Assembly (NCBI RefSeq): GCF_015752205.1
Contig: NZ_JADOVG010000005.1
Coordinates: forward strand, 124,001 to 188,000
Direction: 5' to 3'
Length of the DNA: 64,000 bases
Source: Polaromonas sp. CG_9.7
GTDB taxonomy: Bacteria; Pseudomonadota; Gammaproteobacteria; Burkholderiales; Burkholderiaceae_C
Part shown: piece by piece, positions 1 through 64,000 of the stretch
Layout: each line of letters starts with the position of its first letter
Position numbering within the stretch: the stretch's first letter is position 1
The notes under the pieces: generated by a model
Told to the model about the DNA's origin: nothing
The model's input: only the letters and a program-made list of their open reading frames with translations
Database searches by the model: none
Position numbers and translations under genes: made by a program

Positions 1-341
1 TGCTCGGGCTTGTAGGGAAGGCTCGCATACAGCGCCGGGCTGATGGTCAGCGGCGGCGAAGCCATCAACAAGGTGTAGCCATCGGCTGGCGAGCGGGCCA
101 CTTCAGCGGCGCCCACATTGCCGCCCGCCCCGGGTTTGTTGTCGATGACCACCGCTTGCCCGAGTTCCTGCGCCAGCCGGGAGCCGACGAGACGCGCCAT
201 GTTGTCGATCAACCCACCTGGCGGAAAAGGCACGACCAAACGAATTGGCCGGGAAGGCCAGGTTTGTGCCATGGCAAGCTGTGGGGCGGCGAGTGCGGTG
301 CCGCTCCACACAATGGCCTGTCGCCGCGTGATGGGTTTCAT
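1..341 (-). CDS. Bug/TctC-family solute receptor, N-terminal part (cut by window edge)
   Basis: This is the first 113 residues of a periplasmic tripartite tricarboxylate transporter receptor; the rest lies beyond base 1. The protein starts MKPITRRQAIV with a twin-arginine-like pair and a signal peptide ending near AMAQ. It then shows the Bug-family motif VVPFPPGG at about residues 37-44, followed by NKPGAGGNVGA and PADGYTLL, which shape the carboxylate-binding cleft in this family. Most Bug receptors are orphan binding proteins for carboxylates; no TctA or TctB gene is visible here. The ligand cannot be told from sequence. The nearby GntR/FCD regulator, on the same strand 461 bases upstream, may control it. 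Confidence 0.85.
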   Translation of the reverse strand, partial: MKPITRRQAIVWSGTALAAPQLAMAQTWPSRPIRLVVPFPPGGLIDNMARLVGSRLAQELGQAVVIDNKPGAGGNVGAAEVARSPADGYTLLMASPPLTISPALYASLPYKPE

Positions 342-802
342 GATTTTCTCCAGGTATTAAAAAAGGCCGCTGCGAGAACGGTGTGCAGATGCACGCGAAC
401 AACGAACACTCAAGATAAAAATTTCGTTTTTCATGGCTTGCCTGTTGGTCTCACAACAGGGGATAACTTAAATTTCAGCCAATATTTATATGGTCATCCT
501 ACAACTTTTTGGTGGTTTGCTCATCCTTGTTTACCCTGAGCATTTTGCAAACCCTCACTGATCTGGCTGAACATGCCGCGCCAGCAGGGTTCAAACGGGT
601 TCTATAAAACCATGATCAGACGGAGCGTCGAGCGGTGCTGCAAGTGGATGTAGCGGCAAATATGCGTGCCAGGGCGCATCGCGTCTTTGGGGAGTTCACA
701 CGGTATGAAAATCGTCTGATCGAATGCTGAGGCTTCAATTTTTCACACCGCCGTGTGCCGGCGAGGGATGCGAAACAAGCGTCCATGCACTGGGTGCGAG
801 GC
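342..802. other. Intergenic region without a recognised gene
   Basis: This 461-base stretch separates the Bug receptor start from the end of the GntR/FCD gene. The part at about 400-540 is AT-rich compared with the neighbours and probably holds the receptor promoter. Two perfect 9-base inverted copies, GATCAGACG (614-622) and CGTCTGATC (713-721), flank about 90 bases. They may be separate half-sites or chance. A short open frame ending in RYENRLIEC and a stop at about 729 resembles a protein end, but I do not recognise it. Confidence 0.4.
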
Positions 803-1576
803 TTACCGCCGGGTGGCGCCGGACACCAGGGGGCTTGCCAATTGCACACCGGCCTCTTTCCAAAAGTCTGGATCGGCCTGCTCGATGCGCTCGATGGCGT
901 TGTCCATGTGCTGTGCCGCAGCCCGGCGCGCCATGGTGGGGTCGCCCGCCTCTATGGCCGCAGCGATGGCTTCGTGTTCGTCGCGAACCTGGCGGGCAAA
1001 ATCCGCTCGCCGGGCCTCGTTGGCGCGGGTCACACGCGTCACCCCGCGCAAAAACTGGCGCAGGTAATCCAGCGTGCTGATGAGAAACGGATTTTGCGCA
1101 GCATCTGCAATAGCACGGTGGTAGTTCACGTCTTCATCGGCACCGTCGCCCCCGGCCTTGACCGCCTCGTCCAGGGCCACAATCGCCTGGCGAATGCGCG
1201 CGATGTCGGTTGCATTTCGGCGTTGCGCAGCAAGCGCCGCCACCTCTGCTTCCAGTGCGCGACGCACCTCCACCATTTGAATGACAGCCTGCCTGGACGC
1301 AGCCGAGCGGGTGTCGAAATTCAGCGGCGCAAACGCAGCCTGTCGCACAAACACCCCGCTGCCCTGGCGCGACTCGACCACGCCCAGCGACTTCAGCCGC
1401 GACACCGCCTCGCGCACCACTGTGCGGCTGACCGCAAACTGCTCGACCAGCGCAGCTTCGGTCGGCAGCTTTTCACCAGCGGCCGGCCGGCCCGCGCGGA
1501 TTTCGGCAGACAGTGCCTCGGCCACCCGTTCGGACAGATGCACGCCGGGCGTGATGGAATGAAAACGTTGGGTCAT
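803..1576 (-). CDS. GntR-family transcriptional regulator, FCD (FadR-like) subfamily
   Basis: This 257-residue DNA-binding repressor or activator has an N-terminal winged helix of the GntR type at about residues 15-78, with the recognition region KLPTEAALVEQF followed by VSRTVVREAVSRL. A C-terminal all-helical FCD effector domain follows, with typical metal or carboxylate-ligand histidines in NYHRAIADAAQN and AAAQHMDNAIERI. FCD regulators usually sense small organic acids or sugar acids. It lies upstream of, and on the same strand as, the truncated Bug receptor, so carboxylate uptake is a plausible target. The ligand and operator are unknown. Confidence 0.9.
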   Translation of the reverse strand: MTQRFHSITPGVHLSERVAEALSAEIRAGRPAAGEKLPTEAALVEQFAVSRTVVREAVSRLKSLGVVESRQGSGVFVRQAAFAPLNFDTRSAASRQAVIQMVEVRRALEAEVAALAAQRRNATDIARIRQAIVALDEAVKAGGDGADEDVNYHRAIADAAQNPFLISTLDYLRQFLRGVTRVTRANEARRADFARQVRDEHEAIAAAIEAGDPTMARRAAAQHMDNAIERIEQADPDFWKEAGVQLASPLVSGATRR

Positions 1577-1620
1577 GGAATGCTGAAACTTGTCATATCA
1601 CTTTACAACATTCTTGCGCC

Positions 1621-1975
1621 ATGGCGCCGCCCTTACTGGCCGACCCGGATTTCCTCAACAATGCTGCGCAGGGACGAAGCCAGGACTAAAACATTTGTAT
1701 TGCCTGAAACGAGGCCTGACTGGACCACGTCTTGAAGGCCAGCCGGGCGGGTTGCCTGGTCAATCCACCCGATGGGCATGAAACCGAACGGGTCATCCAC
1801 ATCGCCCCGGCCAAAACGCAGGGTGGTGATGGGCGCCGGTCAGAAACCATTTCGCGAGTGTCTGGAGCTGCTGCGCGCCGCAGGCATGAAGACGCACCTG
1901 ATCGGCGGCGCCGGCGAGTTCAATGCCAAGCAGGCGAATGACCAGGAAACGCGGCTCGCGGCAGGGCTGGAGCAG
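1621..1975 (+). pseudogene. Remnant of a 2,4-dienoyl-CoA reductase-like NADH:flavin oxidoreductase
   Basis: The frame starting at 1621 reads PLLADPDFLNNAAQGRSQD, then a TAA stop (1687-1689), then NICIA, TGA, NEA, TGA, LDHVLKASRAGCLVNP. Intact FadH/Old-Yellow-type enzymes of this class have at this place RPFLADPDF, then CIACNQACLD and CLVNPRACHE, where the cysteines bind a 4Fe-4S cluster. Two cluster cysteine codons have become TGA (1705-1707 and 1717-1719). At about 1815 the frame shifts by one and continues as KRRVVMGAG, the start of the FAD-binding fold. It then jumps to AAGMKTHLIGGAGEFNAKQAN, which matches the C-terminal end of the family. The barrel N-terminus and most of the nucleotide-binding domain are gone. 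Three stops, one frameshift and a large deletion mean it cannot make an enzyme. Confidence 0.72.
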
Positions 1976-2226
1976 TCTGAGCGTCCGGCCGGCGTACTGC
2001 CAGCCAACGGCTCTGGCGGTCACCATACCCTCATCCACTTCACTGCGTAACATCAGTTACTTGATCCGGAAACTTTCTGCACGCTGGAATGCCGCTGTCC
2101 ACCGGCTCTGCGTTTAGAGTTGGCTAGCATCCGGCCGATGCCTGCCTAATTGCGCCACGGTTCTTGCCATCGATGGGCGAGCAGACAGTCTGCCGGAACG
2201 GCGTGAAACACATCGGGGTGGCGGCC

Positions 2227-3198
2227 ATGGAACTGCTTCAGCGGCTCAAGGAATCGATTGCCTGGCTTGGCGGTGCCTTGGCGGCATTGACCGCCATCTG
2301 CTATGCCACCGGCTACTACGCCTTTCATGCCCACCTGACAATGCTTGGGCTGGGCCGGGTGGTGGACTTCAAGCACGAGGACATGCTGCTGGAGGGCGCA
2401 CGCTTCTTTTTCGCCGTCACCGCCCACCTGCTGCAGATGGTGCTGGCCCTGGGCGCCGGCGGCGTCGGCGTGCTGGTGCTGCTGGCGCTTCTGGGTGAAA
2501 TCGGACCGCTGGCCCGAGGTGGGCGGCGTGCGGGCGAATGGCTGGCCCAACGGCGCGCCGCGCTGGCTGCGGCGCGTCCGGCGCTCAAGGGCACGCTGCT
2601 TCTGACGGCGCTGGTGGTCTTGCTGATTGCGCATACCGACCGCTTTTTCTACCCGCTTTTGGCGCTGGGGCGCATTGACAGCCTGCTGTTTCGCAGCGGC
2701 GTGCAGGCCGCAGCAGACTGCCGGGCCTTGATTCCGGTGGCCGGCAGTGGATTGCCTCCGGATGTGGCGGCTTCGCTCCTGATGCAGGGCGAGCGCTGCA
2801 ATGTGTTCCTGCTGGCCGAGTTCAGGCGTCTGCTCGACGGCTACCTGGTGCTGCTGATCGCCATAGGCGCGTCGTTTTCCTTCACTGCGGCCATCCGGCC
2901 CGAGATGCTGGCGCGGGCCTGCCGGCTGGTGCTGGCCGTCTATGGCATGGTCTATACGCTCTTGCTGCCGGTGGCTTTCGGCATCCTGGTGCGGGCGGCG
3001 GTCTATCCGCTGGCCAGCCTTGAATTCAGGGACGGTGCGCTGGCCAGCGGCAACCTCATGACGCGCAACGACAAAAACCTGCTGCTGTGGCTGCCTGCCG
3101 AGCGAAAGGCCGTGTGGTACCCGAGCGAGACGATTGCACGGCTCCAGGTGACGGGCCAGACCAACCTGTTTTTAATCCCGGAAGGAGGCGCCAGATGA
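2227..3198 (+). CDS. Predicted integral membrane protein of unknown function
   Basis: This is a 323-residue protein that I do not recognise. Hydrophobic stretches suggest about five membrane segments: near residues 10-32, 62-95, 125-155, 210-235 and 245-275. The C-terminal ~60 residues are more polar and could face the periplasm or cytoplasm. The ATG at 2227 is preferred because a purine-rich GGGGTGG lies just upstream; in-frame starts at 2164 (TTG) and 2173 would add up to 21 residues. Its stop overlaps the start of the following FecR-like lipoprotein gene by the bases ATGA, so the two are translationally coupled and probably work together at the envelope. Confidence 0.7.
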   Translation: MELLQRLKESIAWLGGALAALTAICYATGYYAFHAHLTMLGLGRVVDFKHEDMLLEGARFFFAVTAHLLQMVLALGAGGVGVLVLLALLGEIGPLARGGRRAGEWLAQRRAALAAARPALKGTLLLTALVVLLIAHTDRFFYPLLALGRIDSLLFRSGVQAAADCRALIPVAGSGLPPDVAASLLMQGERCNVFLLAEFRRLLDGYLVLLIAIGASFSFTAAIRPEMLARACRLVLAVYGMVYTLLLPVAFGILVRAAVYPLASLEFRDGALASGNLMTRNDKNLLLWLPAERKAVWYPSETIARLQVTGQTNLFLIPEGGAR

Positions 3199-3947
3199 CC
3201 CTGAACCGTATTCTCTATCCGTCCAGCCGCTTCGGGCTGGTCTTGCTGCTTGCGCTGCTGCCGGCATGCGCTCCCCTGCCGCCAGCCCCTGCGCCCGTTC
3301 CCGCCAGCCAGGGGCAGGCACCCGTGCTGCGCCCGGTCGGCCGCATCACCTTCATCGAGGGACCGAATGCGTTTGTCGACCGGGGCAACCATGGCGCCGG
3401 GCAGCCCGCCCAATTGGGCCAGGCGCTGCTGGCCGGCGACCGCTTTTATACCGGCCCGGGAACGCGCATGAAGATCGATTTCTGGAACGGCGGCTATATC
3501 GAAATCGACGAAAACACCGACCCCAGCCTGTTCCAGGACCTGAACTGCCTGGTCGTCAGCCTGTTTCGCAGCGGCCGGATTTTTATCGACAAGTCCAATG
3601 CCTGCGTGGAATCGCTGGGCACCAAAAGCCAGCAGTTCAGCAAGGTGGCTTATTCCGTAATGCCGGCGGGCGCCTACCTTCAGATCACCGTGGTCGAGGG
3701 CGAGGCCCGCACCCTGGAACCCGCGCCGGCCACGGTCCCGGCGGGGTGGCGCATCGACCTGACGGGTCGCGGCCTGCTGGGCGACGGCCGCGCCTACCGG
3801 GTGCCAGAGGAAGCCATCCGCCAGTCCATCGGCTGGACGCAGTACTACCGCAATCGCATCCGCAGCACGCCGGCGCCTGAATTCCCGCCGTTCAGGTTTC
3901 CCCGTCCGCAGTATCCAACGCCCCAGGTGCCGCGCAGGCCAGGATGA
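3195..3947 (+). CDS. Putative lipoprotein with a FecR-like domain
   Basis: This 250-residue protein has a strong ribosome binding site (AAGGAGG at 3182-3188) just before the ATG at 3195. The N-terminus carries a lipoprotein signal with the lipobox LLPAC, giving an acylated Cys at about residue 25, followed by a Pro/Ala-rich linker. Residues about 45-115 resemble a FecR fold: a start VGRITFIEG, then AGDRFYTGPGTRMKIDF, the usual region where a threshold-like GD-T pattern precedes beta strands. The C-terminus is proline-rich. FecR-like domains in lipoproteins are thought to mediate envelope protein contacts. It is coupled to the upstream membrane protein. Function is unknown. Confidence 0.75.
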   Translation: MTLNRILYPSSRFGLVLLLALLPACAPLPPAPAPVPASQGQAPVLRPVGRITFIEGPNAFVDRGNHGAGQPAQLGQALLAGDRFYTGPGTRMKIDFWNGGYIEIDENTDPSLFQDLNCLVVSLFRSGRIFIDKSNACVESLGTKSQQFSKVAYSVMPAGAYLQITVVEGEARTLEPAPATVPAGWRIDLTGRGLLGDGRAYRVPEEAIRQSIGWTQYYRNRIRSTPAPEFPPFRFPRPQYPTPQVPRRPG

Positions 3948-3956
3948 ATATAAAAA

Positions 3957-3971
3957 TACAAAATTAATAGC
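3957..3971 (+). repeat. Copy of the GCTAC/ATAGC dispersed repeat (short)
   Basis: TACAAAATTAATAGC lies in the 83-base gap between two convergent genes. The same 15 bases occur, on the other strand, in the signal-peptide region of the DUF1775 gene near 56300. Confidence 0.55.
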
Positions 3972-4030
3972 AAACTATGCTCGCAGTACATGCGCAAAGT
4001 GCCATTTACTTCATAAATATCCAGGCGTTT

Positions 4031-4999
4031 TCAGTCCAGCTTGATGCTGGCCTGCTCGACGACCTTTGCCCAACGGGCTTTTTCGCGGTTGAAGAATTCG
4101 TCCTGCTGCACCGGCGCCATGGTCACCACCTCGGCCCCCTGCCCCGCCAGCTTGGCGCGGATGTCGGGATGGCGGATGACCTTGATCAGTTCGCTGTTGA
4201 GGCGGTTCAGGATCGCGGGCGGCGTGCCGTTGGCTACCAGCATGCCCTGCCAGGTGCCAGACTCGAAACCGGTCAACCCCTGTTCGGCCAGCGTCGGTAC
4301 ATCGCCAATCAAGGGCATGCGGCTGCTTTTGGAAACGCCCAATATCTTGAGCTTGCCGCTTTGCACAAACGGCAGGGTTGCCAGCATGCCGTTCATCAAA
4401 ATCTGGGTCTGGCCGGCAATCGTGTCGGTGATGGCCTGCGAGCCGCCCTTGTAAGGGATGTATTGCCATGTGGCGCCGCTGGCACGCTCGACCGCCACGC
4501 CGGCCAGGTGCGGCGCACTGCCCATGGCGGTGACGGCAAAGTTCAGCTCGGTTTTCTTCGACAGCGCCACCAGCTCCTTCAGGTTGCTGGCCGGCACTGA
4601 CGGATGCACCACCAGCAGGTGCGGCGAATAGGCCAGCATGGTCACGCCGCGCAGGTCTTTGGACGGATCGAAAGGCAGCTTGGTGTACACGGACGGGCTG
4701 ATGGCCAGCGCGCCGGTGTCGCACAACAGCAGCGTGTAGCCGTCAGGGGCCGACTTGGCGACGTAATCGGCGCCCAGGTTGCCATTTGCGCCGGCCTTGT
4801 TTTCCACGATGACGGACTGCTTGAGCGCTTCGGACAGGGGCTGGGCAATCGACCGGGCAATGATGTCGGACGAACCGCCTGGCGGGTAAGGCACCACGAT
4901 GCGGATCGGTTTGACGGGCCAGTTGGCTGGCTGCGCGTTGGCGGCGCCCAGGCCAAGGGCCAGTGAAGCGCCTAAAAGATCACGTCGATTGAGGGTCAT
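4031..4999 (-). CDS. Bug/TctC-family periplasmic solute receptor
   Basis: This is a full-length (322 residues) tripartite tricarboxylate receptor. The twin-arginine-like signal NRRDLLGASLALG ends near ANAQ at residue 23. The family signature IRIVVPYPPGGSSD is at residues 33-46, followed by NKAGANGNLGADYVAKSAPDGYT. A good ribosome site (AAGGAGA) precedes the ATG. It stands last in a same-strand gene run that begins with kdgD and contains garD, a semialdehyde dehydrogenase, garL and garR. A hexarate or hexuronate ligand is therefore plausible, but no cognate TctAB membrane genes are present. Confidence 0.92.
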   Translation of the reverse strand: MTLNRRDLLGASLALGLGAANAQPANWPVKPIRIVVPYPPGGSSDIIARSIAQPLSEALKQSVIVENKAGANGNLGADYVAKSAPDGYTLLLCDTGALAISPSVYTKLPFDPSKDLRGVTMLAYSPHLLVVHPSVPASNLKELVALSKKTELNFAVTAMGSAPHLAGVAVERASGATWQYIPYKGGSQAITDTIAGQTQILMNGMLATLPFVQSGKLKILGVSKSSRMPLIGDVPTLAEQGLTGFESGTWQGMLVANGTPPAILNRLNSELIKVIRHPDIRAKLAGQGAEVVTMAPVQQDEFFNREKARWAKVVEQASIKLD

Positions 5000-5036
5000 G
5001 TCTGTCTCCTTGAACAGTGTGGAAGCAGCGGCTGGC

Positions 5037-5918
5037 TCAGGCCACCGTGTGGTTGGCCATGATTTCCAGGCTGCGCACCAGTGCGGAATGGTCCAGGTCC
5101 TGCAGGCCGTTGGCAGCGCACACCTGCATCAGTTGCGCCGCGCCGGCGGTTTGCGGCAGCGCCACACCCAGCGTTTTGGCACCGGCCAGCGCCAGCCCCA
5201 AGTCCTTCTGGTGCAGGCCGATGCGAAAGCCCGGATTGAAGGTCCGCTTGATCATGCGTTCGCCATGCACTTCCAGGATGCGCGACGCGGCAAAACCGCC
5301 CATCAGCGCCTGGCGCACCTTGGCCGGATCAGCGCCGGCCTTGCTGGCGAACAGCAGCGCTTCGCCGACGGCGGCAATGTTCAGCGCCACGATGATCTGG
5401 TTGGCGACCTTGCAGGTCTGGCCGTCGCCGTTGCCGCCGACCAGCGTGATGTTCTTGCCCATCAGTTCGAACAGCGGCTTGACCAGCTCGAACGTTGCAT
5501 CGGGACCGCCGACCATGATGGTCAGGCTGCCGGCCTTGGCGCCGACTTCGCCGCCCGACACCGGCGCATCGAGGTAATCGCAGCCGAGCGCATTGATTTT
5601 TTCAGCGAACTCCTTGGTGTCCATCGGCGAAATGGAACTCATGTCCACGACGGTCTTGCCCTGGCTCAGGCCGCTGGCCACGCCCTCGCCTTCGAACAGC
5701 ACCTTGGCCACATCGGGCGTGTCGGGCAGCATCAAAAAAATGATATTGGCTTTTTCAGCGACTTCCCTGGCCGAATCGCAGGCCGTGGCCTGGCCGGTCA
5801 GCAGGTCCGCGGGAACGTTGCTTCGGGTGTTGAGGAACACTTCATGCCCCGCAGCGATCAGGTGGGCGGCCATTGGCGCGCCCATAATGCCGAGGCCGAT
5901 AAATCCAAGCTTGCTCAT
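5037..5918 (-). CDS. garR: 2-hydroxy-3-oxopropionate (tartronate semialdehyde) reductase
   Basis: This 293-residue enzyme reduces tartronate semialdehyde to D-glycerate with NAD(P)H in the cytoplasm. It belongs to the beta-hydroxyacid dehydrogenase family. The Rossmann motif GLGIMG is at residues 8-13, the substrate-binding DAPVSGGEVGAKAG at 118-130, and the catalytic lysine is K170 in TCKVANQIIVALN. Length matches E. coli GarR/GlxR. It follows garL, which makes tartronate semialdehyde plus pyruvate, with a gap of 39 bases, so the pair complete the aldolase branch of 5-keto-4-deoxyglucarate breakdown. Confidence 0.93.
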   Translation of the reverse strand: MSKLGFIGLGIMGAPMAAHLIAAGHEVFLNTRSNVPADLLTGQATACDSAREVAEKANIIFLMLPDTPDVAKVLFEGEGVASGLSQGKTVVDMSSISPMDTKEFAEKINALGCDYLDAPVSGGEVGAKAGSLTIMVGGPDATFELVKPLFELMGKNITLVGGNGDGQTCKVANQIIVALNIAAVGEALLFASKAGADPAKVRQALMGGFAASRILEVHGERMIKRTFNPGFRIGLHQKDLGLALAGAKTLGVALPQTAGAAQLMQVCAANGLQDLDHSALVRSLEIMANHTVA

Positions 5919-5957
5919 TTTTTTGCTCCAGTCAAAAAGAAATTGAAAATGTGGGAA

Positions 5958-6740
5958 TCAGCTGCGGTAGCGTTCGCACAGGGCCTGCGTGGCCGAACGG
6001 AAGGCGCCCAGGTCGCTGCCGACGCCGACAAAGGTCGCGCCCATCGCCAGGTAGCGGCGGGCGTCCGCCTCGACCGGCGCCAAAATGCCTGAAGGTTTGC
6101 CGCAGGCCTTGGCATCGGCAAACACGGCGGCAATCACAGCCTGCACGTCAGGATGTCCGGAGTTGCCCAGGTGGCCCATGCCGGCGGCCAGGTCGGACGG
6201 TCCGACAAAAATGCAGTCCACGCCGTCGATGGCGGCAATCTCGCGCGCCGCCGCCACGCCGGCATGGCTTTCGATTTGCACCATGACGCAGATATGCTCG
6301 TTCACCGACTTGAAGTAATCAGGCACCGTGCCGTAGCGGTTGCTGCGCTGCGACACCGACACGCCACGAATGCCCTGCGGCGGGTAACGCGTGGCAGCCA
6401 CCGCGCGCCGCGCCTCGTCGGCGCTTTCGACAAACGGAATCAGGAAGTTGTAGAAACCCGCGTCCAGCAGGCGCTTGATTTCCACCGCGTCGTTGCAGGT
6501 CGGCCGCACCACCGGCGCGCTGACGCTGTCTTTTAGCGCCATCAATTGCGGAATAAAGGTCGTCACGTCGTTGGGCGAATGCTCGCCGTCGAGCAATATC
6601 CAGTCAAAACCGGCCACGCCCAGCACTTCGGTGGTGATGGCATTGGAGAGCGACGACCAGCAGCCGATCAGCTTTTTGCCAGCCAGCAGGTCCCGCTTGA
6701 GGCTATTGGGAAAACTTTGGTAAGCGCTCGCTTGTGTCAT
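5958..6740 (-). CDS. garL: 5-keto-4-deoxy-D-glucarate aldolase
   Basis: This 260-residue class II aldolase of the HpcH/HpaI family cleaves 5-keto-4-deoxyglucarate to pyruvate and tartronate semialdehyde. The catalytic histidine is H54 in [10 protein letters not shown]. Metal ligands are expected in [10 protein letters not shown] (Glu) and [13 protein letters not shown] (Asp). [18 protein letters not shown] is the standard barrel segment. Length and motifs agree well with E. coli GarL. The gene has a strong AAGGAGA ribosome site and lies between the semialdehyde dehydrogenase and garR in the hexarate operon. Confidence 0.93.
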
Positions 6741-6816
6741 GGAAGGTCTCCTTTTTCAGCCTGCCGGTTTTCACGGCCGGGCCGTTGACGAATCGATGGG
6801 CCGGTTGCGTTGCGCC

Positions 6817-8256
6817 TCACGCCAGCGTGTAGGCGGTCTTGACGACGGTGTAAAACTCCTGCGCATAGCGGCCCTGCTCGCGCGGCCCGTAGCTCGAACC
6901 CTTGCGGCCGCCAAACGGCACGTGGTAGTCCACGCCGGCGGTCGGCAGGTTGACCATCACCATGCCGGCCTGGCTGTGGCGTTTGAAATGCGTGGCGTAT
7001 TTCAGGCTGGTGGTGGCGACGCCGGCGGCCAGGCCAAACGGCGTGTTATTGGCTTCAAACAGCGCTTCGTCGTAACCCTTGACGCGGATGATGCTGGCGA
7101 CCGGGCCGAACACTTCCTCGCGGTTGATGCGCATATCTGCCGTGGTGTCGGTCAGCAGCGCCGGCGCCATGAAGAAGCCGTCGGTGGCCAGCTTCAGGCG
7201 CTCGCCGCCGGCCAGCAGCACCGCGCCTTCCTTCTGGCCGATGTCCACATAAGACAAATCCTGCTCCAGCTGCGCCAGCGACGACACCGGGCCGATGTCG
7301 ATGCCGGCGGCCAGCGCGTCGCCGACCTTGAGCGTCGCCATGCGCGCCTTCATCGCCAGGGCGAATTTCGGGTAGATGCCTTCGGTGACGATCAGCCGGC
7401 TCGACGCGGTGCAGCGCTGGCCGGTCGAGAAGAACGCGCTTTGCACGCTGAGTTCCACCGCTTGCGCCAAGTCGGCATCGTCCAGGATGACCTGCGGGTT
7501 CTTGCCGCCCATTTCCAGTTGGACTTTTTTCAGGTTGACCGCGCATTGCTGGGCAATGCGGGCGCCTACAGATTGCGAGCCAGTGAAGCTGATGGCGTCC
7601 ACGCCGGTGTGGTTGACCAGCGGGTCGCCGATCACGCTGCCCCGGCCCATGACCAGGTTGAACACACCGGCCGGAATGCCGCTGCGGCTGATGATCTCTG
7701 CCAGCGCCCAGGCGCAGCCCGGCACCAGGTCGGCGGGCTTCATCACCACGCAGTTGCCATAGGCCAGCGCGGGGGCGATCTTCCATGCGGGAATCGCAAT
7801 CGGGAAGTTCCACGGCGTGATGATGCCGACCACGCCAACGGGTTCACGGGTGATTTCAACGCCGATGCCGGGGCGCACCGAGGGCACGACCTCGCCGGTC
7901 AGGCGCAGGCATTCGCCGGCGAAGAACTTGAAAATGTTGCCGGCTCTGGCGGCTTCGCCAATGCCTTCAGCCTTGGTCTTGCCTTCTTCCCTGGCCAGCA
8001 ACGTACCGAGTTCCTCGCGGCGCGCCAGGATCTCGGTGCCGATCTTGTCGAGCGCGTCGGCCCGGGCCTGGATGCTGGACACGGACCAGTCGGGAAAGGC
8101 GGCGCGGGCGGCCTGCACGGCGGCGTCGAGCTGCCCGGCGCTGGCCTGGGTGTACTCGCCAATCACATCGGAAAGGTCCGATGGGTTGATATTGAGCGAA
8201 TAGCCGGTGCCGGCCAGCCACTGGCCGGCTATCAGGTTGTCGTGTTTCTGGGTCAT
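6817..8256 (-). CDS. Alpha-ketoglutaric semialdehyde dehydrogenase (NAD(P)+-dependent)
   Basis: This is a 479-residue aldehyde dehydrogenase. The catalytic residues are N150 (TPWNF), K173 (MKPAD), general base E248 (QLEMGGKNP) and nucleophile C282 (STGQRCTASSR). Aldehyde dehydrogenases next to kdgD and garD oxidise 2,5-dioxopentanoate to 2-oxoglutarate, so this substrate is inferred from context. The family alone would also allow other semialdehydes. It is downstream of garD and upstream of garL in the same operon, with gaps of 40 and 76 bases. Confidence 0.88.
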   Translation of the reverse strand: MTQKHDNLIAGQWLAGTGYSLNINPSDLSDVIGEYTQASAGQLDAAVQAARAAFPDWSVSSIQARADALDKIGTEILARREELGTLLAREEGKTKAEGIGEAARAGNIFKFFAGECLRLTGEVVPSVRPGIGVEITREPVGVVGIITPWNFPIAIPAWKIAPALAYGNCVVMKPADLVPGCAWALAEIISRSGIPAGVFNLVMGRGSVIGDPLVNHTGVDAISFTGSQSVGARIAQQCAVNLKKVQLEMGGKNPQVILDDADLAQAVELSVQSAFFSTGQRCTASSRLIVTEGIYPKFALAMKARMATLKVGDALAAGIDIGPVSSLAQLEQDLSYVDIGQKEGAVLLAGGERLKLATDGFFMAPALLTDTTADMRINREEVFGPVASIIRVKGYDEALFEANNTPFGLAAGVATTSLKYATHFKRHSQAGMVMVNLPTAGVDYHVPFGGRKGSSYGPREQGRYAQEFYTVVKTAYTLA

Positions 8257-8296
8257 TTCGTAATCCTTGAAGTTTGTTGTTGGGTTGTTGTTCTGG

Positions 8297-9856
8297 TCAC
8301 GTCACGGGCGCCGGGTTGAACAGCACCAGCGCGTTGTGCAGCTTCCAGTGTTCGGCCCAGGTTTTCTTGCGGCCGCTGGCCACGTCGAGCATGAACTGGA
8401 ACAGTTCGCGGCCCACGTCCTCGATCGTTGCGTCGCCGTCGGCAATGCGGCCGGCATTGATGTCCATCAGGTCATGCCAGCGCCGCGCCAGGTCGGTGCG
8501 CGTCGCCACCTTGATCACCGGCACTTCGGCCAGGCCATAGGGTGTGCCGCGTCCGGTGGTGAACACATGCAGGTTGATGCCGGCGGCCAGTTGCAGCGTG
8601 CCGCAGATGAAGTCGCTGGCCGGGGTGGCGGCATACACCAGTCCCTTCAGGCCTTTTTGCTGGACTTTCTCGCCCGGCGACAGCACGCCGCTGATCGGCG
8701 CACTGCCCGACTTGACAATCGAGCCCATGGCTTTTTCAACAATGTTGGACAGGCCGCCTTTCTTGTTGCCCGGCGTGGTGTTGGCGCTGCGGTCGACCTG
8801 GCCTTTTTCGAGGTAGGCGTCGTACCAGGCCATTTCGCGGATCATCGCCTGTGCCACTTCCGGCGTGCTGGCGCGCGACGTGAGCTGGTCGATGCCGTCG
8901 CGCACCTCGGTGGTTTCGGAAAACATCACGGTGGCGCCGGCGCGCACCAGCAGGTCGGTGCAATAGCCGACCGCCGGATTGGCGGTGACGCCCGAGAACG
9001 CATCGCTGCCGCCGCACTGCACGCCGACCACCAGCTCGCTGGCCGGCACGGTTTCGCGCCGGCGCGCATCGAGCCGCTCCAGGTGCAGCTCGGCAGCGCC
9101 CATGATGGAGTCGATCATCGACATGAAGCCGACATGGTGTTCCGACTGCAGGCAGACCACATCGAGCGGTGCCTCCGCCGTCATGCCGACATCGGCGACG
9201 TTGCGCTCATCAACAATCTGAATCGTGCCGGGCGGCAGCAGACGCTCGGGCTGCAGCTTTTCACAGCCCAGGCTGACGACCATGACCTCGCCGCCAAAGT
9301 TCGGGTTGAGCGTGATGTTGCGCAGCGTGCGGATCGGGATGATGGCGTCGGGTGCGTCAATCGCCACGCCGCAACCGTAGCTGTGCTCCAGCCCGACCAC
9401 GTCATCGACGTTCGGGAAGCGTGGCAGCAGTTCGTCCTTGATGCGCTTGACGGCGAACTCGACCACGCCGGCCACGCACTGCACCGTGGTGGTGATGGCC
9501 AGGATGTTGCGGCTGCCGACCGAGCCGTCGGCATTGCGGTAGCCCTCAAAGGTATAGCCCTCCAGCGGCGCCATAGGCTCGGGTTTCACCGTGGCGATGG
9601 GCAGGTTGTCCAGCCCGCGCGCGGCCGGCATGTCTTTGACGGCATAGCCAATAGGCACGTTGTAGCGCCGCACGATGCCACCCTGCGGCACGTCGTTCAG
9701 CGCGACCTTGTGGCCTTGCGGGACCTTGTCGCGCAGGCTCAAGCCGCTGTCAAAAACGGTGCCTGCAGGCAGGCCGCCGTCATTCACGACGATGGCCACG
9801 TTGTCGGCCTCGTGCATGAGGATGTAGCGGGGCTGGGCGCTTGGCAGGAGGGTCAT
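8297..9856 (-). CDS. garD: Galactarate dehydratase
   Basis: This 519-residue enzyme dehydrates galactarate (mucate) to 5-keto-4-deoxyglucarate. It has the UxaA/GarD architecture: a small N-terminal SAF domain (about residues 5-95) and a large C-terminal domain with [26 protein letters not shown] and [14 protein letters not shown]. The cysteines and histidines in these motifs are typical of the iron-dependent family. Length matches E. coli GarD (523). It sits directly after kdgD with 16 bases between them. Its product is the shared substrate of KdgD and GarL, both encoded here. Confidence 0.93.
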
Positions 9857-9872
9857 GAAAAGCTCCGGTTGA

Positions 9873-10784
9873 TTACTGCGGGCCGAGCGTCTTGATCAGC
9901 GCGGCCAGCGCTTCCATCTCGGCGGGCTTAAGGTCAATCAGGGGCGGACGCACCGGGCCGGCACTGTGGCCGACGAGGGTCGCGCCGGCCTTGACGATGC
10001 TGACGGCGTAGCCTGGATTCTTGTTGCGAATCGCCAGATAGGGCATGAAGAAGTCCTTGAGCAGGCGGTGCTGGGTCGCCATGTCGTCACTCGCCACGGC
10101 ATGGTAGAAATCCATGGCGGTTTTCGGGATGAAGTTGAACACCGCCGATGAATACACCGGCGTGCCCAGCGCCTTGTAGGCGGCGGCATAGACCTCCGCC
10201 GTGGGCAAGCCGCCCAGGTACGAGAAGCGATCGCCCAGCTTCAGGAAGATGGATGACATGGTTTCAATGTTGCCCACGCCGTCCTTGAAGCCGATCAGGT
10301 TCGGGCAGCGGTCGGCCAGGATGGCCAGCGAATCGGCAGTCAACTTGCAAACGTTGCGGTTGTAGACGATGACGCCGAACTTCACGCTCTTGCAGACGGC
10401 TTCGACATGGGCAATCAGCCCTTCCTGGCAGGCTTCCATCAGGTAGTGCGGCAGCAGCAGGATACCGTGGGCGCCCAGGCGCTCGGCTTCCCTAGCGCAG
10501 GCAATGGCAAAACGGGTCGAGCCGCCGACGCCGGCAATGATGGGCACCTTGCCGGCGCAGGTGTCAACCGCCGTCTTGATGATGGACGGGTACTCGTCGC
10601 CGGTGAGCGAGAAGAATTCGCCCGTGCCGCCGGCGGCAAACAGCGCGCTGGCGCCATAAGGTGCCAGCCATTCCAGACGCCCGGCATAGCCCTTGGGATT
10701 GAAGTCGCCCTGCGCGTCAAAGTCGGTGACGGGGAAAGACAAGAGACCGGAACTGACGATGGTTTTGAGGTCTTGCGGGTTCAT
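9873..10784 (-). CDS. kdgD: 5-dehydro-4-deoxyglucarate dehydratase
   Basis: This 303-residue DapA-superfamily lyase decarboxylates and dehydrates 5-keto-4-deoxyglucarate to 2,5-dioxopentanoate. The Schiff-base lysine is K167 in [11 protein letters not shown], the conserved tyrosine is Y141 in VIVYNR, and the substrate loop [10 protein letters not shown] is at 52-61. The ATG at 10784 gives the usual family length; the open frame extends further upstream and would overlap dctM, so longer starts are rejected. The ribosome site before 10784 is weak. The gene is followed by garD and the semialdehyde dehydrogenase, giving the route to 2-oxoglutarate. Confidence 0.93.
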
Positions 10785-10966
10785 GGATGGTTGTTCAGGA
10801 AAATTTTGTGTGGGATCGAGGAAAAACAAAAAAAGCAGCGGCCAGCACGCCATGAATTTCATGCCATGGCAAGAACCCTTCTCCAACAGGCCGCTAGCGA
10901 CGGTTCGCAAGAGAGGGGTGAAACTAAAGAGTTTTAGCCGGCAAACACCTTTAAGAAAGTGCCCGC

Positions 10967-12250
10967 TTATTTCAAGAGCAGGTTCGGCAGCCACAAAGAC
11001 AATGCCGGGATATAGGTCACTGCCAGCAGCACCAGCAGCAGCGCGCCAAAGAAGGGGTACAGCGCCTTGACCACTTTTTCAATCGGCAGCTTGGCCACGG
11101 CAGCGCCGACAAACAGCACGCCGCCCACCGGAGGCGTGATCAGGCCCATGCCCAGGTTGACCATCATGATCATGCCGAAATGCACCGGATCAACACCCAT
11201 GGCGGTCACGACGGGCAGCAAAATGGGCGTCATGATCAGGATCAGCGGCGCCATGTCCATCAGCGTGCCCAGCACCAGCAGCAGCACGTTGATCATCATC
11301 AAAACCACATACTTGTTGTCCGACACACTGGTGAACAGCTCGGTGATCTGCTGCGGAATCTGCATCAGCGTCATGACGTAGCCGAAGCTGGCGGCAAAGC
11401 CGATCAGGATCATCACGATGGACAGCGTCTTGACCGTGCGGTGCACCAGCTTGGGCAACTCGTTCCATTTGTAGTCGCGGTAGATGAACATGGTGACAAA
11501 GAAGGCCCATATCACGGCAATCGCGGCCGACTCGGTGGCCGTGAAGATGCCTGACAAGATGCCGCCCAGGATGATCACCATGGTCATCAGGCCCCAGAGT
11601 GCATCGACGCAGATCTTGAGGGCCTGGCGCATGGGAATGCGCTCGCCCTTGGGGAAATTGCGTTTTTTGGCAATGAACAGGCACATGATGGCCAGCGTCA
11701 GGCCCAGCAGCAGCCCCGGCAAGATGCCCGCCAGGAACAGCGCGGCAATCGACACGCCGCCGCCCGCCGCCAGCGAATAGATCACGGCATTGTGGCTGGG
11801 CGGAATCAGGATGGCCTGCACCGAGCCGCTGACCGTCACGGCCGTGGCGAAGTCACGCGGATAGCCCTTCTTTTCCATCTCGGGAATCAGCACCGATCCA
11901 ATCGAGGCGGTGTCGGCCATGGACGAACCTGAAATCGCGCCAAAAAAGGTTGACGCCAGGATATTGACCAGCGACAGTCCGCCCTGGATGAAGCCAACCA
12001 GCACGCTGGCAAAGGCCACCAGCCGGCGCGACATGCCGCCCTCTGCCATGATGGCGCCAGCCAGCACGAAGAAGGGAATGGCCAGCAGAGAAAACTTGTT
12101 CACGCCGCTGGAAATGGCAATCATGATGGCATCGAGCGGAATGTCGATCCACCAGGCGCCCACCAGCGCGGCCAGGCCCAGGGCATACGCCACCGGCATG
12201 CCGATGATCATCAGGCTCAAAAATGAGCCCAGCAGTACAAAAGCATCCAT
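10967..12250 (-). CDS. dctM: TRAP transporter large permease subunit (DctM family)
   Basis: This 427-residue, about 12-segment membrane protein is the ion-coupled translocating subunit of a TRAP importer. Typical family stretches are [13 protein letters not shown] near residue 18, [22 protein letters not shown] near 105, and the C-terminal [20 protein letters not shown]. Its ATG overlaps the stop of the small permease gene by ATGA. Given its place between kdgD and the lactonase and uronate dehydrogenase genes, the substrate is probably a hexuronate or aldarate. This is context inference. Confidence 0.92.
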
Positions 12251-12777
12251 CAGGTCGCTCCCACTTCAATTTTTTCATGGTCAAAGGTGACCACTGCACG
12301 CTGGCCCTGGTAGCCGATAAATATGTGCTCCAGAATGAACGCCAGCGTCAGCAGGCCACCCACCGGCACCGGCAGGTAGGTTGCGCCCACGGGCATCCAC
12401 GGCAGGTCGCCGATGGTCTGGCCCCAGGTTCCCAGGACCAGCTTGAAGCCATAGAACACCATGAACAGGGCCACGGCCAGCATCAAAAGATCTACCGCAC
12501 GGGCGCACAGCCAGCGCAGACTGGCAGGCAGGCGGTCGGTGATCATGGCCACGGCAATATGGGCGCCGGCACGGTAGGTGGCGGCTGCGCCAAAAAAGGT
12601 GAACACCACCATCAGCAGGATGGAAACGGGTTCGGGCCATTGGGAGCCGGTGCCCAGCACATAGCGGGCAAAGATGCCCCAGGGAATGATCAGCGACATC
12701 ACGAAAACCGCCGCACCGGAAATCCAGATGCAGGCCAGGTAGAGGATGTCGTTAAAACGAAGAAGGTTGTTTTTCAT
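12250..12777 (-). CDS. dctQ: TRAP transporter small permease subunit (DctQ family)
   Basis: This 175-residue protein has four predicted membrane segments, with the family pattern near residues 40-60 (ARYVLGTGSQWPEPVS) and YRAGAHIAVAMITDRLP. It joins the large subunit to the periplasmic binding protein. It overlaps dctM by four bases. A strong stem-loop lies between the end of dctP and this gene, which may lower expression of the membrane subunits relative to the binding protein. Confidence 0.9.
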   Translation of the reverse strand: MKNNLLRFNDILYLACIWISGAAVFVMSLIIPWGIFARYVLGTGSQWPEPVSILLMVVFTFFGAAATYRAGAHIAVAMITDRLPASLRWLCARAVDLLMLAVALFMVFYGFKLVLGTWGQTIGDLPWMPVGATYLPVPVGGLLTLAFILEHIFIGYQGQRAVVTFDHEKIEVGAT

Positions 12778-12796
12778 GAGGGTATCCGGTCGGACA

Positions 12797-12835
12797 TGAC
12801 CGGGGCAAAGCCATTGCTGGCAGCCGCCCCGGTCA
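12797..12835 (-). terminator. Stem-loop between dctP and dctQ (probable attenuator or mRNA stabiliser)
   Basis: A perfect 10-base inverted repeat, TGACCGGGGC (12797-12806) and GCCCCGGTCA (12826-12835), lies 11 bases after the dctP stop as read on the minus strand. There is no clear T-run after it. Similar hairpins between binding-protein and permease genes are known to raise the binding-protein mRNA over the permease mRNA. Confidence 0.6.
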
Positions 12836-12846
12836 GGCCGCAGTTC

Positions 12847-13836
12847 TTAGTTGGACTTGGTGGCGTCGATGCGCTTCATCAGGTCAGCGAACTTGGCGCC
12901 GTACTTGGCACGGACCGGCGCCGTGGCATCAAAGAACAGCTTCTGGTCCACCGGCACGAACTCGACGCCAGCGGCCTTGAGCTTGGTGGTGTAGTCGGCG
13001 ACGCTCTTGTCCCACAGCACGCGTTGCTCCATCTGGGCTTCGCGGGCGACTTTCTTCATCAGCACCTTGTCGTCGGCCGACAGCTTGTCCCAGGTCACCT
13101 TGGACATCACCAGCAATTCCGGAATGATCAGGTGGTTGGTCTGGGCGTAGTACTTCATGCCCGTGGTGTAGTGGTTCGATGTGAAAAAGCTGGGGGGATT
13201 GTTTTCAGCACCGTCAATCACGCCGGTCTGCAGGGCGCTGAACACCTCGCCGTAGGCCATCGAAATACCGTTACCGCCCATGGCGTTCATGGTGTCGACA
13301 AACAAGGGGTTGCCCATCATGCGGACCTTGATGCCCTTCATGTCAGCGGGCGTCTTGACCAGTGTCTTGGTGTACAGGCTGCGGGCACCACCATCCATCC
13401 AGCCCAGGGCCACCAGGCGGGCCGGGCTGTTGGTGACTTTTTCCAGCAGTTCGTCGCCGATCGGGCCGTCAATCACGGCGCGCATGTGGGCAATGTCGCG
13501 GAACACGAAGGGCATGTTGAACACATCGACGTCAGGTGCGACGGGACCGACCACGCCCAGCGAGATACGGGCAATCTGCAAGGCGCCAATCTGGACCTGC
13601 TCGACGGCTTCCTTTTCCTGGCCCAGCACGGCGCCGGGGAACATTTGAATCTTGATGCGACCGTTGGTGGCGGCATCGAGCTTTTTGCCCATGTTTTCAA
13701 CAGCGACCACGGTCGGGTAACCGGCCGGGTGGGTATCCACCGCCTTGAGCACCATCTTTTGCGCCATTGCGCCGAAGGAGGTGGAAAGGACCACGGCGGC
13801 GACAGCGGCAGCAATAAAGTTTCTACGGAAAGTCAT
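12847..13836 (-). CDS. dctP: TRAP transporter periplasmic substrate-binding protein (DctP family)
   Basis: This 329-residue periplasmic receptor starts MTFRRNFIAAAVAAVV with a signal peptide cleaved near GAMAQ (residue 24). The strong AAGGAGA ribosome site is seven bases before the ATG at 13836, so the longer in-frame start at 13935 is rejected. The ligand-carboxylate arginine is expected in KGIKVRMMGNPLF, and AENNPPSFFTSNHY is a family hallmark. With DctQM it forms a TRAP importer, probably for galacturonate or glucuronate given the neighbouring genes. Confidence 0.93.
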   Translation of the reverse strand: MTFRRNFIAAAVAAVVLSTSFGAMAQKMVLKAVDTHPAGYPTVVAVENMGKKLDAATNGRIKIQMFPGAVLGQEKEAVEQVQIGALQIARISLGVVGPVAPDVDVFNMPFVFRDIAHMRAVIDGPIGDELLEKVTNSPARLVALGWMDGGARSLYTKTLVKTPADMKGIKVRMMGNPLFVDTMNAMGGNGISMAYGEVFSALQTGVIDGAENNPPSFFTSNHYTTGMKYYAQTNHLIIPELLVMSKVTWDKLSADDKVLMKKVAREAQMEQRVLWDKSVADYTTKLKAAGVEFVPVDQKLFFDATAPVRAKYGAKFADLMKRIDATKSN

Positions 13837-13858
13837 GGTTGTCTCCTTGAAGGACCAG

Positions 13859-14779
13859 TTAAAAGTTATGAACAGGAACAGGTGAAAAAACAGGCTCAGG
13901 CAGCCCGCGCACGCCGGGGCGCAGCGCAAACACACCGCCGGCCAGCGGCTGGTCAGATAAATCGATGCCTTCGGGACGGATCGATGTCACGAACAGGGTG
14001 TCCAGGCCGGCGCCGCCAAAAGCGCACATGGCCGGCTTCTTGACCGGAACGGCCAGCGAGCGGTCAAGCTTGCCTTCCGGCGTGAAGCGGTGGATCAGGC
14101 CGGCGTCGTTGCCGCAGATCCAGTAGCAGCCGTCGGCATCGACCGCCGCGCCGTCAGGGCGACCGGGCAGCGGATTCATGTCGATGAACAGCCGGCGGTT
14201 CGAAGGTGTGCCCGTCTCGATGTCGTAGTCATAAGCCCAGACCAACTGCACCGAGGGATGCGAATCCGACAGGTACATCGTGCAGCCATCCGGGCTGAAA
14301 GCCATGCCATTGGGCGTGATGAAGCCCTCCAGCAGCGGCGTCAAACCACTACTCTTTTGATAGCTGTAGATGCAACCTGTGCTTGCGCCAACGGCCATAT
14401 TCATCAACATCGTTCCGGCCAGAAAGCGGCCTTGCCGGTCGCAGCGGCCGTCGTTGAATCGCATGCCGGGCATGGCATGGCTGACAGGGGCCAGGCTTTC
14501 AAAGCCGAGCTGTCCGTCGTCCTGAAAATGCAGCGAGAAAATTCCGCTTTCGGCGCCGGCAATCCAGCCATTCGATCCGCCCATGCGCGCAACGCAAGCC
14601 AGCATCTCGGGCGCCAGCCAGCTGCGGCTCTCACCAGTGGCGGGCGTCCAGCGGCACAGGGAGCGCGCCGGAATATCCACCCAGTACAGCGCCTGCTCCG
14701 CGCCGTGCCAGACCGGGCTTTCACCCGTTCCGTTGCGCGCGTCGAGCACCAGCTCGGCCTTGATGTTGTCGTCAACCAT
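13859..14779 (-). CDS. SMP-30/gluconolactonase family lactonase
   Basis: This 306-residue six-bladed beta-propeller probably hydrolyses the aldarolactone made by uronate dehydrogenase. Metal ligands of the family are present: E20 (GESPVW), N157 (ITPNGMAFS) and D209 (GRPDGAA), with N109/D110 in MRFNDGRCD binding substrate. The gene lies 7 bases after udh. Residues about 133-146 are encoded by sequence that on the other strand matches the dispersed repeat (14347-14366); the segment keeps the usual family length, so activity is likely intact. Confidence 0.88.
   Translation of the reverse strand: MVDDNIKAELVLDARNGTGESPVWHGAEQALYWVDIPARSLCRWTPATGESRSWLAPEMLACVARMGGSNGWIAGAESGIFSLHFQDDGQLGFESLAPVSHAMPGMRFNDGRCDRQGRFLAGTMLMNMAVGASTGCIYSYQKSSGLTPLLEGFITPNGMAFSPDGCTMYLSDSHPSVQLVWAYDYDIETGTPSNRRLFIDMNPLPGRPDGAAVDADGCYWICGNDAGLIHRFTPEGKLDRSLAVPVKKPAMCAFGGAGLDTLFVTSIRPEGIDLSDQPLAGGVFALRPGVRGLPEPVFSPVPVHNF
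14347..14366 (+). repeat. Dispersed repeat copy antisense to the lactonase gene
   Basis: CACTACTCTTTTGATAGCTG matches the repeat core at nearly every base and continues with TGCAACCTGTGCTTGCGCC, as in longer copies. It lies inside the lactonase coding region in the opposite orientation and encodes CIYSYQKSSG there. Confidence 0.6.
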
Positions 14780-14786
14780 GATTTGA

Positions 14787-15596
14787 TCACTCGCCGAACG
14801 GGCCGGCCACCACGAAGCCGCCGCCCTGGTACCGGGCCACCGGATCGTTCAGGTCCGGATTCGTGGTGCGCGCATAGACGGCGTCGCGGAACACGTCCGA
14901 GCTGTCCTGCGGCACAAAACCAATGTGGCGGGCGCGGCTGTTGTCCCACCAGGTCACGGCGTTGTCGGACATGCCGAAGATGATGCTGTGGCCCAGGATC
15001 GGCGTAGTCAGGCAGGCGGTGATCAGGCGGTGCAGGTCGTCAAAGCTCAGCCAGGTGGCCAGCATGCGGCGGTCCCTGGGCTCCGGGAATGACGAGCCAA
15101 TGCGCACGCAGGCCGTTTCGATGCCGAAGCGGTCAAAGTAAAAACGCGACAGGTCTTCACCAAAAGCCTTGCTCAAGCCATAGAAGCCGTCAGGCCGGGC
15201 CGGATGGTCGGCTGTGATGGTTTCGTCCTGGCGGTAAAAGCCGGTCACATGGTTGGAACTGGCGAAGATGATCCGCTTGACGCCATGCTTGCGGGCCGCT
15301 TCATAAAGGTTGTAGACGCCCACGATGTTGGCCTGCAGGATCGGTGCGAACGGGCCTTCGACCGACACGCCGCCCAGGTGAACAATGGCATTCACGCCAG
15401 CCACCATGGCATCGACTGTCGCTGCGTCTGCCAAGTCCCCCAAGGCGATTTCCTCGCCTGGGGCGGCCTCGCCAAAAGCCTGAATATCGGACAGGCGCAG
15501 AACCGAACAATTGGCTTTGAGCCGTTCTCGCAAGGCTTTTCCCAAACCGCCGGCCGCGCCGGTCAGCAACAGTTTGTCATGCACTTTTATCGTCAT
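14787..15596 (-). CDS. udh: Uronate dehydrogenase (NAD+)
   Basis: This 269-residue short-chain dehydrogenase of the extended epimerase type oxidises D-galacturonate or D-glucuronate to the aldaro-1,4- or 1,5-lactone. The NAD motif GAAGGLG is at residues 13-19, the catalytic Y139 and K143 are in YGLSK, and the Ser is in FASSNHVTGFYRQDE. The last motif, RIGSSFPEP and VTWWDN are near identical to characterised Pseudomonas and Agrobacterium Udh proteins. It is the first gene of the minus-strand catabolic operon, divergent from a GntR/FCD regulator. Confidence 0.94.
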   Translation of the reverse strand: MTIKVHDKLLLTGAAGGLGKALRERLKANCSVLRLSDIQAFGEAAPGEEIALGDLADAATVDAMVAGVNAIVHLGGVSVEGPFAPILQANIVGVYNLYEAARKHGVKRIIFASSNHVTGFYRQDETITADHPARPDGFYGLSKAFGEDLSRFYFDRFGIETACVRIGSSFPEPRDRRMLATWLSFDDLHRLITACLTTPILGHSIIFGMSDNAVTWWDNSRARHIGFVPQDSSDVFRDAVYARTTNPDLNDPVARYQGGGFVVAGPFGE

Positions 15597-15663
15597 TTAT
15601 CGAGGCCGTTTCTTTGTAAAACACTGGACAATTCCATCAGATTTGATAGAGTCAAACGCATCG

Positions 15664-15690
15664 GTCATCAGTCGTACGTTGTCTGATGAC
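15664..15690. promoter_or_regulatory. Palindromic operator candidate in the udh/regulator divergent promoter
   Basis: GTCATCAG (15664-15671) and CTGATGAC (15683-15690) form a perfect 8-base inverted repeat around an 11-base spacer that itself contains CGTACG. It lies midway between the udh start (15596) and the regulator start (15734). Extra TTGTC half-sites follow at 15696-15712. This is the expected layout for GntR/FCD control of both genes. That the neighbouring regulator binds here is inferred. Confidence 0.6.
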
Positions 15691-15733
15691 TTAAATTGTC
15701 TAATTGTCTTTTTAACTTGTCAATGGTTTTTAA

Positions 15734-16561
15734 ATGAGCTCATGGAAAACACCTAGTCCAGCCAAAACCGTCGATTACGGCAATGCGCACCCGGCCCGCG
15801 ACGAACTGCCGCGTGCGCGCCGGCCGCGCGGACTGGTGGGCGAAATTGTCAGTAGCCTGGCGGCCAGCATTCGCGCGGGACAGCTGAAGCCGGGCGAAAA
15901 ACTTCCGACCGAAGCCGAAATCATGGCGCAGTTCGATGTCAGCCGCACGGTGGTCCGGGAGTCCCTGTCCAAGCTCCAGGCTTCCGGGCTGGTCAAGACG
16001 CGGCATGGCATTGGCACCTTTGTGCTGTCTCCCGAAGAATCGGGAAATTTCAAGATTGCAGCGGACGACTTCGCGACCATCACCGATGTCATTTCGGTAC
16101 TGGAGCTGCGCATCAGCCTGGAAACCGAAGCGGCTGGTCTGGCCGCGCAAAGAAGAACGCCCGACAACCTGACGGCACTGGAAACCGCGCTGCATGCGTT
16201 TCGGGACTCGATCAACCGGGACTCGGACGCCGTGCCTCCCGACTTCCAGTTCCACATGGAAATTGCGCGCTCGACCGGAAACCGGCACTTTGCCGACCTG
16301 ATGACCTACCTGGGCACCATGATCATTCCACGCACCCGGGTGAACACGGCGCACAACGCCCCCGAGGGGCGGATGAAGTACCTGCAGCGCGTCAACACCG
16401 AACACGAAAGCATTTACAACGCCATCCGTGACCAGGACCCGGAAGCCGCCCGCACCGCCATGCGGACCCATTTGTCAAACAGCCGTGAACGCTTGCGCAA
16501 GGGAAACAACGCCCACACCCTGCAGCCTTCGGATCAGCCTGACAAAGGCGCTTTGAAGTAA
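15734..16561 (+). CDS. GntR-family regulator, FCD subfamily; probable uronate operon regulator
   Basis: This 275-residue regulator has a winged helix at about residues 32-100 (KLPTEAEIMAQFDVSRTVVR, then ESLSKLQASGLV) and a C-terminal FCD ligand domain. Likely metal-site histidines are in FQFHMEIARSTG, TEHESIYNAI and MRTHLSNSRER. It is divergent from udh across a 137-base region holding a perfect palindrome. No clear ribosome site precedes the ATG at 15734, so the start is slightly uncertain. By context it senses a uronate, aldarate or later intermediate. Confidence 0.9.
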   Translation: MSSWKTPSPAKTVDYGNAHPARDELPRARRPRGLVGEIVSSLAASIRAGQLKPGEKLPTEAEIMAQFDVSRTVVRESLSKLQASGLVKTRHGIGTFVLSPEESGNFKIAADDFATITDVISVLELRISLETEAAGLAAQRRTPDNLTALETALHAFRDSINRDSDAVPPDFQFHMEIARSTGNRHFADLMTYLGTMIIPRTRVNTAHNAPEGRMKYLQRVNTEHESIYNAIRDQDPEAARTAMRTHLSNSRERLRKGNNAHTLQPSDQPDKGALK

Positions 16562-16668
16562 GCGGTGTGAAATCAGTCCATTGGTATAAATCGGTTGAAG
16601 TTGCGGGCCAACATGCAGGTTTACGTTCGCAGGCAACACAAACCTTTCAGGAAGACCCTCAAGTGCAC

Positions 16669-17742
16669 ATGCAAGATCAACCGGTCGCTTACGCCCCTCC
16701 CCCGAATCGTCTGCGGCTGGCCGTCATTGGCGCCGGGCTGGGTTCGGCGCCTCACTTTCGCAGCCTGGAGGACCTGGCCGGGGAAGCCGAACTGGCTTGG
16801 GTGTACGGGCGAAGCGCCGAGCGGCTTGCCGGCGTCCAGGTGCCGGCGCACACACGCAAGACCACCCGGCTTGAAGACATCCTTGAAGATGCCAGTGTGA
16901 AGGCCGTACTGGTACTGACACCGCCGAACACGCACCTGGACATCGTCCAGCGGGCGGCGCAGGCCGGCAAGCACGTGCTGGTCGAAAAACCGCTGGAGAT
17001 CGACCTTGAGCGGGCCACCCGGCTGGTGCAGGTTTGCGAAACCGCAGGCGTCACGCTCGCAGTGATGCTGCAGCACCGCCTGCGTGAAGCCGCCGTGGGC
17101 CTGAAGGCCTTGCTCGACGCGGGCGAACTCGGCCGGCTGATCAGCGCGAGCGCGTCGGTGCGCTGGTGGCGTGCGCAAAGTTATTACAACGAACCGGGGC
17201 GAGGCACACTGGCGCGGGACGGCGGCGGCGTGCTGATCACCCAGGCCATCCACACGCTGGACCTGCTGCTCAGCCTGACCGGTTTGCCCGAGCGCGTGAC
17301 CGGCCTGACGGCGACCTCTCCAGTGCACCGCATGGAAAGCGAGGACACGGCAGCGGCGCTGCTGCATTACGCGGGCGGCGTCATCGGCGTGGTGCAAGCC
17401 ACCACGGCAGCCTACCCAGGGTTTCCGGAGCGCATTGAATTCAATGCCACGCTGGGCACCGCAACGCTGGAATCGGGCGAGCTGCAGGTTTTGTTTGCCA
17501 GCGGCAAGCGCTTGGCGCTGGGCGCGCGCCAAGGCTCGGGCGGTGGCGCCGACCCCATGGCATTCGACCATGCGGCTCACCGAACGGTGCTGCAGGATTT
17601 CATCCGTGCAGTGCAGTCCGGACGAACGCCGGCAGTCAGCGGACGCTCAGCGCTGGGTGTGCAACAGGTGATTGAAAGCATCATGGAATCGTCAAGGGCC
17701 GGCTGCACGATCAGCCTGCCGACCGCGCACCAGCCAGCATGA
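16669..17742 (+). CDS. Gfo/Idh/MocA-family NAD(P)-dependent oxidoreductase
   Basis: This 357-residue protein has an N-terminal Rossmann fold starting RLAVIGAGLGSAPH at about residue 17. The family lysine motif HVLVEKPLE is near residue 105, and the C-terminal alpha/beta domain contains DGGGVLITQAIHTLDLL, with the conserved catalytic-type His. It likely oxidises or reduces a sugar or sugar acid. The start at 16669 is chosen since a GTG at 16663 and an ATG at 16567 are also in frame. It follows the GntR regulator and is probably cotranscribed with it, which suggests a side function in uronate or sugar-acid metabolism. Confidence 0.85.
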   Translation: MQDQPVAYAPPPNRLRLAVIGAGLGSAPHFRSLEDLAGEAELAWVYGRSAERLAGVQVPAHTRKTTRLEDILEDASVKAVLVLTPPNTHLDIVQRAAQAGKHVLVEKPLEIDLERATRLVQVCETAGVTLAVMLQHRLREAAVGLKALLDAGELGRLISASASVRWWRAQSYYNEPGRGTLARDGGGVLITQAIHTLDLLLSLTGLPERVTGLTATSPVHRMESEDTAAALLHYAGGVIGVVQATTAAYPGFPERIEFNATLGTATLESGELQVLFASGKRLALGARQGSGGGADPMAFDHAAHRTVLQDFIRAVQSGRTPAVSGRSALGVQQVIESIMESSRAGCTISLPTAHQPA

Positions 17743-17864
17743 ATGCAGCGCTGAAGTAATCACGACCTCTGAATCGAGCGACTCCGGAAATGCACAGACA
17801 GACCATGACAGCACGCATATTTTTGCCAGTTTTGTCTCGGAATGCACACAGCACGGGCATTACC

Positions 17865-17882
17865 AGCTATAGAACTCGTAGC
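17865..17882 (-). repeat. Dispersed repeat copy in intergenic DNA
   Basis: The reverse complement of this site reads GCTACGAGTTCTATAGCT, matching the ends of the repeat core. It lies in the 225-base gap before the HxlR-like gene, where I see no gene. Confidence 0.55.
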
Positions 17883-17967
17883 AAAATGAATTTTGCGTTA
17901 TATTTACCGACAGGCCTTTGCAAGGCTTGATTTCCATTCCCTGTGACCGACCTGAGGAGATAAACCA

Positions 17968-18297
17968 ATGAGTGTCAAAGAAAACGCTGCCGTAAGCCAG
18001 TTGCTTGAACTGCTGGAGTCGCGCTACGCACTGCGTGTGCTGTGGGCACTCAAAGACGGCCATCCGCAAACCTTTCGCCTGCTTCAGGACAGTATTGGCA
18101 ACATCACGCCCAATACCCTGAACACCCGCATCAAGGAGCTGCGCGCAGCAAGCCTGCTCAGTCATGGTGAAAAAGGCTACACCGTGACGTCACTCGGGGC
18201 TGACCTGCTCAAACGCTTGAACGACCTGCAGGCTTTCGCCGGAAAATGGGTGGTCAGCCAGGCCAAGGTCAACGCAGACAAAGTCACCCCGGAATAA
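17968..18297 (+). CDS. HxlR-like winged-helix transcriptional regulator
   Basis: This is a 109-residue single-domain winged-helix protein. LLESRYALRVLWAL, NITPNTLNTRIKELRAASLL and GYTVTSLGADLLKRL match the HxlR/PadR-like fold: helix 1, recognition helix and wing. It lacks the N-terminal sensor cysteine of redox HxlR proteins. A rho-independent terminator follows immediately, so it is a single-gene unit. Target genes are unknown. Confidence 0.85.
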   Translation: MSVKENAAVSQLLELLESRYALRVLWALKDGHPQTFRLLQDSIGNITPNTLNTRIKELRAASLLSHGEKGYTVTSLGADLLKRLNDLQAFAGKWVVSQAKVNADKVTPE

Positions 18298-18320
18298 GCA
18301 ACTCGCCACTGCCGCAAAGA

Positions 18321-18349
18321 AAAAAAACAGGCAAGAGGCCTGTTTTTTT
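18321..18349 (+). terminator. Rho-independent terminator after the HxlR-like gene
   Basis: ACAGGC (18327-18332), a 5-base loop and GCCTGT (18338-18343) are flanked by an A-run and followed by a run of seven T. The A and T runs extend the stem, so it could work on both strands. Confidence 0.85.
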
Positions 18350-18564
18350 GTATCCGGCTGCGGCTGCTTTGCGAATGGATGGCACATTGGCAAACACGTT
18401 CACTGGCTTGGCCGAAGCCTGGAAACCCGGCATCGAATCTTCAAACAAGGTTGGTGCCGGACCTTGACGCCTCTACAATCTTTACGCACCGAGCCGGACT
18501 TGCCGGCGCTGCCCTCACGCTTGTAGTTCAGGCGACATTTCATTACCAATCCCCAAATCCCTGT

Positions 18565-18592
18565 CTTGAAAAGGGGCTTGTGGTCCCAAGTT
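18565..18592 (+). promoter_or_regulatory. Sigma-32 (heat-shock) type promoter before grpE
   Basis: The -35 CTTGAAA (18565-18571) and -10-like CCCAAGTT (18585-18592) are separated by 13 bases, close to the sigma-32 consensus CTTGAAA, 11-15 bases, CCCCATnT. It lies 37 bases before the grpE ATG. No CIRCE inverted repeat is visible. Confidence 0.65.
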
Positions 18593-18628
18593 AGTTAACT
18601 TACCAGCTTTGGAAACTTCACTACCAAC

Positions 18629-19201
18629 ATGTCCGAGAACAAACAAACCGAACAAAATGACGGCCTGACAGGCGCGCCCAGCGCTGAAGAACTCGAAGCC
18701 GCTCAGGCCGCCAACGAGTTTGAAGCCATGAACGCCCTCACCGACGTCCAGGCCCAACTGGCCGTATTGCAGGCCAAGAACACCGATTTGTCGGACAACT
18801 ACTTGCGCGCCAAGGCGGAGTCTGAAAACGCCCGGCGCCGTGCCGACGACGAGATTTCCAAGGCACGCAAGTTCGCCCTTGAAAGTTTTTCCGAGAGCTT
18901 GTTGCCGGTGCTCGACAGCTTTGAAGCAGCCCTGGCGTTGAAAGAAGCCACGCTGGAGCAGCTCCGCGAAGGCTCCGAAGCCACCTTGAAGCAGCTCAAA
19001 AGCGCACTGGAGCGCAACAAGGTCTTGGAGATCAATCCCGCAGCCGGCGCCAGGTTCGACCCGCACCAGCACCAGGCCATCAGCATGGTGCCTGCGCCGC
19101 AGCAGGAAGCCAACACCGTAGTCACCGTATTGCAAAAGGGCTACCTGATCGCCGAGCGTGTACTGCGCCCTGCGCTGGTCACCGTGGCGGCGCCGCAGTA
19201 A
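18629..19201 (+). CDS. grpE: Nucleotide exchange factor GrpE
   Basis: This 190-residue cochaperone releases ADP from DnaK. The N-terminus (about 1-40) is acidic and disordered, followed by a long coiled-coil (45-110). The C-terminal beta-wing domain carries [10 protein letters not shown] and [18 protein letters not shown]. Length and motifs are normal for betaproteobacteria. It is first in the grpE-dnaK-dnaJ cluster, behind a sigma-32-like promoter. Confidence 0.96.
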
Positions 19202-19234
19202 GTACAAATAAACGGCCAAAACATGTTGACTGCT

Positions 19235-19262
19235 CTTGAACTTGCAAAACTTATCCGCAATT
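19235..19262 (+). promoter_or_regulatory. Second sigma-32-like promoter, before dnaK
   Basis: CTTGAAC (19235-19241), a 13-base spacer and CCGCAATT (19255-19262) resemble the heat-shock consensus, with a weaker -10. The site lies in the 144-base gap between grpE and dnaK and would give dnaK extra, independent induction. Confidence 0.5.
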
Positions 19263-19345
19263 CTTCAGCAGCCTGATGAACCCGGCAGCCAACAGTGACT
19301 GAGCCGGCATCAAAAACCTAACGAAATAATAAACTGGAGTAAATC

Positions 19346-21280
<1,935 letters not shown>

Positions 21281-21336
21281 GACAAGCCGGCCGGAAACGG
21301 CCTGCTGACTGCATGAAAATGCATGGTTATTGCAAG

Positions 21337-21373
21337 AGCGGAAACCAGGAGCAATCCGGGATTTCCGCTTTTG
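21337..21373 (+). terminator. Stem-loop terminator between dnaK and dnaJ
   Basis: AGCGGAAA (21337-21344) pairs with TTTCCGCT (21362-21369), with an inner AGGA/TCC pairing, and is followed by TTTG. It probably ends or attenuates the dnaK transcript, leaving some readthrough into dnaJ. Confidence 0.65.
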
Positions 21374-21464
21374 TCATTTGCCGCTGCATGCATCGTCAGC
21401 GTCTTGCCTGCCCCACCTGCCTTGGCCAACTGCTGAATTTTTAACAATGATTGCCTGACCAGAC

Positions 21465-22607
21465 ATGGCCAAAAAAGACTATTACGACACGCTTGGCGTT
21501 CCAAAGAACGCCAGCGACGATGACATCAAGAAAGCGTACCGCAAGCTCGCGATGAAACACCACCCTGACCGCAATCAGGGTGACAGCAAGGTCTCGGAAG
21601 AAAAGTTCAAGGAGGCCAAGGAAGCCTACGAAATGCTTTCCGATGCGCAAAAACGCGCCGCCTATGACCAGTACGGTCATGCCGGCGTCGACCCCAACAT
21701 GCGTGGCGGCGGTGGCCCGGGCGCTGAAGGTTTTGGCGGCTTTGCCGAGGCATTTGGTGACATTTTTGGCGATGTGTTCAGTGGCCAGCAGCGTGGCGGC
21801 CAGGGCGGCGGGCGGCAGATTTACCGTGGCGGCGACCTGAGCTATGCAATGGAAGTCACGCTTGAAGAAGCGGCCACCGGCAAGGATGCGCAGATCCGAA
21901 TCCCGAGCTGGGACGATTGCAGCATCTGCCACGGCAGCGGCGCCAAGCCCGGCACCAAGGTGGCCACCTGCACGACCTGCCACGGCCATGGCGTGGTGCA
22001 GATGCGCCAGGGATTTTTCAGCGTGCAGCAGACGTGTCCGCAGTGCAAGGGCAGCGGCAAGCTGATTCCTTCGCCCTGCATGGCCTGCCACGGCGTGGGC
22101 AAGACCAAGTCCAACAAGACGCTGGAAGTGAAGATTCCGGCTGGTATCGACGACGGCATGCGCATCCGCTCGACCGGCAACGGCGAACCGGGCACCAACG
22201 GCGGCCCGCCTGGCGACCTGTACATCGAGATCCGGCTCAAGAAGCACGACATCTTCGAGCGCGATGGCGACGACCTGCACTGCTCGATGCCGATCAGCTT
22301 CACCACGGCGGCGCTGGGCGGCGAAATCGAGGTGCCAACGCTGGCGGGCAAGGCGGCCATCGACATTCCCGATGGCACGCAGGCCGGCAAGCAGTTCCGG
22401 CTGCGTGGCAAGGGCATCAAGGGTGTGCGTTCAAGCTATCCGGGTGACCTGTATTGCCACATCTCGGTGGAAACGCCGGTGAAGCTGACCGAGCACCAGC
22501 GCAAACTGCTCAAGGAGCTCGACGAGTCGATCAAGAAAGGCGGCGCCAAGCACTCACCCAGCGAGGAAGGCTGGACCGACAAGCTGAAGAACTTCTTCGG
22601 CGCCTGA
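21465..22607 (+). CDS. dnaJ: Chaperone protein DnaJ (Hsp40)
   Basis: This 380-residue type I Hsp40 stimulates DnaK ATPase. The J domain (1-70) has the essential HPD at residues 33-35. A Gly-rich segment (about 75-125, [12 protein letters not shown]) follows, then the zinc domain with four CxxCxGxG repeats ([32 protein letters not shown]) and the C-terminal substrate-binding domains. All zinc cysteines are present. It is last in the grpE-dnaK-dnaJ cluster. Confidence 0.97.
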
Positions 22608-22629
22608 CAAGCTGCCTTTGATGTTTCGA

Positions 22630-22655
22630 AATGCCGGATTGAATCCGGCATTTTT
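22630..22655 (+). terminator. Rho-independent terminator after dnaJ
   Basis: AATGCCGGAT (22630-22639) and ATCCGGCATT (22643-22652) form a perfect 10-base stem with a 3-base loop, followed by TTT. Confidence 0.85.
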
Positions 22656-22837
22656 CATGGCCTATCCGCACCAAGCCTGGATTAAGAACGAAACATGCCA
22701 TTTGCGCAATATGGGCGGGCGTAACGTGCTTCTTTTTTCATAGCATTATGCAATTCAGGCCGAGGCACAGCCAAAAAAATCAGCTCAGGGAGACTTTTGC
22801 CGGTTTTGCAAAAAACCGCCCGTAAAATCCTCGGGCC

Positions 22838-25783
22838 ATGCCCCTCGCCACGCTCATCCTTCTTCCGTTCATCGGCAGCCTGCTTGCAGCGTTGCTGCCG
22901 GCGAATGCGCGCAACACGGAATCGACGCTGGCAGGCCTGATTGCACTGTTCTGCACCGTGCAGGCGGCGCTGTACTTTCCGCAAATCACGGACGGCGGCG
23001 TGCTGCGGCAGGAAATCGAGTGGCTGCCAGCCCTTGGCCTGAACCTGGTGATCCGGCTGGACGGCTTTGCCTGGATGTTCTGCATGCTGGTGCTGGGCAT
23101 CGGCTCGCTGGTGGTGCTGTATGCGCGCTACTACATGTCGCCGAGCGACCCGGTGCCGCGCTTTTTTTCCTTCTTTCTGGCGTTCATGGGCTCGATGGTG
23201 GGCATCGTGCTGTCAGGCAACCTCATCCAGCTGGCCTTTTTCTGGGAATTGACCAGCCTTTTTTCGTTTCTGCTGATCGGCTACTGGCACCACCGCAAGG
23301 ATGCGCGGCGCGGCGCCCGCATGGCGCTGACCGTGACCGGCACCGGCGGGCTGTGCATGCTGGCCGGCATGCTGGTGATTGGGCACATCGTCGGCAGCTA
23401 CGACCTGGACCAGGTGCTGGCCGCCGGGCCGCAGATCCGCGCGCATCCGCTTTACCTGACCTGCCTGGTGCTGGTGCTGCTGGGCGCGCTGACCAAAAGC
23501 GCGCAGTTTCCGTTTCACTTCTGGCTGCCGCACGCCATGGCCGCGCCCACGCCGGTGTCGGCCTACTTGCATTCGGCTACCATGGTCAAGGCCGGTGTGT
23601 TCTTGCTGGCCCGCATGTGGCCGGTGCTGGGCGGCACGGAACCGTGGTTCTGGCTGGTCGGCGGCGCCGGCCTGATCACGCTGCTGATCGGCGGCTATGC
23701 GGCCATGTTCCAGAACGACCTGAAGGGCCTGCTGGCGTATTCGACGATTTCTCACCTCGGCCTGATCACCTTGCTGCTGGGCCTGAACAGCCCGCTGGCG
23801 GCGGTGGCGGCGGTTTTCCACATCATGAACCATGCGACTTTCAAGGCATCGCTCTTCATGGCGGCCGGCATCCTGGACCATGAAAGCGGCACGCGCGACA
23901 TTCGGCGGCTCTCAAGCCTGCGCACCCTGATGCCGGTGACTGCCACGCTGGCGATGGTGGCCAGCGCGGCCATGGCGGGCGTGCCGCTGCTCAACGGCTT
24001 TTTGTCGAAAGAAATGTTCTTTGCCGAAACCGTTTTCATCCAGGCCTCGCCGCTGGTTTCCCTGCTCCTGCCGGTGGCCGCCACGCTGGCCGGCATGTTC
24101 AGCGTGGCGTATTCGCTGCGTTTCACGGTCGATGTATTTTTTGGCCCGCCAGCCACCGACCTGCCCCGGCAGCCCCACGAACCGCCGCACTGGATGCGTG
24201 TACCGGTCGAACTGCTGGTATTGGCTTGCCTGGTGGTGGGCATCTTTCCGGGCTGGAGCGTGGGCCGATTCCTCGCGGCGGCGGCGCGCCCGGTGGTGGG
24301 CACCGAATTGCCGTTTTACAGCCTCGCCGTATGGCATGGCATCAACACCCCCTTGCTGATGAGCATCGTGGCGATGGGGGGCGGCATTGCGATGTACCTG
24401 ATCCTGCGCCACTACCGTTCGCGCGGCCAGGTGGATGCCCCCATCTTGCTCCACCGCATCAACGGCAAACGCCTGTTTGACGGCTCGTTGGCCCTGCTGA
24501 CCCTGGCTGGTCACAAGGGCCGGCGGATGATGGACACACAGCGTCTGCAGTGGCAGATGCTGTGGTTGGTCAGCGCCACGCTGGTGGCGGGTGTCCTGCC
24601 CTTGTGGACGCGCGGGCTGTATGTGGGCGACCGGGCGTCGCTGGCCTTGTCGCCCGCCTTCGCCGTGCTCTGGGTTGTCGGCGCAGTCTGTGCGGTCGCC
24701 GCCGCCTGGCAGGCCAAATACCACCGCATGGCAGCACTCGCGCTGATGGGCGCGGCCGGGCTGTGCACCTGCATCACTTTTTTATGGTTTTCCGCGCCCG
24801 ACCTGGCGCTGACCCAGCTGGTGGTGGAAATCGTCACCACCGTGCTGATCCTGCTGGGTCTGCGCTGGCTGCCCAAGCGCCATGAAAGCCTGCGGCTGCC
24901 AAACCGGGCCGAACGGCGCGGCACGCGCTGGCGCCGGATACGCGATTTGTTGCTGTCCGTGGGCGCAGGCACCGGCATGGCGCTGCTGGCCTGGGCCATG
25001 CTGAGCCGGCCTTTTCCCGAAAGCACCTCGACCTTCTTCCTGGAACGCGCCTTCACCGAAGGCGGCGGCAGCAACGTGGTCAATGTGATGCTGGTGGACT
25101 TCCGGGGCTTTGACACCTTCGGCGAAATCGTCGTGCTGGGCATCGTCGCGCTGACGGTCTATGCACTGCTGCGGCGCTTTCGCCCGGCCCTCGAAACCAT
25201 GGACCTGCCCGAGCAGCAGCGCGCTGTGCCCGCCGACCTGGCCACCGATTTGCTCAATCCGCGCCAGGCCACGGACACGGCCGTGGGCTACCTGATGGTG
25301 CCGGCGGTGCTGGCCCGGCTGCTGCTGCCGGTAGCGGTCATGGTGGCGATCTTTTTCTTCATGCGCGGACACAATGAGCCGGGCGGCGGCTTTGTGGCCG
25401 GTCTGGTGCTGTCGGTGGCATTGCTGCTGCAGTACATCGTTTCGGGCACCCACTGGGTCGAGGCGCACATGCCGCTGCGGCTGCGCCGCTGGATGGCCGC
25501 CGGACTGCTGACCGTGCTGGCCACCGGGCTGGCCCCACTGGTCTGGGGCTACCCTTTCCTGACCAGCCACACGGCGCATTGGGACCTTCCCCTGATCGGT
25601 GAACTCCATGTCGCCAGCGCGATATTTTTTGACCTTGGCGTGTTTGCCCTGGTGGTGGGCTCGACGCTGATGATCCTCACCTCGATTGCCCACCAGTCGG
25701 TGCGCGGCCATCGCCACCACGACCGCATGGCCGAAGAAAAGCGTGAGGCTGCAGCTGTGCCCCCCGCCCTGGAAACCGTTTAA
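22838..25783 (+). CDS. mrpA: Monovalent cation/proton antiporter subunit A fused to B (MrpA/PhaAB type)
   Basis: This 981-residue membrane protein is the large subunit of a multisubunit Na+ or K+/H+ antiporter related to respiratory complex I. Residues about 1-500 form the proton-channel module, with TKSAQFPFHFWLPHAMAAPT and the next stretch PVSAYLHSATMVKAGVFLLA. The C-terminal part (about 560-960) contains FLWFSAPDLALTQLVVEIVT and the MnhB-like region FFFMRGHNEPGGGFVAGLVL. B is therefore fused to A, as in PhaAB. Its stop shares a base with mrpC (TAATG). Confidence 0.95.
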   Translation: MPLATLILLPFIGSLLAALLPANARNTESTLAGLIALFCTVQAALYFPQITDGGVLRQEIEWLPALGLNLVIRLDGFAWMFCMLVLGIGSLVVLYARYYMSPSDPVPRFFSFFLAFMGSMVGIVLSGNLIQLAFFWELTSLFSFLLIGYWHHRKDARRGARMALTVTGTGGLCMLAGMLVIGHIVGSYDLDQVLAAGPQIRAHPLYLTCLVLVLLGALTKSAQFPFHFWLPHAMAAPTPVSAYLHSATMVKAGVFLLARMWPVLGGTEPWFWLVGGAGLITLLIGGYAAMFQNDLKGLLAYSTISHLGLITLLLGLNSPLAAVAAVFHIMNHATFKASLFMAAGILDHESGTRDIRRLSSLRTLMPVTATLAMVASAAMAGVPLLNGFLSKEMFFAETVFIQASPLVSLLLPVAATLAGMFSVAYSLRFTVDVFFGPPATDLPRQPHEPPHWMRVPVELLVLACLVVGIFPGWSVGRFLAAAARPVVGTELPFYSLAVWHGINTPLLMSIVAMGGGIAMYLILRHYRSRGQVDAPILLHRINGKRLFDGSLALLTLAGHKGRRMMDTQRLQWQMLWLVSATLVAGVLPLWTRGLYVGDRASLALSPAFAVLWVVGAVCAVAAAWQAKYHRMAALALMGAAGLCTCITFLWFSAPDLALTQLVVEIVTTVLILLGLRWLPKRHESLRLPNRAERRGTRWRRIRDLLLSVGAGTGMALLAWAMLSRPFPESTSTFFLERAFTEGGGSNVVNVMLVDFRGFDTFGEIVVLGIVALTVYALLRRFRPALETMDLPEQQRAVPADLATDLLNPRQATDTAVGYLMVPAVLARLLLPVAVMVAIFFFMRGHNEPGGGFVAGLVLSVALLLQYIVSGTHWVEAHMPLRLRRWMAAGLLTVLATGLAPLVWGYPFLTSHTAHWDLPLIGELHVASAIFFDLGVFALVVGSTLMILTSIAHQSVRGHRHHDRMAEEKREAAAVPPALETV

Positions 25784-26145
25784 TGGAAATCGTTCTGGCT
25801 CTTGCCATCGGCGTGCTGACCGGCTCGGGCGTGTGGCTGCTGCTGCGCCCGCGCACGTTCCAGGTGGTCATGGGCCTGGCGCTGCTGTCATATGCCGTCA
25901 ACCTGTTCATCTTCAGCATGGGCCGGCTGGGGCTGGCCCTTGGCAAGGCGCCGGTGCTTGAGCCTGGCGTGGCGCAAACGCTGGTGAACTATGCCGACCC
26001 GATGCCGCAGGCGCTGACGCTGACGGCGATTGTCATCGGCTTTGCCATGACGGCGCTGTTCCTTGTGGTGTTGCTGGCATCGCGCGGCATGTCGGGCACC
26101 GACCACGTGGACGGCAGCAAGGTCGACGCACAGGAATTGCAATGA
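25783..26145 (+). CDS. mrpC: Cation/proton antiporter subunit C
   Basis: This 120-residue NuoK-like subunit has three membrane segments, with SGVWLLLRPRTFQVVMGLAL near residue 13 and the conserved DPMPQALTLTAIVIGFAMTA near residue 71. It overlaps mrpA by one base and mrpD by four, so the subunits are translated in a coupled way. Confidence 0.94.
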   Translation: MEIVLALAIGVLTGSGVWLLLRPRTFQVVMGLALLSYAVNLFIFSMGRLGLALGKAPVLEPGVAQTLVNYADPMPQALTLTAIVIGFAMTALFLVVLLASRGMSGTDHVDGSKVDAQELQ

Positions 26146-27863
26146 GTGCGTTGGGAGCCCTGAACGAAGTCATTGCGCCACTGATGCCGCACCTGATGCT
26201 GGCGCCCATTCTGCTGCCGCTGCTGACCGCCGCGTTCATGCTGCTGATGGGCGAGCGCCAGCAACGCGCCAAGCTGCTGCTGAACATGGCGTCCACCCTG
26301 CTGGGTCTGGGCGTGTCGGTGGCGCTGCTGGGCTGGGCCAACCAGCAGGGGCCGGCGTCGACCATGGACGTTTACCTGGCAGGCAACTGGCCGGCGCCCT
26401 TTGGCATTGCGCTGGCGCTGGACCGCCTGTCGGCCATGATGCTGGTGCTGACCAGCGCCATCGCGCTGGCGTCAAGCGTATTTGCCGGCGCCCGCTGGCA
26501 CCGCGCGGGTGTTCACTTTCACCCGCTGTTCCAGCTTCAGCTGATGGGCCTGTGCGGTGCTTTCCTGACAGCCGACCTGTTCAACCTGTTTGTTTTTTTC
26601 GAGGTCATGCTGGCGGCGTCCTACGGACTGCTGCTGCATGGTTCGGGCCGGGTCCGGGTGCAGTCGGGTCTGCATTTCATTGCCATCAACCTGGCCGCAT
26701 CGTCGCTTTTCCTCATCGGCGCATCAATGCTTTACGGCATCACCGGCACACTGAACATGGCCGATCTGGCGCAAAGCATTCCGGAGGTGCTTGAGGCCGA
26801 CCGGGGCCTGCTGCATGCGGCGGCGGGCATCCTGGCCACGGCATTTTTGATCAAGGCGGCCGTCTGGCCGCTGAACTTCTGGCTGGTGCCGGCCTACAGC
26901 GCGGCAACCGCACCGGTTGGCGCCTTGTTCGGCCTCATGACCAAGGTCGGGATCTACGTGATCCTGCGGCTGTGGCTGCTGCTGTTCGGCGTGGATGCCG
27001 GTGCTTCGGCGCAATTCGGCAGCCTGTGGCTGATCGGTGGCGGCATGCTGACGATGGCCTTTGGTGCCATTGGCATGCTCGGCTCGCAGCGGCTGGGCTA
27101 CCTGGCCGGGTATGGCGCGATTGTCTCGTCAGGCACCTTGCTGGCAGCCGCCGGATTTGGCCTGCCCCAACTGACGGCCGGGCTGCTGTATTACCTGCCC
27201 AGCTCGACCCTGGCGATCAGCGCGCTTTTCCTGCTTGCCGACCTGATGGACCGCTGGCGCAACGACGGCGCCAGTCTGGCGCCCTATGAGCAAGACGACA
27301 CGCCGTTCCTGACCGCCGAGCTGATGCCCGGCAAGGGGCTGAACCTGGACGACGACGAGGAAGTGCTCACCGGCCGGGTGATTCCTGCCGCCGTGGCCCT
27401 GCTCGGCCTGGGTTTCATGGCTTGCACGCTGGTGATTGCCGGACTGCCGCCGCTGTCGGGCTTTGTCGGTAAGTTTGCCATGCTGACGGCCTTGCTCAAC
27501 CCGTCCGGGCTGGGCCTGTCAGCCAGCCAACCGCCAGAGGCAGCCGGCTGGATGCTGCTGGCCCTCCTGATTGGCACCGGCCTGCTGGCGCTGATTGCGC
27601 TGACGCGGGCTGGCATTTTGCATTTCTGGGCGACGTACGACCGGGCAGCGCCCAAGCTGCGCGTGCTTGAAGGCCTGCCCATCGCCTTTTTGCTGGGCGC
27701 TTGTGCCGTCATGACGCTGCAGGCCGGTCCGGTGATGGGCTACATGCAGGCCACGGCCGATGCGCTGCACACGCCTCGACTATATGTACGTGCAGTCATG
27801 TCCGCCCGGCCGATCCCCGGACCACAAGCGCCACGGGTCGATTCGGCCCAGGAGACCCCATGA
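26142..27863 (+). CDS. mrpD: Cation/proton antiporter subunit D
   Basis: This 573-residue NuoM/N-like subunit has about 14 membrane segments. The conserved glutamate is in LFNLFVFFEVMLAASYGLLL (near residue 152), and the lysine-containing channel segment ATAFLIKAAVWPLNFWL follows near 230. It is somewhat longer than Bacillus MrpD because of a polar loop at about residues 375-410 (PYEQDDTPFLTAELMPGKG). Stop and start overlap with mrpE by ATGA. Confidence 0.94.
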   Translation: MSALGALNEVIAPLMPHLMLAPILLPLLTAAFMLLMGERQQRAKLLLNMASTLLGLGVSVALLGWANQQGPASTMDVYLAGNWPAPFGIALALDRLSAMMLVLTSAIALASSVFAGARWHRAGVHFHPLFQLQLMGLCGAFLTADLFNLFVFFEVMLAASYGLLLHGSGRVRVQSGLHFIAINLAASSLFLIGASMLYGITGTLNMADLAQSIPEVLEADRGLLHAAAGILATAFLIKAAVWPLNFWLVPAYSAATAPVGALFGLMTKVGIYVILRLWLLLFGVDAGASAQFGSLWLIGGGMLTMAFGAIGMLGSQRLGYLAGYGAIVSSGTLLAAAGFGLPQLTAGLLYYLPSSTLAISALFLLADLMDRWRNDGASLAPYEQDDTPFLTAELMPGKGLNLDDDEEVLTGRVIPAAVALLGLGFMACTLVIAGLPPLSGFVGKFAMLTALLNPSGLGLSASQPPEAAGWMLLALLIGTGLLALIALTRAGILHFWATYDRAAPKLRVLEGLPIAFLLGACAVMTLQAGPVMGYMQATADALHTPRLYVRAVMSARPIPGPQAPRVDSAQETP

Positions 27864-28348
27864 AAAAAATGTTCCCCGCACCGCTGCTGTCCGCCGCGCT
27901 GTTCGTGCTGTGGCTGCTGCTGAACCGCACGCTGGGCGTGGGTCACCTGCTGCTGGCCGGACTTCTGGCGGTGGCCATTCCGCTGATGACCGCCGGCTTG
28001 CGGCCGGTTCGTGTGCGCATGCGAAGGCCGGGCGTGGCGCTGCGTCTGCTGCTCACCGTGGCGGCCGACTCGACGCGCTCGAACATTGCCGTGGTGCGTC
28101 TGCTGCTCCGGCCGGGCAGCCGGCGCCATCCGCCCGGTTTTGTGCATGTGGCACTCGACCTGAGGGACCCGAACGGGCTGGCAGCGCTGGCCATGATTGT
28201 CTGCCTGACGCCTGGCACGGCCTGGGCCGAGTTGTCGCTGGACCGTGCCACCTTGCTGCTGCATGCGCTGGAATTAGATGATGCCGGCGCCATGGCCGCG
28301 CACATCAAAACGCGCTACGAGCGCCCCCTGATGGAGATTTTTGAGTGA
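27860..28348 (+). CDS. mrpE: Cation/proton antiporter subunit E
   Basis: This 162-residue subunit starts at the ATG at 27860, overlapping mrpD by four bases, with GGAG just upstream. N-terminal membrane helices (FVLWLLLNRTLGVGHLLLAG) are followed by the family signature MIVCLTPGTAWAELS near residue 115. An in-frame upstream start within mrpD is rejected. Confidence 0.92.
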   Translation: MKKMFPAPLLSAALFVLWLLLNRTLGVGHLLLAGLLAVAIPLMTAGLRPVRVRMRRPGVALRLLLTVAADSTRSNIAVVRLLLRPGSRRHPPGFVHVALDLRDPNGLAALAMIVCLTPGTAWAELSLDRATLLLHALELDDAGAMAAHIKTRYERPLMEIFE

Positions 28349-28626
28349 TGAACCCGATTCTTTCCTGGGCGTTGCCGCTGGCCTTGTTCATGCTGGTGCT
28401 GGCCATGGTCTGCACCATGGTCCGGTTGCTCAAGGGACCGGCGGCGCAAGACCGCGTGCTGGCGCTGGACTGCATGTACCTCAACGGCATGCTGGCGATA
28501 CTGGTGCTGGGCCTGATCTACGGCAACCGGCATTATTTCGAGGCAGCGCTGCTGATCGCCCTGCTGGGCTTTGTCAGCACCACGGCGATGGCCAAATTCT
28601 TGCTGCGTGGCGAGGTGATTGAGTGA
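28345..28626 (+). CDS. mrpF: Cation/proton antiporter subunit F
   Basis: This 93-residue subunit has three membrane segments. The stretch VRLLKGPAAQDRVLALDCMY near residue 26 is the MrpF signature. It overlaps mrpE; a start three bases later (28348) is equally possible. Confidence 0.92.
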   Translation: MMNPILSWALPLALFMLVLAMVCTMVRLLKGPAAQDRVLALDCMYLNGMLAILVLGLIYGNRHYFEAALLIALLGFVSTTAMAKFLLRGEVIE

Positions 28627-29000
28627 GCGACGCGGGCGTTGCCCTGCCGCTGTGGGTTGAAATCGTCGTTGCCGCGGCGGTGCTGGCGGGCGCAGCACTG
28701 GCGCTGCTGGGCTCTTTGGGTCTGCTGCGCCTGTCGACTTTTTTCGAGCGGGTCCACATGCCAGCCATCGTCGCCACGCTGGGCTGCTGGTGCGTGACGT
28801 GGGGAACCGTGCTTTTCTTCTCTGTCCAGCAAGGTGAACTGGCTGTTTTTGCGCTGTTGACAGCTGTGTTCATCGCCATCACCGTGCCCATTCCGACCAT
28901 TTTCCTGATGCGCGCTGCACTGTTCAGGGCGCGGCAAATGGGCAAGGCAGTGCCCCCCAGCGTCAGCCGTGTCGTCCCGCCCGATGCCCAGGACTCCTGA
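28623..29000 (+). CDS. mrpG: Cation/proton antiporter subunit G
   Basis: This 125-residue subunit uses a GTG start overlapping mrpF. Three membrane helices include the signature GLLRLSTFFERVHMPAIVAT. The final codons GAC TCC TGA coincide with the start of a dispersed repeat copy, so the repeat supplies the stop codon. Confidence 0.9.
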   Translation: MSDAGVALPLWVEIVVAAAVLAGAALALLGSLGLLRLSTFFERVHMPAIVATLGCWCVTWGTVLFFSVQQGELAVFALLTAVFIAITVPIPTIFLMRAALFRARQMGKAVPPSVSRVVPPDAQDS

Positions 29001-29040
29001 TTTAATAGCTGCTTGTGCAATCTGGGATTGCGCTACAAGC
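28993..29040 (+). repeat. Long dispersed repeat copy forming a stem-loop after mrpG
   Basis: It begins ACTCCTGATTTAATAGCTGC, nearly identical to the copy at 39311 (ACTCCTGAATTAATAGCTGC). The second half folds: GCTTGT (29011) with ACAAGC (29035), and GCAATC with GATTGC around a 3-base loop. It sits between convergent genes and may act as a bidirectional transcript end. Confidence 0.7.
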
Positions 29041-29063
29041 TTATTTGACTCTTGAATCTTGGC

Positions 29064-30257
29064 TTAAACGGCGTAGTCCGCCACAAACTTGCGGTCAATC
29101 CGGTCTTTCCAGCGCCAGACCCAGGCGCCTTCGACGCTAAGGCCGCCCCACACGGCAATTGCATGGCGACCGCCGCATGACAGCAGGTTGAGCGTGCGCT
29201 TTTGCGGTGCATAGGGCTTGAGCGGCCGGCCTTGCCATGCGGCGCGCAAATTGGCCAGCAGTGGCGGACCGGCGCGCACCGCGTACACACCGCTTCGCGG
29301 ATGCGGCGCATCAACGCGGCTGGCCACATCGCCAGCAGCAAATACCGCCGGATGGCTGGTGCTTTGCTGAAAGCCGTTGACCGCCACAAAGCCCCCTTCG
29401 TCAAGGGCCAGTCCGGTGCCAGCCAGCCATGCCGGCGCCTGAGCGCCCAAGGCCAGCAACGGCACATCGCAAGCCAGGCGCTGGCCGCTGCCCAGCTTGA
29501 TGCAGCCTGAATCCAGCCCGACGCAGGTCTCTGGCAGCACCTCGATCCGAAGGCGTTGCAAGGCCTTGGCAAGGCGGCGCTGCACGCCAGCCGTGTAACT
29601 GGCACCCGGCGGATTCGCGCCACTGAGCAATGTCACCCGGCTGCCCGGCGCAAACGACGCACCTTTTAACGCATGGGCAGCGGCCATGGCCAGTTCCAGC
29701 CCCGCCGCACCTGCGCCCACCACCACCAAGTGAATTTTTTTCTGTCGCGCCACCGCCATCACCCGGGGCCAGAGCTGGCCGAAGGCTTCGATGGGTCGCA
29801 CGAACAAGGCATGCTCTCGCGCGCCGGGCATTTTTTCCTCAATCTGTTGGCGGTCCATGACCGGGCCGGTGTTCAGGCTCAGCCAGTCGTAAGGCAGGGT
29901 CGCGCCACTGGCCAGGGTCACGCTGCGCGCTTCAGCATTAATGCCCGCCGCACTGCCTTGCACATAGCGCGCGCCGCAGCGGGCAAGCAGCCCCTCAAGC
30001 GGAATCATGCAGTTGTCCAGCGTGTAATGCCCGGCGACAAACCCCGGCACCATGCCGGAATACAGCTGGCGCGCATGTGGCGCGACCACCGTGATGGCCA
30101 GATCGGCCGGCCGGTCTTGCGCCAGGCCTTGCAGCACATGCACGTGCGCATGGCCGGCGCCCAGCAGCACCAGATGCCGCTTGACGGCTGGCGCAGCGCT
30201 TGCCGAGAAAAGGCCTGCGTCTTCAGCAGGCTTGGCTTTGCTTGCAGCCTGGGTCAT
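29064..30257 (-). CDS. FAD-dependent pyridine nucleotide-disulfide oxidoreductase, SelD N-terminal-partner type
   Basis: This 397-residue flavoprotein starts its FAD fold with HLVLLGAGHAHVHVL at about 28-42. GAGHAHV is characteristic of the family found fused N-terminal to selenophosphate synthetase (Nterm_to_SelD), and also of NDH-2-like proteins. A second nucleotide fold VVVGAGAAGLELA lies near 173, and the FAD motif VFAAGDVA near 306. Here it is stand-alone: there is no SelD domain or selD gene in the window. It overlaps the DUF3047 gene by ATGA and belongs to the minus-strand operon divergent from arsS. The electron acceptor is unknown. Confidence 0.82.
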   Translation of the reverse strand: MTQAASKAKPAEDAGLFSASAAPAVKRHLVLLGAGHAHVHVLQGLAQDRPADLAITVVAPHARQLYSGMVPGFVAGHYTLDNCMIPLEGLLARCGARYVQGSAAGINAEARSVTLASGATLPYDWLSLNTGPVMDRQQIEEKMPGAREHALFVRPIEAFGQLWPRVMAVARQKKIHLVVVGAGAAGLELAMAAAHALKGASFAPGSRVTLLSGANPPGASYTAGVQRRLAKALQRLRIEVLPETCVGLDSGCIKLGSGQRLACDVPLLALGAQAPAWLAGTGLALDEGGFVAVNGFQQSTSHPAVFAAGDVASRVDAPHPRSGVYAVRAGPPLLANLRAAWQGRPLKPYAPQKRTLNLLSCGGRHAIAVWGGLSVEGAWVWRWKDRIDRKFVADYAV

Positions 30258-31042
30258 GGGGACAGCGTGACATCGCCCACGTAACCCAGACTTTGGCCGC
30301 CGGTGTTGTCCGAATCGCCGCCTACCAGCAGGCTTTGCAAGGGCGGCAAGGTTGCGGACTCCTGACCGAAGGCGCGTTGGAAATCAGCGGCCAGGTCTTG
30401 CGAGTGCGTGATCCATTGGCCCAGATGCTGCTCGCCGCTGTCAGCCACGATCATGCGCATGCGGTGCGTGTAGGCGTTGTCGAGCAGGGTGCCGGCCGGC
30501 AGGCTGGCGTCCCAGACATAGCACAAGGTGGCGGCTGGCAGGTTTTCGCCACTCACCGAGCGGGCAACCCGCATCATGTTGCGCTCGACAAAGCCAAGCT
30601 GCTCCAGCGGCATGTTGAACAGGGCGCAGACCTTGAGCGGCGTGTCATCGCCGGATTTTTGCCGCAGGTCGGTGCCGCGCAGCGGTTGGTCAAGCCGCCA
30701 GCGCCAGCGCAGTTTCATGCCAGGCACCAATGCAAGGTCTGGCAAGTCATGCACCAAATTGGCATAGGAATGGTCAGTCTGCACCCGCAATACCGGGCGG
30801 CCGTCCATGGGCACCAGGTCAAAGCGGGTGGGCGGTTTGGCTACCTTGGGCAGGCCAACCACGCGCCAGGGTGATGGTGGCACCGTACCGCTGGCGGATG
30901 AGAAAGGATGCAGATTCGCCGTCATTGCGACAGAATCTTGAGCAAATACCGGATTCGCGCATATCCACAGGGCACTTGCAGCTATGAAAATAGTAGCGCT
31001 TGAAAAATAAGGTATGCGCCTTGTGGCGGGATGCAGTGTCAT
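30254..31042 (-). CDS. Secreted DUF3047-family protein
   Basis: This is a 262-residue exported protein of unknown function. The signal peptide includes SSATIFIAASALW, encoded by a copy of the dispersed repeat, and cleavage is expected near VFAQD. The mature part has family features: MKLRWRWRLDQPLRGTDLR, DDTPLKVCALF, and near the C-terminus SDNTGGQSLGYVGDVTLSP. The ATG at 31042 follows the stop of the upstream gene by one base; the longer frame start (31120) would overlap that gene. Its stop overlaps the next gene start by ATGA, so all three genes are tightly coupled. Confidence 0.8.
   Translation of the reverse strand: MTLHPATRRIPYFSSATIFIAASALWICANPVFAQDSVAMTANLHPFSSASGTVPPSPWRVVGLPKVAKPPTRFDLVPMDGRPVLRVQTDHSYANLVHDLPDLALVPGMKLRWRWRLDQPLRGTDLRQKSGDDTPLKVCALFNMPLEQLGFVERNMMRVARSVSGENLPAATLCYVWDASLPAGTLLDNAYTHRMRMIVADSGEQHLGQWITHSQDLAADFQRAFGQESATLPPLQSLLVGGDSDNTGGQSLGYVGDVTLSP
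30978..31002 (-). repeat. Dispersed repeat copy within the DUF3047 signal peptide
   Basis: On the minus strand this reads CAAGCGCTACTATTTTCATA followed by GCTGC. In the gene frame it encodes SATIFIA, forming the hydrophobic core of the signal peptide. Confidence 0.75.
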
Positions 31043-31043
31043 G

Positions 31044-33206
31044 TCAGCTTCGTTTCCAGTCGTGGTATTTACGCACCCATTCAAGCAGCCGCACGGGTTG
31101 GTGCGCACGCTTCCACTCACCGGCTGCGTACTTATTGGCTTCCGACAGCGTTGGGTAGGTGTGAATGGTCGAGAGAATCTTGTTCAGCCCCAGCCCGTGC
31201 CGCATTGCCAGCACGTACTCGGCCAGCAAATCGCCGGCGTGGGTGCCGACGATGGTGACGCCAAGGATTTTGTCCTTGCCCGGCACGGTCAGCACTTTGA
31301 CGAAACCGCGCGCTTCGCTGTCGGCAATGGCGCGGTCCAGGTCGTCGATGTTGTATTTCGTGACCTCGTAAGCCACGCCTTTTTCGGTCGCCTCGGCTTC
31401 GCTCAAGCCCACGCGCGCGACTTCCGGGTCAATGAAAGTGGTCCACGGAATCACCGAGTAGTCGGCCTTGAACAGCCTGAACTCGCCAAACAGCGCATTG
31501 ACCGCGGCGTACCACGCCTGGTGGGCCGCCACGTGCGTCAGCTGGTAAGGCCCGGCCACGTCGCCAGCCGCATAGATATTGGGGTAGATGGTCTGCAAAT
31601 AGTCGTTGGTGGGCACCGTGCGTTCGGTCGAAATGCCGAGCTCTTCAAGGCCGTAACCGGTCAGGCGCGCCGCGCGGCCGACGGCGCAGATCAGCTGGTC
31701 GAATTCAATGGCGATTTCCTGGTCCTGGTGCGTCACCCACAGGGTTTTGACGTCGCCCATTTTCTCGCAGCGCAGCGCCTTGTGGCCGGTCAGCACCTGC
31801 ACGCCGTCGGCAGCCAGTGCATCGCGGACCAGCGCAGACACTTCTTCGTCCTCACGGCCCATCAGGCGCGGCGCCATTTCCACCTGCTTGACCTCAGCGC
31901 CCAGCCGCGCAAAGGCCTGCGCCAGTTCGCAGCCAATCGGCCCACCACCCAGTATCACCAGGCGTCGCGGCACGGCGTCCAGCTGGGCAAACACGTCCCA
32001 CAGCGTGTCGCTGGTGACATAACCCACGTCGTCCAGACCGGGCAGCGGCGGCACGAATGGCCGGGCGCCGGCAGCGATCACGATGCTGCGGGTGGTCAGC
32101 GTTTGCGTGCCGCCACCGTTCAGCGCAATTTCCACCGTCCACGGGTTGACGATGCGGGCGTGGCCCTGAAGCACTTCGACGCCCAGGCTGGTGTAGCGCT
32201 CGACGCTGTCGTGTGGGGCAATGGCACGGATCACATCCTGAATCCGCTGCATGATGGCCTTGAAGCTGAACTCTGGCGTGACGTTGCTCAAGCCATAGTT
32301 GGCACCGTGCCGCATCTGCTGCGCCAGCTTGGCGCTGCGGATCAAGGCCTTGGACGGCACGCAGCCGTAGTTCAGGCAGTCGCCGCCCATCTTGTGCGCT
32401 TCCACCAGCGTCACCCTGGCCTTGACCACGGCGGCAATGTAGGCCGACACCAGCCCGCCCGCGCCGGCGCCAATCACCACCAGGTTGCGGTCAAAACTTG
32501 ACGGTTTCACGCCCTTCCAGCGCGCATACACCTTGCGGCGCTTGACCAGCGCCAGCACCTTGCTGACCGCCAGCGGCAGCAGCCCCAGCAGCACGAATGA
32601 GCCAATCAGCCCCGGCGACAAGATCGACTGCAGCGAGTCGATCTTGGCGATTTGCGTGCCTGCGTTCACATAGGCCACGGTGCCGGCGAACATGCCAACC
32701 TGGCTGACCCAGAAGTAAGTCCAGACCTTGATGCGCGTCAAGCCCATGAGCAAATTGAGTGCAAAAAACGGCACAACCGGGATCAGGCGCAGGGAAAAAA
32801 GATAGAAAGCGCCTTCTTTTTCAATGCCCTTGTTGATGTCATCCAGGCGCCGGCCAAAGCGCGCCTGAATCGTATCTCGTAGCAGGTAGCGCGCCACCAG
32901 CATGGCCAGCGTGGCACCCAGGGTCGAAGCCAGCGACACCACCACTGTGCCCAGAACCAGCCCGAAACTGGCACCGCCTGCCAGCGTCAAAATGGCGGCT
33001 CCCGGCAACGACAGCGCAGTCACGGCCACATAGACCGCAAAAAATACCAGCGTCACCATCACCGGCCGTTCGTTGAACAGCGTCGTGAACGATGCCTGGC
33101 TGTCCTTGATGAACGCCAGGCTGAAATAGCGGCCCAGGTCCAGTACGAAAAAAGCGATGATGGCGGCCAGCAGCAAGGCGGCGATCAGAAGTTTGCGCAG
33201 ATTCAC
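31044..33206 (-). CDS. Fusion of a VTT/TVP38 membrane domain with a mercuric reductase-like FAD disulfide oxidoreductase
   Basis: This 720-residue protein has two parts. Residues about 1-225 are a VTT/DedA-like (TVP38/TMEM64) membrane domain, with [17 protein letters not shown] and [18 protein letters not shown]. From about 240 on it is a class I disulfide reductase: FAD motif [14 protein letters not shown] (243-256), redox pair C277/C282 in [17 protein letters not shown] motif [14 protein letters not shown], and the C-terminal HTYPTLSE with the catalytic His-Glu pair. It lacks the C-terminal vicinal cysteines of MerA, so mercury is not a likely substrate. It is first in the minus operon, divergent from MTA phosphorylase and arsS. 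An envelope-linked thiol or metalloid redox role is inferred. Confidence 0.88.
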
Positions 33207-33435
33207 GGTGATCCTTGAGGTTTATTCTTTTTTTGCGTCGGACCAAGAGGTGATTTTTACAAAAAAAAACGATTCTCCGTGTAGGAGGAAGTCCAGTTCG
33301 CCTGCCAACAGAGCAAAGGGACTTTATCCCAGGAGCCGCCTGCTGCTTGACAACTCGGACAGAATTAAAGGCGAACCGACACATACTCCGTCTCAGAACG
33401 CTGAAACGGCCACACTTCAAACAGGAATTCAAAGC

Positions 33436-34314
33436 ATGAACCAGGCATTGGTCGGCATCATCGGAGGCAGCGGTCTTTACCAGATGGACGCGCTGGAAGG
33501 CGCGCAAGAGCAGGTTATCAGCACGCCGTTTGGCGCTCCGTCCGACGTGCTGGTCACCGGCCGTGTGCATGGCGTACCGGTGGCTTTCCTGGCCCGGCAT
33601 GCGCGCGGCCACCGTCTGCTGCCCTTTGAAGTGCCCTACCGCGCCAACATCCATGCAATGAAGCAGTTGGGCGTGCGCTACCTGCTGTCGGTGTCGGCCG
33701 TGGGTTCACTGAAAGAAGACTTCCGGCCACTCGACATGGTGCTGCCCGACCAGTTCATTGACCTGACCAAACGCCGCGAAAGCACATTTTTTGGCCAGGG
33801 CGCGGTGGCCCATGTGTCGATGGCGCAACCGGTCTGCCCGGCAACCGCCGGCGTGCTGGCGCAGGCAGTGCGCAACGTTCTGGCACTCGAGGCGCCCGGC
33901 CACGGCGTGACGCTGCACGAAGGCGGTACCTATGTGTGCATTGAAGGCCCGCAATTTTCCAGCCTGGCTGAATCGAACTGGTACCGCAGCATGGGCGGCG
34001 GCGTGATCGGCATGACCAACATGCCCGAAGCCAAGCTGGCCCGTGAGGCGCAAATCGCCTACACCACGCTGGCACTGGTGACCGACTTTGACTGCTGGCA
34101 CCCGCGCGAGGCGCATGTGAGCGCCGACATGGCGCTGGCCAACCTGTTCAAGAACGCCGGCCGGGCACAGCAGGTTGCCAGTGAAGCCATTCGGCTGCTG
34201 GGCGCCAGGCAGCCTGCGAGTGAAGCGCACACGGCCCTTAAAAACGCGCTGGTGACCCAGCCTGACGCCATGGCGCCCGAGGTGCGTGCGCGCCTTTCTG
34301 CATTGCTGGGCTGA
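33436..34314 (+). CDS. mtnP: S-methyl-5'-thioadenosine phosphorylase (MTAP family)
   Basis: This 292-residue purine nucleoside phosphorylase of the MTAP class has [20 protein letters not shown] at residues 54-73, the phosphate and base region [18 protein letters not shown] at 163-180, [13 protein letters not shown] at 193-205, and DFDCWH at 217-222 with the adenine-binding Asp. The ATG at 33436 gives the normal length. MTAP releases adenine from 5'-methylthioadenosine by phosphorolysis. It is the first gene before arsS (31-base gap), so a 5'-modified adenosine made by ArsS is a possible natural substrate; plain methionine salvage is the alternative. Confidence 0.9.
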
Positions 34315-34345
34315 ACTTTTCGGCCGCTCAACGACCCATAGACTT

Positions 34346-35308
34346 ATGCACGCCACCTTACCCCTGCTCAAAAAAATCCAGTTCCCGGCGATTGACCGCT
34401 CGCGTCTAGACACGCTGCAGGTCAACCTGGGCTACAAATGCAACCAGAGTTGCGTGCACTGTCACGTCAACGCCGGGCCCAACCGCACCGAGATGATGGA
34501 CGCGGACACCATGGCCCTGATTCCCGAAGTGCTGACGGCGCGCGGCCTTTCCACGCTGGACCTGACCGGCGGTGCGCCCGAGTTGCACGACGGTTTTCGC
34601 GGCCTGGTGCGCGCTGCGCGGGCGCAAGGCGTGCGCGTCATCGACCGCTGCAACCTGACGATCCTTTTCGAGCCGGGCCAGCAAGATCTGGCGCAATTCC
34701 TGGCCGATCAGCAAGTCGAGGTTGTGGCCTCCATGCCCTGCTATTCAGCCGCCAACGTCGACAAGCAGCGCGGCGACGGCGTGTTTGACCTGAGCATTGC
34801 CGCGCTGCAGCAGCTCAATGCACTGGGCTATGGGCAACCCGGCTCGGGCCTGGTGCTGAACCTGGTTTACAACCCGCAGGGCGCTTCGCTGCCGCCCGAG
34901 CAGCAAACGTTGCAAGCCGATTACAAGCGCGAGTTGCTGGCCCATTTCGGCATCGTCTTCAACGAGTTGTTTGCGCTGACCAACATGCCGATCCAGCGCT
35001 TTGGCTCCACGCTGGTGTCCAAGGGCTCGTTTGACAGCTACATGGAGCTGCTCAAAAGCAGCTACCAGCCGCAGAACCTGCCCGGCGTGATGTGCCGCAG
35101 CACGGTCAGCGTCGACTACCAAGGCTGGCTGTCGGACTGCGACTTCAACCAGCAGCTCGGCCTGCCACTGGGCAACTCCGGCGTACAAAGGCATTTGCGC
35201 GACCTGCTGACGACCAGCCTGGACGGCAAAGCCATCCGTGTGGCGGGACACTGCTACGGCTGCACGGCCGGCCAGGGCAGCAGCTGTGGCGGCGCGCTGG
35301 AACACTGA
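34346..35308 (+). CDS. arsS: Arsenosugar biosynthesis-type radical SAM enzyme ArsS (rSAM/selenodomain family)
   Basis: This 320-residue radical SAM protein binds a 4Fe-4S cluster through C32-x3-C36-x2-C39 (KCNQSCVHCH). The C-terminal Cys-rich region (GHCYGCTAGQGSSCGG, with C303, C306 and C314) is the hallmark of the family once called radical SAM/selenodomain and now ArsS. Characterised ArsS joins the 5'-deoxyadenosyl group of SAM to dimethylarsenite to start arsenosugar synthesis. Here all key positions are Cys; there is no in-frame TGA. The gene is followed by the two glycosyltransferase families known to travel with it. No arsM methyltransferase is in the window. Confidence 0.88.
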   Translation: MHATLPLLKKIQFPAIDRSRLDTLQVNLGYKCNQSCVHCHVNAGPNRTEMMDADTMALIPEVLTARGLSTLDLTGGAPELHDGFRGLVRAARAQGVRVIDRCNLTILFEPGQQDLAQFLADQQVEVVASMPCYSAANVDKQRGDGVFDLSIAALQQLNALGYGQPGSGLVLNLVYNPQGASLPPEQQTLQADYKRELLAHFGIVFNELFALTNMPIQRFGSTLVSKGSFDSYMELLKSSYQPQNLPGVMCRSTVSVDYQGWLSDCDFNQQLGLPLGNSGVQRHLRDLLTTSLDGKAIRVAGHCYGCTAGQGSSCGGALEH

Positions 35309-35315
35309 ACGCGCC

Positions 35316-35999
35316 ATGACGCCCGTCCGCCTGTCCGTGGTGATTCCTGCCCTGAACGAGGCGGCTGGCATGTCGGCCACACTGCAGGCACTGGCGCCAA
35401 TGGCGGCACGCGGCGCGCAACTGCTGGTGGCTGACGGCGGCAGCGTTGATGGCACTGCAACTTTGGCGCAGGCTGGCGGCGCGCAAGTAGTCCACGCCCC
35501 GCGCGGCCGTGCGCTGCAGATGAACGCGGGCGCTCAGAAGGCCAACGGAGGCATCCTGCTGTTCCTGCATGCCGACACCCGGCTGCCGCCAGAGGCCGAC
35601 CGCTTGATTACCCTGGCACTTGCCAACGGCGCGCAAGTCTGGGGTCGTTTTGATGTGTGCATTGAAGGCCGGCCCCGAATGCTGCGCGTGATTGCCGCAT
35701 TCATGAACTGGCGCTCGCGCTTGACCGACATTGCGACCGGCGATCAGGCGCTGTTCATGACCCGCGCCGCATTCGACGCCGTCGGCGGATTCCCGGTCCA
35801 GCCGCTGATGGAAGACATCGAGATGTCAACCCGGCTGCTGAAAATTTCGCGTCCTGCCTGCCTGCGCGCACGCGCCATCACCTCGGGCCGGCGCTGGGAA
35901 ACGCAGGGCGTGTGGCGCACGGTGCTGCTGATGTGGCGACTGCGCCTGGCCTACTGGCGCGGTTCGACGCCCGAGCGGCTGGCCGCGCTGTACCGGTGA
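35316..35999 (+). CDS. Family 2 glycosyltransferase, rSAM/selenodomain-associated (TIGR04283 type)
   Basis: This 227-residue GT-A fold transferase has RLSVVIPALNEAAGM at the N-terminus, the nucleotide-sugar region VADGGSVDGT and the DxD-like FLHADTRLP near residue 85. The acceptor region TGDQALFMTRAAFDAVGGFP and MEDIEMSTRL follow. It starts 7 bases after arsS; the in-frame start inside arsS is rejected. The family is named for its co-occurrence with radical SAM/selenodomain proteins. It could attach the ArsS-derived sugar to an acceptor. Confidence 0.86.
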   Translation: MTPVRLSVVIPALNEAAGMSATLQALAPMAARGAQLLVADGGSVDGTATLAQAGGAQVVHAPRGRALQMNAGAQKANGGILLFLHADTRLPPEADRLITLALANGAQVWGRFDVCIEGRPRMLRVIAAFMNWRSRLTDIATGDQALFMTRAAFDAVGGFPVQPLMEDIEMSTRLLKISRPACLRARAITSGRRWETQGVWRTVLLMWRLRLAYWRGSTPERLAALYR

Positions 36000-36006
36000 T
36001 GCGGCC

Positions 36007-36651
36007 ATGACCCGTCTGGTGGTGTTTGCCAAGGTGCCGCAGGCCGGAGTGGCCAAGACACGGCTGATTCCGGCTTTGGGAGCCGAGGGCGCGGCAACCC
36101 TGGCGCGGCGCATGCTGTGCCACACGCTGTCACAGGCACTGGCTGCAAACGTGCAGGCGGTGGAGTTGTGCATGAGCCCGGCGCCGTCCGATGCAGCATG
36201 GCATGCAGTAGCGTTGCCCCTCGCCATCGAGCGCAGCGATCAGGGCGACGGTGACCTCGGCGCGCGCATGGGCCGGGCAATGGCCCGTGCCTTGGCGCAG
36301 CAGCAGGGTCCGGTCCTGCTGATGGGCACGGACTGCCCGGCGCTGAGCAGCGCCCACATCGCCGAAGCCGGCCGCCAGCTCGAACAACACGACGCCGTAG
36401 TGGTGCCGGTGGCCGATGGCGGCTATGTGCTGATTGGTTTGCGGGCGCCCTGCCCCGGCCTGTTCACCGACATGGCCTGGAGCACGCCGGTGGTGGCGGC
36501 CGAAACCCTGCGCCGCATGGCAAGCCTGGGCCTGCGTGTGTGGCAAGGCCCGCAGTTGCATGACATCGACGAGCCGGCAGACCTGGCACACCTGCCCGCG
36601 GCTTTCACGAATCCGCCATTCCTTGAAAACAACAAGCCCTTGGCGCAATAA
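36007..36651 (+). CDS. Transferase of the DUF2064 / rSAM-selenodomain-associated type (TIGR04282)
   Basis: This 214-residue GT-A-like protein resembles nucleotidyltransferases: VVFAKVPQAGVAKTRLIPAL at residues 5-24 is a nucleotide-binding loop like that of CofC and MobA proteins. LLMGTDCPALSSAHI and VVPVADGGYVLIGL are family signatures. The start is 7 bases after the previous gene. It may activate a sugar 1-phosphate to an NDP-sugar. With MTAP producing a ribose 1-phosphate, that order would make biochemical sense, but this is inference. Confidence 0.86.
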   Translation: MTRLVVFAKVPQAGVAKTRLIPALGAEGAATLARRMLCHTLSQALAANVQAVELCMSPAPSDAAWHAVALPLAIERSDQGDGDLGARMGRAMARALAQQQGPVLLMGTDCPALSSAHIAEAGRQLEQHDAVVVPVADGGYVLIGLRAPCPGLFTDMAWSTPVVAAETLRRMASLGLRVWQGPQLHDIDEPADLAHLPAAFTNPPFLENNKPLAQ

Positions 36652-36664
36652 ATACGGGCATTAG

Positions 36665-36684
36665 CCGCTTCGTTTTCCATAGCG
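36665..36684 (+). repeat. Degenerate dispersed repeat copy
   Basis: CCGCTTCGTTTTCCATAGCG keeps the CGCT, TTTTC and CATAGC parts of the repeat. It lies in the 110-base gap before the PhnD-like gene. Confidence 0.45.
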
Positions 36685-36761
36685 TTTTCATTCCAGCAGA
36701 AAATTATCTGCTCACCCCATCCTGCCGGATTACCGTTCTTTTTTTCATCTGGAGTCAGCCC

Positions 36762-37625
36762 ATGCGCGTCATCACCCAACTCATCATCACCCTGTTTTTC
36801 GGGTTCACCGCGGCGAGCGCCATGGCCGAGGAACCGCTGAAACTCGGAGTTGGACTTTTCCAGCCCAACAAGGACAAAAACGACGCCACCTACCGTCCAT
36901 TGGCCGCGTATCTCGCGGACAAGCTCGGGCGCACGGTCGAATTGCGCACCGTCGACAGCTGGGAAGGCCTTGCCAAATCGCTCGCCAGTGGTGAAACCGA
37001 CCTGGCCCTGATGGGACCGTGGGGCTACGTGCTGGCCAACCAGCAAGCCGGTGCCCAGGTGGTTTCCACCATCCTCTACGACGGCAAGCCGGAGTATTTC
37101 GGCATCATGGTCACCCACCCCGATTCGGGCATCAAGAGCCCCAAAGACCTGAAAGGCCGCACCTTCGCCTTTGGCGATAAAGGCTCCACTTCCGGCTATC
37201 TGATCCCCCTGCACTACTTCATGACGCAGGGGATTGACCCTGAAACCTATTTCAGCAAGGTTCTGTACACCAGCCATCAAGCCATAGAGACGCAAGTCAC
37301 CCGGGGCGCGCTGGATGCCGGTGCCGACTACAACCGCAATCGCAACGCAATGATCGAGCAAGGGCTGATCAAGGCCGATGCATCGCGCATCATCTGGCAG
37401 TCCGCGCCGCTGCCCAACGACGCCTTCGCCGTCAGCAGACAGCTGGCAGGCGACAAAGGCTTCGTGGTTCGCCTTCAGCAGGCGCTTGCAGGCATCGGGG
37501 ATCAACTCAAGGTCCAGCCCGACTTGCTGCCGCCGCACTACACGGGGTTTGTGAGCCGTGACAACGCCTTTTACAAGCCAATCCGGGATGCCGGACTGGC
37601 CACCGGAAAATTGCAGACCAAATAA
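36762..37625 (+). CDS. PhnD-like periplasmic binding protein (phosphate/phosphite/phosphonate family)
   Basis: This 287-residue receptor has a signal peptide (MRVITQLIITLFFGFTAASA) and the PhnD-family core: LKLGVGLFQPNKDKNDATYR, GETDLALMGPWGYVLA and GRTFAFGDKGSTSGYL, where backbone and Ser/Thr residues bind the oxyanion. The same superfamily includes phosphite and phosphonate receptors and the arsenite sensor AioX, so the ligand may be a phosphorus or arsenic oxyanion. It is followed by permease and ATPase genes with 2-base and overlapping junctions. Confidence 0.86.
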   Translation: MRVITQLIITLFFGFTAASAMAEEPLKLGVGLFQPNKDKNDATYRPLAAYLADKLGRTVELRTVDSWEGLAKSLASGETDLALMGPWGYVLANQQAGAQVVSTILYDGKPEYFGIMVTHPDSGIKSPKDLKGRTFAFGDKGSTSGYLIPLHYFMTQGIDPETYFSKVLYTSHQAIETQVTRGALDAGADYNRNRNAMIEQGLIKADASRIIWQSAPLPNDAFAVSRQLAGDKGFVVRLQQALAGIGDQLKVQPDLLPPHYTGFVSRDNAFYKPIRDAGLATGKLQTK

Positions 37626-37627
37626 GC

Positions 37628-38506
37628 ATGTGGCATCGGATTTCACGGGTCTTTGCCGGCCGTATTGGTTTTCTGACACTGGCCGTGGTGTATGCCATTT
37701 TGGTGGCTGGTTGCCTGGCCACCTTCATGGCGGAAGGCGAGTTGTCATTGGGCCGAAGGCCGCTGGAAAACCTGATTCGAACGGCAGGCGAATTTGCCCA
37801 TCCCAGTTTTCTCGATGTCTGGTTTGGCAACACTAGCCTTGAATACCGCAGCGACGACGGCACGGTCTTGCGGGTGGAAAACCGGCAGGACGTCGAGGCA
37901 AATTACCTGTCGGGGCTGGCCAGCGCCACCTGGACCACCTTTCGCATCGCGACACTCGGCTCATTATTGGGTGCCGCGCTGGCGTTGCCCCTGGGCGTAC
38001 TCACCGCCCGCAACCTGGCCGCGCCCCGCTTTTTGCGCCTGCCGGCCAAAGGCATTCTCGACATCGCACGGGCTGTCCACACGCTGGTTTTCGGTCTGGT
38101 GCTGGTCGGCATTGTCGGACTTGGACCCACGGCGGGAATACTGGCAATTGCCTTTCACTCCATGGGCACCTACGGAAAACTGTTTGCTGAATCCATCGAA
38201 GCGCTGGACATGGCGGCGATCGAAGCGGTGCGCAGCGTGGGTGCATCGCCCGCGCAGGTCTTTTTCAATGCGGTGTGGCCCGCCGCATTGCCGCAGTTTG
38301 TCGCCAGTCACCTGTACATCTGGGAGTTCAACATTCGCGACTCCACCATTCTTGGCGTCATCGGCGCAGGCGGGCTGGGCTTGCTCATCACCGAGGCAAC
38401 CTCTTTGTTTCAATGGGGCCGGCTGTCGACGGTGTTGATCGTGATCGTCCTGCTGGTGTCAAGCTTCGATGCGCTGAGCCGGCGCATCCGCAAGGCGCTC
38501 TCATGA
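37628..38506 (+). CDS. PhnE-like ABC transporter permease
   Basis: This 292-residue permease has about six membrane helices. The family stretch SGLASATWTTFRIATLGSLL lies near residue 98, and the ATPase-contact EAA loop is EALDMAAIEAVRSVGASPAQ. It starts 2 bases after the binding protein and overlaps the ATPase gene by ATGA. A long N-terminal periplasmic segment (about 35-95) is unusual for PhnE-type permeases. Confidence 0.87.
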   Translation: MWHRISRVFAGRIGFLTLAVVYAILVAGCLATFMAEGELSLGRRPLENLIRTAGEFAHPSFLDVWFGNTSLEYRSDDGTVLRVENRQDVEANYLSGLASATWTTFRIATLGSLLGAALALPLGVLTARNLAAPRFLRLPAKGILDIARAVHTLVFGLVLVGIVGLGPTAGILAIAFHSMGTYGKLFAESIEALDMAAIEAVRSVGASPAQVFFNAVWPAALPQFVASHLYIWEFNIRDSTILGVIGAGGLGLLITEATSLFQWGRLSTVLIVIVLLVSSFDALSRRIRKALS

Positions 38507-39309
38507 GCCGGGCTGCCGTGGTGCTTCTGGACGATGTCCGCTGCCCCACAGGCGGACCGATGAGCCTGCAGATCAAGCACCTGGAGATCAACCTGGGCGA
38601 ACGTGTTGCCATCGTCGGACCGAATGGCGCGGGCAAATCCACGCTGCTTCGCCTGATCAGCGGTTTTGTGCGCCCGGCCGCAGGGCAGGTGGTCGTGCTG
38701 GGCCGGTCGCTGGCCGTGCCCCTTTCGGCGCAAGGCATGCGCGCATTGCGCTGTGAAGTAGGCCAAATCATGCAGGACCTGCACCCGGTGGAGCGCTTGA
38801 GCGTCCTGGAAAATGTGCTGATCGGCTGCCTTGGCCGCACGCGCGGCTGGCGCGGCTGGACACGTTGCTTTGCGCCGCACGAGGTCGCGGCCGCAGAAAC
38901 AGCGCTGAGGGCTGTCGGCCTGATCCAGCGGGCCGGTACGCGCACCGACGCGCTGTCGGGCGGCGAACGCCAAAAAGTTGCCCTGGCCCGATTGCTGATG
39001 CAGCGGCCCCGCCTGATTCTTGCCGACGAGCCGACCGCCGCACTCGACCCGGCGGCAGCCCGCGAGGTCTGCCAACTGCTGGTCGAAGCCAGCGCGGGCG
39101 CGACTCTGGTTTGCGTCGTGCACAACCCTGCCCTGCTGCCCTTGCTGGCCAATCGCGTCATCGGCATGAAAAACGGCGGTATCGATTTCGACCTGCCAAT
39201 GGCCGAGTTGAACGGTTCTGGACTGGAGGCGTTTTACAGCCGCACAGAGCCTTGCCTGCAGGACACCGAGGCAAGGCAGCAGCTATCTGGAAACGCAGCG
39301 CTGATTTAA
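38503..39309 (+). CDS. PhnC-like ABC transporter ATP-binding protein
   Basis: This 268-residue ATPase has Walker A GPNGAGKST at residues 39-47, signature LSGGERQKVALARLL near 149, Walker B LILADEP near 170 and switch His in VVHNPALLP. The start overlaps the permease stop. An insert of charged residues GRTRGWRGWTRCFAPHE at about 108-124 is like the PhnC family. It ends the arsS operon and is followed by repeats. Confidence 0.88.
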   Translation: MSRAAVVLLDDVRCPTGGPMSLQIKHLEINLGERVAIVGPNGAGKSTLLRLISGFVRPAAGQVVVLGRSLAVPLSAQGMRALRCEVGQIMQDLHPVERLSVLENVLIGCLGRTRGWRGWTRCFAPHEVAAAETALRAVGLIQRAGTRTDALSGGERQKVALARLLMQRPRLILADEPTAALDPAAAREVCQLLVEASAGATLVCVVHNPALLPLLANRVIGMKNGGIDFDLPMAELNGSGLEAFYSRTEPCLQDTEARQQLSGNAALI

Positions 39310-39310
39310 A

Positions 39311-39367
39311 ACTCCTGAATTAATAGCTGCTTGATCCCGCTACATAAGCGCTAAAGCGCTATTTCAT
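39311..39367 (+). repeat. Long dispersed repeat copy after the phnC-like gene
   Basis: It starts ACTCCTGAATTAATAGCTGC as at 28993 and ends with AGCGCT-AA-AGCGCT (39347-39360), a compact hairpin. It lies in the 318-base gene-free gap before the 5-oxoprolinase gene end. Confidence 0.7.
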
Positions 39368-39425
39368 TCATAAATTTAAACTACTCAGATCGCTTTTCAG
39401 TTTAAAGCGCAATGAAGTCAGCCTC

Positions 39426-39548
39426 TGTCATCCCGGCCCCGGATCAAGCCCGGGGTTTCAGCACCTGGGAACCATGACTTCTCCCCAAACGGGGTCATGG
39501 ATTGCCCCGGATCAAGTCCGGGGCAGGCTCTTCAAGTCCGCAATGACA
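39426..39548. repeat. REP-like palindromic element
   Basis: This 123-base non-coding element has outer inverted ends TGTCAT (39426-39431) and ATGACA (39543-39548). Inside are three hairpins: CCCCGG/CCGGGG (39437-39455), CCCC/GGGG around AAAC (near 39483-39494), and GCCCCGGA/TCCGGGGC (39504-39524). The CCCGGATCAAG-type arms occur twice. It carries no transposase and resembles a REP/BIME-type mobile palindrome at a convergent gene junction, where it could also stop transcription. Confidence 0.7.
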
Positions 39549-39627
39549 AAAGAGATTACGGAGAGCTTCGAGGGAACTGAGTAATTGCCATAAATTTCAC
39601 GCGGGAAAGGCACCAGCCAACCGCGCG

Positions 39628-42600
39628 TCAAGGCTTGCCGAAGCCGCCGCCGCCCGGCGTGTGAATCTCGAATATGTCGCCTGGCCGCATCTCGGCCTGG
39701 CCGATATGCGCCAGTGCTTCGATTTGGCCATCGGCCCGCACCACAGTGTTTTGACCGACCTGCCCCGCCTCGCCGCCAGCCATGCCGAAGGCGCCGTGTT
39801 TTCGGCCGTTCGACAAGATGCTGGCCGTCATGGCTTCGAGGAACCTGACCCGGCGCACGCCACCATTGCCGCCGTGCCACTGGCCTGCACCGCCCGAACC
39901 CTGGCGAATCTCGTAGCTTTCCAGCCGCACCGGAAAGCGGAATTCCAGCACTTCCGGGTCGGTCAGGCGCGAGTTGGTCATGTGGGTCTGCACCACGCTG
40001 GTGCCGTCAAAGCCGTCACCCGCGCCGCTGCCACCCGAGATGGTTTCGTAGTACTGGTGCTGGTCGTTGCCGAAGGTGAAATTGTTCATCGTGCACTGGC
40101 TGGCGGCCATCACGCCCAGTGCGCCATACAGCGCGTTGGTGATGCAGCTCGACGTTTCCACGTTGCCCGCCACCACCGACGCCGGCGGGTTCGGGTTCAG
40201 CATCGAGCCCGCCGGGATGATCACTTTCAGCGGCTTGAGGCAACCGGCGTTCAGTGGAATGTCGTCATCGACCAGTGTGCGGAACACATACAGCACGGCG
40301 GCCATGCAGACCGCCGTCGGCGCGTTGAAGTTGTTGGTCTGCTGCGCCGACGTGCCGGTGAAGTCGATCTCGGCGCTGCGCTTGTCTGTGTCGACGCGAA
40401 TCGCCACCTGGATCTGCGCGCCGTTGTCCAGCGGCAGCGTGAACGCACCGTCTTTCAAGCGCGTGATGACGCGGCGCACCGACTCTTCGGCGTTGTCCTG
40501 CACATGGTTCATGTAGGCCAGAACCACATCCAGGCTGAATTGCGCGACCATCTTGCGCAGTTCCTGCACGCCTTTTTCATTGGCGGCAATCTGGGCTTTC
40601 AGGTCGGCCATGTTCTGGGCCGGGTTGCGTGACGGGTATTCGCCGCTTTCCAGCAGCGCCACCATTTCGGCCTCGCGCAACACGCCACGGTCCACCAGCT
40701 TGACGTTGTTGATCTGCACGCCTTCTTCTTCGATGCGCGTGGAAAACGGCGGCATCGAACCTGGCGTGATGCCGCCAATGTCGGCATGGTGGCCACGGCT
40801 GCCAACGTAGAACGTGGGCTCGGCGGACTCATTCAGGTACACCGGCGTGATGACGGTGATGTCAGGCAGGTGCGTGCCGCCGTGGTAGGGGTCGTTCAGC
40901 ACATAGACATCGCCGGGCTGCATCTTGCCGGCGTTCTCGCGGATCACGGTCTTGATGCTCTCGCCCATCGAGCCCAGGTGCACCGGCATGTGCGGTGCGT
41001 TGGCGATCAGGTTGCCTTCGGTATCGAACAGCGCGCAACTGAAGTCCAGCCGCTCCTTGATGTTGACCGAGTAGGCCGTGTTTTGCAGCTGCAGCCCCAT
41101 CTGCTCGGCAATGTTCATGAACAGGTTGTTGAACACCTCCAGCAGCACCGGGTCGACCGTCGTGCCAACTGCAAATTTGATAGCGCGCGGCACCCGCCGG
41201 TCAAGCACCAGGTGGTCAAACGACGTCAGATTCGCTTCCCAGCCGGGCTCGACCACGGTGGTGGCGTTCTGCTCGGCAATGATGGCCGGGCCGGCAATGG
41301 TGTCGCCCGGCTGCAGGTCTTCGCGCACGACCAGCGCGGCATCCAGCCACTGGCCGCCCGAATACATGCGCACGGTTTCACGGCGAGGCACCTCACGCGG
41401 CGCATGCACCGCGTGGCGCGGCTCGGCGGGTGCATCGCCCGCCACCACCGCCTCGACCGACACGGCTTCGACGACCAGGCCCTTGCCTTGCATCAGGAAG
41501 GCAAAGCGCTGGCGATAAGCGGCTTCGAAACCGGCTTCGATCTGCGGCAAACTGCCAAACGGCACGATCAGCGCCGAGTCGCTGCCGTCGTAACGCACAT
41601 GCACGCGCTGATGCGTGGTGATGGCGCCCGTGCTGACCTGCTGGCGCTGCAGTTCGGCTTCGGCCGTGGCGGCCAGCGTCTTGAGTGCGTCGGCAATCTC
41701 GGGCAAGGCAGCGTCTGTCAGCTTGAGTTCCACCGCCTGCTCGCGAATCACGTTCTGGTCGGCCAGCCCCATGCCGTAGGCGCTCAGGACACCGGCCAGC
41801 GGATGCACAAACACCTTGGTCATGCCCAGCGCATCGGCCACCAGGCAGGCGTGCTGTCCGCCCGCGCCGCCAAAACACTGCAGCGTGTAGCGCGTCACGT
41901 CGTAGCCGCGAGCGACCGAAATTTTCTTGATGGCGTTGGCCATCTGCTGCACGGCGATGTTGATGAAGCCCTCGGCCACGTCCTCGGCGCTGCGGCCGGT
42001 TTGCACAGCCAGATCGCCGAACTTTTCATGCACTGCTTCAAGGCTTAGTGATTCATTGGCCTGCGGCCCAAACACCTTGGGAAAGTAGCGCGGCTGGACC
42101 TTGCCGACCATCACGTTGGCGTCGGTCACGGCCAGCGGCCCGCCGCGCCTGTAGCTGGCCGGGCCGGGGTTGGCGCCGGCGCTTTCGGGCCCGACGCGAA
42201 AGCGCGCGCCATCAAACGCCAGCACCGAGCCACCGCCGGCCGCCACGGTATGGATGCTCATCATCGGCGCGCGCATGCGCACGCCGGCCACCTGGGTTTC
42301 AAACTCGCGCTCGAATTCGCCGGCGTAGTGCGACACGTCGGTCGATGTGCCGCCCATGTCAAAACCGATCACCTTTTCAATGCCCGCAATCGCCGCCGTG
42401 CGCGCCATGCCGACGATGCCGCCGGCGGGGCCACTCAAAATCGCGTCTTTTCCCTGGAACGCATGCGCGTCACTCAAGCCGCCCGAGGACTGCATGAAGA
42501 ACAGCTTCACGCCGGGCATTTCGGCCGCCACCTGCTCGACATAGCGGCGCAGGATGGGCGACAGATACGCATCAACCACGGTGGTGTCGCCCCGGCTGAC

Positions 42601-43218
42601 GAACTTCATCATCGGGCTGGTTTCATGTGAGGTGCTGATCTGCGTGAAGCCCACGTCCCGGGCAATACGTTTGGCGGCTTTTTCATGGTCGGTGAAGCGG
42701 TAGCCGTGCATGAAGACGATCGCAACACTGCGCAGCCCTTTCTGGTATTGTTCCAGCAGCTCTTCTTTCAATAGCGCTTCGTCCAGTGGCTGCAGTACGC
42801 CACCCTGCGCGCTGACGCGCTCCTGGGCTTCAACCACGGCGCTGTAGAGCAGCTCGGGCAGCACGAGGTGGCGGTCAAACAGGCGCGGACGGTTCTGGTA
42901 GGCGATGCGCAGCGCATCCCTGAAACCCCGGGTGGTGACCAGCAGCGTCGGCTCGCCCTTGCGCTCCAGCAGTGCATTGGTGGCGACCGTGGTGCCCATC
43001 TTCACGCACTCCACCACCTCGGCACTGACCGGTTCGCCGGCCTTCAAGCCCAGCAGGTGGCGAATGCCGGCGACGGCCGCGTCGCGGTATTGCTCGGGGT
43101 TTTCGCTCAGCAGTTTGTGCGTGACCAGCGAGCCGTCAGGGCGCTTGCCGACCACATCGGTGAATGTGCCGCCCCGGTCTATCCAGAACTGCCAGCGCTT
43201 GGTGCCATTTTTTTCCAT
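39628..43218 (-). CDS. oplAH: 5-oxoprolinase / hydantoinase, fused HyuA-HyuB
   Basis: This 1196-residue ATP-dependent enzyme opens 5-oxoproline to glutamate, or a related hydantoin. The HyuA half (about 1-690) has the ATP motif [13 protein letters not shown] near residue 12, [26 protein letters not shown] and [13 protein letters not shown]. The HyuB half (about 700-1190) has [20 protein letters not shown]-type residues and a C-terminal [11 protein letters not shown]. The one-chain form is like eukaryotic OPLAH. The linker DNA (41167-41190) resembles a degenerate dispersed repeat. It follows its probable regulator by 41 bases and stands opposite a dipeptide importer. Confidence 0.92.
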
Positions 43219-43259
43219 GAGGTGCCTAGAGGGTAAAAAGGGTGAAGGGATTGAGTGGA

Positions 43260-43808
43260 CTAAAGGCTGGCAGCCGAGCGCGCCGCCTGGTCGTAAATGC
43301 CCGACAGCAGGCGCAACAGGCGTGCCAGCTCGCCGATGTCGCGGTTCAGTCCGTCGTCGGCATTGAGGGCATTGATCAGGCAGGACTCGCGGATCTCGCG
43401 GTAGCGGTTCACGTGGTCCAGCCCCATCTCGGTGCAGGCATAGGTCACGTCCTTGCCGCTTTTGTTTGAGATCACCACACCCAGGTTTTGCAGTTTCTTG
43501 AGCGAATAGTTGATCAAATGCGTGTCTTCGACATTCATGATGAAGCAGATGTCAGCCAGGCGCTTGTTGCGCGCGCGGTGCGTGACATGGTGCAGCACCA
43601 GCACGTCCAGCGGCGTCAGGTCCGGCAGGCCGGCCGCACTCATGCAGTGCACCACCCAGCGGTGAAAGGCATTGCCGGCCACGATCAGGCCAAACTCGAA
43701 CTCGCTCATCTCGGCGCTGCGCGGCGACACCAGGTGGGCCGACGAAACGATGGACGGCTTGCCGGGCGAAACACCAGCAGGCGCGGTGGCGACGGATTTT
43801 TTGACCAT
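43260..43808 (-). CDS. MarR-like winged-helix regulator of the oxoprolinase/peptide locus
   Basis: This is a 182-residue protein with a winged helix in the middle: [58 protein letters not shown]. This layout matches MarR-like, winged-helix DNA-binding proteins. The ATG at 43808 has a GGAG-like site; in-frame starts at 43829 and 43868 would add 7 or 20 residues and run into the operator region. It lies directly upstream of the 5-oxoprolinase gene and is divergent from the dipeptide ABC genes. Two matching palindromes lie in the divergent promoter. Confidence 0.8.
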
Positions 43809-43839
43809 GAACAAGCTCCGGGTTGGCATCTTTATTGCG

Positions 43840-43887
43840 TGAACAAATTGTAGGCAGTTAAAGCTCAATTCATCAACAATTTGTTGA
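43840..43887. promoter_or_regulatory. Twin palindromic operators in the divergent promoter
   Basis: TCAACAA-T-TTGTTGA (43873-43887) is a perfect palindrome. TGAACAAATTGTAGG (43840-43854) is a second, weaker copy; its reverse complement shares ACAATTTGTT with the first. The centres are 33 bases apart, close to three helical turns, which suits cooperative binding of two dimers. Likely bound by the adjacent MarR-like regulator. Confidence 0.65.
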
Positions 43888-44002
43888 CGTTTAGGGAAAA
43901 CACCAACCGACAGCGCACAAATGCGATTTACATTTACTTGTCATTTTTTCACCTTGAACGACGTTGCCTCATGAGCCCCGCCCTGCCTTTACCCACCGTC
44001 CC

Positions 44003-45868
44003 ATGCGCCTGAACGATCCGTCCACCCCCACCTCCCCGCTGCTGTCCGTTCGTTCTCTCGCAGTGGAATTCGAGGTCCCCGGCGGACGCTTTCGTGCGGT
44101 GGACGGCCTGAGTTTCGATGTCACGGCCGGGCGCACGCTGGCCATCGTTGGCGAGTCCGGTTCAGGCAAGTCCGTGACCTCGCAGGCCATCATGCGGCTG
44201 ACCGATTATTCGGGTGGAAAAATCGTGGCGGGCCAAGTGCTGTTCCAGTCGCCGGGCAGCGGGCTGCTGGACCTGACGCAAGCCAGCGATGACACGCTGC
44301 GCGCCATTCGTGGCAATGAAATTGCCATGATCTTCCAGGAACCGATGACGTCGCTGAACCCGGTGTTCACCATCGGCAACCAGATCGCCGAAACGCTGAT
44401 CCTGCACCAGGGCCTGAGCCCGTCGCAGGCGCGCGCACAAGCCCGCGCGCTGCTCGACAAGGTGCGCCTGCCCGATGCACAAAGGCTGCTCGACACTTAT
44501 CCCCATGCACTGTCCGGCGGCATGCGCCAGCGCGCCATGATTGCGATGGCGCTGGCCTGCCAGCCCGCGCTGCTGATTGCCGACGAACCAACCACGGCGC
44601 TTGACGTGACGATTCAGGCGCAAATTCTCAACATCATCCGCGAGCTTCAGCGCGACCTGAACACCGCTGTCATGTTCATCACGCACGACATGGGCGTGGT
44701 GGCGCAAATGGCCGACGACGTGGTCGTGATGTGGCGCGGCCGCCAGGTCGAGCACGGCTCGGTCGACCAGATTTTCAACGCGCCCCAACACCCCTACACG
44801 CGGGCCTTGCTGGCAGCCGTTCCCCGGCTGGGCAGCATGCGCGGCCAGGCCTTGCCCAAACGCATGCCGCTGACCGTGCTGGAAGGCGGCGAACTGCGAG
44901 AAACCGGCACCGAGCAACTCCAGGACACGGTCGACAAGCGCGCGCCCCTGCTGTCGGTCGAAAAACTCAGCACCCGCTTTGACGTGGCCCACAACCTGCT
45001 GGGACGTGCCACGCACCGCGTGCATGCGGTTGAAGCCGTCAGCTTTGAGATTTACCCGGGCGAAACCCTGGCGCTGGTTGGCGAGTCTGGCAGTGGCAAG
45101 TCGACCATCGGCAAGACCCTGCAGCAGCTGGTCGAATCAACCAGCGGCGCCATCCGTTTCAACGGCCATGACATCGCCACGCTGGGCGCTGCCGGCAAGC
45201 GGCAGCTGCGGCAAGACATCCAGTACATCTTTCAGGACCCGTTTGCCTCGCTTGATCCACGCAAGACGGTCGGCTTCAGCATCGCCGAGCCCATCCTTAC
45301 CCACCGCTTGCTGACCGACCCCAAAGCCATCGAGCGGCGCCTGACGGAATTGCTGGACTGCGTCGGCCTCAAGCCAGAGCACGCCAGCCGCTATCCGCAC
45401 GAATTTTCGGGTGGCCAAAGGCAGCGCGTGTGCATTGCCCGCGCACTGGCCTGCAATCCGAAACTGATCATCGCCGACGAATCCGTTTCGGCGCTCGACG
45501 TGTCGATCCAGGCGCAGATCATTGACCTGCTGATGGCCTTGCAGGCCGAGCGCGGCCTGTCCTACCTGTTCATCACGCACGACATGGCGGTGGTCGAAAA
45601 AATCAGCCACCGGGTCGCCGTGATGTACCTCGGGCAGATCGTCGAAATCGGCCACCGCCAGGACATTTTCGAAAACCCCCAGCATGCCTACACGCGCAAA
45701 CTGCTGGCGGCCGTGCCAGTGGCCGAGCCAGGCCGGCAGATTGATGCCCGCCTGGTCCATGGCGAAATCCCCAGTCCGGTGCGCCAGGTCGGCCAGGAGC
45801 CGGACATCCTGCAACTCGTCGACGTTGGCCCGGGCCACCGCGTGGCGCAGCCCGTCGCCGTGGCTTGA
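44003..45868 (+). CDS. Dipeptide/oligopeptide ABC transporter ATPase, fused DppD-DppF
   Basis: This 621-residue protein carries two ATPase domains. The first has Walker A GESGSGKS at residues 50-57, [13 protein letters not shown], signature [15 protein letters not shown] and Walker [13 protein letters not shown]. The second has GESGSGKST near 360, [29 protein letters not shown] and [12 protein letters not shown], and ends with the oligopeptide-type tail. The ATG at 44003 is chosen; a TTG at 43964 is in frame. It drives import together with the binding protein and permeases that follow. Confidence 0.9.
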
Positions 45869-45923
45869 CGCCCCCGCTAGCGCTGGCCTCCTTTTCATTT
45901 TTCACACTTACTCAGGAAATCGC

Positions 45924-47438
45924 ATGAAGCTGAAAATCCTTTTAGCCACCACCAGCCTGGTGCTCACCTGCCTGGTGACGCCCGTCACCCACGCCGCCGG
46001 AACACTGACCGTGGCGCTGCACCAGGACCCGGGCAACTGGGACCCGATTGCCACTTTCCTGGTGTCCTGGGGCGCTGTCGGCAGCCAGGTGTTTGACGGC
46101 CTGATCATGCGCACGCCCGACATGAAGCTGGTGCCCGGCCTGGCGACCAAATGGGAGTTCCTGGACAAGAACACCAAGCTGCGCTTTACCCTGCGCCAGA
46201 ACGTCAAATTCCACAACGGCGAGCCCTTCGATGCCGAAGCCGTCAAATTCACATTTGACCGGCTGCTCGGCGAAGAGGGCAAAAAAGGCCCGCAGCAGTC
46301 CAACTACAACGCGATTGAAAAAGTCGTGATCGTCAACGCCACGACGGTTGACTTCATTCTCAAGAGTCCTGATCCGGTGCTGCTGACCAAGCTGGCAGGT
46401 TACGGCGCCATGATTGTTCCGCCCAAGTACATCAAGGAAAAAGGCAGCCAGTTCTTCGGCATGAACCCGGTCGGCACCGGCCCGTTCAAGTTCACCGAGT
46501 ACAAACCCAAGATCAGCCTGTCATTCGAGCGCAACAGCGCTTACTGGGGTGGCGCGCCCAAGCTGGACGAACTGGTTTACCGCTTCATCAGTGAGCCCGC
46601 GACCCAGGCGGCCGAACTGCAGTCGGGACGCCTGGATGTGGCCAACCAGATTCCGCTGGCGATGATCGAAACGCTCAAGAAAGACCCGCAGCTCACCGTT
46701 GCCAGCATGGATGGCCCGGTCGCGCTGGCGCTGCGCTACAACACGCAGCGCGGCATCATGAAGGATCCCGAGGTGCGCAAGGCGCTCACCATGGCGGTGG
46801 ACCGCGACACCATCATCAAGGTCATCCTGCTGGGCCATGCCAAGCCCATCGCCAGCTTCCAGGGCATGCTGTCGTTTGGCAACGACCCGGCGCTCAAGCC
46901 CCTGCCGTTCAACCCGACCCTGGCCAAGAGCATGCTGAAAAAAGCCGGCGTCAAGCCAGGCACACAGATCCAGCTCGACTTTCGCGGCCCCGACAGCAAC
47001 TTCCGCGAAGTGGCGCAGGCCGTCGCCGGCTACCTGCAGGCCGTCGGCATCACGGTGTCGCTAAAACCGTATGAAACCAATGTGCTGCTCAACGACATCA
47101 TCCCCAACGGCAAGACCGGCGAGATGTGGCAAAACCAGTGGGGCGGCTGGACGTTTGACTACGACAACACGGCCTACGCGATGTACTACACCAAGCAGCG
47201 CTGGAATCCGTATGACGACGACGCCAAACTCAACGCCCTGCTGCACACCCAGCGCAACACCTGGGACCAGGCGGTGCGCAAAACAACGCTCCATGAGATT
47301 GGCCGCTACGTGGCCGACCAGGCGCTGGAGATGCCGCTGTACAGCCTGAACACCACCTACGGACTGAACAAACGCGCCAAGAATCTTTCGCTGCCTGCCG
47401 ACGGCCGCTTCCGTTTTGTGGATGCCACCGTCGACTGA
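45924..47438 (+). CDS. Peptide ABC transporter periplasmic substrate-binding protein (family 5)
   Basis: This 504-residue receptor has a signal peptide MKLKILLATTSLVLTCLV cleaved near THAAG. SBP_bac_5 family stretches are present: LVPGLATKWEFLDKNTKLRF, RQNVKFHNGEPFDAEAVKFT and GTGPFKFTEYKP. The start has an AGGAAA ribosome site; longer in-frame starts would overlap the ATPase gene. Ligands in this family include dipeptides, glutathione and opines. The neighbouring oxoprolinase and M14 peptidase favour gamma-glutamyl or short peptides. Confidence 0.92.
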   Translation: MKLKILLATTSLVLTCLVTPVTHAAGTLTVALHQDPGNWDPIATFLVSWGAVGSQVFDGLIMRTPDMKLVPGLATKWEFLDKNTKLRFTLRQNVKFHNGEPFDAEAVKFTFDRLLGEEGKKGPQQSNYNAIEKVVIVNATTVDFILKSPDPVLLTKLAGYGAMIVPPKYIKEKGSQFFGMNPVGTGPFKFTEYKPKISLSFERNSAYWGGAPKLDELVYRFISEPATQAAELQSGRLDVANQIPLAMIETLKKDPQLTVASMDGPVALALRYNTQRGIMKDPEVRKALTMAVDRDTIIKVILLGHAKPIASFQGMLSFGNDPALKPLPFNPTLAKSMLKKAGVKPGTQIQLDFRGPDSNFREVAQAVAGYLQAVGITVSLKPYETNVLLNDIIPNGKTGEMWQNQWGGWTFDYDNTAYAMYYTKQRWNPYDDDAKLNALLHTQRNTWDQAVRKTTLHEIGRYVADQALEMPLYSLNTTYGLNKRAKNLSLPADGRFRFVDATVD

Positions 47439-47470
47439 CACGTTTTTTGATCTGACAGGTTGCCAACACC

Positions 47471-48394
47471 ATGAGTGGATTTCTTATCAAGCGACTGCTG
47501 CAGGCGATCTTCGTCGTGCTGGTGGTGGTCCTGTTTGTGTCTTATGCCGTGCGCCTGTCAGGCGATCCGGCGCTGATGCTGAGCCAGGGGGCTGGAAGCG
47601 TAACGGAAGAAGACCTGCAGAACATCCGCACCGGCCTGGGGCTGGACCGTCCATTCCTGGTGCAGTACGGCGACTTTCTGGGCGGCGCCGTACGGGGCGA
47701 CTTTGGACAGAGCTTCATGGGCGGAACGCCGGTGGCGCGGCTGATAGGCGACGCGCTGCCCGCCACGCTGGCGCTGGCCTTTGTCTCGCTGCTGCTGTCG
47801 ATCGTGGTGTCGGTGCCGATGGGCATCAAGGCCGCCGTCAACAAAGGCAAAGGCGTTGACCAGTTCATCCGCATCATCTCGCTGGTGGGGCTGTCGTTTC
47901 CCAACTTCTGGCTCGCCATCATGCTGGTGCTGCTGCTGTCGATCACATTTCCCTTGCTGCCGCCTTCGGGCTGGGACGGGCCCATCAGCCTGGTCTTGCC
48001 GGCGCTGACCATGGCGATCATCCTCTCAGCCACCAACGTGCGGCTGGTGCGCACCGCCATGCTGGAAACGCTGTCAGCGCAGTACATCATGGTGGCGCGC
48101 AGCAAGGGGCTGCGGGAACGCGTTGTGCTCTATAAGCATGCGCTGCGCAATTGCGCCATTCCCCTGATCACCTACATCGGCCTGCAGTTCGGCAACCTGA
48201 TTGGCGGCTTGGTCGTGGTGGAAAAAGTTTTTAACTGGCCCGGGCTCGGCACGCTGGCCTTTGACGCCATCGCCAACCGGGACTACCCGGTCCTGCAAGG
48301 CACCGTCACCGTACTGGCCGTGATCATTGTGGCGGTGAACCTGCTGGTTGACATTGCTTACGGGCTGGTCGACCCCCGCATTCGCAACAAATGA
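47471..48394 (+). CDS. Peptide ABC transporter permease (DppB type)
   Basis: This 307-residue permease has six membrane segments, the N-terminal FLIKRLLQAIFVVLVVVLFV, and the family motif near the C-terminus YKHALRNCAIPLITYIGLQF and GLVVVEKVFNWPGLG. The EAA-type ATPase contact is SAQYIMVARSKGLRERVVLY. It overlaps the next permease by ATGA. Confidence 0.93.
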   Translation: MSGFLIKRLLQAIFVVLVVVLFVSYAVRLSGDPALMLSQGAGSVTEEDLQNIRTGLGLDRPFLVQYGDFLGGAVRGDFGQSFMGGTPVARLIGDALPATLALAFVSLLLSIVVSVPMGIKAAVNKGKGVDQFIRIISLVGLSFPNFWLAIMLVLLLSITFPLLPPSGWDGPISLVLPALTMAIILSATNVRLVRTAMLETLSAQYIMVARSKGLRERVVLYKHALRNCAIPLITYIGLQFGNLIGGLVVVEKVFNWPGLGTLAFDAIANRDYPVLQGTVTVLAVIIVAVNLLVDIAYGLVDPRIRNK

Positions 48395-49257
48395 ATTCCA
48401 TGCAAACAGCCATTCCCGCCACCGTGCCTGCCCGCGCCATGCAGTGGCGCTCGCTTGAATTCATCCTGGGCGCCCTGCTGACCGGGGCCATGCTCACGCT
48501 GGTGCTGCTGTCGGTCTGGATTTTCCCGGACCGGGGCTCGCTGATGGACCTGGCGGCTCGCCTGACGCAACCCTTTACCGCGTGGGCACATCCGCTGGGC
48601 ACAGACCCCTTGGGGCGCGATGTGCTGGCGCGCGTGCTGGTAGGCGGCCGGATTTCGCTGATGGTCGGTTTTGTCTCGGTGCTGGGCGCCTCGGTGCTGG
48701 GCATCACCGTGGGACTGATCGCAGGGTATTACCGGGGCTTCTGGGACATGCTGCTGATGCGCTGCGTCGATGTGCAGCTGGCCCTGCCCTTTATTCTGGT
48801 GGCGCTCACCTTCATTTCAATTTTGGGCGGCGGCTTAAGCAACATCATCCTGTTCATGATCGTCTCGCAGTGGGTGCAGTATGCACGGCTGGTACGCGGC
48901 ATGGTGCTGTCGGTGCGCGAGCGCGAGTTCGTCCAGGCGGCGCGGTCTTTTGGCGTTCGGGATTTCGCCATGATTCGCCACCACATCCTGCCCAACATCA
49001 TTGGTCCGGTCATCATTTTGATGACGCTGAACGTGGCCAACAACATCCTGCTGGAAAGCAGCCTGACCTTTCTGGGCCTGGGCGTTGATCCATTGATTCC
49101 CAGCTGGGGCGGCATGCTGGCCGATGGCCGCACCTACATGCAGACGGCCTGGTGGGTCACCGTCTTCCCCGGCCTGGCCATCATGTTCACGGTGCTGGGC
49201 CTGAACCTGCTGGGTGACTGGCTGCGCGACCGCATCGACCCCACCGGAAAACTATGA
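48391..49257 (+). CDS. Peptide ABC transporter permease (DppC type)
   Basis: This 288-residue permease pairs with DppB. Features are AHPLGTDPLGRDVLARVLVG near residue 65, the ATPase contact REREFVQAARSFGVRDFAMI, and SSLTFLGLGVDPLIPSWGGM near the end. It overlaps both neighbours by four bases, so the importer and the following peptidase are translationally coupled. Confidence 0.93.
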   Translation: MNSMQTAIPATVPARAMQWRSLEFILGALLTGAMLTLVLLSVWIFPDRGSLMDLAARLTQPFTAWAHPLGTDPLGRDVLARVLVGGRISLMVGFVSVLGASVLGITVGLIAGYYRGFWDMLLMRCVDVQLALPFILVALTFISILGGGLSNIILFMIVSQWVQYARLVRGMVLSVREREFVQAARSFGVRDFAMIRHHILPNIIGPVIILMTLNVANNILLESSLTFLGLGVDPLIPSWGGMLADGRTYMQTAWWVTVFPGLAIMFTVLGLNLLGDWLRDRIDPTGKL

Positions 49258-51032
49258 TGACTGACAAGTTGCTCCTCGATGTGATCCTGCCGCGTACGCT
49301 GGACGACTGGGTCGGCCAGTTTGAACACCCCGAATGGCGCGGCGCCCAGGTGGAAGGCTGGCTGTTCGAGGGCGTGGCTGCGCGCCGCGCTGCCGAGCGG
49401 CAACTGGCTGCTGCCGGGGTCACGGTGACATTGCGCAGTGCCTACAAGCCGCTGCTGCACTACTTTCTGGAAGAAGTCGACTGCGCTGCGCTGGCCAAGG
49501 CGAGCGTTACCTACCCCGTGCATCCGGCTGCATCGCCGCGCCGTTTTCTGCTGGAAGCCTATCCGCTGGCCGCATTGCTTGCGGGCTGCCAGCTGGCGTT
49601 TGAACCCGGCACCGACGACCTGCACTACTGGCTGGCACTCACCTTCAAAGATGGCCGTCAGCTGAACGCCAAGGTGTGGGCTCCCAACCGCGTTCATGTC
49701 GACCACCTGGACGTCAACTTGCTTTCCCCCACCGGCTGGCTCAGGACCCGGACCACATCCGGCCCACTGGTCCAGATGGACACAGCCCAGAAAACCGATT
49801 ACGAACAGGTTTTCGAGAAAATCATTCAAATCGTTCAGCAGCAGCCCTGGCCGGCCCGGGAGCCCTACTTCGAGCGGCTCGACATTCGCGTGGACCTGCC
49901 CTGTTTTGAACAGCCCTTGCCGGTCGACCATGAATGCATAAGCACCAGCGAGGCGCTGCACGAAGACATCTATTTTTCGCTGCTGGAAGTCTTCCAGCGC
50001 CAGTCAGGACGCGCCACCAGCGACAGAAGATTGCAACCCGGCCAGATCGTGCCGGATGTGCGCCCCGGCAACAAGGCGCCGCGCTTGCGCATGGCACTGA
50101 GCCGCTTTGACGTGCTAGCGCAAGACCTGCGCGCGTGCCCAAGTCCAGCGCCAGAGCAAGTGCTAGACCTTCTTGGTGCGGCACCTCACCCCGAGCGAAT
50201 TGCCGCAGAGATGCGCGCGTTGGGCGGCCAGCGTTTTGGCGCGCTGTCGCGCCAGGGCCGGGCCGTCGAAGGTCTGTACCACGCAGGACCGGGCGCAGCC
50301 GTCATCATCAGCGGCGGCCAGCATGCCAACGAAACCTCGGGCGTGGTCGGCGCACTGCGTGCCGCGCAACAGCTCAAGGCCAGTGGCAAGGCGCACTTTG
50401 CGTTAATCGCGCTCGAAAATCCAGATGGCTATGCCCTGCACCGCGAGCTGTGCTTACAGCACCCACGCCACATGCACCACGCTGCCCGCTACAGCGCACT
50501 TGGCGATGACATTGAATACCGTGAGCAAGCGCCACTGTACGAGCGCGAGGCCCGCGAACAGGCGCTTGCGCTGTCAGGCGCCCAGCTGCACGTCAACCTG
50601 CACGGCTACCCGGCCCACGAATGGACGCGCCCGCTGTCCGGCTACGTGCCGCGCGGATTTGAGTTGTGGATGATCCCGAAAGGGTTTTTCCTGATCCTGC
50701 GCCACCACCCAGGCTGGCAAGCGCAGGGACGCGCCCTGCTGGAGCAGGTCAGTGCAGCGCTGCGTCAGGTCGGCGGCCTGTCCGCCTACAACGCCCGCCA
50801 GATGGCGCTCTACGAACGCCATGCCGGCGAGTTGCCTTTCGAGGTAATCAACGGCACGGCCTGCAGCCTGTCGGAAACCACGCGCCCCGGGCCGCCCGTG
50901 ACGCTGATCACCGAGTTTCCCGATGAAACCGTGGCAGACGAGCGTTTTCGCTTCGCCCACACGGTACAAATGCAAACCGTTCTTGCCGCCGTGAGCGCCT
51001 GGCAAGGGTTGGCGAAAACTGACATTCAATGA
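49254..51032 (+). CDS. M14-family zinc carboxypeptidase-like protein with extra N-terminal region
   Basis: This 592-residue protein is likely cytoplasmic, since it has no signal peptide. Residues about 345-590 carry an M14 fold: zinc ligands in SGGQHANETSGVVG (His and Glu, near 355-358) and LHVNLHGYPAH (His, near 449), with a catalytic Glu in TLITEFPDET near 562. The first ~330 residues do not match a family I recognise. It overlaps the dppC-like gene by four bases, so it probably trims the imported peptide. Which peptide bond it cuts is unknown; amidated or gamma-glutamyl substrates would fit with the oxoprolinase. Confidence 0.82.
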   Translation: MMTDKLLLDVILPRTLDDWVGQFEHPEWRGAQVEGWLFEGVAARRAAERQLAAAGVTVTLRSAYKPLLHYFLEEVDCAALAKASVTYPVHPAASPRRFLLEAYPLAALLAGCQLAFEPGTDDLHYWLALTFKDGRQLNAKVWAPNRVHVDHLDVNLLSPTGWLRTRTTSGPLVQMDTAQKTDYEQVFEKIIQIVQQQPWPAREPYFERLDIRVDLPCFEQPLPVDHECISTSEALHEDIYFSLLEVFQRQSGRATSDRRLQPGQIVPDVRPGNKAPRLRMALSRFDVLAQDLRACPSPAPEQVLDLLGAAPHPERIAAEMRALGGQRFGALSRQGRAVEGLYHAGPGAAVIISGGQHANETSGVVGALRAAQQLKASGKAHFALIALENPDGYALHRELCLQHPRHMHHAARYSALGDDIEYREQAPLYEREAREQALALSGAQLHVNLHGYPAHEWTRPLSGYVPRGFELWMIPKGFFLILRHHPGWQAQGRALLEQVSAALRQVGGLSAYNARQMALYERHAGELPFEVINGTACSLSETTRPGPPVTLITEFPDETVADERFRFAHTVQMQTVLAAVSAWQGLAKTDIQ

Positions 51033-51148
51033 ACAAAATCATGCGCCAAAACCTGATTTTCGGGGTATGCACGGGGACGCTGGCGCGTGATTTGCTTCTA
51101 CCATTCCCGTATCCCGATACCGCACGCAAGCCATTACCTGGAGTCTTT

Positions 51149-52117
51149 ATGAAACTGAAAATTGTCCTGACCGCCGCTGCCCTCGCCATGGGCGCATCAG
51201 CTTTTGCCCAAACCAAATGGGACTTGCCGGCCGCCTACCCGGCGACCAACTTTCACAGCGAAAACCTGGTCCAGTTTGCCGCCGATGTCGACAAGGCCAG
51301 CGCCGGCAAGCTGAAAATCACGGTGCATGCCAACGGCGCGCTGTTCAAGGCGCCCGAAATCAAGCGTGCCGTGCAGGGCGGGCAGGCGCAGGCCGGCGAA
51401 ATTCTGCTGGCCAACTTCCAGAATGAATGGCCGCTGTTCGGCGTCGATGGCCTCCCCTTTCTGGCCGACAGCTACGAGCAGTCGCAAAAACTCGCCAAGG
51501 CGCAAAAACCTTTCCTGGAGAAAAAGCTGGCCGAGCAAGGGATGGTGCTGCTGTACACGGTGCCATGGCCCACCCAGGGAATTTTCACCAAGAATCCGGC
51601 CAACTCGGGCGCTGACCTGAAGGGCGTGAAATGGCGCGCTTACAGCCCGTCCACCGCACGCATTGCCGAGCTGGTGGGCGCCCAGCCGGTCACTGTGCAG
51701 GCGGCCGAGTTGTCGCAGGCCATGGCCACTGGCGTGATCGAGTCCTACATGTCCTCCGGCTCCACCGGCATGGACACCAAGACCTACGAAAGCCTGAAGT
51801 ATTTCTACGACACCCAGGCCTGGCTGCCGAAAAATGCGGTCATCGTCAACAAGGCGGCTTTCGATGCGCTTGATGCGCCGACAAAGCAGGCAGTGTTCAA
51901 GGCAGCGGCGGACGCCGAAGTGCGCGGCCTGGCGGCGTCGAAAAAGACCAACGCCGACTCGCTCGACAAGCTCAAGGCCAACGGCATGACCGTGTTGCCG
52001 CCGTCGCCGCAGCTCAAGGCCGACATGAAGAAGGTCGGCGATGTGATGCTCAAGGAATGGCTGGAAAAAGCCGGACCCGATGGCAAGGCGCTGATCGACG
52101 CGTTCAACAAGTCCTGA
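51149..52117 (+). CDS. TRAP transporter periplasmic substrate-binding protein (DctP family)
   Basis: This 322-residue receptor has a signal peptide MKLKIVLTAAALAMGASAFA. The ATG at 51149 has GGAG seven bases upstream, and is preferred over the in-frame ATG at 51029 that overlaps the peptidase stop. Family features are YPATNFHSENLVQFAADVDK, ADLKGVKWRAYSPSTARIAE with the carboxylate-binding Arg, and MATGVIESYMSSGSTGMD. It belongs to a second TRAP importer following the peptide genes; the ligand is likely an organic acid. Confidence 0.92.
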   Translation: MKLKIVLTAAALAMGASAFAQTKWDLPAAYPATNFHSENLVQFAADVDKASAGKLKITVHANGALFKAPEIKRAVQGGQAQAGEILLANFQNEWPLFGVDGLPFLADSYEQSQKLAKAQKPFLEKKLAEQGMVLLYTVPWPTQGIFTKNPANSGADLKGVKWRAYSPSTARIAELVGAQPVTVQAAELSQAMATGVIESYMSSGSTGMDTKTYESLKYFYDTQAWLPKNAVIVNKAAFDALDAPTKQAVFKAAADAEVRGLAASKKTNADSLDKLKANGMTVLPPSPQLKADMKKVGDVMLKEWLEKAGPDGKALIDAFNKS

Positions 52118-52127
52118 AGCACGGCCA

Positions 52128-52637
52128 ATGCGAAAAGCGCTTGATGCCCTGTACAACGGCGCCGCTGGACTGGCCGCGCTGTTTCTGGTCGGCCTGCTGA
52201 CAATGGTGGTGCTGTCCATCGTCAGCAGGCAGCTGCACTTTCATGTGCCGGGCACTGACGCCTACGCTGGCTACCTGATGGCGGCCAGCGGCTTTCTGGC
52301 GCTGGCCCACACCCTCAAGCGCGGCGAGCACATCCGGGTGACGCTGATCCTCGGGGCGCTGACCGGGCGCTGGAAAAAAGGGCTGGAGCTGTGGGCGCTG
52401 GGCTTTGCCAGCGCCTTAAGCGCCCTGTTTGCCTATTACTGCTGCCGCCTGGCCTGGCAGTCGCACAGCTTTCACGACATTTCCACGTCGAGCGACGCCA
52501 CGCCGCTGTGGATTCCGCAGATTGGCATGGCTGTTGGCGCGGTGATCCTGGCGATTGCCTTTGTCGATGAGCTGGTGCTTGAAATCACCGGCAAGCGCGT
52601 GGTCCACAGCAGCGCTGAGGCATCGCGCAATGAATAA
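52128..52637 (+). CDS. TRAP transporter small permease subunit (DctQ family)
   Basis: This 169-residue protein has four membrane segments; the family region is VSRQLHFHVPGTDAYAGYLM followed by AHTLKRGEHIRVTLIL. It starts 10 bases after the binding protein gene, without the stem-loop seen in the first TRAP locus. Confidence 0.9.
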   Translation: MRKALDALYNGAAGLAALFLVGLLTMVVLSIVSRQLHFHVPGTDAYAGYLMAASGFLALAHTLKRGEHIRVTLILGALTGRWKKGLELWALGFASALSALFAYYCCRLAWQSHSFHDISTSSDATPLWIPQIGMAVGAVILAIAFVDELVLEITGKRVVHSSAEASRNE

Positions 52638-52670
52638 ACCGATCCACTTTCCCCCCACAAGCGACTTTTC

Positions 52671-53972
52671 ATGAACGACCTTGCCATCACCGCCGCCCTG
52701 CTGGCGGCCCTGCTGTTGATTCTGGGCAGCGGCGTCTGGGTCGGCTTGAGCCTGACCGGCGTGGCCTGGCTGGCGGTGACGCTGTTTTCCTCGCGCCCGG
52801 CCGGCGACGCCATGGCCGTGACGGTCTGGGGCTCGTCTTCGAGCTGGACGCTGACCGCCCTGCCCCTCTTTATATGGATGGGCGAAATCCTGTTTCGCAC
52901 CCGGCTGAGCCAGGACATGTTCAAGGGCCTGGCGCCCTGGGTGCAAGGCCTGCCGGGGCGGCTGCTGCACACCAACGTGATCGGCTGCACCATTTTTGCC
53001 GCCGTGTCGGGGTCGAGCGCCGCCACCTGCGCCACCATCGGCAAGATGACGCTGCCCGAACTGACGCGGCGCGGCTACCCCGAGCACATGGTCGTCGGCA
53101 CGCTGGCCGGCGCCAGCACGCTGGGCTTGTTGATCCCACCATCGATCATCATGATCGTCTATGGCGTGGCGGCCGAGGTGTCAATCTCCAAGCTGTTCAT
53201 CGCCGGCGTGTTTCCGGGGCTGCTGCTGGCCGCGCTGTTTTCGGGCTACATCATGTTCTGGGCGCTGCGCCATCCCGAACAGGTACCAGCCGCCGACGGC
53301 AAGACCACCTTCATGCAAAAAATCGCCAGTTCGCGCAGCCTGATTCCGGTGGTGCTCCTGATTGCCGCCGTGCTGGGCTCAATCTATTCCGGCGTGGCCA
53401 CGGCCACCGAAGCGGCTGCCGTCGGCGTGGTCGGCTCGCTGGTGTTGTCCGCGCTGCAGGGTTCGATGAACTGGGCGACGTTTCGCGATGCGCTCATGGG
53501 CGCGACCCGGCTGTACTGCATGATTGCACTGATCCTGGCGGGCGCGGCCTTTTTGACACTGGCCATGGGCTATGTCGGCCTGCCGCGTCACCTGGCCGAA
53601 TGGATTGGCACTTTGGGCCTGAGCCGGGCGCAATTGATCGTGGCGCTGGCGGTGTTCTTCATCATCCTGGGCTGCTTTCTGGACGGCATCTCGATGGTGG
53701 TGCTGACCATGGGCGTGCTCACGCCCACGGTGCAGGCGGCTGGCATCGACCCCATCTGGTTCGGCATTTTCGTCGTGCTGGTGGTCGAGATGGCGCAGAT
53801 CACGCCGCCGGTCGGCTTTAACCTGTTCGTGCTGCAGGGCATGACCGGGCGCCAGCTGACCTGGATTGCCAAGGTCACGATGCCGATGTTTTTGCTGATG
53901 TGCGCGGCGGTGGCACTGATTTATGTCTTTCCCGGCATCGTCACGTGGCTGCCGCAAAAAATGGCCAACTGA
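52671..53972 (+). CDS. TRAP transporter large permease subunit (DctM family)
   Basis: This 433-residue permease has about 12 membrane segments. [20 protein letters not shown] near residue 108 and [20 protein letters not shown] near 370 are DctM hallmarks, along with [20 protein letters not shown]. It completes the second TRAP importer and is followed by crcB four bases later. Confidence 0.92.
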
Positions 53973-53976
53973 CGCC

Positions 53977-54363
53977 ATGGGCGCGGTACTGGCGATTTGC
54001 ATCGGCGCCTCGGCGGGCGCGCTGTCCCGATGGGGATTGGCGCTGTGGCTGTCGCCCGGCGGATTGATTCCCTGGGGCACGCTGGCCGCCAACCTGCTGG
54101 GCGGCTACCTGATCGGCATCGCCATTGCAGTGTTCCAGGCCATCCCGCAGATCGACCCGGTCTGGCGCCTGCTCTTGATTACCGGATTTCTGGGTGGGCT
54201 GACGACGTTTTCTACCTTTTCGGCCGAAGTCGTGGATTACCTGCTCGAAGCCCGCTATGGCATGGCGGCAGGCGTGGCACTGATCCATGTGGCGGGGTCG
54301 CTCTTGATGACTGTGGCAGGCATCAAGACTGCTACGTTTTTCATAGCTTCCCGAATAAGCTAG
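53977..54363 (+). CDS. crcB: Fluoride channel CrcB/Fluc
   Basis: This 128-residue protein has four membrane helices and exports fluoride as a dual-topology dimer. Motifs are [16 protein letters not shown] near residue 10, [13 protein letters not shown] with the conserved Asn, and the fluoride-path [12 protein letters not shown] near 70. The ATG at 53977 is 4 bases after the TRAP permease stop. The last residues TATFFIAS are encoded by a dispersed repeat copy. No fluoride riboswitch is visible upstream. Confidence 0.9.
54331..54348 (+). repeat. Dispersed repeat copy forming the crcB 3' end
   Basis: GCTACGTTTTTCATAGCT matches the repeat core. In the crcB frame it encodes ATFFIA, the end of the last membrane helix; the stop codon follows within 15 bases. 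Confidence 0.75.
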
Positions 54364-54445
54364 GCAAACGCAAAAGCACTATTTTCCTTGAATTTCAAAG
54401 GACTTACCATGGTTGCGGCAACAGCGGCTGCGCAGTCCTGACGAA

Positions 54446-54976
54446 TCAGCTGCTGCCCAGCCCAATCGGCGCCGGAGCCCGCATCACGATGCGCGTGAAC
54501 AGGCGGTCATAGGCCGGATCGGGCGGGTATTTGCCGGTCAGCGGATCGCAGTTCTTTTCAAAGGCGGCATCCAGCTCCTTCCAGTCGGCATCGGTCAGCA
54601 CTTTTTCGGCTTCCGGCAGGATCACGGCTTCCTCAAGCCGCATGTGGTCCAGGTAAAAAGCGATGTACTGCTTGCATTGCACCGTGAACGCGGGCCGGCG
54701 CGGCTCGCCCAGCAGCTCCCACGCCAGCAGCAGGTGCTGGAGTTCGCGAACGGCTTTTTCGCCGTTCATGTGGTCGCTTTCGAGCCGCTCAACTGCGGCC
54801 ATGAGCGATGGCGACGCCCGCACCACGCGCGGGAACAGCAGGTCGGACTCTTTCGGATGGTGCAGGCGCTCGGGAAACTCGTCAATGTAGAACAGCATGG
54901 CCTGCAGCACGTTGAAAAACTGCTCAGGATTGTCTCCGGGGCCGCGATCCACCATCATGTTCATGGAACGGAGCAT
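54446..54976 (-). CDS. Hemerythrin HHE-domain protein (true N-terminus probably further upstream)
   Basis: This open frame has 176 residues from the first ATG. It has a four-helix hemerythrin-like domain with metal-ligand His/Glu sites in FPERLHHPKESDLLFP, ESDHMNGEKAVREL and YLDHMRLEEAVILPEA. In-frame codons before the ATG read IKHTSLQIIRDEHSSLAA, which is the expected first helix with the metal histidine (DEH). No ATG, GTG or TTG precedes it. An ATC at 55028-55030 is preceded by GAGGAG and may be the start or a mutated ATG. Role may be iron, oxygen or NO related. Confidence 0.8.
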   Translation of the reverse strand: MLRSMNMMVDRGPGDNPEQFFNVLQAMLFYIDEFPERLHHPKESDLLFPRVVRASPSLMAAVERLESDHMNGEKAVRELQHLLLAWELLGEPRRPAFTVQCKQYIAFYLDHMRLEEAVILPEAEKVLTDADWKELDAAFEKNCDPLTGKYPPDPAYDRLFTRIVMRAPAPIGLGSS

Positions 54977-55206
54977 GGCGGCCAGCGACGAATGTTCGTC
55001 GCGGATGATTTGCAGGCTGGTGTGTTTGATGACAGGCTCCTCAAATTTTCATAACGAGTGCACAGCATGCCCCGCGCCCGGTCCGCACGCCATGACGCAG
55101 GTCAAGTTTTCATCAACTTCAAGGCCTGCGAAAGCACGCAGTTACAGACACCCCGGGCATTTCCCGCGGTGCGATTTCCCTGCAAATTTCGCCATGCTGC
55201 CCGTGG

Positions 55207-55686
55207 TCAGGGCTTGTGGGCGCCGTGGTCTGCCGCTTTTCCTGCCATGCTGCCTGCCGGGGCCACTGTGCTGACAGGCACGCTGACCAGTTGACTGATT
55301 TCCACACCCTGCGCATCCTGAAGGCGCAACGTCAGCGGCACCGTGCTGCCCTTGGGCAAGCCCTGCTTCAGGTCCATCAGCATGACGTGGTAGCCGCCGG
55401 GCTTGAGCTGCACGGCTTGACCCGCGGGCAGTTCCAGCACGGGCACGGCGCGCATCTTCATGATGTCGTTGTCCATCTTCATTTCATGCACTTCCGCCAC
55501 GCCGGCCACCGGCGATGAAACGCCCACCAGACGGGCGCCGTCCCTGGCGGTGATGTTCATGAAAGCACCCGTGCCTTTCTGGCCCGGCACGGTGGCGCGG
55601 GCCCAGGCGCCGCTGACATCAACGGTTTGGGCCTGCAAAGCGCCGCAGGCAAGCAGCAGGGAAGCGGTCAATAGTTTCAGTTTCAT
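55207..55686 (-). CDS. Periplasmic copper chaperone PCuAC
   Basis: This 159-residue exported protein has a signal peptide MKLKLLTASLLLACGALQAQ. The copper-binding pattern H(M)x10Mx21HxM is present: EVHEMKMDNDIMKM at about residues 65-78, then GYHVMLM near 98. The family loads copper onto cytochrome oxidase or buffers it. The C-terminus DHGAHKP adds two histidines. The DUF1775 gene lies upstream on the same strand, so both probably belong to one copper unit. Confidence 0.93.
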   Translation of the reverse strand: MKLKLLTASLLLACGALQAQTVDVSGAWARATVPGQKGTGAFMNITARDGARLVGVSSPVAGVAEVHEMKMDNDIMKMRAVPVLELPAGQAVQLKPGGYHVMLMDLKQGLPKGSTVPLTLRLQDAQGVEISQLVSVPVSTVAPAGSMAGKAADHGAHKP

Positions 55687-55747
55687 GGGAGTCTCTCAAG
55701 GCAAAGTTAAAAAATCCAGTCCGGAATTATTTCCGTCTGAACAGGAA

Positions 55748-56332
55748 TCAGTGTTGATGCGCGCCGGGCGCATGCGCCGGGGCAGAATCTGTCGCGGCAG
55801 CAGTTTCAGGGCCAGTGACATCCAGCAAGAGCGCCGGAAACTTCAATCCTTTCGAGGATACGCCTGCGGCGGGAACGTCACCCCAGTCAAGGCTGCCGCT
55901 TGCGCAGGTTTGCAGCACCTTGAACCACAGCGGTCCGGCGGTTTCCGGCAGTTTTCCGCGCAGCATGAAGTCGTCGAAAAAGGCATCTGGCAGCGCCGCG
56001 TCCTGGCTGGCAGCCGTCCAGCTCACCACGCTCACGTCCTCCGTCACCGGCTTGCCGTGGCTAGCGTAGGGTTGGGCAAGTTTTTCCTGCTTCACCGCCA
56101 GCGTCCAGCCGGCTTTCGGGTAAGGCTTGGCGCCCTGGAAACCGGCGGGAATCCGCACCGTGATGCCGGTGGTGGCCGAGCCCTCGCAACCATGACCCAC
56201 CTGGAAAACCGCTTTGTAGTTGCTTCCAGACGGAGCCGTTTTGGTTTCCAGAAGAACATGAGAAAAAGCGGGCATGGCAGTCATGCACGTTGCGCTATAG
56301 GCTATTAATTTTGTAGCAGTTGAAAATTTCAT
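55748..56332 (-). CDS. YcnI-like DUF1775 copper-binding protein
   Basis: This 194-residue exported protein has a signal peptide MKFSTATKLIAYSATCMTA, cleaved before His in AFS-HVLLETKTA. The mature protein therefore begins with histidine, as required for the YcnI copper site. A conserved family region is VGHGCEGSATTGITVRIPAG near residue 46, and the tail ends with HAPGAHQH. There is no C-terminal membrane anchor. The signal peptide STATKLIAY is encoded by a dispersed repeat copy. It lies 61 bases upstream of the PCuAC gene. Confidence 0.9.
   Translation of the reverse strand: MKFSTATKLIAYSATCMTAMPAFSHVLLETKTAPSGSNYKAVFQVGHGCEGSATTGITVRIPAGFQGAKPYPKAGWTLAVKQEKLAQPYASHGKPVTEDVSVVSWTAASQDAALPDAFFDDFMLRGKLPETAGPLWFKVLQTCASGSLDWGDVPAAGVSSKGLKFPALLLDVTGPETAAATDSAPAHAPGAHQH
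56300..56319 (-). repeat. Dispersed repeat copy in the DUF1775 signal peptide
   Basis: The minus strand reads CTGCTACAAAATTAATAGCC. In frame it encodes ATKLIA. It shares 15 bases with the copy at 3957. Confidence 0.72.
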
Positions 56333-56628
56333 GTTCAGCTTTTTGATGGATCGGAGCTATGGCTAGCAGGAAGGACCGCAGCACGAAGTTCAGTTCAGCC
56401 GGATCAGTGCGCGGGATCAGGGGCTTACTGGTCTGCCCATGCAAAACGAACATCGATGGCAATTACGTTGCCGTTGCTGACGTTCGGGCTGAAGAACCGC
56501 GATGTGATTTAACGTACGCTAAACGTGCAGGAAGCCTGGGGCAGACGGCGGATATTTGCCCCGTGTGGCACCAGCCAGCCTGACCCGAATACGGTCAGGC
56601 TTAATCGCTTCGGCACAGGCGGATCAGT
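56333..56628. other. Intergenic region without a recognised gene
   Basis: This 296-base gap lies between two minus-strand copper-related genes. A 74-codon plus-strand frame (56359-56583) has no recognisable features and no good start context. The only structure seen is the hairpin at 56577-56601. The promoter for the DUF1775/PCuAC pair should lie here. Confidence 0.4.
56577..56601 (-). terminator. Stem-loop downstream of the DUF2946 gene
   Basis: AGCCTGACC (56577-56585) and GGTCAGGCT (56593-56601) form a perfect 9-base stem with a 7-base loop, 27 bases after the DUF2946 stop. There is no T-run on either side, so termination is likely but not certain. Confidence 0.5.
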
Positions 56629-57006
56629 TCAAAGTGCAGGAGGTCCGCGACTGAAAGGCAGCCCGGGTATGGCGGCGGAGAAGTTCGCCGGAAAATCAAA
56701 CGCGACCACTTGCAGGCTGGGAAAGCTGGGAATTGCCAGCACCGCCAGCGGCGACGACGCCCAGCCCAGCGATGCGCACAAATTGCAATGCGCGGCAGCC
56801 GGCGGCGCATCATTCAGTCCCGCATCGGAAGCACTGGACAGGTTGGTGCTGACGCTGCAAATGCCGCTCAGTTGCCCGCTGCGCACATCCTGGGCCAACA
56901 TCGACACCGGCGCCCACAAGGCCGACAGCACGGCGAGAAAACCCAGCCAGGCAGCCAGTCGTGCCCACACGGCATGTGTCGGGCGGGAATGGGGGTGGTA
57001 AGGCAC
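56629..57006 (-). CDS. DUF2946-family protein
   Basis: This is a 125-residue protein with an N-terminal hydrophobic segment WARLAAWLGFLAVLSALW. The family hallmark, a HCNLC pair near residue 73, lies in AAHCNLCASLG. The ending FSRGPPAL is typical. DUF2946 proteins often neighbour copper resistance and TonB receptor genes, as here with PCuAC and DUF1775. A role in periplasmic metal handling is inferred, with the two cysteines and histidine as possible ligands. Confidence 0.8.
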   Translation of the reverse strand: MPYHPHSRPTHAVWARLAAWLGFLAVLSALWAPVSMLAQDVRSGQLSGICSVSTNLSSASDAGLNDAPPAAAHCNLCASLGWASSPLAVLAIPSFPSLQVVAFDFPANFSAAIPGLPFSRGPPAL

Positions 57007-57059
57007 GGCGAGATTATAGGGACAGGCGCCATGGCCAGCGCGTCGAAATCTGCATCATC

Positions 57060-58660
<1,601 letters not shown>

Positions 58661-58672
58661 GCAGCACGTTCC

Positions 58673-59356
58673 ATGCCGTTCAGCGCAGAAGACCTGGCCG
58701 CCGTCTGGCTCACGCTCAAGCTGGCGAGCCTGACCACCGTATTGCTCTTGCTGCTGGCGACACCGCTGGCCTGGTGGCTGGCGCGTACCCCATCGCGCTG
58801 GCGGGCGCCCGTGGGGGCCGTTGTGGCACTGCCGCTGGTGTTGCCGCCCACGGTGCTGGGTTTTTACCTGCTGGTGTCGCTGGGGCCGAACGGATGGGGC
58901 GGACAGTTCACGCAGGCCCTGGGACTGGGCTTGCTGCCCTTCAGCTTTGGCGGGCTGTTGATCGGCTCGGTGATTTATTCGCTGCCTTTCGCGGTGCAGC
59001 CGCTGCAGCACGCTTTTGAAGCCATTGGCAGCCGCCCGATGGAGGTCGCCGCCACACTGCGTGCGCGGCCACTGGATGCTTTTTTCAGCGTTGCGCTGCC
59101 GCTGGCCAAGCCAGGCTTCATCACTGCCGCCATTTTGAGCTTCGCCCATACGGTCGGCGAGTTCGGTGTGGTGTTGATGATTGGCGGCAACATTCCCGGC
59201 CAGACGCGGGTGGTGTCCACCCAGATTTACGGGCATGTCGAAGCCATGGAGTATGCGCAGGCGCATTGGCTGGCCGGTGGCATGGTGCTGTTTTCATTCA
59301 CTGTGCTGCTGGGCCTGGCCTTGCTGAACCGGCGCAATGCGCGCGTGCTGGCGTGA
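58673..59356 (+). CDS. modB: Molybdate ABC transporter permease
   Basis: This 227-residue permease has about five membrane helices. Features are [20 protein letters not shown] near residue 37, [13 protein letters not shown], the ATPase-contact region [20 protein letters not shown], and [20 protein letters not shown]. It lies 12 bases after modA. Confidence 0.94.
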
Positions 59357-59361
59357 CCGGC

Positions 59362-60441
59362 ATGGACAACAACCGCATTCGCCTGTCGCTGCAGCGGCCC
59401 GCCTTCACGCTGGAGGCCGACCTGTTGCTGCCGCCGCGCGGCATCGCCGTGCTGTTTGGCCCGTCGGGCTCGGGCAAGACCACGCTGCTGCGCTGTGTGG
59501 CCGGCCTGGAGCGGGCCGATGGCGCACTGATCGAGATTGCCGGCCAGACCTGGCAGGACGACAGCCGCCGCATTTTTCTGCCCACCTGGCAACGCCCACT
59601 CGGCTATGTCTTCCAGGAAGCCAGCCTGTTTGACCATCTCGATGTTCAGGGCAACCTGAGTTACGGCCTGCGCCGCGTCAAGTCAGGCGAAAGCGCGCTG
59701 GCGCTGGAAGCGGCCATCAAGCTGCTGGGCATTGGCGGCCTGCTGGCGCGCCGTACCCACCAGCTCTCGGGCGGTGAACGGCAGCGCGTGGCGATTGCCC
59801 GCGCCCTGGCAACCCAGCCCCGGGTGCTGCTGCTCGATGAACCACTGGCCGCGCTGGACCATGCGCGTCGCCAGGACATCCTGCCCTGGCTGGAGCGGCT
59901 GCGCGACGAGTTGCACATTCCGATGCTTTATGTCACGCATTCGGCCGACGAAGTGGCGCGGCTGGCCGACACGCTGGTGGTGCTGGACCAGGGACGCGTC
60001 GTGTCCGCCGGCGCCGTCACCGACGTCTTGGCGCGCATTGATCTGCCGGTGGTGCTGGGCGAAGACGCCGGCGCGCTGCTCGAAGGCGCGGTGGTGGAAC
60101 GCGATGCGCGCTGGCACCTGATGCGCATGGCGTTTGCCGGCGGCAGCCTTTGGCTGCGCGACAGCGGCCTGGCGACGGGCACCCGGGTGCGGGTGCGCGT
60201 ACTGGCACGCGACGTGAGCCTGTCCACGCAAGCGCCAAGCGCCACCAGCATTCAGAACCTGCTGCAGTGCGAGGTCAAGGCCATCGTGCCGGACACCCAT
60301 CCTTCGCAGGCACTGGTGCAGCTGACGTGCGGCGAATCGGTGCTGCTGGCGCGCATTACCGCGCGGGCCGCCGATGCGCTGGGCCTGGAGCCCGGCAAGC
60401 CGGTCTGGGCGCAGGTGAAGTCTGCTGCGCTGGTCGGTTAG
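59362..60441 (+). CDS. modC: Molybdate ABC transporter ATP-binding protein
   Basis: This 359-residue ATPase has Walker A GPSGSGKTT near residue 34, signature LSGGERQRVAIARAL and Walker B VLLLDEPLAALD. A C-terminal Mop/TOBE domain (about 290-355; APSATSIQNLLQCEVKAIV) gives molybdate feedback. A GTG at 59353 overlapping the modB stop is an alternative start. It ends the modABC operon and converges with the tup genes. Confidence 0.94.
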   Translation: MDNNRIRLSLQRPAFTLEADLLLPPRGIAVLFGPSGSGKTTLLRCVAGLERADGALIEIAGQTWQDDSRRIFLPTWQRPLGYVFQEASLFDHLDVQGNLSYGLRRVKSGESALALEAAIKLLGIGGLLARRTHQLSGGERQRVAIARALATQPRVLLLDEPLAALDHARRQDILPWLERLRDELHIPMLYVTHSADEVARLADTLVVLDQGRVVSAGAVTDVLARIDLPVVLGEDAGALLEGAVVERDARWHLMRMAFAGGSLWLRDSGLATGTRVRVRVLARDVSLSTQAPSATSIQNLLQCEVKAIVPDTHPSQALVQLTCGESVLLARITARAADALGLEPGKPVWAQVKSAALVG

Positions 60442-60474
60442 CCCGACACCCGACAGGCAGCAGCCAGCGGCGCA

Positions 60475-61302
60475 TCACCTCTCTGCGTTCGGAAAGAACA
60501 GCTGCTGGCCCCCAATTTTGTAGCTGGCAATCACGCCCTGCCCGGCGGGGGAAATCACCCAGTCCACAAACTTCTGCGCTTGCGCGCCCTTGACCTGCGG
60601 ATGCTTGGCCGGGTTGACGACCATCACGCCGTACTGGTTGAACAGTCGCTTGTCGCCCTCGACCAGCACCGCCAGATCGGCTCGGTTCTTGAAGTTCAGC
60701 CAGGTGCCCCGGTCGGCCAGCACATAAGCGCCCAGGCTGGAAGCCATGTTCAGCGCCGGCCCCATGCCGCAACCGCAGGCCTTGTAGCCGGCAAAGGCGG
60801 TCGGCTCGACACCCGCCGTTTTCCAATAGCGCAATTCGGCCGCATGGGTACCGCTCTTGTCACCGCGCGAAATGAAACCGGCATTGGCAGTGCTGAGCTT
60901 TTTCAGCGCTTCGCTGATGTCCTTGCCCTTGACCTTCGCCGGATCAGCGGCCGGGCCAATCAGCACGAAGTCGTTGTACATGACCGGGTAGCGCTTGAGG
61001 GCAAAGCCTTCGGCCACCACTTTTTCTTCGGCCGCCTGGTCGTGGACGAACAGCACATCGGCATCGCCCCGGCGGCCCATGTCGATGGCCTGGCCGGTGC
61101 CGACCGCCACCACTTTCACGTCGATGCCGGTGGCTTTCTTGAATTCCGGCAGCAAATAGGTGAACAGCCCCGACTGCTCGGTCGAGGTCGTGGACGCCAT
61201 CACGATGCTGGGCGTCTGCGCTATCGAAACAGTAGCTGCCAGGGAAAGCGGGACGAGCGCAAGAAGCCTGAAAGGCTTGAAAAACCTGTTGAAACCATTC
61301 AT
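60475..61302 (-). CDS. tupA: Tungstate-type ABC transporter substrate-binding protein (TupA)
   Basis: This 275-residue receptor has a signal peptide whose end, AATVSIAQ, is encoded by a dispersed repeat. The TupA hallmark TTSTEQSGL lies near residue 38, followed by the anion-binding VGTGQAIDMGRRGDADVLFV and the second family motif SRGDKSGTH. In characterised TupA, the TTTS and RGD-S residues hold tungstate with much higher affinity than molybdate. It is the last gene of the minus-strand tupBCA operon and overlaps tupC by four bases. Confidence 0.9.
   Translation of the reverse strand: MNGFNRFFKPFRLLALVPLSLAATVSIAQTPSIVMASTTSTEQSGLFTYLLPEFKKATGIDVKVVAVGTGQAIDMGRRGDADVLFVHDQAAEEKVVAEGFALKRYPVMYNDFVLIGPAADPAKVKGKDISEALKKLSTANAGFISRGDKSGTHAAELRYWKTAGVEPTAFAGYKACGCGMGPALNMASSLGAYVLADRGTWLNFKNRADLAVLVEGDKRLFNQYGVMVVNPAKHPQVKGAQAQKFVDWVISPAGQGVIASYKIGGQQLFFPNAER
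61220..61236 (-). repeat. Dispersed repeat copy in the tupA signal peptide
   Basis: The minus strand reads GCTACTGTTTCGATAGC, and in the tupA frame encodes ATVSIA directly before the predicted cleavage site. Confidence 0.7.
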
Positions 61303-61988
61303 CCGAGTTCTCCTTTTAAAAAATGGGCAGCAGCCGGCGGCAAAGGCCCCCCGAAAAAAGCAGCGTTCGGCAAATCGGCAATCAAGCGGCCCTGCTCCAG
61401 ATACATCACGCGGCTGGCCAGGCGCTTGACCTGGCCCAGGTTGTGGCTGCTGAAAATCAGCGTCATGCCATCGTCGGCAAATTCGGCCATCAGCCGCTCG
61501 ACCTCGCGCTTGGCCGCCGGGTCCAGGCTGGACGTGGGTTCATCGAGCAGCAAGACCTGCGGCTTCAGGGCCCAGGCCCGCGCCAAGGCCACGCGCTGTT
61601 GCTGACCGCCCGACAGGGCTTTGGCTGAACGGTTCGTCAAATCGGCCAGCCCGACGCGCTCCAGCGCCTGCAGCGCCTGCGCCTTGGCGCTTTTCCAGGA
61701 CACCCCGTTGAGCCACAAACCCAGGGCCACGTTGTGCAGCACGCTGGCGCGCAGCATATAAGGGCGCTGGAACAGCATGGCCTGGCGCACCCGCAGATCC
61801 TGCTGAAAACTGCCCGCCGCTGGCGTGATCAGCCCATGCAGCGTTCGCAGCAAGGTGCTTTTTCCACTGCCGTTGGAGCCCACCAGCGCCAGCCGTTCGC
61901 CAGCGTTGATGTGCAGCGTGCAGTGGCGCAAGGCCTGCACAGGGCCAAAATTCACACTGACAGCGTCCAGGCTGAAGATCGGTGTCAT
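61299..61988 (-). CDS. tupC: Tungstate-type ABC transporter ATP-binding protein (TupC)
   Basis: This 229-residue ATPase has Walker A GSNGSGKST at residues 37-45, signature LSGGQQQRVALARAW near 137, Walker B VLLLDEPTSSLD and switch His in FSSHNLGQVKRL. It has no Mop domain, unlike ModC. It overlaps tupB and tupA by four bases each. Confidence 0.9.
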   Translation of the reverse strand: MTPIFSLDAVSVNFGPVQALRHCTLHINAGERLALVGSNGSGKSTLLRTLHGLITPAAGSFQQDLRVRQAMLFQRPYMLRASVLHNVALGLWLNGVSWKSAKAQALQALERVGLADLTNRSAKALSGGQQQRVALARAWALKPQVLLLDEPTSSLDPAAKREVERLMAEFADDGMTLIFSSHNLGQVKRLASRVMYLEQGRLIADLPNAAFFGGPLPPAAAHFLKGELG

Positions 61989-62749
61989 GGCGCAGCGCTG
62001 GGTGCCACTGTCTGCGCCAGCAGCAGTTTTTCAGCGGTGGGCAAAGGGTCGTCGAGCCGCTCGCGCCAACCCCGAACCACGGCAATCAGGACATTGAGCA
62101 GCAGCACCACGCCCAGCAGCACGATGCCCAGCGCCAGCGCCAGCGGCAAGTCGCCCTTGCTGGTTTCCAGCGCAATCGACGTCGTCATGACCCGCGTGAA
62201 GCCTTCAATATTGCCACCCACCACCATCACTGCGCCGACCTCGGATATGGCCCGGCCAAACGCAGCCATCAGCACCGTGAGCAAGGCATAGCGCTCGTCC
62301 CACAGCAAAATCAGGCTGCGCACAAAGCGCCCCGCGCCCATCGACTGGAACTGCTCGCCGTGGCTGCGGTCGGCGTCGTCGATCGTCTGGCGTACCAGCG
62401 CCGTCACCATCGGCAGCACCAGCACGGTTTGCGCCAGCACCATCGCCTTGAAGGAAAACAGCCAGCCCAGAAAACCCAGCGGCCCGGTGCGTGACAGCAG
62501 CAAATACACCACCAGCCCGACCACCACCGAAGGCAGGGCCAGCGCGGTATTGAGCAGCGCCAGCACGACAGCCCGACCGCGAAAGCGCGCCACACCCAGC
62601 CAGGCGCCCAGCAGCAGCCCGACGCTGCAGGCAATCAGGCAGGCCAGCGCGCTGACAGACAACGACAAGCCAACGATGCCGGCAAACAGCGGATCCAGTG
62701 AGGTGATGAGCGAAAAAGCGGTAACGACGCTGTCGGAAAAGGTGTTCAT
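61985..62749 (-). CDS. tupB: Tungstate-type ABC transporter permease (TupB)
   Basis: This 254-residue permease has about six membrane helices: NTALALPSVVVGLVVYLLLS near residue 88, the ATPase contact MGAGRFVRSLILLWDERYAL, and AFGRAISEVGAVMVVGGNIE near 182 (a TupB/CysT-type signature). It is the first gene of the operon; a long divergent promoter region separates it from the regulator gene. Confidence 0.9.
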   Translation of the reverse strand: MNTFSDSVVTAFSLITSLDPLFAGIVGLSLSVSALACLIACSVGLLLGAWLGVARFRGRAVVLALLNTALALPSVVVGLVVYLLLSRTGPLGFLGWLFSFKAMVLAQTVLVLPMVTALVRQTIDDADRSHGEQFQSMGAGRFVRSLILLWDERYALLTVLMAAFGRAISEVGAVMVVGGNIEGFTRVMTTSIALETSKGDLPLALALGIVLLGVVLLLNVLIAVVRGWRERLDDPLPTAEKLLLAQTVAPSAAP

Positions 62750-62775
62750 GGGTCAGGGGTGGCGAGACTGTAGCG

Positions 62776-62836
62776 CAGCTTTCCTACTTTCCCGGCCCTT
62801 AGGTATTTGTCGTTAGGAAGCTGTTTGCATAGGAAA
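62776..62836. promoter_or_regulatory. Candidate operator between tupB and the HTH/PBP-like regulator
   Basis: CAGCTTTCCTA (62776-62786) and TAGGAAGCTG (62814-62823) form an inverted repeat with one extra base, 27 bases apart. A third copy of the core, ATAGGAAA, lies at 62829-62836. The region is in the 146-base gap between divergent genes, so binding by the regulator is plausible. No experimental match is known to me. Confidence 0.5.
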
Positions 62837-62895
62837 AACGGACGGCGACAAACCGTGCAGCGCCATGGCCCGCATCGATAATCCGTGCACACCCC

Positions 62896-63999
62896 ATGCA
62901 CAAAGTCGAACTCTCTTACCTCCTGAGCCCCCAGCGCGGCAAAGACGCGCTGATCCGCAACCCGATGATGGACATCCTGCATGCCGTCAGCGAGCAGGGC
63001 TCGATCTCAAAAGCCGCCAAGGCGCTCGACTTTTCTTACCGCCATGTCTGGGGCGCGCTCAAGGAATGGGAGCAGACGCTGGGCCGCAGCCTGATCGTCT
63101 GGGACAAGGGCCAGCGCGCGCGCCTGACGGAATTCGGCGAAAAGCTGCTCTGGGCCGAACGCCAGGCGCAGGCCCGGCTGGCACCGCAGATCGAAGCCCT
63201 GCGTGGCGACATCGAACGCGCTTTTTCAACCGCTTTTGACGACAACGCCCATGTGCTGACCCTGTTTGCCAGCCACGACGCGGCGCTGTCGGCGTTGCGC
63301 GACCAGACCAGCGCACACGGCCTGCACCTGGACATTCGCTTCATGGGCAGCGTCGATGCCATGGCAGCGCTGAACGACGGGCGCTGCATGATGGCCGGGT
63401 TTCACGTCCGCGACCAGCCGGCGCGCCATTCGGCGTCGGCGCGCACCTACCGCAGTTTGCTCAAGCCCGGCCTGCACAAGCTGATCGGCTTTGCACACCG
63501 CAAGCAAGGCCTGATGGTGGCCAGACATAATCCGCTGCAAATTGAGGGGCTGGCCGATCTGGCGCTGCCCGGCATGCGCTATGTCAACCGGTCCGAAGGT
63601 ACGGGAACGCGTGTACTGCTTGACGACCTGCTGGCCGAAGCCGGCCTGGCGCCGTCCGCTATTGAAGGCTACGACAGCCAGGAACCGTCGCACACCGCCG
63701 TGGCGCAAGCCATTGCCAGCGGCGCGGCCGACGCCGGCCTGGGCATCGAAGCCGCCGCCCGGGAAAAAGGCCTGGGGTTTGTGCCCCTGGTGCAAGAGCG
63801 CTACCACCTGGTCTGCCTGAACTCCGAACTGCCCACGCCGCAAGTGCAGGCGCTGATCAAGGAACTGCAAAGCGACGAATGGCAAACCACGCTGAACCAG
63901 CTGCCCGGCTACAGCGGCGCGCAGGCCGGGAGCGGCAAGGTGCTGTCCCTGCGCGCGCTGTTGCCTTGGTGGAGCTACCGCAAAGCGAAAGCGGCTTGA
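62896..63999 (+). CDS. ModE-like helix-turn-helix regulator fused to a periplasmic-binding-like domain
   Basis: This 367-residue protein ends one base before the window end. The N-terminal winged helix (about 20-95) is of the LysR/ModE type, with EQGSISKAAKALDFSYRHVW followed by GALKEWEQTLGRSLIVWDKG. Residues about 115-335 form a PBP-like domain (PF12727 type), with FASHDAAL, MRYVNRSEGTGTRVLLDDLL and ASGAADAGLGIEAAAREKGL. It therefore senses a ligand with a domain like an ABC receptor instead of the Mop domains of ModE. It is divergent from tupBCA; tungstate or molybdate is the likely ligand by context. Confidence 0.85.
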   Translation: MHKVELSYLLSPQRGKDALIRNPMMDILHAVSEQGSISKAAKALDFSYRHVWGALKEWEQTLGRSLIVWDKGQRARLTEFGEKLLWAERQAQARLAPQIEALRGDIERAFSTAFDDNAHVLTLFASHDAALSALRDQTSAHGLHLDIRFMGSVDAMAALNDGRCMMAGFHVRDQPARHSASARTYRSLLKPGLHKLIGFAHRKQGLMVARHNPLQIEGLADLALPGMRYVNRSEGTGTRVLLDDLLAEAGLAPSAIEGYDSQEPSHTAVAQAIASGAADAGLGIEAAAREKGLGFVPLVQERYHLVCLNSELPTPQVQALIKELQSDEWQTTLNQLPGYSGAQAGSGKVLSLRALLPWWSYRKAKAA

Positions 64000-64000
64000 G

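Follow-up and report, generated by a model that had tools for sequence, protein, structure and literature searches.

To our knowledge, the conversion of 5'-deoxy-5'-dimethylarsinoyl-adenosine (DDMAA) into arsenosugars is an open step. The outline of this conversion in the available part of PMC4632732 gives only 'glycosidation'. Among the closest described systems is arsenosugar synthesis by ArsM and ArsS in Synechocystis (Xue et al. 2019, as cited in an extract of PMC8552651), with which the locus described here shares the curated ArsS family and the proposed intermediate DDMAA, and related clusters also contain ArsM. In comparison, the present cluster adds a dedicated MTA phosphorylase (MTAP), two transferases, redox genes and an HtxB-like importer, and the genome has no convincing arsM. 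The arsinothricin cluster arsQML likewise forms a C-As bond by radical SAM chemistry within an arsenic gene cluster, but transfers a 3-amino-3-carboxypropyl rather than a 5'-deoxyadenosyl group and comprises three genes with no sugar steps (same extract of PMC8552651). The recruitment of an MTAP/PNP-type enzyme beside modified-adenosine chemistry is also known from FlB and NucPNP of the fluorometabolite and nucleocidin pathways, a likeness drawn from the description of those pathways, where the chemistry is that of fluorine (extract of PMC8694150). According to the same extract, NucPNP acts on MTA and adenosine but not on the bulkier sulfamoyladenosine, so recruitment to a pathway need not mean that the enzyme acts on the odd nucleoside.

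The window, a stretch of 64,000 nucleotides of the Polaromonas sp. CG_9.7 genome, holds ten genes at 29064-39309 (Table 1). Open reading frames and family profiles bear out the gene set and the two tight divergent groups described in the first-pass annotation, in which arsS, the MTAP and both transferases, as identified there, all score above curated cut-offs. On the plus strand, the gaps are 31 bp (MTAP-ArsS), 7 bp (ArsS to the family-2 transferase), 7 bp (between the two transferases) and 110 bp (to the PhnD-like gene), followed by a 2-bp gap between the PhnD- and PhnE-type genes and a 4-bp overlap of the PhnE- and PhnC-type genes. On the minus strand, the TIGR03169 and DUF3047 genes overlap by 4 bp, and the DUF3047 ATG at 31042 lies 1 bp off the VTT stop. 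In the divergent region, neither a match to the sigma-70 consensus nor a convincing inverted repeat was found. We consider it likely that the genes form a biosynthetic cluster of the arsenosugar type, with an MTAP that would be specialised for the ArsS product.

Table 1. Features of the locus (positions in the window; profile scores in bits).
Feature	Position	Strand	Evidence
TIGR03169 FAD/NAD(P) oxidoreductase ('SelD partner-like'), 397 aa	29064..30257	-	345.2, cut-off 310
DUF3047 protein	30254..31042	-	above Pfam cut-off
VTT membrane domain + MerA/dihydrolipoamide-dehydrogenase-like flavoprotein fusion, 720 aa	31044..33206	-	family profiles
Divergent intergenic region, 229 bp	33207..33435	.	
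MTAP (arsS-linked clade; proposed DDMAA phosphorylase), 292 aa	33436..34314	+	TIGR01694 302.0, cut-off 274.85
Codons A232 to A235 of window MTAP (P0004; A230, A233 from ATG), places of human V233, V236	34123..34134	+	
ArsS, arsenosugar-biosynthesis radical SAM protein	34346..35308	+	TIGR04167 + DUF3641
CX3CX2C radical SAM cluster motif of ArsS, CNQSCVHC	34439..34462	+	
TIGR04283 family-2 glycosyltransferase	35316..35999	+	269.7, cut-off 182
TIGR04282 (DUF2064) CofC/MobA-like nucleotidyltransferase	36007..36651	+	204.3, cut-off 134
PhnD-like periplasmic binding protein (P0008), HtxB-like/hybrid group	36762..37625	+	subfamily TIGR01098 158.9, cut-off 112.05
PhnE-type importer permease	37628..38506	+	232.9, cut-off 216.7
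PhnC-like importer ATPase	38503..39309	+	below PhnC cut-off

ArsS matches TIGR04167 at full length, over positions 2-303 of 303 (455.7 bits, cut-off 300). By family membership, it would adenosylate dimethylarsenite, as published for the family (Cheng et al. 2021, as cited in an extract of PMC12159101). NCBIfam already labels TIGR04282 and TIGR04283 as arsenosugar biosynthesis glycosyltransferases; in a selected set they lie within 10 kb of ArsS at 61/87 and 66/87 loci, respectively, and the nearest solved structure to the TIGR04282 protein is 3cgx, a 'putative nucleotide-diphospho-sugar transferase'. We propose that the cell takes up arsenic in dimethylated form, which here is probably dimethylarsinate brought in by the HtxB-like importer. 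Reduction to the trivalent form would follow, with the VTT-flavoprotein and the TIGR03169 protein as candidate enzymes. ArsS would then join a 5'-deoxyadenosyl group to the arsenic to give DDMAA, following the published family chemistry, and the MTAP would use phosphate to strip the adenine and release 5-deoxy-5-dimethylarsinoyl-alpha-ribose 1-phosphate, a step with comparative support. The TIGR04282 protein could turn this 1-phosphate into a nucleotide-activated sugar, which the TIGR04283 transferase may pass on, for instance to a glycerol group as acceptor. The anomeric configuration is inverted once by phosphorolysis and a second time by family-2 transferases; through this double inversion the route predicts the beta-riboside of the natural arsenosugars.

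The supply of dimethylated arsenic has to be considered, as none of the ten genes is arsM. The first-pass annotation had already reported arsM as missing from the locus, and the genome-wide search agrees: it returned one weak generic profile match (60.6 bits, C15:385-708), and an ArsM protein query had no match in the genome at E<=1e-15. Since no convincing arsM was found, import of dimethylarsinate is proposed. The binding protein P0008 scores below the cut-off of the PhnD equivalog; HtxB and PtxB are its closest solved proteins, HtxB (5me4) being the nearest (E 6.2e-55). It shares the equivalents of HtxB W52 (W67) and D206 with HtxB and the HtxB-like/hybrid proteins described in parts of PMC5700983 and PMC6629693, and differs from all of these in its genomic tie to arsS. 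At the variable pocket places N128, F158 and M176 of HtxB it carries S142, H172 and Y190, and the HtxB-like/hybrid group has Ser, His and Tyr/Phe there (extract of PMC6629693); by these residues P0008 is a member of that group. It does not show the W52, F158 and N128 set of the hypophosphite-binding HtxB: W67 is kept but S142 and H172 replace N128 and F158, as counted on the alignment. AioX and ArrX bind arsenite through cysteines; P0008 has no cysteine and resembles them more weakly (E 3.9e-12 to 2.9e-14), and so does not fit that type.

It is quite possible, at somewhat less than an even chance, that the importer is an ordinary phosphite/hypophosphite scavenger lying near arsS by history only, which would be compatible with our reading of the biosynthetic genes. 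This would suit its closest solved relatives and the S142, H172 and Y190 triad, as the 'HtxB-like' group is suggested to be able to bind phosphite (extract of PMC6629693). However, in a sample of 300 genomes of the order, 93 of them arsS-positive, ArsS is present in 23 of the 24 genomes with a P0008 relative (match at E<=1e-50) and in 70 of the 276 without one, the association holding in 12/12 genera (hypergeometric P 3.3e-7), and no phosphorus-oxidation gene occurs among the ten window proteins scanned. The 'oxyanion importer' initially annotated thus stands in a narrower form, as an HtxB-like/hybrid system statistically tied to arsS, which probably brings in dimethylarsinate with P0008 as the proposed organoarsenical binder. 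A wider hypothesis, which we regard as doubtful, is a split strategy whereby bacteria without arsM would use an HtxB-like ABC importer, dedicated to this purpose, to take up dimethylarsinate that other organisms make, while an MTAP neofunctionalised as DDMAA phosphorylase would feed a nucleotide-sugar route to beta-arsenoribosides. If the importer idea is true, it bears on the passage of arsenic between members of microbial communities.

The central question is whether the MTAP acts on the ArsS product. The enzyme exceeds the TIGR01694 cut-off and falls below those of the narrower models PRK07432 and PRK08931. The two Asp residues that bind adenine and the Met of the active site (D220, D222 and M196 in the human enzyme) correspond by spacing to D219, D221 and M195, which are invariant in the alignment apart from one row at D221 and M195. 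The 5' pocket was compared in 115 MTAP rows over 270 aa, the places of human V233 and V236 being assigned by their constant spacing to the two Asp; their contacts are taken from an extract of PMC5738077, where V236 is reported to pack against the methylthioribose. The V236 place is Ala in the window MTAP and in all 20 rows of the arsS-linked clade described below, versus Ile/Val in 22/22 mtnA-type and 39/39 cyanobacterial rows. At the V233 place, Ala occurs in 17/20 linked-clade rows, the window MTAP included, Val in 22/22 mtnA-type rows and Val/Ile in 39/39 cyanobacterial rows. Ala at the latter place is also found in Leishmania and trypanosome MTAPs (extract of PMC5738077) and is likewise aligned in archaeal MTAPs; as far as alignment can tell, the V233 change is not special to the linked clade.

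The nearest solved structure to the window MTAP is RsfP (PDB 4glf, 4glj; 385.1 bits, E 1.7e-114, with 4glf), a putative MTA phosphorylase from Antarctic soil which also has Ala at both places. It was compared by sequence, outside the tree presented below; it aligns over all 297 residues with the MTAP from an arsenosugar cluster of Psychrobacter (L130; 567.8 bits, E 4.3e-170), versus 282.2 bits for an mtnA-type MTAP. Its active pocket holds two rhodamine B molecules, and the part of PMC3561333 available, which reports this, mentions neither an arsenic link nor an assay of its substrates.

In a tree of 123 MTAP-type rows, the 23 arsS-linked rows require 2 label changes (shuffle mean 21.4; 0/500 as low), and 20 of them form one clade spanning beta- and gammaproteobacteria (SH-aLRT 96, quick tree), separate from the mtnA-type clade. 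A second linked group (G569, G108, G225) is placed apart and retains Val/Ile at the V236 place. Read on alignment and tree together, the pocket alanines are a single inherited change within one clade. From named genomes, 80 MTAP loci were retained; arsenosugar genes lie within 10 kb at 13 of them, ArsS at 12 of the 13; all 12 loci at least 63% identical to the window MTAP are among these 13, and no ArsS occurs at the other 67 within the stretch fetched. The order sample contains 14 genomes with both a P0004-like MTAP and ArsS, 80 bp to 11 kb apart in 8 of them; for each of these pairs, the probability of lying so close by random placement is at most 0.6%. Conservation of the mtnP-arsS adjacency, raised at the outset, is therefore mixed: the linkage recurs across several orders with varying gene order and orientation, but is a minority trait, with 8/93 arsS genomes of the order, at least three among 138 in the class (by eye, among the MTAP matches listed) and 0/60 further arsS loci, picked from genomes without the link. 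Other arsS bearers must use a different or housekeeping enzyme.

The distribution of mtnA points the same way as the pocket. No TIGR00512 match at E<=1e-40 was found in the window genome, and mtnA is absent at this threshold from 8/10 arsS-linked genomes, the window genome included. Two arsS-linked genomes hold both MTAPs, mtnA adjoining the second, unlinked copy, and among comparison genomes it was found in 9/9 (of 22 without a linked MTAP), at most 4 kb from the unlinked MTAP. It thus adjoins an unlinked, salvage-type MTAP in 11/11 genomes examined, the exceptions being L088, the second unlinked MTAP of G305, whose 20 kb contain no mtnA, and the locus L091, which stops at a contig end. The initial proposal that the MTAP acts on the ArsS product is accordingly favoured by a separate arsS-linked clade, the altered 5' pocket, the absence of mtnA and the pairing of the other paralog with mtnA, and weakened by the rarity of the linkage.

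MTAPs in general take 5'-deoxyadenosine analogues. The enzyme might then merely clear radical-SAM and polyamine by-products (5'-deoxyadenosine, MTA), lying beside arsS because abortive cleavage by ArsS yields some 5'-deoxyadenosine; this we consider unlikely. The conserved adenine-binding residues would fit such a role, as would the outcome of the search for a second mtnP suggested in the first-pass annotation: the genome holds one MTAP (single match at E<=1e-35 and E<=1e-50), which may hence also serve ordinary MTA. On the other hand, the ArsS product retains its adenosyl group (extract of PMC12159101), by-product clearing would not need the altered pocket, and the two genomes with a salvage-type MTAP and mtnA still retain the linked one.

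It is very improbable that these genes serve selenium, or some element other than arsenic, notwithstanding the TIGR03169 protein, the first naming of these families as rSAM/selenodomain, and the scarcity of ArsM, which has a strong match in only 12/93 arsS genomes of the order (25/93 with weak ones) and leaves the dimethylarsenite supply not accounted for. Against this, ArsS belongs to a curated arsenosugar family, strong ArsM lies within the same clusters of relatives (arsM 4.3-5.6 kb from arsS in 6/8 linked order genomes), and ArsS is present in 12/14 genomes with a strong ArsM match (Fisher P 2.3e-5, without kinship correction). Least credible of all is an ordinary methionine-salvage MtnP in an incidental position, which the TIGR01694 match and single copy would allow, but which would be expected to show Val/Ile at the V236 place (Ala by spacing) and Val at the V233 place (Ala, as in other MTAPs), to have an mtnA to use methylthioribose 1-phosphate, and not to fall in a distinct clade linked to arsS in several orders.

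It can therefore be surmised that the arsS-linked MTAP probably supplies, as judged by comparative evidence, the step between the arsenic nucleoside and the finished arsenic sugar. The dedicated clade offers a concrete enzyme for adenine removal, whose fold is already in the PDB as RsfP (4glf). If true, the cluster would define this step together with a new class of organoarsenical importer, and would suggest an annotation rule whereby an MTAP with Ala for V236, an arsS gene no more than about 11 kb away and no adjoining mtnA is taken as an arsenic enzyme instead of a salvage MTAP; the second linked group would escape it.

Among the window families, the most frequent companion of ArsS is the VTT-flavoprotein (70/87 loci of the selected set, versus 31/87 within 10 kb for the TIGR03169 protein). 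Of the 52 matches of the VTT-flavoprotein, the best 25 include no NCBIfam equivalog that exceeds its own cut-off. The DUF3047 protein has an N-terminus that reads by eye like a signal peptide and is probably periplasmic, and its predicted fold bears a weak likeness to the CBM4 carbohydrate-binding beta-sandwich.

The MTA phosphorylase (MTAP, mtnP) lying beside arsS in the window is, we think, fairly probably specialised for the ArsS product, 5'-deoxy-5'-dimethylarsinoyl-adenosine (DDMAA), within a cluster of the arsenosugar type. ORFs and family profiles place and identify the ten genes of this cluster as the first-pass annotation did, with small corrections only. In a profile search of the window proteins, the curated cut-offs were passed by ArsS, MTAP, TIGR04283 (a family-2 glycosyltransferase), TIGR04282 (a CofC/MobA-like nucleotidyltransferase), TIGR03169 (SelD-partner) and PhnE, and those of the PhnD and PhnC equivalog models were not reached by the importer proteins. 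Since NCBIfam already names both TIGR04282 and TIGR04283 arsenosugar biosynthesis glycosyltransferases, the novelty resides in the MTAP and the importer. The window's genome (4.15 Mb, 55 contigs, estimated completeness 100%) holds a single ArsS above the cut-off and, in a search with the window MTAP for a second mtnP, one MTAP. Beyond the earlier remark that arsM is missing here, a profile and ArsM protein queries found no convincing ArsM in this whole genome. In the divergent intergenic region, no promoter, terminator or repeat stood out above chance.

The adjacency of mtnP and arsS, first remarked in the window, recurs in named genomes beyond it, but concerns only 8 of the 93 genomes with ArsS in the order sample. 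When the 300 genomes of this sample were searched with the window MTAP, 30 matched at E<=1e-50, and 14 of these also have ArsS; in eight of the 14, the window included, the two genes are 80 bp to 11 kb apart, a closeness for which random placement gives a chance of 0.04-0.54% per genome, and in the remaining six (G291, G342, G380, G456, G517, G547) they are on different contigs. At class level (138 ArsS genomes), at least three close pairs were recognised by eye (window, G108, G225), and at least two further pairs share one contig at a distance of 16-31 kb (G264, G083). Named genomes were also scanned, the query being seven linked MTAPs in alignment; 80 loci were kept of 588 relatives, and in 13 of these arsenosugar genes lie within 10 kb of the MTAP: MAGs of Polaromonas, Hylemonella and two unnamed proteobacteria, four Microbulbifer, Pseudogulbenkiania subflava, Marinobacterium zhoushanense, a Psychrobacter, Noviherbaspirillum suwonense and Caldimonas manganoxidans. 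ArsS is present in 12 of the 13, the exception being the Psychrobacter locus, and every locus whose MTAP is 63% or more identical to the window's, 12 in all, falls within the 13. The other 67 MTAP loci (cyanobacteria, Acidobacteria, Nitrospirae, Chloroflexi and others) have no ArsS in the fetched stretches, some of which are short. Relative to the arsS operon, the MTAP gene points away at some loci and runs in the same direction at others, so nearness has been kept rather than one inherited order. In the open-licence literature, a scope outside which subscription papers mostly fall, none of the papers among the matches listed connects an MTA phosphorylase or a nucleoside phosphorylase with arsenosugars or ArsS.

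A quickly built maximum-likelihood tree, made from 123 MTAP-type proteins with the cut-off row of L091 omitted, shows the distinct nature of the linked MTAPs. The 23 linked rows, among which L075 was labelled by hand (its ArsS being 11 kb off, beyond its stretch) and L130 by its other arsenosugar genes, need two label changes on this tree, against a mean of 21.4 in shuffles, of which 0 of 500 were as low. Twenty of them, including the window, form a single clade, hereafter clade 1 (SH-aLRT 96), neighbouring the Synechococcus/Prochlorococcus-type MTAPs (support 97), and a second linked group comprises G569, G108 and G225 (support 95), the long branch of G569 making its placement unsure. Most other MTAPs of the order are held in a separate 25-row clade (support 100). 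The next enzyme of methionine salvage after MTAP is mtnA, which was not found (E<=1e-40) in eight of the ten linked genomes covered, the window's included. In the other two (G522, G386) mtnA adjoins a second, unlinked MTAP, and in 9/9 comparison genomes, drawn from the 22 of the sample without a linked MTAP, it lies within 4 kb of the unlinked MTAP. The arsS-linked MTAP is therefore probably not the salvage enzyme, and in genomes with both, the two copies divide the neighbourhoods. No mtnA occurs in the 20 kb of L088, the locus of the second MTAP in G305.

In human MTAP the purine is bound by D220 and D222, and V233 and V236 make hydrophobic contact with the methylthioribose, V236 being common even to human PNP (PMC5738077). 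The putative equivalents in the window MTAP are A232 and A235, counted by spacing from the Asp pair D219 and D221. Among 115 rows over 270 aa (eight shorter rows omitted), position 235 is Ala in all 20 clade-1 rows, Ile in 17 and Val in 5 of the 22 mtnA-type rows, Val in 31 and Ile in 8 of the 39 cyanobacterial rows, and Val 17, Ile 13 and Pro 1 in the 31 others; in the second linked group it is Val in two rows and Ile in one. Position 232 is Ala 17, Val 2 and Thr 1 in clade 1, Val in 22/22 mtnA-type rows, Val 38 and Ile 1 in the cyanobacterial rows, and Val 25, Ile 3, Ala 2 and Gly 1 in the others. The mtnA-type rows comprise the 25-row clade except L088, L069 and L192, counted here among the others, and mtnA adjoins the MTAP in 11 of the 11 examined. 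Thirteen positions separate clade 1, 232 and 235 among them. The two Val to Ala swaps would enlarge the place of the 5'-substituent, as a dimethylarsinoyl group would need; the substitutions amount to a single event within a single clade. At the V233 place, Leishmania and trypanosome MTAPs are likewise reported to have Ala (PMC5738077), and archaeal MTAPs align Ala there, so that only the V236 change is distinctive. Given the lack of clade specificity at the V233 place, the explanation that the MTAP only clears radical-SAM or polyamine by-products (5'-deoxyadenosine, MTA) was weighed slightly higher, and specialisation for DDMAA slightly lower; by-product clearance is considered unlikely. A selenium reading of the cluster is a minor rival.

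The closest solved protein to the window MTAP is RsfP (4glf), which matches the Psychrobacter L130 MTAP over its whole length (567.8 bits, E 4.3e-170). One protein of the linked kind has thus already been crystallised, its context apparently unnoticed in the accessible part of PMC3561333, which describes two rhodamine B molecules in the pocket, where MTA would sit and in which no substrate assay was seen. Within its 20.8 kb, L130 has no ArsS.

We propose that an organoarsenical would be imported and then reduced, that the arsenic is adenosylated by ArsS (PMC12159101), and that the linked MTAP would phosphorolyse DDMAA to a sugar 1-phosphate, which would undergo nucleotidyl activation before glycosyl transfer to an acceptor. 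What was observed is gene content, linkage, clades, mtnA absence, pocket residues and importer association. MTAP phosphorolysis yields the alpha 1-phosphate, family-2 transferases invert the anomeric centre, and natural arsenosugars are beta-ribosides; the two successive inversions would thus give the natural anomer, a check that is passed and no proof. The beta form stands in the title of PMC6656958.

Sixty further ArsS loci come from 57 of the 85 order-sample ArsS genomes without a linked MTAP. By tblastn, they contain the VTT-flavoprotein (47/60, 43 at >=45% identity), TIGR04283 (43/60, 41 at >=45%), TIGR04282 (38/60), DUF547 (27/60), a metallophosphoesterase-like protein (21/60), DUF3047 (20/60), SelD-partner (18/60), ArsM (5/60, and one weak) and no MTAP (0/60). 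For a replacement nucleosidase, no cluster of unannotated ORFs occurred in at least 6 of the 60, a weak negative with a greedy caller that loses GC-rich genes. The window DUF3047 protein, which gave only weak CBM4-like matches in a fold search, may have a periplasmic sugar-binding role; across 30 loci such proteins share Trp and Asp residues that do not vary, and their predicted beta-sandwich is weakly CBM4-like. A 714-residue ORF of L090 was rejected as a SelD fusion, its frame being taken as over-extended, with DUF3047 under the first part. Strong ArsM matches (E under 1e-100, at most seven candidates scored per genome) occur in 6/8 linked-MTAP genomes versus 6/85 other ArsS genomes (P 3.0e-5, kinship ignored). 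As only 12 of the 93 ArsS genomes have a strong match and 81 do not (any match at E<=1e-15 in 25/93), most arsS bearers seem to be without their own dimethylarsenite supply, or to have an ArsM missed by these queries.

The window's PhnD-like binding protein has HtxB (5me4) as its closest solved relative (E 6.2e-55). Counted on the 5me4 alignment, W52 and D206 are kept and N128, F158 and M176 become S142, H172 and Y190, the pattern of an enlarged 'HtxB-like' pocket (PMC6629693). The protein is found at E<=1e-50 in 24 of the 300 order genomes, 13 at >=67% identity (window included) and 11 at 35-45%. ArsS is present in 23 of these 24 versus 70 of the 276 without it (P 4.4e-12 by genome and 3.3e-7 by genus, both kinship-uncorrected), the sole exception, G513, having 6% contamination. 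The binding protein is near ArsS in the window, L121, L151, L226, L228, L230, L234 and L237, and away from it in other genomes. Noviherbaspirillum suwonense, one of the species with a linked MTAP, has the importer as well. Dimethylarsinate has the R2XO2- shape of hypophosphite, methyls replacing hydrogens, which makes it the leading candidate ligand, with phosphite as the main rival; arsenite binding by AioX is cysteine-based. According to the HtxB papers (PMC5700983/PMC6629693), HtxB showed no binding of methylphosphonate, so a pocket for dimethylarsinate would need more room, of the kind modelled in HtxB-like proteins. A rule by which the importer replaces arsM found no statistical support (PhnD-like protein with strong ArsM in 1/93 ArsS genomes, G276, about 3 expected; Fisher P 0.28, kinship uncorrected), nor did local exclusion between them (PhnD in 0/12 loci with ArsM versus 8/75 without; P 0.59, in 87 loci selected as the 60 plus those fetched for MTAP or PhnD).

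Coordinates of features in the window and in fetched loci
Locus	Coordinates	Feature	Remark
Window	30254-31042	DUF3047 protein	
Window	57060-57863	ORF resembling a ModE-type regulator by eye	far from arsS cluster
Window	62896-63999	ORF resembling a ModE-type regulator by eye	far from arsS cluster
L130 (Psychrobacter sp. 72-O-c)	9929-18124	MTAP, ArsM, both transferases, DUF547, VTT-flavoprotein, SelD-partner	
L232	12013-12945	~320-aa unnamed protein	fold predicted as metallophosphoesterase, nearest to Ap4A hydrolase SapH
L374 (G417)	8620-12025	ArsM, divergent TIGR04282/TIGR04283 homologues, non-ArsS radical SAM protein	
L375 (G288)	7957-13646	ArsM, divergent TIGR04282/TIGR04283 homologues, non-ArsS radical SAM protein, VTT-flavoprotein	

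The metallophosphoesterase-like protein of L232 has altered motifs and four invariant cysteines, and gave no match in Pfam (3 members scanned) or NCBIfam (1 scanned). It was not found in the window's cluster; in 29 of the 87 loci it is no more than 10 kb from ArsS, it also adjoins the importer, and it is present in L121, L122, L151, L224, L226, L228, L230, L234, L235, L237, L239, L240, L312, L319, L320, L325, L336 and others. In this selected set it occurs in 0/12 strong-ArsM loci versus 29/75 others (P 0.007, kinship uncorrected). The genomes of L374 and L375 gave no ArsS match, and these two loci possibly represent another organoarsenical pathway.
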